Shown here piece by piece: positions 1-24,824 of a stretch of DNA of 24,824 nucleotides. How positions within the stretch are numbered: the first letter of the stretch is position 1; every line of letters starts with the position of its first letter. Both the position numbers and the translations under genes were made by a program. The stretch is from IMG/VR virus record IMGVR_UViG_3300004805_000032, positions 1 to 24,824 of that record. One strand, 5' to 3'. A model generated the notes under the pieces. It did no database searches and had not been told where the DNA came from. It worked only from the letters and a program-made list of their open reading frames with translations. The stretch comes from a virus.

Positions 1-655
1 GGCTAGTAGCATATACAGCTGTTAAACTATTTGCTCCAGTTCCACCAGAGTTTCCATCACCGTCAGGCCCACCATCTCCGCCAAGGGAGACTGTTCCATT
101 TAAGCCATTTGAGCCTACCCCAGATGCTCCACTACCACCGCCACCACCCGCAGCTTGTGTTGATGAAAGAGTGCCATAACCTATACCTCCTCTACCTCCA
201 TCTCCTCCTGGACCACCAGCACCGCCGCCACCGCCTTTAGCGTATGTTGTAGACGCTGCTCCACCACTACCACCTGAATGATGTGGGCCTGTACCTATAC
301 AATTACTATAATTGCCACCAGCTCCCGCTACAGTAGCAGATGAAGCTTTACCGTAGTCTGCGGATATATAAGTAGTTGATACTCCATCATTTAAATAAGA
401 AGCTTCCCCACCAGTAGGACTTGTCCCTGGACTTCCTCCATTTCCTACATAAGCATTTAATACTACTCCTGGAGCCAATCCCGTACTAATAATGGAATAT
501 GCATATGCACCTGCACCTGACCCAGGCGCTTTACTCGCTGTTCTACTACCACCGCCACCACCAATAGCCTCAATAGATACTAAAGACCCAAAATCAACCG
601 GTACAGTAAATGTACTTGACCCTGGTGTAGTAATGAAGACGGTTTTGGTTGCCAT
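1..655 (-). CDS. Glycine-rich tail fibre/adhesin-like protein (C-terminus beyond window)
   Basis: The reading frame opens with ATG at 655 and is still open at the left edge, so only the first 218 codons are seen. The N-terminus (MATKTVFITTPGSSTFTVP, then SIEAIGGGGG) matches the usual opening of glycine-rich phage receptor-binding or tail proteins. The rest is dominated by Gly/Ser/Ala runs such as GGGGGAGGPGGDGG, expected to form extended polyglycine or beta-helical structure. It starts 3 nt after the stop of the preceding structural gene, so it is probably co-transcribed and translationally coupled. It probably acts at the virion surface in host recognition; that role is inferred from composition and position. 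It could instead be a head-surface adhesin. Confidence 0.75.
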   Translation of the reverse strand, partial: MATKTVFITTPGSSTFTVPVDFGSLVSIEAIGGGGGSRTASKAPGSGAGAYAYSIISTGLAPGVVLNAYVGNGGSPGTSPTGGEASYLNDGVSTTYISADYGKASSATVAGAGGNYSNCIGTGPHHSGGSGGAASTTYAKGGGGGAGGPGGDGGRGGIGYGTLSSTQAAGGGGGSGASGVGSNGLNGTVSLGGDGGPDGDGNSGGTGANSLTAVYATS

Positions 656-658
656 GTT

Positions 659-985
659 TTATGCAATACCTGCTTGTATGGTTGTTAGTGTGACTGTGCC
701 CGAGTTAGTAGATGAAGACGTTAAAATTCTAATTGCTGCTACAGGAAAAGCATAGTTACCATCAAGTGCAGCCGTTACTGGAGTACCTGAAGGTGTTGAT
801 GGGTGAAAAAACCATACTGGACTTGCTGTTGTCCAAGGGTTATCAAATGTGTGCTGAATAGAATAAGATACTGTACCTGTAACAGTTGCACCAAAGCCCA
901 CGTTAAACGGGCTAGTATCTAAGTTCATTGGGATAATGGTGCTTCCTGTAGAAGCTCCAGTTACCGTTACGATTTGTTGACGCAT
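659..985 (-). CDS. Small beta-rich structural protein, unknown
   Basis: A 108-residue protein rich in Thr, Ser, Gly and Val (for example VTGTVSYSIQHTFDN and SGTVTLTTIQAG), with no signal peptide or membrane segment. The composition is typical of small beta-sandwich virion proteins. An AAAGGA ribosome-binding site precedes the ATG. It lies between another beta-rich structural gene and the glycine-rich tail gene, and downstream of a hairpin terminator that may set its expression. I do not recognise a named family; a minor virion role is inferred from position only. Confidence 0.6.
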   Translation of the reverse strand: MRQQIVTVTGASTGSTIIPMNLDTSPFNVGFGATVTGTVSYSIQHTFDNPWTTASPVWFFHPSTPSGTPVTAALDGNYAFPVAAIRILTSSSTNSGTVTLTTIQAGIA

Positions 986-1005
986 AATTAATTTTCCTTT
1001 ATGTT

Positions 1006-1031
1006 AAAAAAGGGGCAGGAGATCCCGCCCC
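1006..1031 (-). terminator. Rho-independent terminator/attenuator
   Basis: Read on the minus strand, GGGGC and GCCCC arms (with further pairing inside the 10-nt loop) are followed at once by TTTTTT. It lies in the 53-nt gap after the 189-residue structural gene. Because the next gene has no visible promoter of its own, this is probably a partial terminator that lowers expression of the two genes beyond it. Confidence 0.7.
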
Positions 1032-1038
1032 AGATTAA

Positions 1039-1608
1039 TTATGAGTTTGTGTAACCTGAACCGTAAGCTATAGTTGATCCATCAACGTTACGTGGTACAT
1101 AAGACACAGAGAATGTTGCGTTAAATGTGCCAGTTAATGCTGATATTGTTGCTTGGCTGAATTGAAGTTCGGCATCTAAAGGGCCTACGTTAGCACAAAT
1201 AGCTGCACCCGCTGCTGTTGCAGCAAATGTTACATAAATAACGCCACCTGATGTAGTTGGTGTCAGTGTACCAATTGCTGTTGTGGTTACAGAACCATCT
1301 GTAGGAGATGTAATTAATGCGTTTACAGTAATTACGCCGCCAGTCAATGCTGATGGTGCTGTTGTTTCATATAAGTATATATCATGAATAATAGATCCAG
1401 CTGGAAGAATTAATGGTGCTGCTGTTGTTGTGCCAATATCACGAATTGGCAATACTACAGCGCCCGATGTTGTTGCAGTTACAGGAGTAACTAAAGTAGC
1501 GTCTTGTGAACACATTGCTGCGCCAGTGTTGTCTGGGGCAATAGTGCCATTGTTTGTTGGATTGTTACGTTTGAAAATACGAATTGGGCTAGTAAATGTT
1601 GATGACAT
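1039..1608 (-). CDS. Beta-rich structural/decoration-like protein
   Basis: A 189-residue protein almost wholly of Thr, Ala, Val, Gly, Ile and Ser, with few charged residues after the basic N-terminus (PIRIFKRNNPTNNG). This points to a secreted-like beta-sandwich virion protein. It begins a separate transcription unit: the strong terminator after the capsid gene and a copy of the late promoter-like element (1704-1735) both lie upstream. AAGGAATCA precedes the ATG. It may be a capsid decoration or tail-sheath-like surface protein. No family is recognised with certainty. Confidence 0.6.
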   Translation of the reverse strand: MSSTFTSPIRIFKRNNPTNNGTIAPDNTGAAMCSQDATLVTPVTATTSGAVVLPIRDIGTTTAAPLILPAGSIIHDIYLYETTAPSALTGGVITVNALITSPTDGSVTTTAIGTLTPTTSGGVIYVTFAATAAGAAICANVGPLDAELQFSQATISALTGTFNATFSVSYVPRNVDGSTIAYGSGYTNS

Positions 1609-1703
1609 GATTGATTCCTTATCTTAGTGGTTATCTTATATTGTCTCTAAGTCGTCGTACCGGGAAGTTTCGGTAGTCAATACAAGATGTATCTTCCTAT
1701 GTT

Positions 1704-1735
1704 TACTAATGCATAAATTACTAGAATACTGCCCT
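1704..1735 (-). promoter_or_regulatory. Late promoter-like element, copy 1
   Basis: Minus-strand AGGGC, 17 nt, then TGCATTAGTA. The identical spacing and near-identical boxes recur at 5665, 9327 and 12050, always in gaps of the minus-strand module. Here it lies just downstream of the capsid terminator and about 95 nt before the start of the 189-residue structural gene. TGCATTAGTA would be the -10 box and AGGGC the -35 box. The assignment as a promoter is inference from recurrence and position. Confidence 0.7.
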
Positions 1736-1736
1736 T

Positions 1737-1769
1737 AAAAAATAAAAAAGCCACCCAAAGGTGGCTTTT
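1737..1769 (-). terminator. Strong rho-independent terminator after the capsid gene
   Basis: Minus-strand AAAAGCCACC-TTTG-GGTGGC followed by TTTTTTATTTTTT: a six-bp GC stem extended by A-T pairs, a 4-nt loop and a long T tract. It lies 24 nt after the stop codon of the major capsid gene. It would also work weakly on the plus strand. Confidence 0.9.
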
Positions 1770-1792
1770 CTACATTAAGTTTCCTTAATTAA

Positions 1793-2710
1793 TTACAGAC
1801 CAGAAGTGCCGTAGATGTTACGAGCATCATGCCAACCTGTAGCATAACGTTCTGTAGCTTTATAGCGCATTGAGTCAGTCTCAAAGTCACCTTCCATAGA
1901 TTTCTCCATTGGGCGGCGCATTACTAACATCAAACCGTTTTCAGCGTCAGTTTGTACCCACCAAGCTTTGCTTGAGCTCAAACGTGTTACCACGTGTGTG
2001 CCTTTTGGTAACATGCCTGTTGATTTGATTGGGTTCAAATCGTTATCAGCTGTACCTGAACGCAACACAGATTTCAAGATAACTTCAGCTTGAAATTCTA
2101 GTGCTGGTGGAACAACCAATTGTTCTGCTTTAAGACGAATACGTTTACCGTTGTTGTCTACTGCAGAGCGGATTTGGATCAACATTTGTTCTACAGATGT
2201 TTGTGACAGTGAAGCCGCTGTAGATAGTTGGTTAGAGTAAGATGCACCGTTAGCAATCGGGTGAGCTGTGTTAATCAAAGTAACGCCATCACCACCTACG
2301 TAACCTGAAGTGAACGCGAAGTTCAACAAGTTAGCACATAGTGTTTCCTTAGTTTCAATCATAGATTGAGCTAAGTGTTTAGCGAATGTTGAACCGATAC
2401 GGATGTGATCACCATCTTCCATCAAAACTTTGGTCAAAGCGTAAGCCAAGCCATAGATTTGGTAGATGAAACGTGTGATATACAAAGTACCGCCTTGGTC
2501 GTAGCTTACTGGAGTGCCGTCAGGCATTGCAGGAGCTGCGTTCATACCAAATAACATTACTTCTTCGTGATAGTTACGTGGAATACCTTGGATCTGATCT
2601 ACAAACCCTTTCCACTCATCGTCGCGTTGTTCATAAACGCCATCAAAAACTTCGTTGATAATCGGTTCGACTACCGCACGAAAGTCTGTACTACGCATTG
2701 GAGTTGCCAT
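1793..2710 (-). CDS. Major capsid protein
   Basis: A 305-residue protein with the look of HK97-fold major capsid proteins. It has an N-terminal segment without a long leader (RSTDFRAVVEPIINEVFDG), an E-loop-like region around residues 60-80 (AMPDGTPVSYDQGGTLYITR), a helix with AKHLAQSMIETKETLCANLLNFAF (roughly 110-135) and a C-terminal part with RRPMEKSMEGDFETDSMRYKATERYATGW. It is followed by the strongest terminator in the window and has an AAAGGA site before the ATG, fitting very high expression. It sits downstream of the scaffold-like gene, in the classic portal-scaffold-capsid order. The short N-terminus and separate scaffold gene suggest no delta domain. Identification rests on length, motifs and context, not on a search. 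Confidence 0.85.
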   Translation of the reverse strand: MATPMRSTDFRAVVEPIINEVFDGVYEQRDDEWKGFVDQIQGIPRNYHEEVMLFGMNAAPAMPDGTPVSYDQGGTLYITRFIYQIYGLAYALTKVLMEDGDHIRIGSTFAKHLAQSMIETKETLCANLLNFAFTSGYVGGDGVTLINTAHPIANGASYSNQLSTAASLSQTSVEQMLIQIRSAVDNNGKRIRLKAEQLVVPPALEFQAEVILKSVLRSGTADNDLNPIKSTGMLPKGTHVVTRLSSSKAWWVQTDAENGLMLVMRRPMEKSMEGDFETDSMRYKATERYATGWHDARNIYGTSGL

Positions 2711-2729
2711 TGCTATTTCCTTTCGTTAA

Positions 2730-3404
2730 TTAGTTAACCGTTGCTGAAGGCGCACGGAATTGGTTATTACAGATTTCAACTTGAAGGATTGTGTATGTAT
2801 CACCCCAAGCATTTGTGTTACCTGCTGGGTATGCTACTTCACGACCTAAGCCAACGCAACGAACTTGACCTTGAACGCCTGATGCTACTGGAGTTGCAAG
2901 CAATGCTGTTGTTGAAAAACCAGCTCCGCCTGAACCAATTGCAGTACCATCTTGAACACGGTATCCTGTTGCTGTTTCAAAGTTAAATTCTGCACCGATG
3001 TTCAATGCTGAAACTGAACCGTTAACTTGCGCTTCATAAATAATACCTGGGTCTTGGAAGATCCAGAAAATGATTTGAGTAGATGCATCAAGTGTTGTTT
3101 TAGCAGCGTATTTAGCTACTGAACGACGACCGTCTGAGTTTGTGTATTCAACACCATCAAACACGCCATAAACTTTGCCTGATGCGCCAGCTTGAGCAGC
3201 TTGGATTAATTGGCCAGATGAGTTAAGCGCTACTGGTTGGTATTGATAAAATGATTGACCTGATGATAATCCATAGATAGCTGTAGAGCTAACTGTAGAG
3301 AAGTTACCATTAAATGTGTTAGATCCAGCAAATGGTACTGCGCGATCCAAACCACTTGGGTGGTAAGCCGGTTTCAGGCCAAAGGGTTGTAATGTCGTTG
3401 ACAT
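2730..3404 (-). CDS. Capsid-accessory/structural protein
   Basis: A 224-residue protein that opens with LQPFGLKPAYHPSGLDR, a conserved start I associate with phage head proteins next to the capsid gene. Most of it is beta-rich and Gly/Ser/Ala-rich, with a segment GVEYTNSDGRRSVAKYAAKTT near the middle. It lies 19 nt upstream of the capsid gene and shares its AAGGAA-type ribosome-binding site. A head decoration or minor capsid role is inferred from the neighbourhood. No catalytic motif is visible. Confidence 0.65.
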   Translation of the reverse strand: MSTTLQPFGLKPAYHPSGLDRAVPFAGSNTFNGNFSTVSSTAIYGLSSGQSFYQYQPVALNSSGQLIQAAQAGASGKVYGVFDGVEYTNSDGRRSVAKYAAKTTLDASTQIIFWIFQDPGIIYEAQVNGSVSALNIGAEFNFETATGYRVQDGTAIGSGGAGFSTTALLATPVASGVQGQVRCVGLGREVAYPAGNTNAWGDTYTILQVEICNNQFRAPSATVN

Positions 3405-3431
3405 ATTGTTTTTTCCTTTGTAATTAAGTTG

Positions 3432-3986
3432 TTATTGAAAACGAATATTTTTTGTCGCTTTGTTAGCTTCTCTTTCCATTTCCAAAATGCCACCTTCCAA
3501 TATAGATCTGCCGCCTTTGCGATCTTGAGCAGTGTCCCGAACTGAAGCCGTAATATTACGTTGGTGCTCTAGGGGATCTTCAAGATGAAGCATGCGCATC
3601 ACTTCTTGGTAAACGTCTTCTGGAATCTTAAAAAGAACCATTTCATTGCAACTAATACAGCCTTCAAACTTGCCCGAGCTCATCTTACCTAGTCCTTCAA
3701 AGCCTTTCCCTAATTCCGAAGCTTTAACTGGTTCATAACCCAACGCCATGCGTTTGTCGATACTGTCATATGAGTTGGTGGTACTCAACCAACACAAGTG
3801 CATCCCTGGCACTGTTCCTGCAGGAATGTCCGGCAGTGCACTATTCTGCCATTTGTCTCTAAACGCATCAAGGCGTTCACGACGTGCCACATCATCTGGA
3901 TCTGCAACCATAGAACGTTCAATTACTTCTTGTGCACGTTCGGCCATGCGATCATCTAAATCTCGTTTAATTCTTGTATTAGCCAT
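3432..3986 (-). CDS. Conserved-looking head-module protein, unknown
   Basis: A 184-residue soluble, mostly helical protein. Landmarks are an Arg/Asp-rich N-terminus (VADPDDVARRERLDAFRDKW), a central part with MHLCWLSTTNSYDSIDKRMALGYEPVK and a Cys pair in EGCISCNEM. The C-terminal Lys/Arg/Glu-rich helix is probably exposed. It starts 5 nt after the scaffold-like gene's stop, with AAAGGA overlapping that stop codon, so translation is likely coupled. Such proteins sit between scaffold and capsid in related phages. I infer a virion-assembly role but cannot name a function. Confidence 0.6.
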   Translation of the reverse strand: MANTRIKRDLDDRMAERAQEVIERSMVADPDDVARRERLDAFRDKWQNSALPDIPAGTVPGMHLCWLSTTNSYDSIDKRMALGYEPVKASELGKGFEGLGKMSSGKFEGCISCNEMVLFKIPEDVYQEVMRMLHLEDPLEHQRNITASVRDTAQDRKGGRSILEGGILEMEREANKATKNIRFQ

Positions 3987-3991
3987 TGTAA

Positions 3992-4972
3992 TTATCCTTT
4001 GTTAGCGCGGTCATACGATGCGTATGCGCGGATCATCTTGTTTCGTTTATCTGTATCATCCCAAGCGCCAGCGTCTTTAATCGCTTGAACACGATCACGA
4101 CTTAACGTGATAGTATTTGGCTTTGTGCTTACGGACGAATTAGCAACACGGCTTGAGGCTGTAGGGCCACCACGTCGTGCTGGATTACCACCTTTTGCTG
4201 TGTAGCGATGTGGTAAACGTGCAGATAATCGATTATCAAGTTCAGACCAATATTCAGGGTCTGCAGGATCCCAACCGTCGGAAACCAATTCTTGGTCAAT
4301 TACTTTTGCAATTCTACTATCTGTATCTCGAGCTTCCGGATCATACCAAGAATTACGACGAACCCATTTATTAGCATTTTGTTGAATTTCTCTAGCTACT
4401 GGATTTGGTACGTTTTCTTTTGGTCGTTTTGCCGCTTCGAGTTGGTTCTTTTTATAATGCTGGATTTGTTGAACGCGTTGTTTAGCATCTGTCAACTGTT
4501 CCAAATATTCTATTTGACCCGCCGCATCTCCTGTTTGAGCTGCTTGTAACATTTTCATTTTAGCGTACTCTACTCGAGTAACTTCATCTTCTAGCGTCTT
4601 ATCAATTTGTGCTAATTGATATGATGTTTGATTGTTTTCAATTTGTGCTAGTCGTTGAGCTAATTCTTCGTTACGACGTTCAAGGGATGTAATTTTATGT
4701 TTTGATGAAGATTCGCGCTGTTTAGATAACTCTTTTTTTAATCTGCGCTCTTCACGTCGGGCTTCCCGAATTTTTTCTCGATCTTCCTCAGACTCATTAG
4801 CATCTTTGGATTGGCCCTCATTATCTTCAAATTCTTCGTCTTCCTGTCCACCGTCATTATTTTCGGTATCTAGTTCTGAATCAAACTCTTCTTGAGCGCT
4901 TTCCTCAACCTTAGCTGAGACTGTACCATCATCATGTTCCTTAATAGGAACGTCTTTTTCGTTATCTGCCAT
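3992..4972 (-). CDS. Scaffolding-like protein
   Basis: A 326-residue protein with three zones: a highly acidic N-terminus (residues about 1-65, many Glu/Asp), a long charged coiled coil (about 65-190, with repeated KKELSKQRESS/LERRNEELAQRLAQIE-type heptads), and a basic C-terminus ending NKMIRAYASYDRANKG. Acidic, coiled-coil, basic-tail architecture just upstream of the capsid gene is typical of phage scaffolding proteins, whose basic C-terminus binds capsid subunits and which leave the prohead during maturation. No protease motif is visible. The role is inferred from architecture and gene order. Confidence 0.75.
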   Translation of the reverse strand: MADNEKDVPIKEHDDGTVSAKVEESAQEEFDSELDTENNDGGQEDEEFEDNEGQSKDANESEEDREKIREARREERRLKKELSKQRESSSKHKITSLERRNEELAQRLAQIENNQTSYQLAQIDKTLEDEVTRVEYAKMKMLQAAQTGDAAGQIEYLEQLTDAKQRVQQIQHYKKNQLEAAKRPKENVPNPVAREIQQNANKWVRRNSWYDPEARDTDSRIAKVIDQELVSDGWDPADPEYWSELDNRLSARLPHRYTAKGGNPARRGGPTASSRVANSSVSTKPNTITLSRDRVQAIKDAGAWDDTDKRNKMIRAYASYDRANKG

Positions 4973-4992
4973 TTTCTATCCTTTATACAAAG

Positions 4993-5436
4993 TTAATCAA
5001 CAAACGCTTTCATACGTTGTGCGTGCTCAAAAGATTTTACTTTAGAAATAATCTCTCGTGCTTGCAACGTAATGAACACAACCGGAGCGCCTTCATCACC
5101 CGCATCAACTACATAGCGATCACCGCCATATTTAATTGTGCGAACTAGGTCCCCCACCTGACACCAAGGTCCTTCGATCCATGGTGATAAATCTTCTAAG
5201 TTTTTGTATGCCAAGGGTCCAATTTGAATTACCTTAGCCACAGTCTCATTAAATTTAATGGTTTGCGTTGTCTCGTCTACTAGAATGATCCCACCTTTTG
5301 AGGTTGTTTTTTCGCGACGTAGTTGAACTAACACGCGATCGCCTAGCACTTCAATGCCCGGCTCAACACTAGGAAAACATTCTAACTCTGAACGTAAATC
5401 TGGCTCGTCCTTAGCCTTTAAATCGTATGCAGCCAT
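4993..5436 (-). CDS. GroES-like co-chaperonin
   Basis: A 147-residue protein with a Cpn10 domain from about residue 25. VLGDRVLVQLRREKTTSKGG corresponds to the GroES N-terminal strand and mobile loop; GGIIL (48-52) is the hydrophobic tripeptide region that docks on GroEL; then AKVIQIG and GDLVRTIKYGG follow the family pattern. The N-terminal 25 residues and the insertion after QIG (KNLEDLSPWIEGPW) are extra compared with the about 97-residue bacterial protein. By analogy with T4 gp31 and other phage co-chaperonins it probably works with host GroEL to fold the capsid protein, whose gene is in the same module. AAGGAG precedes the start. Confidence 0.88.
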   Translation of the reverse strand: MAAYDLKAKDEPDLRSELECFPSVEPGIEVLGDRVLVQLRREKTTSKGGIILVDETTQTIKFNETVAKVIQIGPLAYKNLEDLSPWIEGPWCQVGDLVRTIKYGGDRYVVDAGDEGAPVVFITLQAREIISKVKSFEHAQRMKAFVD

Positions 5437-5464
5437 TCGGCCTCACTCCTTGCACTATACAGTG

Positions 5465-5659
5465 CTAATATTGGTCTTCGTCATCCTCGGACAGTAGAGA
5501 TTCAATAATCCCAAGTGCCTCAGACACTCCTTCTTTTTTACCCACAAAACGTTGATATGTATCAAAGTTGTGGATATTCACTCCAGAGGCGATTGCCTCT
5601 GTTATGTCTTTGTCAGCGTTTTTCAAACGCTCAATTAATTCGGATACTAAGTCTTTCAT
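5465..5659 (-). CDS. Small acidic helical protein, unknown
   Basis: A 64-residue protein (starts MKDLVSELIERLKNADKDI, ends LLSEDDEDQY), probably all-helical. The ATG lies only about 6 nt after the -10-like box of late promoter copy 3 and has no Shine-Dalgarno sequence. If that promoter is real, the transcript would be leaderless. The function is unknown; it lies between the portal-side genes and the GroES-like gene. Confidence 0.6.
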   Translation of the reverse strand: MKDLVSELIERLKNADKDITEAIASGVNIHNFDTYQRFVGKKEGVSEALGIIESLLSEDDEDQY

Positions 5660-5664
5660 ATACG

Positions 5665-5696
5665 TACTAATACATACACTTAGAAAATTCCGCCCT
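5665..5696 (-). promoter_or_regulatory. Late promoter-like element, copy 3
   Basis: Minus-strand AGGGC(GGAA), exactly 17 nt, then TGTATTAGTA, one base different from the other copies. It lies immediately before the ATG at 5659. Copy 2 shares the extended AGGGCGGAA box. Confidence 0.7.
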
Positions 5697-5701
5697 AAAT
5701 G

Positions 5702-5911
5702 TTAATATTTTGATCCGAATTGTTCTTTTACGTTAGTATATGGACCTACTTTTTGACTTTTAGTTACTTTACCTTGCGCTTCGCCTTTTTTCCAATTGTT
5801 GTCACGGTGCGAGCCTGATGCGCCTTCTTCTACTTTTTGATCTGGTCCACCAGCGTATCCTGGAGTGCCTGTCATCTTATATGCTTTACGAAATCCTAGT
5901 TCTTTTTCCAT
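5702..5911 (-). CDS. Small basic protein downstream of portal, unknown
   Basis: A 69-residue Gly/Lys-rich, probably disordered protein (KMTGTPGYAGGPDQKVEEG ... SKY). It starts 2 nt after the portal stop codon, with GAGGAA overlapping the end of the portal gene, which indicates translational coupling. The gene ends just before promoter copy 3, so it closes the portal transcription unit. No family is recognised. Confidence 0.55.
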   Translation of the reverse strand: MEKELGFRKAYKMTGTPGYAGGPDQKVEEGASGSHRDNNWKKGEAQGKVTKSQKVGPYTNVKEQFGSKY

Positions 5912-5913
5912 AA

Positions 5914-8790
5914 TTATTCCTCTGTTGGTATTTGTTGTTGTTCCATTGCCATTTGTTGCTGTTGTTCCATTGCCGCTTGTTGCTGTTGTAATCCTGCTTG
6001 GTGTGATTGATCTTGCTGTTGAATATATGCTTCCATTTCGTGTTGACGTGCTTGTTGTTCTGCCTCTTGCATGTGTTGTGCTTGCATTTGAGCTTGTTGT
6101 GCTTGGAAATCAAACATTTTTTGTTGCACGTCTATGCCATGTTGACGTAAGTCTGCATCTGCCTCTTGTGTAGCCAATAACGCAGTTTGATCTTGCTCAT
6201 GCTGCAATGCCATTTGGTCGGCTGATAACCCAATTTGAGCGTTAATTTCAGCAATACGATCTTTAGTTGAGTTATTAAGGTCAGCCATAGCAATTTGAGT
6301 TGCATTTTGGTTAGCATCAAGTTTAACTTGCGTGTCATACTTAGTTTGCAAGTCTTGCATTTTTTGTTGCAGTTCAGCCACTTTAAGTTGATACTCTTGT
6401 TGTTTTTCTGCCACTTCTTGTTGCATTCTAGCTTGAGACTCTGCTGCTTTACGTTGAGTTTCAGCCATTTGAGTTTTTAACAACACTTGCGCGGTTGGAT
6501 CTGAATTCATTGCACTTTGCTGATGCGATTCTTGCATTTTTTGTACTTGTTGCGCCAATGCATTAATTTGTTGCATGTATTGTTGCATTGTATTTTGAGA
6601 ATCTTCAGCCACCATCTGCGATGCTAATGCAATTGCTTGTTGTGCTTCGATATCTAATGGTTTTTCTTCATGTAGGCTAAACTTATCTTCTCCTCCAGAA
6701 GCTTCTGCCACATAAGCACGCATAGATTGCAAGTAGTGCAAGGTCAAATGCTGTTTAATATGTTGCAATGCATTCGGTGCAAATGTCGGTCCAATGAGCG
6801 GACTTGCTCCGTATGCAGGGTTCTCTGCATACTCCAAATGAACTTTAATGTGTGCTAGGTGATCTTGATCTGGATACGCTGACGCTGGGCGTCCCATAGT
6901 CATTGCCACGTTTTCAAGCGCAGGATTTGATTCTGTTGCTCCTTGCGGATTTGGTAAAATCTCATCAATTGATGGAATTTTTAACTGTTTTAATACGCGA
7001 CTATACGTTGCACGCAGATCAAACATTCCCGGAGGTGCTGATGATGCCATTTGTAAAATGGCTTGATTTTGGGCTAGACGCTGTGTTTCTGAAAAAATAT
7101 TAGGGTCTGATACTGGGCGCACATCGTTGTTGTACGCAAAGTCACGAATTTCAATCTCTTCACCAGATTGGTTGTCCATCTCTTCTAGGTACCAATGGTT
7201 TAACCTAGAGATGATTGCTAAAGATTTAGCTTGGCTCCGATGTAGACGCGCATGAATGGCTGAAAATACTTTAGCACCTTGTTCAATCAATGCCTGTGTT
7301 GTACCAACCGGCATGTTATTATTGGCTTCACCAATTTTTTCTTCTGCCGTCGTTACTACACCTTTGGCCGCGTCAGTTAACCAACCTAAAAGATTAAATA
7401 GCACTGATGATGGCGGATTAAACGGCATAGGCATTGCAATCTTGCGAATGTCGTCAACGCCAGGGGCACCTTCAATTTCTACTACTTGCGTCGGTTCAAT
7501 TCGATCACTTTGTCCACCAATACGTCCGCCTTTAAGTTTGAGCATCGTTTGGCTGTTGTTAATGTGTGCTGCATCCATGAGTGATCTGAGTGCGCCAGTA
7601 AGCGCCGCAGAGAGTCCACCAATAAGATGTGGTAGGCCAATAGCATAAGCACCGCGCCAAGGAATAAATTTAAATTCAACATACCATTCCAATTTTATAA
7701 GTTTTTCATCGTTGGCTTCCCAGTTACGGTATAGTGCCAAAACATCACCGCTTGACTCATCAATAGTCATGATATACGGTGCACGTTTTCCCTCAGTGAT
7801 TGGGTCGTCTTTTAATCGAATAAAACAGGTAATTTCATAGATTCGACGTAATCCGTCAATATTTTTAGATGGTAGGTCTTTGCCTTCAATTTTGTTGTTG
7901 GCTTTCTCAGATCGCGTTTGGTCGTCCAATGACGCGTCTGATGTGTATGTGTCATCAAGGTCACGGTAAATGCCTTGTTCAATACGTTGTAAGTATGTGT
8001 CTTCCGTAATATCTTGAACTTCCGTTACACGAGATGTTGTGTAGAAGTTAGTAGATGAGTATGGTAGCAAAATATTATCAATTGGCACCCATTCACACGT
8101 TGGACGCTTTTGTTCTGAGTCGTAGCGCCATTTTAAAAACTGTGAGCCACCTAATGGTAGTTGAGTGAGCAATTGCTCCATCTCGTCGCGGTACTCAGGT
8201 ACTTGCTCTGATAATTGCCAATTAAGAAAGTTAACTTTGCGATCTGCGGTTGCTTCTTTAACTTTATTGGCTTCACCTTTGATGTTTGATTTAACAATAC
8301 CATCTGGTGGAAGTAGTTCACGAGCAGATGATGCAGCAAAATCAACGCAAGACTCTGCCATAACAGGGTGAACCACTTTAGATGCTCCATCAAATGTTGC
8401 ACCTCCAGGTGCGTCCTTACCTAAACCGGTACGGCGCAAGCCCTCTTCATATTGTTTGTCACGTTGTTCACGTGATTCGCGGTCAATATCAATGTACTCT
8501 AAGTACTCATCTGCAAGTGCAAATAGCGTGTCTTCATTTAAAGTTTCTGCTAAGTTTTCATAAAATTCTGGGTCTTTGGTAGGACCTTTTTTCTCTTGGT
8601 AGTTGACAATGACTGAGCCATCTTCCAATTCAATAACCTCTTGTTCAACATCTTCATGGTCCAAATCTAGCATTTCTGCTATTTGTTCGGTCTCTTCATC
8701 GTATTGCGTGGCTTTTTTAATTTCATCGTCTTGCTTGTCCAAAGACGCAAGATTTCCACCGAGTTGCAAAGGGATTGTTGGGTTTGCCAT
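5914..8790 (-). CDS. Portal protein with long Gln-rich C-terminal extension
   Basis: A 958-residue protein. After an acidic N-terminus, residues about 80-640 look like a podovirus-type portal: GDASKV-like FDGASKVVHPVMAE, then DFAASSARELLPPDG, TQLPLGGSQFLKWRY, VPIDNILLPYSSTNF, and a long helical crown region. Residues about 690-958 form a Gln/Ala/Met-rich coiled coil (repeats of QQQ, AQMQAQHMQEAEQQARQHE) that would project into the capsid or around the DNA channel. The portal is the dodecameric vertex that terminase docks on and DNA passes through. It begins 1 nt after the preceding stop codon and lies downstream of terminase, the normal order. The size is large compared with about 500-700 residues for many portals because of the tail. 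Confidence 0.85.
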   Translation of the reverse strand: MANPTIPLQLGGNLASLDKQDDEIKKATQYDEETEQIAEMLDLDHEDVEQEVIELEDGSVIVNYQEKKGPTKDPEFYENLAETLNEDTLFALADEYLEYIDIDRESREQRDKQYEEGLRRTGLGKDAPGGATFDGASKVVHPVMAESCVDFAASSARELLPPDGIVKSNIKGEANKVKEATADRKVNFLNWQLSEQVPEYRDEMEQLLTQLPLGGSQFLKWRYDSEQKRPTCEWVPIDNILLPYSSTNFYTTSRVTEVQDITEDTYLQRIEQGIYRDLDDTYTSDASLDDQTRSEKANNKIEGKDLPSKNIDGLRRIYEITCFIRLKDDPITEGKRAPYIMTIDESSGDVLALYRNWEANDEKLIKLEWYVEFKFIPWRGAYAIGLPHLIGGLSAALTGALRSLMDAAHINNSQTMLKLKGGRIGGQSDRIEPTQVVEIEGAPGVDDIRKIAMPMPFNPPSSVLFNLLGWLTDAAKGVVTTAEEKIGEANNNMPVGTTQALIEQGAKVFSAIHARLHRSQAKSLAIISRLNHWYLEEMDNQSGEEIEIRDFAYNNDVRPVSDPNIFSETQRLAQNQAILQMASSAPPGMFDLRATYSRVLKQLKIPSIDEILPNPQGATESNPALENVAMTMGRPASAYPDQDHLAHIKVHLEYAENPAYGASPLIGPTFAPNALQHIKQHLTLHYLQSMRAYVAEASGGEDKFSLHEEKPLDIEAQQAIALASQMVAEDSQNTMQQYMQQINALAQQVQKMQESHQQSAMNSDPTAQVLLKTQMAETQRKAAESQARMQQEVAEKQQEYQLKVAELQQKMQDLQTKYDTQVKLDANQNATQIAMADLNNSTKDRIAEINAQIGLSADQMALQHEQDQTALLATQEADADLRQHGIDVQQKMFDFQAQQAQMQAQHMQEAEQQARQHEMEAYIQQQDQSHQAGLQQQQAAMEQQQQMAMEQQQIPTEE

Positions 8791-8791
8791 A

Positions 8792-9298
8792 TTATTTCTT
8801 TTTGCCTAGGTTAAGTAGGTATTTAGATAGGGGTGCTGATATCTTGTTATGTATAGGGTCTTGTTGTGGTGTTTCGTCTATTGTTCCGGCAGCAACATCA
8901 CCAGAGCCTAACAACAAAGACAGTAATGTATATGGGATGCTGACCATTGATGCTGCAGTGTCTGCCAATCCGACGCCATGTTCCGAGGCTTTACTTGCAT
9001 CTCCTCCCATTGCCGCGTCATATAATCCTTTAGCTTCCGGATACAAAAACAATCCGTTAACTGCCGCGTTTACCTTACCACCAACGCCAAATTTTTGTGG
9101 CTCCTGCCCATTAGCAATTAGCATTGCCATCATTTGTTCAGGTGATATCTTGTTTTGTCCACCTTTTGCAAACTCAGGAGATACACCAGACTCTTCAAAT
9201 AGCATCTGCTGCGGGGTCTTCAACGCTCCAGGAGATTGTATTGGCGAGATTCCCGCTTCCTCCAATATCATTTGATGTGGTGATTTTAAGATGTTCAT
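8792..9298 (-). CDS. Unknown protein between terminase and portal
   Basis: A 168-residue protein with two imperfect N-terminal repeats, SPHQMILEEAGISP and TPQQMLFEESGVSPEFAKGG, and a third related piece SPEQMMAMLIANGQEPQKFGVGG. The repeats look like short docking helices ending in a Gly turn. The second half holds a hydrophobic stretch (SMVSIPYTLLSLLLGSG, about residues 112-128) that could be membrane-active or a buried helix, and a basic end KKK. It could be a minor virion or ejection protein. That is inference from position; no family is recognised. Late promoter copy 2 lies just upstream. Confidence 0.6.
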   Translation of the reverse strand: MNILKSPHQMILEEAGISPIQSPGALKTPQQMLFEESGVSPEFAKGGQNKISPEQMMAMLIANGQEPQKFGVGGKVNAAVNGLFLYPEAKGLYDAAMGGDASKASEHGVGLADTAASMVSIPYTLLSLLLGSGDVAAGTIDETPQQDPIHNKISAPLSKYLLNLGKKK

Positions 9299-9326
9299 GT
9301 TTGACTTATAGGTTGATGTCTAATCT

Positions 9327-9358
9327 TACTAATGCAAAAAATTCTTATGTTCCGCCCT
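9327..9358 (-). promoter_or_regulatory. Late promoter-like element, copy 2
   Basis: Minus-strand AGGGC(GGAA), 17 nt, then TGCATTAGTA. The first box overlaps the terminase stop codon, and the -10-like box is about 29 nt before the ATG at 9298. It would drive the portal unit. Confidence 0.72.
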
Positions 9359-10796
9359 ATTGAGTGTATGGGTTGACAAATTTTTTCTTGTTGTCGTCTG
9401 CATATGAATAGTCGCGTGCTGGTAAATAATCAAGTTGAATCCAACCTGAGTCACGCAATACACGCAACGCCTGAGACAGTGAATCAACGTAGTCATCATG
9501 ACCGCCGGCCTCTGGAAATGAACACACTTGCCTAAGAAAACGTTTGGCCCAGTCTGCAAAATCTTTCTTTTGAACGGTATCTTCTGGGATCCACACCTTG
9601 CCTTTAGCCACCAATGGTGCTACAATATTAAGACGCTGCACCTTATCAGCTCGGCCTGGATTGTATCCCCGTACCTCAATGCCTGAACTTTGAAGTTCTT
9701 GAATTAATGAGATACCCGCTGACTTATCTTCCATTAGTACCAGGTCGGCTTTACGCCCCTTACCAAAGTCGTTATCGGCACCATACACTACCTCTTTAAA
9801 GTCGTCAATGACTTTACGGCGCAGTTCTGGGTAAGCTAAGTGTGCATCCCATGCATCAAGTAAGATGACGCCTGTGTCTGAATCCTCTTGTTCAAAAATG
9901 CCCCAGATAGTGCAAGCCGTCGGGTCGTTCATTGTTTTTTCTGAAGTTGCCGGATCATATGATGCAATCACATACTCAAGCACTGGGGTTGGTTTATTAG
10001 CTGGCCACATGCGGAACTGTTTGCGTTTGATGATACCGGCTTGTTCCGGATCCAAGATCTCGCCATAAATCTCTTGGCGGCCTAGGTCTGTGCCGTCATA
10101 TGACTCTAGTTGTTTAAAGAACGTGGCTGACAGGTTGTCTTTGTTATCATAAGACGACGCGTTGACCACGTACACGTCGCCGCCCACCGTTCCCTCATTC
10201 AGATCAACGATGAGCTCTTTTGGTTTAGGTGTTGTGGTGATGATCTGCTGAACTCGAGGTATACGTGGATCTTTAAGTCGCAGCGTAAATTGCACACCGT
10301 CGTATGCTTCATCGAGATAATCAAACGCACAGAGCTCATCGAACCAGGCGCCGTGGTATTGCTTACCACGATAACGTTCTGGTTCGGACGCAGGGATTCC
10401 CTGTATGATAGACCCGTTGGTTAATGTAATTTCAAAGAGTGACTTGTTATAGTCGCGAATAAGCGACTTGGGGATGATGTTCATGAGCCCCGAGTCACCT
10501 TCAAAACAGGTTGCTCGGATGTCGTTTGACGTTGGGGCTGTGACTAACCAGCGTGTGCCCGGGTAACGCCATGCGCGAATACCGATCCAATGCGATGCTG
10601 TGTGGGTCTTGCCAGATCCCCGTCCTGCCAACATGAGGAACGTGTCATATTCCCCGTCTTCAGGTTCTTTTTGATGGGGCAGTGCTTGAAGTGCCCACTT
10701 GGTGCGCCAAATAAGCGCGTCCAGTTGATCTTTGGGCCAATGTTTTCGTGCTGCTGCAAACTTCTTTAATTCAAGTTCTTGTTGTGCTGTTAGCAT
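9357..10796 (-). CDS. terL: Terminase large subunit
   Basis: A 479-residue packaging motor with all expected parts. The ATPase has Walker A AGRGSGKT at 57-64, Walker B HGAWFDE at 148-154 and coupling motif TTT at 187-189. The RNase H-like nuclease has Asp in YDPA at 281, Glu-Asp in LMEDKSAG at 356-357 and a final acidic pair in GGHDDYVDSL at 433-437. Length is normal for the family. The start codon ATG overlaps the end of the upstream Hint gene (ATGCTAA), and a GGAGAAGGA site lies inside that gene, so the two are translationally coupled. No small terminase is recognisable in the window. It cuts concatemers and pumps DNA through the portal. Confidence 0.95.
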   Translation of the reverse strand: MLTAQQELELKKFAAARKHWPKDQLDALIWRTKWALQALPHQKEPEDGEYDTFLMLAGRGSGKTHTASHWIGIRAWRYPGTRWLVTAPTSNDIRATCFEGDSGLMNIIPKSLIRDYNKSLFEITLTNGSIIQGIPASEPERYRGKQYHGAWFDELCAFDYLDEAYDGVQFTLRLKDPRIPRVQQIITTTPKPKELIVDLNEGTVGGDVYVVNASSYDNKDNLSATFFKQLESYDGTDLGRQEIYGEILDPEQAGIIKRKQFRMWPANKPTPVLEYVIASYDPATSEKTMNDPTACTIWGIFEQEDSDTGVILLDAWDAHLAYPELRRKVIDDFKEVVYGADNDFGKGRKADLVLMEDKSAGISLIQELQSSGIEVRGYNPGRADKVQRLNIVAPLVAKGKVWIPEDTVQKKDFADWAKRFLRQVCSFPEAGGHDDYVDSLSQALRVLRDSGWIQLDYLPARDYSYADDNKKKFVNPYTQ

Positions 10797-11788
10797 ACGC
10801 TAATATATCCTTCTCCGGCTAGTATCGAGTTATCATCGCCTGTCGTCTCAATGTGAACCACCATTTGTCCAGGTATCTGATTGATTTTTTTAATATATCT
10901 TCTTGCATGGTGCACTTTTACTGGGTTTGACACTTGGTTTGGTACCAGTGTGTGCTTTGTTCTAAAACTTAACGTGTAATACCCATAGTGCGCGTCTTGT
11001 TTTACCCTAGTCCTGCACCCCAATGACTCTACGAGCCCTTGGATTTGTTGGATTGTTGGAAAATCTCCCGTTGTTATCCTAAACCAGTCGGTTTTTTTAT
11101 CATACTGCCTAGATTTTCCATTAACTAATCCAGACAAGAGCTCGACACGCTCTTCCGGTGACGCCATCAAATAATTTGTTGGTATCTTTGTTGGAATGTT
11201 TGGGGCAAGCTGCCACTCAATGTTTGGTTCTTCGTAAAATCTTTGCAGTCTGCCACGAAATGCGTTGAGTTCTGTGGTCTTATACCCTGCGTCTTTGAAT
11301 TTTTGGTAAATAAAATCTTTGGCTTCTGCATTTGCCGTGAATGTTTTGTGCGCTTTTCTATTAAAGAACCAGTATCCAAAGATAAACGGTGGTATACCAG
11401 GTGTTTGCGCTGGAAACTGAATCGGCTTGGTGGTCGGAATAGAAAATTCTTTCCTATTGTTTCTACCAAATATTCCGGTCTCTTGTATCTCTGCCACACT
11501 TAAGAATTTTAGTGGTCGTTTAAATCCATTCTTTTTGACCATCTTGTATTCGTGCAATCGTTTTCTGTACTTCTCGTTCTCTGCCCTAAATGATAACCTA
11601 GCGTCTCCGCTAATTGTCAGGTAGTCATCAAACGTTATCTCATAACAATCTTCGGCGTGGTACTGCTGAACCAAGGTAACCTGTACCGGCTTACCGTCCT
11701 TATCAAATACCCAGTCCCCCACCTCAATGTGGCGGGCGTACTTCCAATAATCCAAGGTTAATACCGATTGGGTCGCTGTGATTGCCAT
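10790..11788 (-). CDS. Degenerate intein-like (Hint/LAGLIDADG) protein next to terminase
   Basis: A 332-residue protein from the ATG at 11788, which has GGA 9 nt upstream; a longer frame from 11854 lacks such a site. Residues about 8-66 resemble intein blocks A-B (SVLTLDYWKYARHIEVGDWVF ... YLTISGDARLSF), and 310-332 resemble blocks F-G (VVHIETTGDDNSILAGEGYISVC). Key residues are missing: Ser rather than Cys at the expected first position, Ala in place of the block B His, and no His-Asn at the end. The middle resembles LAGLIDADG endonuclease blocks (FIFGYWFFN 135-143, LLSGLVNGK 217-225), but the catalytic acids are not evident. It thus looks like a free-standing, probably splicing-dead intein relative kept beside terminase. 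Its function is unknown. Confidence 0.7.
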   Translation of the reverse strand: MAITATQSVLTLDYWKYARHIEVGDWVFDKDGKPVQVTLVQQYHAEDCYEITFDDYLTISGDARLSFRAENEKYRKRLHEYKMVKKNGFKRPLKFLSVAEIQETGIFGRNNRKEFSIPTTKPIQFPAQTPGIPPFIFGYWFFNRKAHKTFTANAEAKDFIYQKFKDAGYKTTELNAFRGRLQRFYEEPNIEWQLAPNIPTKIPTNYLMASPEERVELLSGLVNGKSRQYDKKTDWFRITTGDFPTIQQIQGLVESLGCRTRVKQDAHYGYYTLSFRTKHTLVPNQVSNPVKVHHARRYIKKINQIPGQMVVHIETTGDDNSILAGEGYISVC

Positions 11789-11799
11789 TAATATATTCC

Positions 11800-11817
11800 A
11801 GACAAAATACTTTGTCT
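11800..11817 (-). promoter_or_regulatory. Hairpin before the Hint gene
   Basis: A perfect 7-bp stem (minus strand AGACAAA-GTAT-TTTGTCT) lies 11 nt before the ATG at 11788 and directly abuts the ribosome-binding region. It could modulate translation. Upstream, TTGCTT-16 nt-TATTAA is a weak candidate promoter for the Hint-terminase unit, which the pqqA terminator would otherwise cut off. Confidence 0.4.
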
Positions 11818-11848
11818 TTAATAAAACGCAAAATATTACAAGCAAACT

Positions 11849-11868
11849 ATGCACCCCGAAGGGTGCAT
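11849..11868 (-). terminator. UUCG-tetraloop hairpin after pqqA
   Basis: An eight-bp perfect stem, ATGCACCC-TTCG-GGGTGCAT on the minus strand, giving the extra-stable C(UUCG)G tetraloop only in this orientation. It begins 6 nt after the pqqA stop codon. The T tract after it is weak (AGTTTGCTTG), so it may act as an mRNA 3' stabiliser as much as a terminator. Confidence 0.65.
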
Positions 11869-11874
11869 GTCATA

Positions 11875-11946
11875 TTACTTGTTCATTACGTACATTGTTA
11901 CTTCAAATCCAAAACGCATTTCAGTAGCTGCTGGTTTAGTCCACAT
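11875..11946 (-). CDS. pqqA: PqqA: precursor peptide of pyrroloquinoline quinone
   Basis: A 23-residue ORF beginning MWTKPAATEMRFGFEVTMY and ending VMNK. It has the length and pattern of proteobacterial PqqA peptides (MWxKPAxxxxRxGxEVTxY). Glu15 and Tyr19, in E-V-T-M-Y, are the two residues that PqqE cross-links and that become PQQ. GGAG lies 8 nt upstream of the ATG. A copy of the late promoter-like element lies about 100 nt upstream, and a UUCG hairpin follows the stop, so the gene is a self-contained late mini-unit. No pqqB-E genes are in the window, so the host would have to process the peptide. It is probably an auxiliary metabolic gene that boosts PQQ for quinoprotein dehydrogenases such as methanol dehydrogenase (inference). 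The match is by memory of the family; no search was run. Confidence 0.9.
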   Translation of the reverse strand: MWTKPAATEMRFGFEVTMYVMNK

Positions 11947-12049
11947 GATGTATCTCCAAGTTTAAAAATAGTTGTAGGTATAAACTAATCGTTTACATCT
12001 ACACTAATTCATAAACTAACCAATAGCTGGCTAAGTATTATCATGATTA

Positions 12050-12081
12050 TACTAATGCACAAACTGGGCCGTTTCAGCCGT
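12050..12081 (-). promoter_or_regulatory. Late promoter-like element, copy 4 (pqqA)
   Basis: Minus-strand ACGGC, 17 nt, then TGCATTAGTA, with one mismatch to the other copies in the first box. It is the only such element upstream of pqqA and gives a predicted leader near 95 nt. A weaker look-alike (minus TGAATTAGTG, same spacing to an unmatched box) lies at 12002-12033. Confidence 0.65.
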
Positions 12082-12114
12082 TGCCTATTTTTTATACAGA
12101 TGTTAAGCAAATTT

Positions 12115-12367
12115 GTACCCCTTTGTACCCCTTTGCAAAAAGAAGTGTGACAATCCAATGCAATCAACAATTTACAGCACAACAATGCGGGTTTGCGGCC
12201 GATTTGATGTTAGTGACCGCTAACCTGCCGACCCGCTTGTACCAAGGTTGAGTACCCCTTGTCACACTTGTCACACTTCTTTTTACTTTTTTAATTTTTT
12301 TTAATAAAATAAAAAGAGATACAAGGGAGAATAAAGTGAGAACAAGTGTGACAAGTGTGACGAAGTG
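12115..12367. repeat. Left arm of 253-bp long inverted repeat
   Basis: This 253-bp block recurs in reverse complement at 20017-20269 with the same length and, by eye, about 80% identity. It starts GTACCCCTTTGTACCCCTTTG and ends with AAGTGTGACAAGTGTGAC. Within it, iterons AAGTGTGACA lie at 12143, 12344 and 12353, with inverted copies at 12260 and 12269 flanking an A/T-rich centre. GTACCCC repeats lie at the outer end. No ORF is supported here. It may be an origin, an operator array or a recombination site. Confidence 0.9.
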
Positions 12368-12394
12368 ATTTAAATCAATGACTTACAAGCAAAG

Positions 12395-12436
12395 AAGTGT
12401 GACAATTTTTAAAAAAAAAAAATTTTAAGTGTGACA
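12395..12436 (+). repeat. Two further AAGTGTGACA iterons
   Basis: Copies of AAGTGTGACAA at 12395 and 12427, 32 bp (three helical turns) apart, flank an A-run and lie outside the long inverted repeat. This gives seven copies on this side of the early module and supports binding by a dedicated protein. Confidence 0.75.
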
Positions 12437-12545
12437 ATTGCCAGGTTGGGCTGGATTATAAGAACTGGTTTTCTTTGGGGCCCCCGCCCCGCCGCCCTCC
12501 GATGGTACCTAAAAGGGGTGATGCGATAAAGAAAAAGCCCCCCTA

Positions 12546-12561
12546 CTGTACGCACGTACAA
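12546..12561. promoter_or_regulatory. LexA-box-like palindrome 1
   Basis: CTGTACGCACGTACAA inside TACTGTACGCACGTACAATA. It fits CTGT-N8-ACAG, the Escherichia coli-type LexA consensus, except for the last base. It is paired with a perfect copy 50 bp away. Binding by LexA or a phage repressor is inference. Confidence 0.45.
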
Positions 12562-12595
12562 TAACCACGACACCAGCATGGTTATTAGGCACGCA

Positions 12596-12611
12596 CTGTA
12601 CGATCGTACAG
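12596..12611. promoter_or_regulatory. LexA-box-like palindrome 2
   Basis: CTGTACGATCGTACAG is a perfect 16-bp palindrome and matches CTGT-N8-ACAG exactly. Between it and the first site lies an 8-bp inverted repeat, AATAACCA/TGGTTATT (12560-12586). Confidence 0.5.
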
Positions 12612-12620
12612 GCAGATCCG

Positions 12621-12692
12621 TAATGAGAATCATTCGCATCTAGGTGAGGCGCTTGATTGGTACGCTCACCTAGATGCGAATGATTCTCATTA
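12621..12692. repeat. Perfect 28-bp inverted repeat with Fur-box-like arms
   Basis: The arms 12621-12648 and 12665-12692 are exact reverse complements around a 16-nt loop. Each arm contains TGAGAATCATTCGCA, matching 11 of 14 positions of the Fur half-site pattern TGATAAT-N-ATTATCA. The structure could extrude as a cruciform, form a very stable RNA hairpin, or serve as paired operators. There is no T tract, so it is not a standard terminator. Confidence 0.8.
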
Positions 12693-12707
12693 GCATTGAG
12701 GCAATGC

Positions 12708-12792
12708 CCACACTATCAGCATGGCTATGTGGTGGGCTGACAGATAACCATGCTGGCAGTGTGGCTACATACCCATGCTGGCAGTGTGGCTA
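12708..12792. repeat. Direct and inverted repeats beside the origin
   Basis: CCATGCTGGCAGTGTGGCTA occurs at 12748-12767 and 12773-12792 (25-bp period). A diverged inverted copy lies at 12708-12724, and GGCTATGTGGTGG occurs twice (about 12723 and 12788). The repeats lie directly left of the DnaA boxes, as iterons often do at origins. Confidence 0.7.
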
Positions 12793-12876
12793 TGTGGTGG
12801 ATAGGCGTGTGCGAGGGTGCTAGGGTGGTGGATAGCGTAAAGACCTCTCGACATCGGACAGTCAGCACCCCATTTC

Positions 12877-13047
12877 TGTGGATAACTCTGACAAAGTTAT
12901 CCACAAACCGTCCACAAGATATCCACAGAATAGTACACAGCATATCCACAGGCATACCTTGGTACTGGTATTCAGAATTAATAAAGTGGCTCAAAACGCG
13001 TTAAAATGCGTCCTAGAGGCATGTCATTTTGCCAATCCTGTGGATAA
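12877..13047. other. Putative replication origin: DnaA-box cluster
   Basis: Perfect DnaA boxes (TTATCCACA or its complement) lie at 12877-12885, 12897-12905 and 13039-13047. Near-perfect ATATCCACA copies lie at 12919-12927 and 12942-12950. The first and last sit in an identical 15-bp context, CTGTGGATAACTCTG. Five boxes in 171 bp of non-coding DNA, with repeats to the left and the divergent gene switch around them, indicate a host DnaA-dependent origin. The unwinding region is not identified; an A/T-rich tract follows at about 12975-13000. Confidence 0.7.
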
Positions 13048-13073
13048 CTCTGCGATTCTACGGTTTGATAGTT

Positions 13074-13100
13074 TGTCACAAATGATTCACAAAACATTCA
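13074..13100 (+). promoter_or_regulatory. Upstream element of the first early promoter
   Basis: TGTCACAAA, GATTCACAAA and CATTCA follow each other at about 10-bp spacing. Nearly the same 27 bp recur at 16376-16402, in both cases upstream of a TATAAT-like box and a GTAGTAAA motif (here CATAAT at about 13130). It is probably an activator or repressor array for an early promoter that reads the first plus-strand operon. Confidence 0.5.
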
Positions 13101-13192
13101 CAGAACTGAAATAATTTAGAGGCATCGCATAATGTAGTATGAAGACTGTAGTAAAGAAGTTCCCGAAACCACCTATTTAGAGGATGCAAACC

Positions 13193-13429
13193 ATGACAAC
13201 AGTACAACAATTAATCGATGCACTACAAAAGGTCGAAGACAAAAACGGCGCAGTCGAAATCGCAGTAAGCTTTCAGGATGGATATCCAATATATGCGGAC
13301 ATTGTGCCGAATGTATGGGATAACATTTTAGTCAACAGTCCATGGGGAAGCATCCGTATTCTTGCGGATGTCAAGCCGGCATCATTGGTGACTCATTACG
13401 CAGTACGTGAGATGAAAAACAAAGCTTAA
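13193..13429 (+). CDS. Small early protein, unknown (78 aa)
   Basis: The start is MTTVQQLIDALQKVEDKNG. The earlier in-frame ATG at 13184 is part of the recurring leader GAGGATGCAAACC and is taken as ribosome-binding sequence, because the same leader precedes four other genes. The protein has an N-terminal helix, then strands, and WGSIRILADVKP. The stop TAA lies inside helix I of hammerhead ribozyme 1. No family is recognised. Confidence 0.6.
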   Translation: MTTVQQLIDALQKVEDKNGAVEIAVSFQDGYPIYADIVPNVWDNILVNSPWGSIRILADVKPASLVTHYAVREMKNKA

Positions 13430-13477
13430 CTGATGAGACCTCAATGGTCGAAACCGGCAGAGATGCCGGTCTTAAGC
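13424..13477 (+). ncRNA. Hammerhead ribozyme 1 (type I)
   Basis: The full core is present in order: helix I strand GCTTAA (13424-13429), CTGATGA (13430-13436), helix II GACC/GGTC with loop TCAAT, GAA (13450-13452), helix III ACCGGC/GCCGGT with a 6-nt loop, C17 at 13471, helix I return strand TTAAGC (13472-13477). Cleavage is expected after 13471 at a GUC triplet. All pairs are Watson-Crick. The upstream stop codon lies in helix I, and the cut falls 30 nt before the next ATG. Confidence 0.92.
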
Positions 13478-13501
13478 AAATAACCTAAAAGGATGCAAAC
13501 C

Positions 13502-13693
13502 ATGACAATACACGTAGACCACAAACCAATAGCAGTATGCTATGTCGACACAATCGGCAAGAAGCTTCGTGCCTTCTTCGGCACGGACTCAATTGACAAT
13601 GCTATGAAAATAGCAAAAGACCACAAGAGCGCATTCGGCACAATGATTGTGCTAGATGTCGCCACATCAACAATTATCGCCACAGTTAAATAG
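13502..13693 (+). CDS. Small early protein, unknown (63 aa)
   Basis: Starts MTIHVDHKPIAVCYVDTIGK after AACCTAAAAGGATGCAAACC. The ATG at 13493 inside GGATGCA is rejected for the reason given for the gene before. It is a mixed alpha/beta protein with GTMIVLDVATSTIIATVK at the end. It is the first gene behind ribozyme 1 and has a 30-nt leader after cleavage. Function unknown. Confidence 0.55.
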   Translation: MTIHVDHKPIAVCYVDTIGKKLRAFFGTDSIDNAMKIAKDHKSAFGTMIVLDVATSTIIATVK

Positions 13694-13704
13694 GACACGA
13701 CACC

Positions 13705-13932
13705 ATGAACATACAAGCAATCATCGTAAACGGCAATGACTACCACCCAATAGCGCTTAAAGACGTGAAAGCCGGCGAATTCGTAGTACGCAAAGCCGGC
13801 GCTAAAACAGTATTCACTCGAGGCGATTATGACCGTGCCTCCAAGACATACGCTCTTGACGACTACAATGAGCATTGTCGTCAGGTCTTTTTAAAAGGCT
13901 CTACCATCGTTTACATCGGTTTTTCATACTAG
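13705..13932 (+). CDS. Small early protein, unknown (75 aa)
   Basis: A mostly beta protein: MNIQAIIVNGNDYHPIALKD at the start, then GEFVVRKAGAKTVFTRGDYD and a hydrophobic end STIVYIGFSY. The pattern of strands with regularly spaced basic residues would suit a small nucleic-acid-binding or SH3-like barrel, but this is a guess. A weak site (GGACACGACACC) precedes the ATG. Confidence 0.55.
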   Translation: MNIQAIIVNGNDYHPIALKDVKAGEFVVRKAGAKTVFTRGDYDRASKTYALDDYNEHCRQVFLKGSTIVYIGFSY

Positions 13933-13943
13933 GAGGCAATACC

Positions 13944-14132
13944 ATGACAACAATCGAATTGATTAGACTCGCGACTGACGAGCTCAAAGCGGACAACGAC
14001 TGCGCCGAAGCCAAAGCCAAAGCATTGGCACAGGCACAGAGCGCTAGACTGCGTGAGAGGCACGAACGTTTAAGGGCATACCTCAACGCAACGACCGGCG
14101 TTACACTCTTCAACAAGCTTGAGATTAACTGA
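13944..14132 (+). CDS. Small helical early protein, unknown (62 aa)
   Basis: The start at 13944 is chosen because AGGAGG lies 7 nt upstream. The protein is a single long Ala/Arg/Glu-rich helix (ADNDCAEAKAKALAQAQSAR, then LRERHERLRAYL), probably a coiled coil. Its stop codon TGA (14130-14132) is part of the CTGATGA catalytic core of ribozyme 2, an unusual coding/ribozyme overlap. Function unknown. Confidence 0.6.
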   Translation: MTTIELIRLATDELKADNDCAEAKAKALAQAQSARLRERHERLRAYLNATTGVTLFNKLEIN

Positions 14133-14174
14133 TGAGACCTCAATGGTCGAAACCGACGTGAGTCGGTCTTAATC
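14123..14174 (+). ncRNA. Hammerhead ribozyme 2 (type I)
   Basis: Helix I GATTAA (14123-14128) with return TTAATC (14169-14174); core CTGATGA (14129-14135); helix II GACC/GGTC with loop TCAAT; GAA (14149-14151); helix III ACCGAC/GTCGGT with loop GTGA; C17 at 14168. Compared with ribozyme 1, helices I and III have changed on both strands while the core is identical, which is covariation. The helix I strand and half of the core overlap the end of the upstream gene. The cut is 30 nt before the next ATG. Confidence 0.92.
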
Positions 14175-14198
14175 AATAACCTATAAGGATGCAATATT

Positions 14199-14462
14199 AT
14201 GAGAATCACAGACGACACCAAACAAATCTACGGCAGAAACCAAGATTTCCATTTTTACGCATCGAATGCGATGGAATGGATGACCGGCGACGACCTTGAG
14301 AGCATAGTCAAAAAGATTCGCAAATCATCGAAGACCGGTCGATATGGCGAATTACATTTTTGGGTTTTTTACGTGCCTTTGAATATCAAAGAGGCAGAGT
14401 ACCAAATCAATAATTATGTGCCACAGGTCGACGGCATTATTTTTCTTGGCGAGTATAAATAA
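14199..14462 (+). CDS. Small early protein, unknown (87 aa)
   Basis: Starts MRITDDTKQIYGRNQDFHFY after TATAAGGATGCAATATT, the ribozyme-type leader. It is rich in aromatics (FHFYASNAMEWM, LHFWVFYVPLN) with a central helix LESIVKKIRKSSKTG, so probably a compact alpha/beta domain. No family is recognised. The gene's last bases contain the promoter of ardC. Confidence 0.55.
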   Translation: MRITDDTKQIYGRNQDFHFYASNAMEWMTGDDLESIVKKIRKSSKTGRYGELHFWVFYVPLNIKEAEYQINNYVPQVDGIIFLGEYK

Positions 14463-14473
14463 ACTGTTATAAT
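14446..14473 (+). promoter_or_regulatory. Sigma70-type promoter for ardC
   Basis: TTGGCG (14446-14451), 16-nt spacer, then TGT-TATAAT (-10 at 14468-14473 with an extended TG). Transcription would start near 14480, just before the 5' hairpin at 14483. This is the best housekeeping-type promoter seen on the plus strand. Confidence 0.6.
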
Positions 14474-14482
14474 CTTGACCTA

Positions 14483-14500
14483 GGGAGGCAGATGCCTCCC
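14483..14500 (+). promoter_or_regulatory. 5'-leader hairpin of ardC
   Basis: GGGAGGC-AGAT-GCCTCCC, a perfect 7-bp GC-rich stem. It takes the place in the gene-to-gene cassette that hammerhead ribozymes take elsewhere, directly before the common leader AACCTAAAAGGATGCAATA. It would cap the 5' end of the ardC mRNA, or act as a weak terminator of the previous unit (no T tract). Confidence 0.6.
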
Positions 14501-14525
14501 GATTAACCTAAAAGGATGCAATAAA

Positions 14526-15368
14526 ATGACAAACCAATACCAAGCAATTACAGACACCATCATCAAGGCGCTCGAGTCAGGATCAGCGCCATGGGTGAAA
14601 CCATGGAATGCGACGACATCCGGTCTCGATCGCAATGTCGTCACAGACCGTCAGTACAACGGCATTAATCGCCTATTACTCGGGATGCAAGGTCGCACGT
14701 CGCCATTGTGGGCGACGTATAACCAATGGCAATCAATCGGCGCTCAAGTACAAAAAGGCGAGAAGTCGACGACCATTGTGCTATTCAAACCGGTCAGTAA
14801 AGAGCGCACGAATAGCGACGGCGAGACCGAGGTATCATCATTCGCCATGATGAAAAGCTTTGCCGTATTCAATGCTGACCAAACAGACTACCAAGCGCCA
14901 TCCATCGAGCTCGGCGAATTCAATTCGATCGCACAATGCGAAGAGCGCATGATCAAGACCGGCGCAATAATCAATCATGGCGGCGATTCAGCATTCTATC
15001 ATCCATCGACCGATAGCATCCGACTCCCGATCCCAAGTGATTTTGAGAGCGAGGCATCATACTATGCGACGGCATTCCATGAGCTCGCTCACTGGACTGG
15101 CGCAAAACATCGCCTAGACCGTACCTTTGGCGCTCGCTTTGGCGACTCACAGTATGCGCTCGAAGAGCTCGTCGCAGAATTGACTAGCGCTTTTTTGTGT
15201 GCAGATCATCACATCGACGGAAAGCTTCAGCACACAAACTACATCGCATCATGGTTAAAAGCGCTTAAGGACGATAACCAAGCGATCTTCAAGGCATCAG
15301 CGCTCGCTCAAAAGGCATCCGATTACCTGTTGACATTGGATGTTCAAAAGCAGAAAATGGTGGCTTAA
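14526..15368 (+). CDS. ardC: ArdC-like antirestriction protein (ssDNA-binding domain + metallopeptidase-like domain)
   Basis: A 280-residue protein with two parts. Residues 1-about 130 form the DUF1738/ArdC N-terminal domain that binds single-stranded DNA, with the usual SAPWVKPW and YNGINRLLL motifs (19-27, 44-52) and the YNQWQSIGAQVQKGEKST segment. Residues about 150-280 are a zincin-like domain with HELAH at 185-189, HRLDR and EELVAEL (213-219, likely third ligand). ArdC proteins of plasmids and phages protect incoming DNA against restriction enzymes, and their peptidase motif is conserved. The gene has its own promoter and 5' hairpin, and ribozyme 3 follows its stop by 4 nt. Early expression fits a role in the first minutes of infection. 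Confidence 0.9.
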   Translation: MTNQYQAITDTIIKALESGSAPWVKPWNATTSGLDRNVVTDRQYNGINRLLLGMQGRTSPLWATYNQWQSIGAQVQKGEKSTTIVLFKPVSKERTNSDGETEVSSFAMMKSFAVFNADQTDYQAPSIELGEFNSIAQCEERMIKTGAIINHGGDSAFYHPSTDSIRLPIPSDFESEASYYATAFHELAHWTGAKHRLDRTFGARFGDSQYALEELVAELTSAFLCADHHIDGKLQHTNYIASWLKALKDDNQAIFKASALAQKASDYLLTLDVQKQKMVA

Positions 15369-15372
15369 ATCA

Positions 15373-15424
15373 GTCGTACTGACGATCGCTGAATGCGTGA
15401 AACCGGCATCTGCCGGTATACGAC
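15373..15424 (+). ncRNA. Hammerhead ribozyme 3 (type I, variant)
   Basis: Helix I GTCGTA (15373-15378) with return TACGAC (15419-15424), again perfectly paired but of new sequence; core CTGACGA (15379-15385), differing only at the tolerant position 7; helix II CGC/GCG with loop TGAAT but a U-U mismatch next to the core; GAA (15399-15401); helix III ACCGGC/GCCGGT with loop ATCT; A17 at 15418 (GUA triplet). It should cleave after 15418, 28 nt before the next ATG. The helix II mismatch may slow it. Confidence 0.82.
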
Positions 15425-15446
15425 AAACCTAAAAGGATGCAATACC

Positions 15447-16082
15447 ATGACAATAACATCAGTAATTCAATTCGTACCAAAGCTTTCAAAACCAAAAAAG
15501 ATGCCGTGCCACACGTTTAGTACTCCAGCACAGGCATGTATCACAGGATCAAAACTCGCCAAGGTCAAGGGATCAGTTTGTTTCGACTGCTATGCTAAAA
15601 AAGGCAATTATCATTTCCCTAATGTGAAAGCGCCTCGAGTCCATAATCTTGGACTTATTCAGTCCGATCTAGTCGCATGGTCAGCATCGATGATCGAGTC
15701 CATCCGTACCAATGAAAAGACCGGTTTCTTTAGGTGGCACGATTCCGGCGACCTACAAAGCTTTGATCATTTAATCGCCATCATCAGCATTGCCAATGCA
15801 TTGCCACAGATCAAATTTTGGATTCCTACCAAAGAGAAGGCATTCATTGCCAAGCTTAAGCGCTCTGATATCAGCGTGCCGGCAAATTTAGCGATCCGCC
15901 TATCGATGCCAATGGTCGACCAAGCGCCGATCACATCGACATGGGCGCTCACATCCACAGTACACCAAAAAGCAGAGGCATTCGGCATGTCGTGCAATGC
16001 GTACCAAAACGACGGCAAGTGTGGTGTCTGCCGTGCATGTTGGAATACAGACATCGCCAATATCTCATATCCAAAACACTAA
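15447..16082 (+). CDS. GP88-like cysteine-rich phage protein
   Basis: A 211-residue protein. The start at 15447 follows the common leader CCTAAAAGGATGCAATACC. Eight cysteines lie at 21, 31, 45, 48, 183, 192, 195 and 198, in the patterns CFDCYAKKGNY and CGVCRACW, with RWHDSGDLQS at 96-105 between them. This layout matches the phage family known as GP88, whose function is not established. The Cys groups could bind zinc or an iron-sulfur cluster. It follows ardC and ribozyme 3 and precedes the tiny-gene run. Assignment to GP88 is from pattern memory. Confidence 0.65.
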   Translation: MTITSVIQFVPKLSKPKKMPCHTFSTPAQACITGSKLAKVKGSVCFDCYAKKGNYHFPNVKAPRVHNLGLIQSDLVAWSASMIESIRTNEKTGFFRWHDSGDLQSFDHLIAIISIANALPQIKFWIPTKEKAFIAKLKRSDISVPANLAIRLSMPMVDQAPITSTWALTSTVHQKAEAFGMSCNAYQNDGKCGVCRACWNTDIANISYPKH

Positions 16083-16096
16083 TCGGAGGCATCAAA

Positions 16097-16375
16097 ATGA
16101 AAGCTTATAAAGACCTAGTACAGTACGCATTAAAAAACAATGATACTGTTTCAGTATATGACGGCGAAGAATGGGCAGTACGGCGCTCGGCATCATTCCA
16201 AGAGATCATCGATGCAATTGAGTCCGTCGAGGAGGCAGAATTACGCATCCGAGATCTTGATGGTAATAGCAAGGCATGGGCGCTGATCGTGCATGATACC
16301 GGTGAGGACGAACACGTCGCAGACCACACAGACAATGTGTACATGGATGGATGGTCTGAACAGTACTTCAAATAG
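16097..16375 (+). CDS. Small acidic early protein, unknown (92 aa)
   Basis: Start at 16097 after GGAGGCATCAAA. It is acidic, with N-terminal helix MKAYKDLVQYALKNNDTVSV, then FQEIIDAIESVEEAELRIRD and a C-terminal part with a Trp (SKAWALIVHDTG). It ends 1 bp before a regulatory array and promoter, so it closes the first early operon. Function unknown. Confidence 0.6.
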   Translation: MKAYKDLVQYALKNNDTVSVYDGEEWAVRRSASFQEIIDAIESVEEAELRIRDLDGNSKAWALIVHDTGEDEHVADHTDNVYMDGWSEQYFK

Positions 16376-16429
16376 TGTCACAAAACATTCACAAAAGATT
16401 CATACTCGGACTGACCATCCGAGTATAAT
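16376..16429 (+). promoter_or_regulatory. Second early promoter with operator-like hairpin
   Basis: A 27-bp array like that at 13074 is followed by inverted repeat ATACTCGG/CCGAGTAT (16402-16426, 9-nt loop). Its right arm overlaps a perfect TATAAT (16424-16429). The -35 box is poor (CATACT), suggesting activator dependence or repression through the inverted repeat. The mRNA would begin the long tiny-gene operon at 16468. Confidence 0.6.
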
Positions 16430-16467
16430 TAGTAGTGTAGTAAATCAATTAACTCAAGGAGATTCAA

Positions 16468-16728
16468 ATGGATTTAAGTAAATTTGTAGAGCAGTCAAAT
16501 GGTAAGTTCGTCACGGTCGAGTTCATCAAAAAAGATGGCTCACTGCGTAAGATTAATGGTCGTCTTGGTGTGACATCAGCGCTCAAGGGAGGCAAGAGCA
16601 CACTAGATGCTAATCAATACATCACGATCTATAGCATGGCAGATCAGGGATATCGTGCGATCAACAAGGACACCATCCAATCGGTCAGCATCGAGGGTGT
16701 GATGATGGTTAAAAAGGGAGGCAAGTAA
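16468..16728 (+). CDS. Small beta-barrel-like protein, unknown (86 aa)
   Basis: First gene of the second early operon, with AAGGAGA 6 nt before the ATG. The segment FVTVEFIKKDGSLRKINGRL, then YITIYSMADQGYRAINKDTI and VSIEGVMM, looks like an SH3-like or Sm-like small barrel with a basic C-terminus (KKGGK). Such folds often bind nucleic acid. That is inference; the family is not recognised. Confidence 0.6.
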   Translation: MDLSKFVEQSNGKFVTVEFIKKDGSLRKINGRLGVTSALKGGKSTLDANQYITIYSMADQGYRAINKDTIQSVSIEGVMMVKKGGK

Positions 16729-16730
16729 TC

Positions 16731-17045
16731 ATGCAATTTAAAACACATAACCAAACATATGTACGCACCCATGGTACATCATTACAGGGATATATCACCA
16801 CAGAATATAACACGCTTAAAAAAGCATTCGGCAAACCAAACTGTAGCGACGAGTACAAGATCGATGCGGAGTGGGACATCGAATTCAGCGACGGTGTGGT
16901 CGCCACAGTTTACAATTGGAAAGACGGTAAAAACTACCTAGGCGCTGACGGCACACCAAAAACCAAGATCACTACTTGGCATATTGGTGGCAAATCTCAA
17001 GAGGCAGTCGATCGTATCATCACACTATTGGAGGCATTAAAATGA
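16731..17045 (+). CDS. Conserved-looking phage protein, unknown (104 aa)
   Basis: Landmarks are SLQGYITTEYNTLKKAFGKP, AEWDIEFSDGVVATVYNWKD and TTWHIGGKSQEAVDRIITLL. This arrangement (GYI...FGKP...W.I.F.DG..ATIYNWKDG...WHIGG) is one I recall in several aquatic phage small proteins without a function. The C-terminal EALK is set by the GGAGGCA site that serves the next gene. Confidence 0.65.
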   Translation: MQFKTHNQTYVRTHGTSLQGYITTEYNTLKKAFGKPNCSDEYKIDAEWDIEFSDGVVATVYNWKDGKNYLGADGTPKTKITTWHIGGKSQEAVDRIITLLEALK

Positions 17046-17218
17046 GCACTAAAGACAAAAGAAATTGGTTAACACAATATGAAACCGATTGGATTTTAGA
17101 TGGCGCAAGCGCATCTGATATATTTGATTTAATGATGGGCGGATGGATTGGGTATGCCAACATGACCGACGATCAGATTGATGAATACTATGATCAGCGT
17201 ATGAAGGAATTATCATGA
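17042..17218 (+). CDS. Small protein, unknown (58 aa)
   Basis: The ATG overlaps the previous stop (ATGA), and GGAGG lies in the end of the previous gene. Sequence MSTKDKRNWLTQYETDWILD, then IFDLMMGGWIGYANMTDDQI. It is probably helical, with several Trp residues and an acidic second half. Function unknown. Confidence 0.6.
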   Translation: MSTKDKRNWLTQYETDWILDGASASDIFDLMMGGWIGYANMTDDQIDEYYDQRMKELS

Positions 17219-17451
17219 GCAAATTGTATAGCATCACAGGATTTGATTATTTAGAATTATCTGACAAAGCAAGATCTCGTGTTAAAAATTGGCTCGATGA
17301 TAATCCGTTTGAGTATGATGATGATAATGGGATTGTAAGATTCGAGTACCCTAGCGATTGGGACGAGGGCACAATCGGTGCGCATTGCAATGACAATGAG
17401 TATATTTTTGATGTAGACGGCAGACCAATTCACAATTTAATTGAGGGATAA
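17215..17451 (+). CDS. Small acidic protein, unknown (78 aa)
   Basis: An ATGA overlap with the gene before. Strongly acidic: WLDDNPFEYDDDNGIVRFEY and PSDWDEGTIGAHCNDNEYIF. The charge pattern is reminiscent of DNA-mimic proteins, but no known family is recognised. Confidence 0.6.
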   Translation: MSKLYSITGFDYLELSDKARSRVKNWLDDNPFEYDDDNGIVRFEYPSDWDEGTIGAHCNDNEYIFDVDGRPIHNLIEG

Positions 17452-17455
17452 CACC

Positions 17456-17719
17456 ATGATCATTACAGTATATTCAGATGCCGGTCACGCATGGGCAAAG
17501 GTCAAGAAGCAATTCTTATCCAAGCTTGGCATCGATAAAGAGATCAGTCGCTATAGCTATCAGCGAGGCGACTATGCATATCTTGAGGAAGACAGCGATC
17601 TTACCAAGCTTTGCATTGCACTCGATGCCAATGGTGTACAGTACGCATTCGACGAGAAGCATGCATACGAGCGCCCTAGCAAGATCAGATCATATCAATC
17701 ATACAAAGTGGAGGCATAA
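17456..17719 (+). CDS. Small protein, unknown (87 aa)
   Basis: The start at 17456 (GAGGGATAACACC before the ATG) is preferred over an in-frame ATG at 17441 inside the upstream gene. MIITVYSDAGHAWAKVKKQF, then FLSKLGIDKEISRYSYQRGD and a C-terminal helix with YERPSKIRSYQSYKVEA. The phrase YSDAGHAWAKV is one I recall from phage small proteins of unknown role. The terminal EA codons contain the next ribosome-binding site. Confidence 0.62.
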   Translation: MIITVYSDAGHAWAKVKKQFLSKLGIDKEISRYSYQRGDYAYLEEDSDLTKLCIALDANGVQYAFDEKHAYERPSKIRSYQSYKVEA

Positions 17720-17721
17720 TC

Positions 17722-17937
17722 ATGGCACACATGAAACAAACAGAAAACGGTACATGGTACTTGGCAGATGATTGGCATTTTGACGATGTGCAGAGCATGA
17801 GACCGGACTTAAACGAAGACCAATGTGTCCATGTACTCGAGGCGATGGCGGATTGGTTTGATGCGAATGACGGTATCAATTGGGATGTCATTACAATGAC
17901 TGCCGATCAATTATATCCACAGGAGGACGAAGAATGA
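17722..17937 (+). CDS. Small very acidic protein, unknown (71 aa)
   Basis: Asp/Glu/Trp-rich (WYLADDWHFDDVQSMRPDL, MADWFDANDGINWDVI, end YPQEDEE), with very few basic residues. It starts 2 nt after the previous stop, with GGAGGCA before the ATG. Acidic small early phage proteins sometimes act as DNA mimics against host defence; this is only an inference from composition. Confidence 0.6.
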   Translation: MAHMKQTENGTWYLADDWHFDDVQSMRPDLNEDQCVHVLEAMADWFDANDGINWDVITMTADQLYPQEDEE

Positions 17938-18176
17938 TTATCAGCGACGAGTTAAAAGCCAAGGCAATAGAACAGGCAAGGGAATTCCTGAAAGACCATG
18001 ACAATGAATGGGCAGACCATTGGGACGCAGTCATGATCGATGACAAAGACGGATATGAGATTAACATATACCAAGAGGGCGCAGACGAACCATTGTTTGT
18101 TATACTGTACGAGGTGAAAGACCTTGGTATTAACTATGGTAATGAGATGGACATCACACAGGAGGTGTTAGCATGA
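17934..18176 (+). CDS. Small acidic protein, unknown (80 aa)
   Basis: The ATG overlaps the previous stop codon (ATGA), with GGAGG upstream. An N-terminal helix MIISDELKAKAIEQAREFLK is followed by acidic strands (VMIDDKDGYEINIYQEGADE, LFVILYEVKDLG). Function unknown. Confidence 0.6.
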   Translation: MIISDELKAKAIEQAREFLKDHDNEWADHWDAVMIDDKDGYEINIYQEGADEPLFVILYEVKDLGINYGNEMDITQEVLA

Positions 18177-18436
18177 ACTACAATCTATACACATTAGCGC
18201 AATTAGATCGCATCAGCCGAGACGGCGACCTTGACGAGTTTACCAAGGCAGTACTTGAAAAGGCGCTCGACATCGAGGCAGAACTTGACGCTATCAAAGA
18301 CGTGCTATCGTCATGGGACTATGATACAGACTTCACCATACTTGATGAAGAACTGCACGACGTGCGCAACCAATTGGCAAGCTATGCAGACGAGAGCAAA
18401 GAACTAGACAGACTACGTGAGGAATTATCAAAATGA
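18173..18436 (+). CDS. Small helical acidic protein, unknown (87 aa)
   Basis: An ATGA overlap with GGAGGTG upstream. Sequence MNYNLYTLAQLDRISRDGDL, then FTKAVLEKALDIEAELDAIK and a C-terminal coiled coil ending LDRLREELSK. It is probably a helical bundle. Function unknown. Confidence 0.6.
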   Translation: MNYNLYTLAQLDRISRDGDLDEFTKAVLEKALDIEAELDAIKDVLSSWDYDTDFTILDEELHDVRNQLASYADESKELDRLREELSK

Positions 18437-18603
18437 AACCAATCTATTCTAAAGTAAAATCAATCAGCCATATTGTTATGTCACTTGAATTACTCGAGCA
18501 ATACCTAAATGATTTTGAGGATAGTACTGCATTCCAAGATCAGATTAAGGAAGACAAAGACACATTAAGATTGGCGATCGAAGAGTTGGAGGCATTACTA
18601 TGA
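18433..18603 (+). CDS. Small helical protein, unknown (56 aa)
   Basis: A short gene in the same overlap pattern: its ATG is part of the previous stop (ATGA), and its own stop TGA overlaps the next ATG. It starts MKPIYSKVKSISHIVMSLEL and ends RLAIEELEALL. The GGAGGCA for the next gene lies in its last codons. A helical, acidic peptide; function unknown. Confidence 0.6.
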   Translation: MKPIYSKVKSISHIVMSLELLEQYLNDFEDSTAFQDQIKEDKDTLRLAIEELEALL

Positions 18604-18812
18604 GCACAAAGTTTGAAGTACAAGAGTTTACATTATGTGATGGATGGATTAACACATGGTCGGATGACGACGGCGCGAGTATGTTTGAATCCAAAAAACA
18701 GGCAGAGGCAGAACTTGATTGGTTTTTACAAGAGATGTTAGAAGCAGTCGAAGAGGGTAACATGGAAGACGTACCGGATCGTGAAGACTTTCGTATTGTG
18801 GAGGTAAAGTAA
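18600..18812 (+). CDS. Small acidic protein, unknown (70 aa)
   Basis: Starts MSTKFEVQEFTLCDGWINTW (GGAGGCATTACT before the ATG). The middle is ESKKQAEAELDWFLQEMLEA and the end VPDREDFRIVEVK. The segment FTLCDGWINTW is a pattern seen in small phage proteins of unknown role (from memory). It overlaps the following gene by one base (TAATG). Confidence 0.6.
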   Translation: MSTKFEVQEFTLCDGWINTWSDDDGASMFESKKQAEAELDWFLQEMLEAVEEGNMEDVPDREDFRIVEVK

Positions 18813-18931
18813 TGCCTCGTAAACCAAAGCGCACGTTCACAGACAAATTAGAGTATGCATTCGTGTGGTTATCAATATATGGATTAGTTGTATACGTAGT
18901 ACTTCGATTAACAGGACATTGGGAGGCATAA
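18812..18931 (+). CDS. Single-span membrane peptide (39 aa)
   Basis: Basic N-terminus MPRKPKRTFTDKLEYAF, then one membrane segment WLSIYGLVVYVVLRL (about residues 19-33) and a short tail GHWEA. The positive-inside rule puts the N-terminus in the cytoplasm. Its last codons carry GGAGGCA for the next gene. The one-base overlap and good ribosome-binding site support a real gene. Confidence 0.6.
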   Translation: MPRKPKRTFTDKLEYAFVWLSIYGLVVYVVLRLTGHWEA

Positions 18932-18932
18932 C

Positions 18933-19139
18933 ATGGAACTAAAGATTCACGTCGACTCGGATCAATTGCATGACATGGTTAAGGCAAGCTTGGTCGAGTA
19001 CCATGATTATTTAAGCAAGGCAAATTGGATGAATGAGGATGATAACAGAATTAAAATCCGAGATGCGTTTGTGATAGTGCTCGAGCAATACATGACACCA
19101 AAGGAGTATGCAAACTACATTGCAAGATTTGTGAATTAG
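18933..19139 (+). CDS. Small protein, unknown (68 aa)
   Basis: GGAGGCATAAC directly precedes the ATG. Sequence MELKIHVDSDQLHDMVKASL, then LVEYHDYLSKANWMNEDDNR and IVLEQYMTPKEYANYIARFV. It is probably all-helical after a first strand. Its stop TAG shares a base with the GTG proposed for the sigma gene. Function unknown. Confidence 0.6.
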   Translation: MELKIHVDSDQLHDMVKASLVEYHDYLSKANWMNEDDNRIKIRDAFVIVLEQYMTPKEYANYIARFVN

Positions 19140-19750
19140 TGGTATATTCGGGGGATTCCAACAATGGAGAATTCCCCTTGAAAGATAATTACGACACACT
19201 AAACCAATACTTGCAAGGTTTGTTTGGCATTGAGCCATTGCCGGTTAAAGAAGAGCACGAACTAGCAAGGCGAATTCAAGCCGGCGATGATAAGGCATTA
19301 GACAAGTTGGTTAAGCATAACTTGCGATTTGTGGTGTACGTATTAAAACAGACATCGGCATGGAATCATGGCAACACACCGGTCGATGACTTAATTAACA
19401 TAGGCAACGAGCAATTAGTAAAAGCGGCAAAGAGGTGGGTACCCACTAACAATGCTCGCTTTGCTACCTTTGCCAAGTCTTTTATATTAAAAGGCACACG
19501 CAGAGAACTTGATAACACGACGCACATGATCAGACTGCCGGTGAATATATCAGAGCAGATTAAAAAGATGAGCTACCTCGAACGCACCCTTGGTCAAGTG
19601 CTCGGTCGTAAGCCAAAGACATCGGAGGTGGCAACGATGATGGGTGTAGGTGAAAACAAGGTGCTACAATTGCAGTCGTACTTAATTCGAGAGCCTGTAA
19701 GCCTCGATGCTATTAACGAAGAAAATACAGAGGATAATCATCATGAGTAA
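19139..19750 (+). CDS. Phage sigma factor lacking region 4
   Basis: A sigma70-family protein of 203 residues (GTG start overlapping the previous stop as TAGTG). An alternative TTG at 19178 has GGAGA 7 nt upstream and would give 190 residues. Region 1.2-like sequence lies at about 24-50 (YLQGLFGIEPLPVKEEHELA). Region 2 at about 53-130 has LVKHNLRFVVYVLKQT, PVDDLINIGNEQLVKAAKRW and ARFATFAKSFILKGTRREL, the -10 recognition part. Region 3 at about 133-192 has GRKPKTSEVATMMGVGENK and the REPVSLDA linker. The protein ends there, so region 4, which reads -35 boxes and binds the beta flap, is absent, as in T4 gp55. It most likely redirects host RNA polymerase to the late promoter-like elements of the minus-strand module. 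Confidence 0.88.
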   Translation: MVYSGDSNNGEFPLKDNYDTLNQYLQGLFGIEPLPVKEEHELARRIQAGDDKALDKLVKHNLRFVVYVLKQTSAWNHGNTPVDDLINIGNEQLVKAAKRWVPTNNARFATFAKSFILKGTRRELDNTTHMIRLPVNISEQIKKMSYLERTLGQVLGRKPKTSEVATMMGVGENKVLQLQSYLIREPVSLDAINEENTEDNHHE

Positions 19751-19940
19751 AAAAATATCTCAATCAGAAATTCATAACGAAGACGGCGACATGATACGCA
19801 TTGAATTCTATGACACCAATGGCGAGCACATTGTCGATGCACTTTGGGATGAAAATGATGCACAGACACCAGAGAATCGAATTGAATTCAGAAAGTGGGC
19901 ATATCACATGATGAGGCAGAAAGGATACAAAATTGATTAA
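19743..19940 (+). CDS. Small acidic protein, unknown (65 aa)
   Basis: Start at 19743 (GAGGATAATCATC before the ATG), overlapping the sigma gene end by 8 nt. MSKKISQSEIHNEDGDMIRI, then FYDTNGEHIVDALWDENDAQ and RKWAYHMMRQKGYKID. Coupled with the sigma gene, it might be a partner or anti-sigma, but nothing in the sequence proves it. Confidence 0.58.
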   Translation: MSKKISQSEIHNEDGDMIRIEFYDTNGEHIVDALWDENDAQTPENRIEFRKWAYHMMRQKGYKID

Positions 19941-20016
19941 ATATATAGCAATGTTTGTTTTGTTATACTTATTAGTTATATATTTGGCAGTTGTTATAAT
20001 TAATTTTTTAATTTGA
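19933..20016 (+). CDS. Possible membrane peptide (27 aa, TTG start)
   Basis: TTG at 19933 with AAGGA 8 nt upstream opens a 27-residue frame that is almost wholly hydrophobic (KYIAMFVLLYLLVIYLAVVI) and ends at the edge of the right repeat arm. An internal ATG at 19951 would give 21 residues. It resembles other one-span peptides of this module. The A/T-rich context makes chance possible. Confidence 0.35.
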   Translation: MIKYIAMFVLLYLLVIYLAVVIINFLI

Positions 20017-20269
20017 GTACCACTTGTCACACTTGTCACACTTAAATTCACTTTATCTCTATATCTCTTTTTCTTTTTCTTATTTTAAATTAAAAAAGAG
20101 AAAAGAAGTGGTACAAGTGTGACAAGGGGTACACGACCTTGGTGCAAGCCGGTCAAAATGATAGTAGTCACTAACATCAAATCGGGCTAAAACCCGCATT
20201 GATACGCTGTAAGATGTTGATTACATTGGATTGTACCACTTCTTTTTGCAAAGGGGTACAAAGGGGTAC
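20017..20269. repeat. Right arm of 253-bp long inverted repeat
   Basis: Reverse complement of 12115-12367, same length. Here several iterons have changed together from AAGTGTGACA to AAGTGGTACA (20106 and inverted at 20016 and 20232), while AAGTGTGACA is kept at 20115 and inverted at 20025 and 20034. AAGGGGTACA/T occurs at 20124, 20251 and 20261. The centre is A/T-rich, and a short CGGG/CCCG hairpin lies near 20183. It separates the sigma operon from the primase operon. No gene is supported within it. Confidence 0.9.
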
Positions 20270-20291
20270 TTACATACAGGAGTGAATGTAA

Positions 20292-20405
20292 ATGATTTTA
20301 TTTTTAGAATATGTTTTGTGTTATAGTTCAGCTTTTGGACTTGGACTAATAGGTGGAATGTATATGATGAGCCTATATTATCGGTACAAGGCAAGCAATG
20401 ATTAA
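20292..20405 (+). CDS. Small membrane protein, copy A (37 aa)
   Basis: ATG after GGAGTGAATGTAA. Sequence MILFLEYVLCYSSAFGLGLI and then GGMYMMSLYYRYKASND: one membrane span with a basic tail. The gene overlaps the next by ATGATTAA. The pair (membrane peptide + WAxLD protein) recurs at 23552-23778, which supports both as real. Confidence 0.55.
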   Translation: MILFLEYVLCYSSAFGLGLIGGMYMMSLYYRYKASND

Positions 20406-20538
20406 GTGGGCAATACTTGACGACTTAGGCGAGCCTGTGAGGTACTTCACTTATCCGGCAGAGTATGCAGTTAAGTACCCCCCTGATCCACCACAGTTGC
20501 CGAAAGACCATCCCGATTGGGACAACCCATTATTTTGA
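20398..20538 (+). CDS. WAxLD-family small protein, copy A (46 aa)
   Basis: MIKWAILDDLGEPVRYFTYP, then AEYAVKYPPDPPQLPKDHPD. Copy B at 23644 reads MWALLDFDGQPIRYYNYPAK. The shared pattern W-A-x-L-D-x-x-G-x-P-[VI]-R-Y-x-x-YPA shows that the two are paralogues. The ATG overlaps the stop of the membrane peptide gene. Function unknown. Confidence 0.6.
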   Translation: MIKWAILDDLGEPVRYFTYPAEYAVKYPPDPPQLPKDHPDWDNPLF

Positions 20539-20551
20539 GGAAACTATCATC

Positions 20552-20725
20552 ATGGATAAAGATGTCAGAGCAATATTTATAGGTGCGATTGTGTCTATGC
20601 TATTATCAAGCATGGCACTGCGCAACCATCCGATTGAATGTTATGTAGAAGCGCAACAAGGTAAAGAGACTAGGATTTTTATGGGACACACAATGCCTCA
20701 AGTAGAAATGTTAGCACATGATTAG
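20552..20725 (+). CDS. Small membrane-anchored protein (57 aa)
   Basis: Start at 20552 after GAGGAAACTATCATC. An N-terminal membrane span AIFIGAIVSMLLSSMAL (about residues 7-23) is followed by a soluble tail ECYVEAQQGKETRIFMGH. It could be a signal-anchor with the tail outside the membrane. Function unknown. Confidence 0.55.
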   Translation: MDKDVRAIFIGAIVSMLLSSMALRNHPIECYVEAQQGKETRIFMGHTMPQVEMLAHD

Positions 20726-20930
20726 CCACTTCTGTCCGGCAGAACGGACGATGCTTGATTTTGAGGGTGAATGTAATTGGTGCGGCAAGAAAGAAGAAAA
20801 ACCAATGAATAAAATGCAAAAATTAAATCGAAAGATGTTAAAAGCATACGCACACCACAAAATTAAAAAAGCTAAACGACTTGAGTGGAAAATAATTAAA
20901 ACTATATTAAAAGGAAAATTTTATGACTAA
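20718..20930 (+). CDS. Small zinc-ribbon-like basic protein (70 aa)
   Basis: MISHFCPAERTMLDFEGECN with C-N-W-C at 19-22: a possible Cys/His metal site. The rest is very basic and helical (KMQKLNRKMLKAYAHHKIKK), so nucleic-acid binding is plausible. It overlaps its neighbours by 8 bp on both sides. Function unknown. Confidence 0.55.
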   Translation: MISHFCPAERTMLDFEGECNWCGKKEEKPMNKMQKLNRKMLKAYAHHKIKKAKRLEWKIIKTILKGKFYD

Positions 20931-21255
20931 CGATAAACGGGCATTATACGAGGCGCTGATGAAAGAGCCGATGACACTTAACCAATTGATCAAAGAGCTT
21001 AACTTCACCAAAAACAAGGCATACTACCAGTTAAAGTCGCTAGAAAAAGAGGGGCTTGTCACCTTAAAATCGATCAATTACAGAAACAAGGTATATGCAG
21101 TCACTGGTAAAAAATATGCACAGAATTCAAACGTTCATGTATACTTAAACCTACGTCGTCCATCAAGCGACTACACATGGCAAAGAAAGAAGTACAAGGC
21201 AGGAAGTGGTACGGGATCAATGCAATCTAGCATGAGCCTGTTTGAATCAGCATAA
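20923..21255 (+). CDS. Winged-helix DNA-binding protein
   Basis: A 110-residue protein with an N-terminal winged helix: ALYEALMKEPMTLNQLIKEL (helices 1-2), NFTKNKAYYQLKSLEKEGLV (recognition helix) and VTLKSINYRNKVYAV (wing). The tail from about residue 70 is basic and disordered. AAAGGA precedes the ATG. It is a candidate to bind the iterons of the inverted repeat just upstream, or to help the primase-helicase encoded next. Both are inference. Confidence 0.7.
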   Translation: MTNDKRALYEALMKEPMTLNQLIKELNFTKNKAYYQLKSLEKEGLVTLKSINYRNKVYAVTGKKYAQNSNVHVYLNLRRPSSDYTWQRKKYKAGSGTGSMQSSMSLFESA

Positions 21256-21266
21256 AGGCAAATAGT

Positions 21267-23552
21267 ATGACAACCACCACAGTACAATTTGAAAACATTC
21301 CCGTCGATCTTAAGAAGATCAATCGATGGGTGATGTGGAAGTATGTAGAGGTAGGCGAGGGCGAAACCAAGCGCCTGTCCAAACTACCAATGCAGACCAA
21401 TGGCGCACCGGCATCGAGTACAAATCCAAAACATTGGAGTGACTTCTTCGCCGTCGAGAAAGCCTACCAAACCGGCAACTTCAGCGGGGTGGGGTTTGTA
21501 TTCAGCCAAGACGATAACTTGGTGGGAATCGATATCGATGACTGCCGAGATGTAGAGACAGGCGAGCTCACCGAATTTGCACAGAACATTATTAACAGTG
21601 TGGAGGGTTATGTCGAGGTGTCACCCTCTGAGACCGGTGTCAAAATCTTCACACGTGCAAACTTCCAACAAGCGCACGTCGACCACTCTATCGGACTAGA
21701 ATGCTATCCGCACGCTCGATACTTTACAGTCACCGGCGCACATCTTCAAGGTGGCGTCCCAGCTAGTGAGCAAGTACTCACTAACATTATCCCTGAGCGC
21801 AACAATATTAAATCAGGCGACGAGTTTGAGGATTATCAGCCGCCGGTCGAGGGTTACGACTTGCACAGAGTTGAGAGTGAACTCTTGAGTGAACTTGATC
21901 CGGACGCAACGTACTCAGATTGGTTAGTCGTAGGCATGGCGATGCACCACCAAGGTCAAGGTGATTATGAGTGGCTAGAGGCATGGGACAGATGGTCAGC
22001 ACTCAGTCCTAAGTACGCACCAAACTTATGTGACAAGAAGTGGGCGACATTCTCAGGCAGTGGCGCGACTATCCGCTCGCTGATCTTCAAGGTAAACCAA
22101 AAGAAAATTAAAGTGGCGCTTGATAATGGTGAGATTATACTCGATCAAAATGTGATGACACATGCACGCACATTCCTAGATAACTACTATCGCATCGAGG
22201 AGGGATTCAAGCTTGTTCATTATGCCGATGACTTTTATCTGTATTCAGGCACGCACTACGAGGTAATTGAAGAGTTGACTATCCGCTCAGACATGTACCA
22301 CTTCTTAGACAAGTGCAAGAAACTTGGACGCAAGCAAGAGATTATTCCGTTTAACCCAAATCCATCAGCAGTAAGCGCCGCAATTGATGCAGTGAAATCA
22401 ATCATCCACTTGCCAAACCATGCCAACACCAAGCCACCAATTTGGCTTCGAGAATACATTGCAAGCAAGCCATTAGCATCAAAATTAATTAGTTTAAAAA
22501 ACGGGTTATTCCATGTGGATGATCAAGCGCTCATCCCGCATTCACTTGGATTTTTTACACAGAATTCACTCAATTTTAATTATGATCCAAACGCCACTTG
22601 TCCAAGGTGGGAGCAATTCATGACTGACATCTGGGAAGATGACATCGAAGCGATCCACACATTACAAGAGATGTTCGGGTATATATTGTCGGGTGACACT
22701 CAGCAACAAAAATTCTTTAACATGATTGGCCCGCGTCGATCTGGTAAAGGTACCATCAACAAGATATTAGTTTCATTGCTAGGCCAACACAATACTGTTG
22801 CGCCAGAATTAGGAGAACTCTGTGATACATTCGGTCTACAACCTTGGCTTGGTAAACTCCTTGCGTCTTTCACTGACGCGCGTGCTCCGGAACGAAATCG
22901 AAACGCTGTGGTTAGTCAGCTTTTGCGTATTGTTGGTGGCGACACTATTACAGTAAACCGCAAAAACAAAGAGGCATGGAATGGCTATTTACCAACACGC
23001 ATCGTAATCTATTCCAATGAAGTATTGCAATTAACCGAGAACTCAAACGCGCTGACAGGTCGGATGATTGTGCTCAAGATGACCAAGACGTTTTATGGTA
23101 GTGAGGACACAGAGCTCGCGGTCAAACTAGAGTCCGAGCTATCAGGCATCTTTAATTGGGCGATGGAGGGACTACGCAGACGACTTAACAGGGGTGGTGC
23201 CTTTATACAACCAAAATCAGGTGCCTCATACCTCGAGCTCATGTCAGAGCTTGGTAACCCGATCGGCTCGTTTGTTGAGGACACGTTAGAGTTTGATCCG
23301 ACAGGGACTGTGTCCAAGGATGATGTGTTTACGTGCTTCTCACACTGGGCGCTGAAGAAAAAGCTTGCGGTCGGTACTGAGTTTTCATTCAAGCGCAGAT
23401 TCTTAGCCGCGACCCAAGAGCACCGGATCGAGACAGGGCTAGACAGATCCAATGGCAAGCGCCCACACGTTTACCTTGGTGTAAAACTAAACGACAAGGC
23501 TAAAAAGTATATTGATAGTGTGGTAACCTTTGAAGATGGGAGTGCATACTAA
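21267..23552 (+). CDS. P4-type primase-helicase (prim-pol-like + D5/SF3 helicase)
   Basis: A 761-residue replication protein. The N-terminal prim-pol-like domain has GIDIDDC (88-93, metal-binding acids), VSPSETGVKIF (118-128) and ECYPHARYFTVTG (145-157). A linker domain follows, with WLVVGMAMHHQGQG (219-232) and WSALSPKY. The D5 N-terminal region is around 290-450, with NGLFHVDDQ. The SF3 helicase has Walker A GPRRSGKGT (488-496), a B-like motif LLASFTDA (531-538) and motif C RIVIYSNEV (578-586). The C-terminus (from about 680) looks like a winged helix (DDVFTCFSHWALKKKL). Such proteins, like P4 alpha, unwind at the origin and prime DNA synthesis. No DNA polymerase is in the window. Confidence 0.9.
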   Translation: MTTTTVQFENIPVDLKKINRWVMWKYVEVGEGETKRLSKLPMQTNGAPASSTNPKHWSDFFAVEKAYQTGNFSGVGFVFSQDDNLVGIDIDDCRDVETGELTEFAQNIINSVEGYVEVSPSETGVKIFTRANFQQAHVDHSIGLECYPHARYFTVTGAHLQGGVPASEQVLTNIIPERNNIKSGDEFEDYQPPVEGYDLHRVESELLSELDPDATYSDWLVVGMAMHHQGQGDYEWLEAWDRWSALSPKYAPNLCDKKWATFSGSGATIRSLIFKVNQKKIKVALDNGEIILDQNVMTHARTFLDNYYRIEEGFKLVHYADDFYLYSGTHYEVIEELTIRSDMYHFLDKCKKLGRKQEIIPFNPNPSAVSAAIDAVKSIIHLPNHANTKPPIWLREYIASKPLASKLISLKNGLFHVDDQALIPHSLGFFTQNSLNFNYDPNATCPRWEQFMTDIWEDDIEAIHTLQEMFGYILSGDTQQQKFFNMIGPRRSGKGTINKILVSLLGQHNTVAPELGELCDTFGLQPWLGKLLASFTDARAPERNRNAVVSQLLRIVGGDTITVNRKNKEAWNGYLPTRIVIYSNEVLQLTENSNALTGRMIVLKMTKTFYGSEDTELAVKLESELSGIFNWAMEGLRRRLNRGGAFIQPKSGASYLELMSELGNPIGSFVEDTLEFDPTGTVSKDDVFTCFSHWALKKKLAVGTEFSFKRRFLAATQEHRIETGLDRSNGKRPHVYLGVKLNDKAKKYIDSVVTFEDGSAY

Positions 23553-23644
23553 TGAATAATTACGATTTGTTTTGGGGTATTTATTGGGGGCTTGTGATAG
23601 CATACTTTATATTAATTTGGGCAATTATAAACAGGAATAAATGA
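23552..23644 (+). CDS. Small membrane protein, copy B (30 aa)
   Basis: The start overlaps the primase stop (TAATG). MNNYDLFWGIYWGLVIAYFI, then LIWAIINRNK: one membrane span with a short basic tail. It overlaps the next gene as TGATG. It matches copy A in position and type (membrane peptide then WAxLD protein), though its sequence has diverged. Confidence 0.55.
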   Translation: MNNYDLFWGIYWGLVIAYFILIWAIINRNK

Positions 23645-23778
23645 TGTGGGCGCTTCTTGATTTTGATGGACAACCAATACGGTACTATAATTATCCGGCT
23701 AAGGATGCGGTCGAGATCAAAGCGCCTAAATTAACGTATGACGAGATGATAGAACAGATAGGAGAATGTTTATTATGA
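23644..23778 (+). CDS. WAxLD-family small protein, copy B (44 aa)
   Basis: MWALLDFDGQPIRYYNYPAK then an acidic helix YDEMIEQIGECLL. Its first half is clearly homologous to copy A at 20398; the second halves differ. The ATG lies in the previous stop. Function unknown. Confidence 0.6.
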   Translation: MWALLDFDGQPIRYYNYPAKDAVEIKAPKLTYDEMIEQIGECLL

Positions 23779-24050
23779 AACCACATAAATGGGCAAAAGA
23801 AATAAAAGCATGGGCTGCTGGTGCAGAGATTGAAATGTATATGCACGATAAATGGACTAGTATTGATAATCCTCAATGGCATCAATATAATGAATACCGC
23901 ATTAAACCACAGCCTAAAGAGTCACAGTATTTGTATGTGTATATGAATGATGGTGGAGTTTTATTTTCAAAAGAATTAAATCAAACATTTAAACATAGAT
24001 ACATAGGAAAAATTAAACTAGAGGTAGACGATGATGCTGGAAGATTTTAA
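23775..24050 (+). CDS. Conserved-looking phage protein, unknown (91 aa)
   Basis: The start at 23775 has GGAGA 8-9 nt upstream and overlaps the previous stop; an ATG at 23766 is too close to that site. MKPHKWAKEIKAWAAGAEIE and DKWTSIDNPQWHQYNEYRIK form a pattern (W...I..W..GA.IE...W......P.W....EYRIKP) that I recall in many phage small proteins of unknown function. The C-terminal half is a separate beta-rich segment. Confidence 0.62.
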   Translation: MKPHKWAKEIKAWAAGAEIEMYMHDKWTSIDNPQWHQYNEYRIKPQPKESQYLYVYMNDGGVLFSKELNQTFKHRYIGKIKLEVDDDAGRF

Positions 24051-24381
24051 GGTAACAGTAAATAAACGTATGGCGACAGACTTTCAATTTAAACAGGCAA
24101 TTAAAAGATCGGGGTTTTTTATGTGGAATTATCGAGTAATGAATGTGGACACGGATGAAGACGAGACCTCTTTAGAGGTACGTGAAGTGTACTATGACAG
24201 AATGGGTGAGCCTTACGGGCACTGCACCGCAGAGGTGTTTGGTAATGACCTTGAGGAATTGGATCGAGTACTGACAGCGATGCGTCAGGCATTCGATAAA
24301 CCAATCTTAACCAAGGACGACATCACCGGAGACATACACAGACCGGAGGGGATTCCGAATGTTTCTGACGATCAGACGTAG
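24031..24381 (+). CDS. Small protein, unknown (116 aa)
   Basis: Starts MMLEDFKVTVNKRMATDFQF (GAGG 6 nt before the first ATG; a second ATG at 24034 is possible). Contains MWNYRVMNVDTDEDETSLEV, VREVYYDRMGEPYGHCTAEV and a helix LEELDRVLTAMRQAFDKPIL: a compact alpha/beta protein that could be homodimeric. It overlaps both neighbours. No named family is recognised. Confidence 0.6.
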   Translation: MMLEDFKVTVNKRMATDFQFKQAIKRSGFFMWNYRVMNVDTDEDETSLEVREVYYDRMGEPYGHCTAEVFGNDLEELDRVLTAMRQAFDKPILTKDDITGDIHRPEGIPNVSDDQT

Positions 24382-24538
24382 GTTTTATAAGGGCGTCATG
24401 GCATCAACCCGACGCAACCACTATAAAAAGTACGAAGTATTTTTTAGGTACAATGCCTTTGAAATGCGACGTGAATACGGTCGAAGACCCAACCCACCAA
24501 TGTGGAGGTACAAAATTGAAACTGACATTGAAAACTAA
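24359..24538 (+). CDS. Small very basic protein (59 aa)
   Basis: GAGGGG 8 nt before the ATG, overlapping the previous gene by 23 bp. Arg/Lys/Tyr-rich throughout (MFLTIRRRFYKGV, NHYKKYEVFFRYNAFEMRRE), so likely to bind nucleic acid. It stands out among acidic neighbours. Function unknown. Confidence 0.55.
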   Translation: MFLTIRRRFYKGVMASTRRNHYKKYEVFFRYNAFEMRREYGRRPNPPMWRYKIETDIEN

Positions 24539-24638
24539 ACTTAAAATTGCCGCAATTACCATTGTACTTTGGTTACCATTTATGATAGCATGGATTTATA
24601 TTGCAGATTTATACCATCATTTACGAAAGGATATATAA
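24516..24638 (+). CDS. Small membrane protein (40 aa, TTG start)
   Basis: TTG at 24516 is chosen because GGAGG lies 7 nt upstream; a longer frame from an ATG at 24453 has no such site. Basic KLTLKTKLK, then a membrane span IAAITIVLWLPFMIAWIYIA and a tail YHHLRKDI. The stop shares a base with the next ATG (TAATG). Confidence 0.55.
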   Translation: MKLTLKTKLKIAAITIVLWLPFMIAWIYIADLYHHLRKDI

Positions 24639-24787
24639 TGTTTGATGGACAATCCGAAGTAATTGACTGCCTGTATGGCATGCAAATTAAACAAACAAAT
24701 GAATATGAAGAAAAACTAAAAGCCGCGCTTGAATACCTAGGCAACAAATACATACTCATTAAACTTGTGGAGAAAAAACATGGATGA
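24638..24787 (+). CDS. Small helical protein, unknown (49 aa)
   Basis: MFDGQSEVIDCLYGMQIKQT, then EYEEKLKAALEYLGNKYILI. ACGAAAGGATATATA precedes the ATG. It is helical and charged; function unknown. It overlaps the next gene. Confidence 0.5.
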   Translation: MFDGQSEVIDCLYGMQIKQTNEYEEKLKAALEYLGNKYILIKLVEKKHG

Positions 24788-24824
24788 TGTTGATTTAGAA
24801 GACTTGTTTGCTATGGTGTCATTA
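24780..24824 (+). CDS. Start of a further gene (cut by window end)
   Basis: GGAGAAAAAAC precedes the ATG at 24780, and the frame MDDVDLEDLFAMVSL is open to the edge. It overlaps the previous stop, the usual pattern of this operon. Too little is visible to say more. Confidence 0.45.
   Translation, partial: MDDVDLEDLFAMVSL

Follow-up and report, generated by a model that had tools for sequence, protein, structure and literature searches.

A free-standing pqqA gene ahead of the terminase operon

The window, that is, the whole 24,824-nucleotide stretch of viral DNA analysed here, carries a free-standing pqqA gene that we consider likely to be functional in a tailed phage of methylotrophs and, by supplying only the substrate of the pathway, to keep or raise PQQ loading late in infection. 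The window is a piece of a tailed-phage genome encoding a terminase, a portal, a major head protein, a GroES-like protein, a primase, and a sigma factor. Within it, pqqA heads the minus-strand late operon, being followed by an intein-like ORF and then by the large terminase (Table 1).

Table 1. Location of pqqA, its putative control signals, and other genes in the window.
Feature	Position	Strand	Basis
pqqA, 23 codons + stop, MWTKPAATEMRFGFEVTMYVMNK	11875..11946	minus	profile matches PF08042, TIGR02107
Shine-Dalgarno GGAG, 7 nt before ATG	11954..11957	minus	sequence
UUCG-loop hairpin ATGCACCC-TTCG-GGGTGCAT, 3' of stop	11849..11868	minus	folding vs shuffles
Proximal late-strand promoter-like element TGAATTAGTG	12002..12011	minus	motif counts, window
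Distal late-strand promoter-like element TGCATTAGTA	12050..12059	minus	motif counts, window and relatives
Intein/Hint-like ORF, 332 aa, between pqqA and terminase	10790..11788	minus	same place in 79/80 TerL-clade loci; PHROG match
Terminase large subunit	9357..10796	minus	PHROGs phrog_2 and others, E 1e-28
GroES-like co-chaperonin, late gene cluster	4993-5436	minus	PHROG phrog_3188, 5.7e-11
Phage sigma-70-like factor	19139..19750	plus	PHROG phrog_351, 7e-27; Pfam Sigma70_r2/r3/r1_2 above cut-offs

The window peptide matched PF08042 over 19/19 positions with 42.4 bits (cut-off 21.1) and the NCBIfam equivalog TIGR02107 over 21/21 positions with 40.4 bits (cut-off 20), both scores being about twice the curated cut-offs, which identifies MWTKPAATEMRFGFEVTMYVMNK as a full-length PqqA; in the record itself, the PF08042 match had an E-value of 1.7e-11. 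The residues that become cross-linked in PqqA, Glu15 and Tyr19, are both present and separated by three residues (E-x3-Y), as expected from the initial annotation, which had recognised a 23-codon ORF with the PqqA signature. The interval that it assigned to the gene, 11849-11946, was right as to the ORF but included the downstream hairpin too. PqqA copies with exactly this sequence exist in Methylophilaceae genomes; a PDB sequence search with the peptide found no match, and PHROGs, the library of phage proteins, contains no PqqA family.

No pqqB-E genes were found adjacent to viral pqqA in the loci of the 120 first IMG/VR stretches examined (see below). Such an operon is the usual context of pqqA and not a strict definition of it, and its absence does not exclude membership of the PqqA family, since 103 of the 126 Methylophilaceae copies seen in their loci also lie apart from pqqBCDE.

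Relatives of the window phage

A search with the terminase recovered 408 relatives, the best 80 loci of which (L250-L329) were examined. Ten of these 80 carried pqqA directly before the intein-like ORF, with Glu, Tyr, and the reading frame intact, so that the proposed check for the same ORF upstream of the terminase operon in related phages turned out positive. When 32 long records of the TerL clade were searched over their whole length, pqqA was present anywhere in nine of them, and the lack of the gene in most relatives counts against our preferred reading, with the reservation that many of the records are incomplete and of unknown host. In the TerL tree, the pqqA-bearing rows fell in one group with 93% support, together with two negatives, a distribution requiring two changes.

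In relatives without pqqA, its slot was occupied by an orphan ORF of about 100 amino acids (M.KYVYQIQGALEN...) in 59 loci (e.g., L283, L305, and L254), which had no Pfam or PHROG match and was found in no pqqA-bearing locus among the best 80 of 408. This mutual exclusion in a single slot gives the appearance of an exchange of one first late gene for another in the clade of the window.

The 332-amino-acid ORF, which is the first of the long ORFs in the late operon, aligned with the intein-like part of TerL profiles in PHROG and gave a weak match to Pfam Hom_end. The His-Asn typical of inteins is missing from its end (VVHIETTGDDNSILAGEGYISVC), and this stand-alone intein/Hint-like protein may be a domesticated intein.

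Putative control signals of pqqA

The GGAG motif upstream of the start codon agrees with the good ribosome-binding site previously ascribed to the gene. The claim of a hairpin directly after the stop held in part: the UUCG hairpin was recovered, with a minimum free energy of -19.2 kcal/mol versus -11.1 ± 2.5 kcal/mol for shuffles (z -3.3), but it starts 6 nt past the stop, its U-tract is weak, and by sequence it makes a weak terminator. It is possible that it acts as transcript end, as attenuator, or as an mRNA-stabilising stem. At the same place, hairpins of unrelated sequence were present in several of the clade members inspected (L253, L266, L299, L316), and a near-copy of that of the window in another one (L251); some of the unrelated hairpins in pqqA-bearing relatives have a clear U-tract.

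The window contains the motif TGMATTAGTR five times (0.3 expected; 0/100 shuffles had as many), in four cases on the late strand, with two copies directly upstream of pqqA, matching the late-promoter-like element described before, and two more upstream of other late-strand genes. Among the best 80 of the 408 TerL loci, TTGCATTAGTA appeared 59 times, always on the terminase strand and in 49 cases no more than 120 nt from an ORF start, and the promoter-like element is kept upstream of pqqA in the clade of the window. These elements support the designation of pqqA as a late gene in this clade, a timing that remains inferred since there are no expression data, and in the window they may be shared between pqqA and the late operon. 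A scan for the sigma-70 consensus upstream of pqqA gave nothing above shuffles. The sigma-70-like factor encoded by the phage is a candidate reader of the late-strand element, its role being inferred. In addition, in 31 of its 59 occurrences in the TerL-clade loci L250-L329, TTGCATTAGTA was followed by an ATG at a distance of exactly 5 nt; with such a spacing, late mRNAs would seem to be leaderless and to be transcribed with a phage sigma factor.

Conservation of viral pqqA cassettes

A degenerate search for GFEVTMY in IMG/VR returned at least 120 stretches, all 120 with complete short PqqA ORFs, in loci mostly of 4-14 kb. A wider search with degenerate patterns raised the number of stretches encoding PqqA to at least 586 (586 of the 600 listed). 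When codons 15 and 19 were left free in the scan, Glu and Tyr were still kept in 120/120 of the matches listed. These samples were motif-selected and taken from the first rows of the scan, and thus say nothing about the frequency of divergent peptides.

A Shine-Dalgarno-like core was present in all 144 viral cassettes, and a terminator-like hairpin was found within 87 nt in 55 of them, compared with 1% of random sites. The gene was intergenic in 121 of 122 cases and antisense to both neighbours in 48 of the 122. The exact peptide of the window was represented by 21 viral copies with 20 different nucleotide sequences, and pairwise codon differences within the clade of the window amounted to 101 synonymous versus 26 that were not. 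Together, these data describe a maintained and apparently self-contained gene and, as judged from the codon differences, viral pqqA is kept by purifying selection.

Recurrence in unrelated phages

Among 50,697 phage records, free-standing pqqA was found only in phages of Methylophilales (Venkman, P19250A, MEP301, MEP401/402, and Melnitz) and in one uncultured relative of Venkman. The window peptide and a Pseudomonas-type PqqA as queries both matched nothing else except bacterial contamination, and a Methylobacterium-type query revealed no further phages in these records. The entries named 'Acinetobacter phage MD-2021a' were rejected as carriers, as they are bacterial contigs in which a complete pqqBCDE operon, next to ppk, follows the peptide.

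The number of phage lineages was derived from TerL and capsid comparison of complete genomes, single linkage of shared proteins being unusable because mosaic phages chain together (226 fell into one component with one shared protein). No similarity of TerL or capsid was detected at E 1e-3 among the window, Venkman, P19250A, MEP301, and MEP401, and Melnitz is a T4-like phage of the Kyanoviridae (PMC9004378). By this comparison, pqqA is carried by at least six unrelated phage lineages, nearly all of them linked to methylotrophs. Long relatives of Venkman and P19250A carried the gene in 11 of 20 records. In Venkman, it lies in the replication region and antisense; OM43 phages carry pqqA in modules of different apparent timing, and 'late' does not apply generally. 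Other PqqA types were found beside terminase and portal genes in a few contigs (e.g., MKWSKPTYQKLRLGFEVTMYFKQV in L036), and phages of other PQQ makers may also carry the gene.

The presumption that so short a gene is widely missed proved well founded, as in the records of isolate phages pqqA is either unannotated or covered by an antisense 'hypothetical protein'. Antisense CDSs of this kind overlie pqqA in MZ577095-MZ577098 (Melnitz) and in MW202481 (ctXG6705), and they probably represent genes called on the wrong strand.

Of 40 phage records with pqqA, one has a gene for a PQQ-dependent alcohol dehydrogenase as well: the phage contig IMGVR_UViG_3300025120_009955 (72 kb; L051, L447/L448), whose enzyme, a PQQ dehydrogenase of the methanol/ethanol family, has an open frame of 628 aa and scored 608 bits.

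pqqA in the Methylophilaceae

All of the 100 Methylophilaceae genomes analysed contained pqqA, in 1-12 copies (mean 4.6) and with more than one copy in 97 of them, and 99 had a pqqE over the cut-off, mostly as a single copy. The proposed host type with a PQQ pathway is therefore well represented by this candidate family, even if the host of the window phage itself is inferred: from the peptide and the clade, it is most likely a PQQ-making methylotroph among the freshwater Methylophilaceae. The G+C content of the window (43%), near that of Methylotenera loci, is weak evidence as to the host.

Most of the host copies seen were free-standing mini-genes with terminators, many of them encoding exactly the window peptide, and a terminator-like hairpin was found in 97 of 125. 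The phage cassette thus resembles the orphan pqqA of the host, with which it shares the peptide, the layout of Shine-Dalgarno and terminator, and the separation from pqqBCDE. Unlike the host mini-genes, the window pqqA has phage late-strand promoter-like elements upstream and the terminase operon downstream of it. A length of 23 residues holds too little signal to reveal the donor of the gene. Multiple pqqA genes have been described for Methylovorus sp. MP688, as far as can be told from the citation of Ge et al. 2015 in PMC6520949. In several host genomes of Methylophilaceae type (L147, L150, L212, L222, L228, and L247), two pqqA genes lay about 200 bp apart, one of TQP...CNR/K type followed by one of the common type.

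Proposed function and alternatives

PQQ is built from the Glu and Tyr of PqqA, with one peptide spent per PQQ, and each catalytic subunit of methanol dehydrogenase holds one PQQ. It follows that PqqA is needed in protein-like amounts, and such a demand, in a host whose main enzyme is PQQ-dependent, fits the multiplicity of host pqqA. We propose that the phage gene would be transcribed from the late-strand promoter region and translated into a 23-residue PqqA identical to that of the host, and that host PqqD/PqqE, followed by a peptidase, PqqB, and PqqC, would turn it one-for-one into PQQ, a conversion that is inferred. The phage would then contribute the substrate only, the enzymes PqqB-E being those of the host. 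PQQ loading of methanol dehydrogenase would be kept or raised after host pqqA transcription falls, and methanol oxidation could go on yielding energy, as well as formaldehyde for nucleotide synthesis, during infection; this benefit is likewise inferred.

Experimental background is available from Gluconobacter and Acetobacter. According to the accounts given in PMC9851590 and PMC7936290, which cite the original work, purified PqqA added to Gluconobacter extract led to PQQ, and overexpression of pqqA as a single gene raised PQQ in Gluconobacter. In Acetobacter, pqqAB alone increased PQQ by only 29%, versus eightfold for the whole cluster (PMC7936290), so the precursor need not limit PQQ everywhere.

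The alternative that survives best, and which we regard as a real possibility without favouring it, is that phage pqqA merely replaces the host PqqA lost at the shutdown of host transcription or DNA, holding PQQ at the uninfected level. Hosts that already average 4.6 copies should have a sufficient supply before infection, and the identity of phage and host peptides agrees with such a replacement, although no host shut-off has been documented for these phages and sequence cannot separate maintenance from a boost. Another role of the peptide in both phages and host orphan copies, e.g., as a signal or a defence-related factor, would account for the many host copies apart from pqqBCDE; we find it unlikely, as conservation spans precisely the PQQ-forming motif, pqqA is restricted to phages of PQQ makers among the annotated phage records, and it co-occurs once with a PQQ dehydrogenase. 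Still less probable is a decoy or inhibitor, with PqqD/PqqE occupied by the peptide and either PQQ lowered or radical-SAM capacity diverted as a result. That a lone substrate peptide could saturate the enzyme is conceivable in principle, an inference with no analysis result behind it; a decoy would be free to lose both Glu15 and Tyr19, which every listed copy retained with those codons free, and the phage peptide is that of the host itself, which amplifies the same gene. Finally, transduced or misassembled host DNA without function, suggested by the host-identical peptide and by the equally short, self-contained host cassette, is hardly tenable, being already contradicted by the complete isolate genomes of unrelated phages that carry pqqA, and further by its recurrence at one position, with synonymous divergence, in 10 relatives, by the phage promoter elements upstream, and by the lack of nearby pqqB-E in the 120 stretches mentioned above.

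Returning to substrate supply as the preferred reading, the data suggest that many of the carrier phages need the supply of PQQ precursor kept open while they multiply. With less confidence, we lean slightly towards a broader reading in which infection of obligate methylotrophs is generally limited by the supply of PQQ precursor and unrelated phages have repeatedly captured the same substrate-only mini-gene from their hosts; in the clade of the window, it would have taken the place of the gene that opened the late operon, perhaps as the phages shifted to methylotroph hosts. If this were true, pqqA would be among the most recurrent host-lineage-specific auxiliary genes, hidden by its 23-codon length.

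Relation to known systems

A previous publication (Microbiome 2020, PMC7678222) described viral pqqA in one population from Lake Baikal, VP_266. There, as in the window, the gene belongs to a virus of methylotrophs, and it was interpreted as an auxiliary gene serving PQQ and methanol dehydrogenase. Hence, the PQQ interpretation of the initial annotation, supported by the checks run here, had already been in print since 2020. VP_266 was one annotated case in a virus that has methanol dehydrogenase too, whereas the window pqqA stands without one, and we find the gene in six or more unrelated lineages, among them cultured phages in whose papers it goes unmentioned. The open-access papers on Venkman, Melnitz, MEP301, and MEP401/402 make no mention of viral pqqA, and neither do an ocean-wide survey of auxiliary metabolic genes or the 2026 papers on a patescibacterial system; a 2026 reservoir paper lists it among phosphorus-cycling genes, without detail in the main text. 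In the open-access papers searched, we thus found no report of how widely the gene occurs across unrelated and cultured methylophages, of its substrate-only design, or of its absence from annotation.

Like the classical auxiliary metabolic genes phoH, mazG, and psbA, pqqA is a host-like gene kept, as we infer, to steer host metabolism, and it agrees with such genes in its location in a genuine phage genome, in a host homologue and pathway (the host being inferred), and in selection, whereas a change of host metabolism during infection is inferred. Unlike them, it encodes a consumed pathway substrate, a RiPP precursor, and not an enzyme. It resembles phage morons as a cassette that may be autonomous, with signals that may be its own, and that in many cases runs antisense to the neighbours, but its carriers here include phages isolated by lytic infection and the function proposed is metabolic supply.

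The Methylophilaceae (OM43, Methylopumilus, Methylotenera) are methanol oxidisers of seas and lakes. Should PqqA be common among their phages, viruses would control the supply of a cofactor and not only the amount of an enzyme, and infected cells may go on consuming methanol. Surveys of auxiliary genes overlook those shorter than the length limits of gene callers, and pqqA offers a cheap marker for viral contigs infecting PQQ-making methylotrophs. HTCC2181-MEP301, H5P1-Venkman, and Melnitz are existing phage-host model systems. As to the pqqA contig L051 with its PQQ dehydrogenase, it resembles the Baikal viruses in this respect.

Follow-up and report, generated by a model that had tools for sequence, protein, structure and literature searches.

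Paired Repeats in the Early Region

The question raised by this locus is why a freshwater phage carries two similar non-coding elements, designated here arms A and B, several kilobases apart. The analyzed window is a linear IMG/VR fragment of 24,824 bases (IMGVR_UViG_3300004805_000032). Its leftward genes encode the terminase, a large protein in the portal position, and further putative structural proteins. The rightward genes encode ArdC, a GP88-like protein, a sigma-70-like factor, a winged-helix protein, and a D5-type primase-helicase. Arm A resides in the divergent spacer at 11855–13183. The original prediction offered three functions for the pair, namely, two copies of an origin, operator arrays acting on the neighboring promoters, or recombination sites. 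According to the analysis presented below, the first option is the best supported one: with a probability of about 0.75, the arms are the two sites of an iteron-bearing replicator on which a primase-helicase of the D5/P4 type would load itself. The features pointing to an origin are the iterons, the A/T-rich centre, the IHF-type sites, the DnaA boxes, the P4-type primase-helicase, and the recurrence of the pair in related phages.

Full-length alignment of 12115–12367 (+) with 20017–20269 (−) confirmed that the arms are inverted, equal in length, and similar at the predicted level of about 80%. In the BLASTN program, the identity of arms A and B was 83% over 254 columns (252 bits, E 9e-68), and the local alignment score was 287, with a mean of 20 and a maximum of 34 for shuffled sequences. 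A repeat search indicated an ungapped core of 201 nt with 84% identity. The similarity extends along the whole length of the arms and does not fall to a near-random level outside the iterons. The spacer separating the arms is 7,649 bp, in agreement with the expected value of approximately 7.6 kb. In addition, each arm contains a smaller internal inverted repeat. The arms had been described as bracketing the early module; the inverted pair is real, but the arms do not enclose the whole early region, since the primase operon begins just outside arm B. The positions of the features are presented in Table 1.

Table 1. Positions of the paired element, its components, and the putative initiator in the window.
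Feature	Position	Strand	Remarks
Arm A, non-coding element with iterons	12115–12367	+	Divergent region separating the leftward-transcribed terminase operon from the early genes, which run rightward
Outer iterons of arm A	12115–12151		AAGGGGTAC twice on −, AAGTGTGAC once on +
IHF-consensus-fitting site, arm A	12162–12174	+	AATCAACAATTTA
Three head-to-tail 9-bp iterons, arm A	12252–12278	−	AAGGGGTAC, AAGTGTGAC, AAGTGTGAC; left of the A/T-rich centre
A/T-rich centre, arm A	12275–12314		Candidate unwinding element; 40-mer, 7.5% GC
Two 9-bp iterons, arm A	12344–12361	+	AAGTGTGAC, in the opposite orientation; right of the A/T-rich centre
IHF-consensus-fitting site, right edge of arm A	12373–12385	+	AATCAATGACTTA; conserved family-wide
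Three perfect DnaA boxes, clustered	12877–13047		TTATCCACA; starts at 12877, 12897, and 13039; in the spacer that contains arm A
Arm B, second copy, inverted in the window	20017–20269	−	Between the ORF at 19707–19940 and the primase operon
Three 9-bp iterons, arm B	20017–20043	−	AAGTGGTAC, AAGTGTGAC, AAGTGTGAC
A/T-rich centre, arm B	20058–20097		40-mer, 12.5% GC
Three 9-bp iterons, arm B	20106–20132	+	AAGTGGTAC, AAGTGTGAC, AAGGGGTAC
IHF-consensus-fitting site, arm B	20210–20222	−	AATCAACATCTTA
Outer iterons of arm B	20233–20269		
PriCT_2/D5_N/DUF5906 primase-helicase	21267–23552	+	Proposed self-loading initiator; domain and fold searches
C-terminal winged-helix part of the primase-helicase	23250–23549	+	Proposed iteron reader; about residues 662–761; similar to RFX-DBD and the P4 origin-binding domain

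Organization of the Arms

The pattern AAG[TG]G[TG][GT]AC occurs 21 times in the window, and 19 of these matches belong to the arms, in accordance with the ordered iterons noted originally. Ten matches were found at arm A, two of them just within its right edge on the early-gene side, and nine at arm B. As for the A/T-rich centre, it is present in both arms of the window, positioned between opposed iteron arrays; it had been regarded as conserved, but its letters are in fact less conserved than the rest of the arm. A 40-base stretch of 0–12.5% GC was found in every arm checked.

Counting of k-mers across the arms of distinct lineages revealed the motif AATCAAnnACTTACA, which fits the IHF consensus WATCAANNNNTTR (the latter occurs in PMC10380432). 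Sites fitting this consensus numbered 56 in 40 arms of 20 lineages, compared with 1.7 ± 1.2 in dinucleotide shuffles; such sites are present in 34 of the 40 arms, and their density is 46-fold that outside the arms. The motif of this phage family is tighter than the general consensus, its free positions often being nnAC, so a protein other than IHF could bind it. Perfect DnaA boxes form a cluster near arm A in the window and in some of the relatives, which make up a minority of the lineages; of the 11 boxes in the set, 9 are located near arm A.

GC skew did not clearly indicate an origin. The AT-skew minimum is located within arm A in 7 of 8 genomes; however, it coincides with divergent transcription and is therefore confounded as evidence of an origin.

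Conservation, Orientation, and Concerted Evolution of the Arms

Viral contigs were scanned twice, with the primase and terminase as queries, and about 160 loci were obtained. The pair of elements is present in each of the 32 related contigs that include both locations, which represent about 20 distinct lineages. One copy is located near the terminase operon and the other upstream of the primase gene, both are non-coding, and their identity to each other is 68–93%. Each of the eight near-complete records (51–66 kb) contains exactly two sites. In some relatives, the distance from arm B to the primase gene reaches 1–2.6 kb.

The best-scoring relative orientation of the two copies is inverted in 12 of the 32 contigs and direct in the remaining 20, while the order and strand of the genes between them are constant in all contigs. 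A comparison of contig L162 with its close relatives L135 and L163 shows that arm A kept its orientation and arm B was turned round in place. These mixed orientations, together with the flip of arm B alone, indicate that the orientation of the element does not matter.

Tandem repeats with a period of 9 are concentrated in the arms: 54 were found in 651 kb, and 42 of those are inside the 21 kb occupied by the arms. Each of the other periods from 5 to 20 is represented by 0–6 repeats in the same 651 kb. The repeated 9-mers are lineage-specific (for example, AAGTGTGAC, GACACAGAA, ACCCCCGCA, ACCCTAGCA, and GTCACAGTA); the iteron is common to both arms of one genome and mostly not shared with other lineages. 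Moreover, the similarity of arms A and B of the same genome exceeds that of arms A of different genomes in 482 of 496 pairs, the exceptions being close relatives only. Since both similarity and iterons are shared within genomes to a greater extent than between lineages, the two arms of a genome evolve in concert. Gene conversion between the copies is probable because entire arms, beyond the iterons, stay alike in each genome.

Putative Initiator Protein

The primase-helicase encoded downstream of arm B was recognized in the Pfam analysis by the PriCT_2 (66.9 bits), DUF5906 (48.7 bits), and D5_N (34.7 bits) domains, all above the curated cut-offs. The best sequence match in PDB was the SaPI5 primase-helicase (7ola, E 6e-29), with the alignment covering the N-terminal primase part. 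The fold search gave the NrS-1 primase, D5-type helicases, and 7ola among the matches. In its domain architecture, an archaeo-eukaryotic primase fused to a D5-type SF3 helicase, the protein fits the self-loading D5/Primase_Cterm primase-helicases of the SaPI5 Rep type.

The C-terminal 140 residues were modeled separately (mean pLDDT 77), and the predicted structure is a winged helix. Its best VIA matches are RFX-DBD (Z 10.7) and RFX5 (Z 10.4), followed by 1ka8, the origin-binding domain of phage P4 (Z 8.8 over 84 residues, rmsd 2.9). The RFX proteins, which are transcription factors, outscore the P4 domain in this comparison. Among the SCCmec/SaPI members of this helicase family, iteron binding at the origin is the task of the C-terminal domain (PMC7581432).

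In pairs of genomes with the same iteron and distant proteins, excess identity was detected at primase residues 700–741 (p about 0.002, 37 windows, uncorrected); the N-terminus of the primase exhibited no excess identity with iteron type. The sigma factor also gave a positive result in this test (p 0.001), so the primase is not distinguished by it, and the primase-helicase is named here as the presumed iteron-binding protein; its covariation with the iterons is a hint rather than proof. Two other candidates were considered and rejected. The small protein encoded at 19707–19940 adjoins arm B and is conserved, but it is acidic and shows no covariation (p 0.54). The winged-helix protein encoded at 20923–21255 is present in close relatives only and is unsuitable as a universal iteron reader.

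Possible Functions of the Paired Element

If the arms serve in replication, each would be a copy of one replicator whose 9-bp iteron arrays point away from the A/T-rich centre. The primase-helicase, using its C-terminal winged helix to recognize the iterons, would assemble as two helicase rings on the opposed arrays, with the DNA bent by IHF; it would then open the A/T-rich centre and load itself at this site. Arm A is the likelier start site, in view of its divergent intergenic position and the nearby DnaA boxes in the clade of the window. Arm B, located just ahead of the initiator operon, could be an additional start or, like P4 crr or SPP1 oriR, a partner site; through it, the initiator may also regulate its own operon. 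A more specific proposal, to which we would give somewhat less than even odds, is that the genomes are replicated from both elements, whose specificities are kept matched by concerted evolution, and that the 9-bp iteron code has switched many times between lineages along with the winged helix of the primase-helicase that reads it, the orientation being free to flip.

A regulatory role was considered as well. The arms could be operator or enhancer arrays through which a phage DNA-binding protein (the winged-helix protein, the sigma factor, or the initiator acting as a regulator only) coordinates the divergent early/late region with the primase operon. Such a role is consistent with the location of each arm upstream of an operon and with the covariation of sigma-factor identity with iteron type. 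However, a sigma-70 promoter scan of both arm regions gave promoter-like matches at chance level only, the winged-helix protein occurs only in the closest relatives although the iterons are universal, and arm B may be turned in place or lie far from the primase gene. The IHF-type sites and the A/T-rich centre between opposed arrays better fit an origin, and it seems unlikely that the arms are operator arrays instead. An initiator gene is often autoregulated through the iterons that precede it, so operator function may exist in addition to origin function.

The proposal that recombination at the arms turns round the 7.6-kb segment, and with it the early genes, draws on the long inverted repeats in the window. 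Examination of arm orientation in the relatives did not uphold it: the direct copies prevailing in the set would lead to deletion rather than inversion, one arm flips alone, and the gene block was found in the other orientation in no contig. A separate contig, L084, has an identical arm A, flanked on either side by the same genes as in the window. Among the larger genes scanned against Pfam and PHROGs, with part of the small ORFs covered, no recombinase gene was found near the arms. A dedicated inversion switch is not supported as a family-wide function, and we regard inversion of the segment as extremely improbable. Almost as improbable is a pair devoid of its own function, left behind by gene conversion or representing a mobile non-coding element. 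The likeness of whole arms within a genome, with conversion probable, would agree with this, but exactly two copies occupy two fixed places in every genome, and the remaining sequence diverges around retained period-9 iterons and IHF-type sites.

Occurrence in Other Phages

Among distant phages encoding a related primase (about 32% identity), three carry similar duplicated non-coding elements in direct orientation, namely, Flyfo podovirus Tbat2_2 (398 bp, 93%), Morganella phage Henu15 (375 bp, 96%), and Proteus phage RS10pmA (269 bp, 99%). All three elements contain iterons and the (A/T)ATCAAnGACTTA motif, and the pairs of the cultured Morganella and Proteus phages are unannotated in public records. 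In Klebsiella VLCpiS10a, one motif-bearing, iteron-rich spacer was found and a second copy was not detected; in Salmonella 9NA, no such element was detected. Two sites are therefore not a rule for all primases of this kind. As regards the closest named terminase relatives, no such pair was seen in the whole of MW202545 or in the 17 kb covered of Caulobacter phage GB2A. The open-access literature on P4 ori/crr and dual iteron origins yielded no description of this paired element.

The known examples of iteron replicators with two sites come from a few models (P4, SPP1). In the present case, the pair is a fixed feature of a large group of uncultured freshwater phages, and a related form exists in some cultured enterobacterial phages. 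About twenty lineages with differing 9-bp iterons and homologous initiators make DNA reading by a P4-type domain directly testable, and the same series allows the retention of two sites to be tested. If the two replicators do change in concert with their initiator, the lineages would represent a natural series for the recognition code of P4-type origin-binding domains. The pair is of fair interest owing to its breadth and this natural series of iteron changes.

Comparison with Known Replicons

In P4, a set of iterons near the origin is accompanied by a second iteron-bearing cis site some kilobases away, and one protein reads both. The P4 replicon (alpha protein, ori1, crr) resembles the phages studied here in its helicase-type initiator, whose counterpart has a predicted winged-helix C-terminus resembling 1ka8, and in its two separated iteron-bearing cis sites. 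Two iteron-sharing sites were found in each of the eight near-complete genomes, and a single initiator would read both. Unlike P4, the phage of the window is a tailed phage with its own structural genes, and both copies contain 9-bp head-to-tail arrays around an A/T-rich centre and IHF-type sites. In addition, the P4 alpha primase domain is replaced by an NrS-1-type archaeo-eukaryotic primase (PrimPol) with PriCT_2. Since the N-terminal primase differs, the system is not a strict member of the P4 type.

The oriL and oriR of Bacillus phage SPP1 have a similar organization, each comprising direct repeats and an A/T-rich element for unwinding; gp38 binds both, and one of the two origins is located at the initiator gene (PMC6316719). 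In anatomy, as far as can be judged from sequence, the arms correspond to this dual origin, being two similarly organized elements with repeats and an A/T-rich stretch. SPP1 differs in using gp38, a helicase loader, and a DnaB-type helicase, whereas a single primase-helicase is proposed here; oriL lies within its gene, in contrast to the intergenic arm B. Fork stalling by oriR-bound initiator has been proposed as the trigger of concatemer synthesis in SPP1 (PMC6316719), which offers one possible role for the second site here.

SaPI and SCCmec elements (SaPI5 Rep, Cch2) also encode a self-loading D5-type helicase with an iteron-binding C-terminal domain. Their single origin is described as lying directly downstream of the helicase gene, unlike the two upstream elements 7.6 kb apart in the window. 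Cch2 requires the iteron AAGTG (PMC7581432); the main iteron of the window starts with the same letters, which may be a coincidence. Taken as a whole, these comparisons are best read as suggesting that the arm pair works like P4 ori/crr and SPP1 oriL/oriR.

Additional Sequence Features

Besides the paired iteron-bearing arms, several further elements were detected in the window.

Additional features and their positions
Feature	Position	Location
Stand-alone intein-like protein	10790-11854	Immediately upstream of the terminase gene
Perfect 28-bp inverted repeat, 16-base loop (TAATGAGAATCATTCGCATC...)	12621-12692	Divergent spacer
Three hammerhead-ribozyme-like sequences	13423-13477, 14122-14173, 15372-15424	Between early genes
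Near-identical start-site contexts AACCTAAAAGGATGCAATA-ATG	13477-15453	Ahead of several early genes
Repeated motif TACTAATGCA...CCGCCCT	1703-1735, 5664-5696, 9326-9358, near 12046-12075	Upstream of leftward genes

The exact hammerhead core CTGATGAG...CGAAAC...GTC, together with paired stems, was found in two of the three ribozyme-like sequences, one scoring 26.7 bits (E 0.001) with the Rfam Hammerhead_1 model and the other 20.4 bits (gathering score 34); the third (CTGACGA...GAAA...GTA) was recognised by eye. Similar cores are present in the related viral loci L008, L043, L064, L073, and L144 and in further loci. These elements could cleave the early mRNA into pieces. The AACCTAAAAGGATGCAATA-ATG contexts frequently lie directly 3' of them.

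The repeated motif upstream of leftward genes may serve as a late promoter recognised by the phage's sigma factor. TAATGCAAA occurs close to the arms in 11 of 20 lineages.

The intein-like protein, whose C-terminal end is GEGYISVC, shows weak matches to homing endonucleases and intein-bearing terminases; in nearly all relatives its gene adjoins that of the terminase.

The 28-bp inverted repeat, followed by direct repeats (12704-12800), has a sequence reminiscent of a Fur box.

Follow-up and report, generated by a model that had tools for sequence, protein, structure and literature searches.

The window, by which we mean the whole 24.8-kb stretch of DNA analysed here, is a virus record from a tailed phage whose structural genes run leftward and whose replication and accessory genes run rightward. 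Three type I hammerhead ribozymes, all on the plus strand, lie near the beginning of the rightward operon, within its first 2.3 kb. In order along this strand come a small ORF (13184–13429), ribozyme 1 (13424–13477), three further small ORFs (13502–13693, preceded by an AAGGA ribosome-binding-site-like motif, 13705–13932 and 13944–14132), ribozyme 2 (14123–14174), an ORF with a 99% identical protein in the close relative L066 (14199–14462), an ArdC-type antirestriction gene that combines an ArdcN domain with a zincin-like metallopeptidase (14526–15368), ribozyme 3 (15373–15424) and a GP88-family gene (15447–16082), for which the mechanical ORF start at 15393 falls within ribozyme 3.

Several other elements flank or interrupt this arrangement. 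Between the divergent operons lie a nest of TTGTCACACTT inverted repeats (12259–12440) and a perfect 28-bp inverted repeat (12621–12692); microRNA matches from Rfam at 12245–12377 were rejected as a phage inverted repeat, all of them below the cut-off. Just before the ribozyme operon, 12870–13050 holds three exact copies of the DnaA-box-like TTATCCACA and two with one mismatch, and is a possible replication origin; counted across the whole window, the total does not exceed chance, but the exact copies are confined to this interval. On the minus strand, 10790–11854 is an intein-like free-standing ORF with a weak Hom_end match that ends in SILAGEGYISVC, matches a terminase PHROG and overlaps at its end the beginning of a terminase gene that is apparently complete. 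A stable GGGAGGC/GCCTCCC hairpin (14483–14500) separates ORF 14199 from the ArdC gene; it has a counterpart in the related locus L006, where ArdC is absent, and is perhaps another kind of junction element.

The three ribozymes of the window

Read directly, ribozyme 1 consists of the helix I strand GCTTAA (13424–13429), the core CTGATGA (13430–13436), helix-loop II with GACC and GGTC around TCAAT (13437–13449), GAA (13450–13452), helix-loop III with ACCGGCA and TGCCGGT around GAGA (13453–13470), C17 (13471) of a GUC site with the predicted cut at 13471/13472, and the second helix I strand TTAAGC (13472–13477). All strictly conserved hammerhead nucleotides are there, and helix I is open-ended, which makes the topology type I. 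A preliminary description had recognized these elements in this order with perfectly paired helices; the order and the pairing hold, and helix III proves to be a 7-bp stem closed by the GAGA loop, not the 6 bp of ACCGGC/GCCGGT given there. The same description placed the upstream stop codon in one strand of helix I, and the TAA that terminates ORF 13184–13429 (13427–13429) indeed forms the inner half of the helix I 5′ strand. RNA folding returns the hammerhead structure at z = −4.1, with none of 200 shuffles equally stable.

The Rfam type I model, to which the preliminary description looked for confirmation, gave a divided answer: RF00163 aligns to ribozyme 1 at all 45 positions (E = 0.011 against all of Rfam and 2.5e-6 as a single family), at a score of 26.7 bits that lies under the gathering score of 34. 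Ribozyme 2, at 20.4 bits, likewise falls outside curated membership (at least 34 bits). We attribute the shortfall to the cut-off and not to ribozyme 1, because a search at the gathering threshold reported no hammerhead in any of the 12 further loci examined, all of which bear ribozymes. When 63 homologues from other loci were used to build a covariance model, with the window excluded, ribozyme 1 scored 69 bits (E = 1.4e-16). By every sequence criterion, 13424–13477 is a type I hammerhead.

Scanning the window with this model gave exactly three matches above noise, the next best having E = 1.1; the preliminary description had overlooked the other two. Ribozyme 2 (E = 4.5e-18; predicted cut 14168/14169) first surfaced in the single-family Rfam search, and the U4-G5-A6 of its core (14130–14132) is the stop codon of ORF 13944–14132. 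It has the core and helix II in common with ribozyme 1 and differs from it by compensated changes in helices I and III. Ribozyme 3 (E = 3.1e-11; predicted cut 15418/15419) was undetected by RF00163 and was exposed by alignment to relatives; it begins 4 nt past the TAA of the ArdC-type gene and has A17 in place of C17. The pair 10.1-11.1 that closes helix II at the core is normally G-C in hammerheads, as it is in ribozymes 1 and 2, and is replaced by a U-U mismatch in ribozyme 3. Such U10.1-U11.1 pairs are a natural hammerhead variant, as described in the available text of PMC3088659. All three copies carry the core C3 U4 G5 A6 N7 G8 A9, G12 A13 A14, A15.1-U16.1 and H17, and all have the three helices, open-ended helix I and covariation support of the type I class.

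A hammerhead family across phages

Because an Rfam family search of 79 related records recovered almost no ribozymes, we wrote a structural scanner, and assembled a set by scanning relatives and viral-contig pattern matches. The set comprises at least 590 distinct type I ribozymes at no fewer than 370 loci, and its architecture is uniform: among the matches listed, 529 of 590 have a helix I of exactly 6 bp and 569 of 590 a helix-loop II of 12–13 nt. When sites were chosen by core and helix II only, 157 of the 183 among the matches listed were complete type I ribozymes, and another 17 fitted type III. Of 124 pattern-matched sites with a 4-nt loop II, 47 fit the type III arrangement (among the matches listed), so that hammerheads of type III are also common in phages.

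Could the structure at 13424–13477 be a relic or chance fold with no function, such as a terminator-like hairpin? The scanner returned no match in 17 Mb of dinucleotide-shuffled sequence, and 99.3% of helix cells are paired as against 30–36% when the alignment is slid, the helices having been partly selected for; the tertiary pair described below covaries as well. Upstream ORFs of at least 60 codons that end at a ribozyme lie on the same strand in 363 of 463 cases and on the opposite strand in 30 (among the matches listed). No intrinsic terminator, that is, a G+C-rich stem followed by a U run, or any terminator-like site was found at the ribozymes on this strand. Chance is not a tenable origin for ribozyme 1 given the covariation, the strict orientation and the hundreds of phage loci in which such elements recur, in agreement with the earlier judgement that a chance origin was very unlikely, and a functionless structure is exceedingly improbable.

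The family is clearly enriched in viruses: a bacterial-genome scan gave 8 matches in 257 Gb with a pattern stricter than in the viral scans, a difference in strictness that keeps these scans from giving the size of the enrichment. Only 9 of 79 primase-related loci have a clear copy in the available sequence, a point against the self-processing proposed below, though many of these loci are fragments. Single records carry up to nine ribozymes. The Aliivibrio MAG contig L319 and the record behind L109 each hold eight or nine hammerheads within a few kb, and all eight in L319 have the helix I 3′ strand TTAATC. Among cultured phages, Flavobacterium phage elemoA has one copy (MT497017.1, 17287–17350, minus strand, E = 1e-11), at a site where the opposite strand is annotated as a hypothetical protein. 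It is the one cultured lineage confirmed to have a ribozyme; searching cultured phages by blastn with individual ribozymes proved too insensitive, and the nearest cultured terminase or primase relatives gave no ribozyme (79 related records, other models).

Predicted tertiary contact, codon placement and shared leaders

Covariation links the final base of loop II to the base that immediately follows helix I on the 3′ side, which leads us to predict a loop II docking contact, represented in ribozyme 1 by U13445 and A13478. This pair played no part in sequence selection, and among the matches listed it is of Watson-Crick type in 502 of 569 ribozymes (U-A in 398, A-U in 92, G-C in 12), as against 335 expected if the two positions were independent; exceptions are mostly G with A. 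Its mutual information is 0.80, with a shuffle maximum of 0.05. Kinship among the sequences inflates such covariation statistics, yet in eight loci the pair type switches among the copies of a single locus. A second set, collected later, behaves alike, with Watson-Crick pairs in 272 of 307 where 219 are expected (among the matches listed). The covariation implies that loop II would dock on the end of helix I, so that the loop II contact with the helix I side characteristic of type I is present as judged by covariation.

In 511 of 514 cases among the matches listed, the stop codon of the upstream gene comes before the cut, so reading frames would stay intact after cleavage; in 255 of 514 it falls within helix I or the core, with peaks at a few fixed positions. 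The ribozyme 5′ edge closes 1.57 frames on average, as against 0.5–0.9 in controls, and the next ATG lies at a median of 25 nt beyond the cut. The window samples three solutions, with the stop supplied by the helix I UAA of ribozyme 1, by the core of ribozyme 2 and by the TAA just ahead of ribozyme 3. A ribosome terminating at a stop in helix I or the core would cover that region, and might thereby mask the ribozyme and delay its folding, making cleavage depend on translation of the upstream gene. The 255 embedded stops (of 514, among the matches listed) are what such a translation-coupled switch would lead one to expect; the remaining half, however, lie outside helix I and the core, and the embedded stop may be simple economy, since the UGA present in every core shuts one reading frame at no cost. 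We consider the switch unlikely.

Copies within one phage resemble each other in helix I far more than in the other stems. In same-phage pairs whose helix III has diverged, identity in helices II and III equals the between-genome background, whereas normalised identity is 0.54–0.62 in helix I, falls to 0.32, 0.20 and 0.11 in successive 6-nt blocks of the downstream leader, and is 0.07 and 0 in the upstream flank. This sharing was seen first in the older set and is stronger in the later one (helix I versus III, Wilcoxon p = 1.6e-7). Since the leader follows helix I and the upstream flank does not, the conserved part is the stretch with which the downstream message would begin after processing, and the helix I 5′ strand would thus be kept through pairing with the conserved 3′ strand. 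An apparent excess of conservation in the 3′ over the 5′ strand of helix I (42 versus 3 loci, sign test) was discarded as an artefact, the two backgrounds being slightly unequal; in raw numbers the difference is 16 versus 4 loci (p = 0.01), which is weak evidence. Sharing is a tendency and not a rule, because the window's own three copies do not fully share helix I: ribozymes 1 and 2 differ at one pair, and ribozyme 3 differs widely.

Candidate causes of the sharing are a common leader function, a role as cassette connector, or compatibility for ligation. The 5′-terminal hexamer and leader that hammerhead-processed messages of one phage tend to share may be held by selection while the rest of each ribozyme drifts, serving as a tag or connector, specific to the phage, by which processed mRNAs are standardised, joined or marked; we advance this tentatively, as possible but doubtful.

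Ligation would matter if two ribozymes released the gene between them and its ends were then joined again, giving a circular or a spliced message. Rejoining comes into consideration because the leader at the 5′ end of one cleavage product is able to base-pair with helix I of the ribozyme that follows: among the matches listed, leader and next 5′ strand can pair at 6 of 6 positions in 108 of 220 successive ribozymes, over a background of about 6% for ribozymes drawn at random from different genomes, and extended hammerheads can ligate (PMC6155905). Yet equal sharing is expected if selection acts on the leader only, ribozymes 1 and 2 of the window pair at just 5 of 6 positions and do not have the helix I of ribozyme 3, and circular or spliced products were sought and not detected in the work reported in the available text of PMC3088659. 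Circular or re-joined mRNAs are, in our estimation, very unlikely.

As cassette connectors, ribozyme and leader would form the seams at which phages exchange gene cassettes by recombination, with cleavage keeping imported genes independent. The genome-specific helix I and leader would suit this role, inter-ribozyme gene content varies among relatives, the neighbours are mostly small unknown genes, and ribozyme 3 has a close relative in L066 in a different gene context. Phage early accessory regions are nonetheless variable even without ribozymes. Exchange of this kind is possible, if doubtful, and it is compatible with self-processing, not exclusive of it. At the ArdC–GP88 junction itself (L066 3559–3665, corresponding to window 15368–15447), L066 is without a ribozyme, so the ribozyme is not essential for these two genes. 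ArdC domains match 2–3 of 150 ribozyme neighbours and GP88 is commoner (among the matches listed); a link of phage hammerheads to antirestriction genes is suggestive only.

Proposed self-processing of phage messages and known hammerheads

We propose that ribozyme 1 is one of three type I hammerheads through which an early polycistronic mRNA processes itself between cistrons, a reading to which we assign a probability of roughly 0.78. The three would be transcribed from the promoter-proximal end of the rightward early operon. As the polycistronic RNA emerges, each hammerhead would fold, with loop II docking on the base that directly follows helix I on its 3′ side, and would cleave after nucleotide 17. 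The upstream message would retain its own stop, whether this lies within helix I, within the core or slightly ahead of the ribozyme, and would end in two hairpins and a 2′,3′-cyclic phosphate; the downstream message would begin with a 5′-OH and the 6-nt helix I remnant, followed by its ribosome-binding site. One transcript would so yield separate, complete mRNAs for small accessory genes, the ArdC antirestriction gene included. Judging from general RNA biology, both processed ends might resist common decay routes. The ribozymes' structure, covariation and orientation, and the placement of stops and starts, are read from the sequence itself; transcription as a single RNA, cleavage, and any effects on stability or translation are inferred.

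By one account (PMC6155905), the role of phage hammerheads is an open question. Annotation at the Rfam threshold misses this class. The window's phage belongs to a large, mostly unannotated hammerhead family in which one long transcript could divide itself into complete messages. The uniform architecture is countable, each ribozyme being tied to one gene's stop and the next gene's start, and the set supplies a predicted tertiary contact open to mutation and a shared 5′ leader that needs explanation. In elemoA, which grows on Flavobacterium sp. BAL314, it also supplies a cultured phage where cleavage is testable during infection.

This kind of arrangement is already known, because clustered, gene-flanking phage hammerheads, with cleavage, have been published. 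As the available text of Perreault et al. 2011 (PMC3088659) describes, hammerheads cluster beside genes in phages and prophages, with ardA among the neighbours; tandem prophage copies cleave in vitro and in E. coli, and processing of long phage transcripts was proposed for them. Our set resembles theirs in having several hammerheads between small phage genes, U10.1-U11.1 variants and an antirestriction neighbour, ardA there and ArdC in the window. The main text of that study does not use the term stop codon, and its available parts report no fixed stop placement, no single covarying loop II–leader pair and no genome-specific helix I. Set against a literature searched mostly outside subscription journals, the compact design with a 6-bp helix I and one tertiary pair, the embedded stop and the sharing of leaders look new.

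Ribozyme 1 shares with Rfam RF00163 (Hammerhead_1) the core, the helix order and an open helix I over all 45 model positions; the window's copies differ from it in a 6-bp helix I without internal loop and in scores that, for ribozymes 1 to 3, run from 26.7 and 20.4 bits to undetected against a cut-off of 34. Fast natural hammerheads likewise dock loop II at helix I, the phage set apparently doing so by a minimal, one-pair route. The type I hammerhead of Schistosoma mansoni has the same topology and a loop II that touches the helix I side; there, however, the contact is a mostly non-canonical pair network with peripheral stem I elements (PMC6155905), whereas in the phage set stem I stops after 6 bp, and loop II has as its partner the nearest unpaired base on the 3′ side, the two covarying in Watson-Crick fashion. 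In pairing a loop with a 3′ tail through Watson-Crick tertiary contacts, the phage set recalls the type II and pseudoknot hammerheads described in the available texts of PMC3088659 and PMC11300833; type II ribozymes differ in opening another helix, and several tertiary pairs are typical of the type II and pseudoknot forms where the phage ribozymes appear to use a single one.

Follow-up and report, generated by a model that had tools for sequence, protein, structure and literature searches.

The window, a 24.8-kb virus contig that encodes terminase, portal-like, capsid, primase and sigma-factor genes, carries three hammerhead ribozymes on the coding strand of one gene block, each between intact genes (Table 1). 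The last of them, HH3, is 52 nt long and lies between ardC, whose stop codon (15366-15368) ends 4 nt 5' of it, and a gene of the GP88 family. In the other two copies an upstream stop lies within the element itself: a TAA inside helix I of HH1, and in HH2 the TGA of the core (14130-14132), which terminates an upstream ORF. A DNA similarity search of 13100-16500 against phage and plasmid records returned no phage match, only a piece of traC from three plasmids.

Table 1. Coordinates of HH3, its parts and its surroundings in the window.
Feature	Position	Strand	Basis or remark
HH3, type I hammerhead ribozyme, U10.1-U11.1/A17 subtype	15373..15424	+	direct sequence; full geometry by scanner; MFE fold
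HH3 helix I, 5' strand GTCGTA	15373..15378	+	six perfect pairs with 15419-15424
HH3 core CTGACGA (C3-A9)	15379..15385	+	sequence; C at position 7
HH3 helix II, TCGC-TGAAT-GCGT	15386..15398	+	U.U 15386/15398 (10.1/11.1), pairs CGC/GCG, pentaloop UGAAU
HH3 core GAAA (G12-A15.1)	15399..15402	+	sequence
HH3 helix III hairpin, CCGGCA-TC-TGCCGG	15403..15416	+	sequence
HH3 U16.1 and A17	15417..15418	+	predicted cut 15418/15419, by hammerhead homology
HH3 helix I, 3' strand TACGAC	15419..15424	+	predicted 5' end of downstream RNA
A2.7, base 5' of HH3 helix I	15372	+	A in 271/271 elements with UNNNU loop II (among the matches listed)
A1.7, seventh base past the cut	15425	+	proposed tertiary contact with U of loop II
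ardC (ArdcN and zincin-like metallopeptidase)	14526..15368	+	Pfam PF08401 3e-35, PF18818 7e-47; PHROG 7245 anti-restriction protein
GP88-family downstream gene	15447..16082	+	Pfam PF17338 1e-26; ATG 28 nt past the predicted cut
Leader TAAAAGGATG, likely ribosome-binding site AAAGGA	15430..15439	+	sequence; common to the other two junctions
HH1, first hammerhead (G10.1-C11.1, C17)	13424..13477	+	predicted cut 13471/13472
HH2, second hammerhead (G10.1-C11.1, C17)	14123..14174	+	predicted cut 14168/14169

Several other structured elements occur in this region. Ahead of ardC, at 14446-14500, lies a promoter-like site in which TTGGCG is separated by 16 nt from a TATAAT with TG (extended -10), followed by a bare hairpin, GGGAGGCAGATGCCTCCC (14483-14500), at the place where other junctions carry a hammerhead; it has no hammerhead core. 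Promoter hexamers and hairpin are identical in the nearest related contig found (L003) and, as promoter matches in the region are at shuffle level (8 versus 6.6), it is conservation that backs the promoter-like site. AT-rich inverted repeats with TTGTCACACTTGTCACACTT-like arms (12251-12370 and 20011-20138) flank the gene block on both sides and are perhaps replication-origin repeats, and a long palindrome, CGCATCTAGGTGAGG...CCTAGATGCG (12622-12691), is retained with changes in L003 (about 1825-1900). Rfam matches to microRNAs and snoRNAs in the window fall far below gathering on AT-rich or palindromic inverted repeats, and were set aside as chance.

The hammerhead is the best-studied small ribozyme, and HH3 has its type I form, with three helices around a CUGANGA...GAAA...UH core and helix I as the open end; its cleavage triplet is GUA (15416-15418). 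The initial annotation had recognized a third hammerhead after ardC, with a helix I unlike those of the other two. The sequence and the complete scanner geometry confirm this and place the element in type I, and the annotation's description of a CTGACGA core, a GUA site, a perfect GTCGTA/TACGAC helix and a U.U mismatch beside the core is accurate in each particular. All core bases are intact except that the base of helix II has U.U (15386/15398) in place of G10.1-C11.1 and, with A at 15418, this makes HH3 a member of a U.U and A17 subtype. The G10.1-C11.1 pair is a strong preference rather than a defining feature, as natural U.U hammerheads have been reported.

For the 52 nt alone, the minimum free energy (MFE) structure is that of a hammerhead (-17.9 kcal/mol, z = -2.8), a value equalled by 2 of 200 shuffles. 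When 40 nt of flank are included, thermodynamic folding gives helix I a probability of 0.05, and the MFE is 1.1 kcal/mol lower than the energy of the hammerhead fold; the corresponding values for the canonical HH2 in its context are 0.03 and 1.0 kcal/mol. Context folding is thus uninformative as evidence of misfolding, as canonical elements fare equally badly. The bare pattern of core and GAAA is not significant, with 4 matches versus 1.77 expected. Our full-geometry scanner, which demands three helices and the core, with at least 4 contiguous pairs in helix I, finds at least 393 distinct elements in 4.96 Mb of loci versus 1 in the same loci reversed, which shows that its false positives are rare; these loci were mostly fetched for the core motif, so that the density of elements is not a genome-wide rate. 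The Rfam model RF00163 (Hammerhead_1) shares the type I topology and core, yet copies of the family score below its gathering threshold: HH1 matches it end to end in a scan of the window at 26.7 bits (E 0.011; gathering score 34), and HH2 reaches 20.4 bits in a single-record search, while the same window scan does not list HH3 at E<=1. Across 12 sources rich in these elements, one hammerhead is found by Rfam at the gathering threshold.

The scanned elements come from pattern searches of IMG/VR that fixed the core, parts of helix II and GAAA (one scan also part of helix III), and that left helix I, residue 17 and the flanks free. They form a compact phage type I family, to which HH3 belongs by its TCA-GTCGTA...TACGAC-AAA frame, UGAAU loop, 6-bp helix I and A2.7/A1.7 flanks. 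Among the matches listed, helix I is exactly 6 bp in 251/261 elements, an ATG-initiated ORF lies at most 60 nt downstream in 226/261 (versus 23 antisense and 80 random same-strand sites), the upstream stop codon lies 5' of the predicted cut in 329/331, and all 85 multi-element loci have their copies on one strand. Since the elements are intergenic and the upstream stops lie 5' of the cut, reading frames would stay whole after cleavage. The upstream stop ends within the ribozyme (at the edge of helix I, in the core, in helix II or later) in 210 of the 331 cases and before it in 121, again among the matches listed; in 60/331 of these matches it ends in the core, and sometimes it is the UGA of the invariant core itself.

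Loci with compact type I elements also hold 29 distinct type III hammerheads (L064, L069, L071, L081, L085, L153, L302 and L452 are among these loci), with 0 in the reversed control, and three elements (L228:3125-3177, L266:223-274 and L280:9867-9919) have an additional U after A9, ahead of a normal, G-C-based helix II, with C17 kept. Three multi-hammerhead loci have zero DNA matches among 50,697 phage records, and no cultured phage with the compact family was found on that account. By scanner, five phage records (partial stretches, picked by similarity of terminase or ArdC) hold no type I element, and a pattern scan of genome contigs gave 12 stretches, none of which was a complete type I hammerhead in a first pass.

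The U.U pair turns out to be tied to the identity of the residue at the cleavage site. Among the matches listed, A17 is present in 40/40 U.U elements and in 40/343 G-C elements, having been seen in 18/18 U.U elements versus 31/243 others in the first set. In a tighter scan for U.U the counts were 32/32 versus 40/349 among the matches listed, with a Fisher p of 7e-27 that overstates independence, because the ribozymes may share ancestry though their neighbouring genes differ, and gene-cluster counts are fairer. By this measure the listed U.U elements adjoin 28 downstream-gene and 35 upstream-gene clusters, both made by blastp (the gene clusters of the earlier 261-element set may rest on blastn). 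The association was replicated in a class little sampled before, that of GNRA-type loops II, by a scan that left residue 17 and the helices free: A17 occurs in 8/8 U.U versus 2/61 G-C elements. The single type III element with U.U has A17 too. The relation is one-way among the matches listed, as A17 does occur with G-C but C17 with U.U was not seen, and 16 of 39 listed U.U loci also contain a G-C element, as the window does. The helix I pairs of U.U elements are all canonical, with two to five pair types per position (at least 4 contiguous pairs being demanded), and C15.2-G16.2 is relaxed, being C-G in 23/39 versus 318/328 among the matches listed. In the established hammerhead structure, A9 and the N7 of G10.1 together form a metal site close to the scissile phosphate. 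As a U has no such N7, U.U with A17 could be an alternative active-site solution, in which the altered residue 17 may compensate for the missing N7 in metal binding.

Against this background the core of HH3, which had been called unusual, is so in its U.U pair and not in C7 or GUA, both of which are normal in the family: CTGACGA is found in 131/367 elements with a helix I of at least 6 bp (among the matches listed), and the family counts rule out both features as signs of divergence. The accompanying proposal that the motif has drifted, and is hence slow or conditional, finds no support, given that C7 is ordinary, A17 is allowed, and U.U recurs with intact helices and a fixed partner base. HH3 may nonetheless cleave more slowly.

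A second coupling links loop II to the bases that flank helix I. When loop II is UNNNU, both flanking bases are A (A2.7 and A1.7) in 271/271 cases, and when it is GNRA, base 1.7 is U in 66/69 (59/62 before the last scan), both among the matches listed. Helix I is flanked by an A at either end in almost every element of the first set; a U takes both places in seven, whose loop II is of another kind. From these seven cases and an engineered minimal hammerhead we predicted that GNRA-loop elements have U1.7, which a scan selecting on loop II alone bore out among the matches listed. Both couplings recurred in scans that did not select for them. HH3 belongs to the A/UNAAU class, with A15372, A15425 and the loop UGAAU. 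The covariation supports a putative contact of base 1.7 with loop II; HH3 has no classical helix I internal loop, and its speed would thus rest on this single contact. Considering both couplings jointly, we find it probable that U10.1-U11.1 is tolerated only with A17, as a distinct active-site solution that couples the base of helix II to the cleavage nucleotide directly or through a metal, and that two single-base locks (A1.7/UNAAU and U1.7/GNRA) are interchangeable in this family.

The nearest relative, L003, has an ArdC 88% identical to that of the window and an element (2814-2867) that retains CTGACGA, U.U and GUA (A17), while its helix I reads GTCATA/TATGAC; relative to HH3, a G-C pair has become A-U by changes on both strands. 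The initial annotation had proposed looking for compensation of this kind among related phages. The helix III loop of the L003 element is longer than that of HH3 (AGAGAT region), and the element precedes a different gene. There is no hammerhead in L003 after ardC, nor before the counterpart of the gene that follows HH2. A hammerhead at the HH3 junction is thus not essential in L003 and, as the junctions of the two contigs differ, copies are gained and lost junction by junction. A canonical element also follows an ArdC relative (57% identical) in L008/L009. The helix II string of HH3 recurs with other helices I and III in L230, L232 and L441, and a near-identical one with a UAAAU loop is found in L003, L127, L167 and L448. 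After ardC and a later gene, L003 has two similar, structured-looking spacers (TTAATCGATCG...ATCGGTATT..., at 4271-4365 and about 5112-5190), possibly another RNA motif at the type of junction where the window has HH3.

We consider it quite likely that HH3 acts as a compact type I hammerhead whose self-cleavage splits the polycistronic phage mRNA between ardC and the GP88-family gene. Its structure, recurrence and position are observed; that it cleaves in the cell we infer from the family it belongs to and from experiments on other phage hammerheads that occur in clusters: those of prophages cleave in vitro, and a triple flanking ardA also does so in E. coli (PMC3088659). The active fold would be held by one contact across helices I and II, between A1.7 (15425) and a U of the UNAAU loop. 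A cut at 15418/15419 would give the ardC mRNA a 3' end with the helix III hairpin and a terminal 2',3'-cyclic phosphate, and the downstream GP88 mRNA would start with a 5'-hydroxyl and retain its ribosome-binding site; with both reading frames intact, the two could have separate lifetimes. Together, the cuts of HH1, HH2 and HH3 would release RNAs of ∼697 nt (13472-14168) and ∼1250 nt (14169-15418, with ardC and its neighbour).

HH3 could instead be a decaying relic that has lost G10.1-C11.1 and is inactive or nearly so, given that few hammerhead pairs are as strongly conserved as 10.1-11.1 (PMC3088659) and that HH1 and HH2 keep G-C. We regard this as very improbable: the other core bases are intact, L003 has the same variant with a compensatory change, and 40 U.U elements among the matches listed have paired helices and invariably A17, whereas neither the fixed partner base nor the conservation of A2.7 and A1.7 would arise by decay. 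In another reading, catalysis is incidental, and the main role of HH3 is to stabilise the upstream mRNA as a 3' hairpin or spacer. The core-less hairpin GGGAGGCAGATGCCTCCC in the ardC leader, shared with L003, would fit such a role, but the catalytic core, the UH cleavage site and the contact of flank and loop are conserved far more than a hairpin would need, and we give this reading very little credence.

More weight, though still in the range of the unlikely, goes to a gated ribozyme, in which ribosomes terminating at the ardC stop hold helix I open and cleavage reports on upstream translation. A ribosome at a stop codon occupies some 12-15 nt on the 3' side, and the ardC stop is 4 nt from HH3; across the family, upstream stops end inside the ribozyme in the 210/331 listed matches noted above. 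Gene and signal overlaps are, on the other hand, usual in compact phage genomes, and the stop positions vary widely. The presence of several same-strand hammerheads per locus might also suggest that pairs of them cut out stretches of RNA for circularisation or ligation, as happens in viroids and retrozymes; this is extremely improbable, as what lies between the elements codes for proteins, with proper start and stop codons, and spliced or circular products of clustered hammerheads have been sought and none detected (PMC3088659).

HH3 as an intercistronic self-cleaving element has precedents. Phage hammerhead clusters, one of them beside ardA, and natural U.U variants are already known, and mRNA processing has been proposed as the role of clustered prophage hammerheads (PMC3088659). 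The closest counterpart is the Agrobacterium tumefaciens ardA triple of Perreault et al. 2011 (PMC3088659), likewise with multiple intergenic hammerheads per phage transcript, one of them by an anti-restriction gene; the phage studied here differs in having ardC (PF08401) rather than ardA, and in that all its elements are type I, with an open helix I of exactly 6 bp, a 4-position helix II and the coupling of loop II to the flanks. Natural stems II starting with U10.1-U11.1 were reported in the same study, and its text on Figure 5 describes U.U at the base of stem II, as in HH3; earlier work, as cited there, found more cleavage with U10.1-U11.1 than with any other mispair. The main text of that paper is silent on A17 or C17, whereas here U.U is tied to A17 in two loop classes and one type III element. 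In the engineered minimal hammerhead of O'Rourke, Estell and Scott 2015, as far as it is described in PMC9217987, U1.7 makes a trans-Hoogsteen pair with an A of the GUGA tetraloop, so that with the same 6-bp helix I a base seven nt past the cut touches loop II. The natural phage elements have this arrangement (U1.7/GNRA) as well as a swapped version (A1.7/UNAAU), the latter in HH3. In the literature searched, outside which most subscription journals lay, we found neither the U.U/A17 rule nor the two natural flank/loop locks described, nor the compact family as such.

A natural coupling between a helix II pair and the base at the cleavage site constitutes a new, testable constraint on the active site, beside the A9/G10.1 metal site. 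The coupling of loop II to the flank suggests that phages use the one-contact minimal hammerhead made in the laboratory, together with a swapped version of it, and a single contact of this kind may explain how type I elements of ∼50 nt without a helix I internal loop could work at cellular magnesium. As viral contigs hold hundreds of these elements, frequently more than one to a transcript and for the most part below the Rfam cut-off, our results suggest that intergenic self-cleavage is common in phage mRNA processing.
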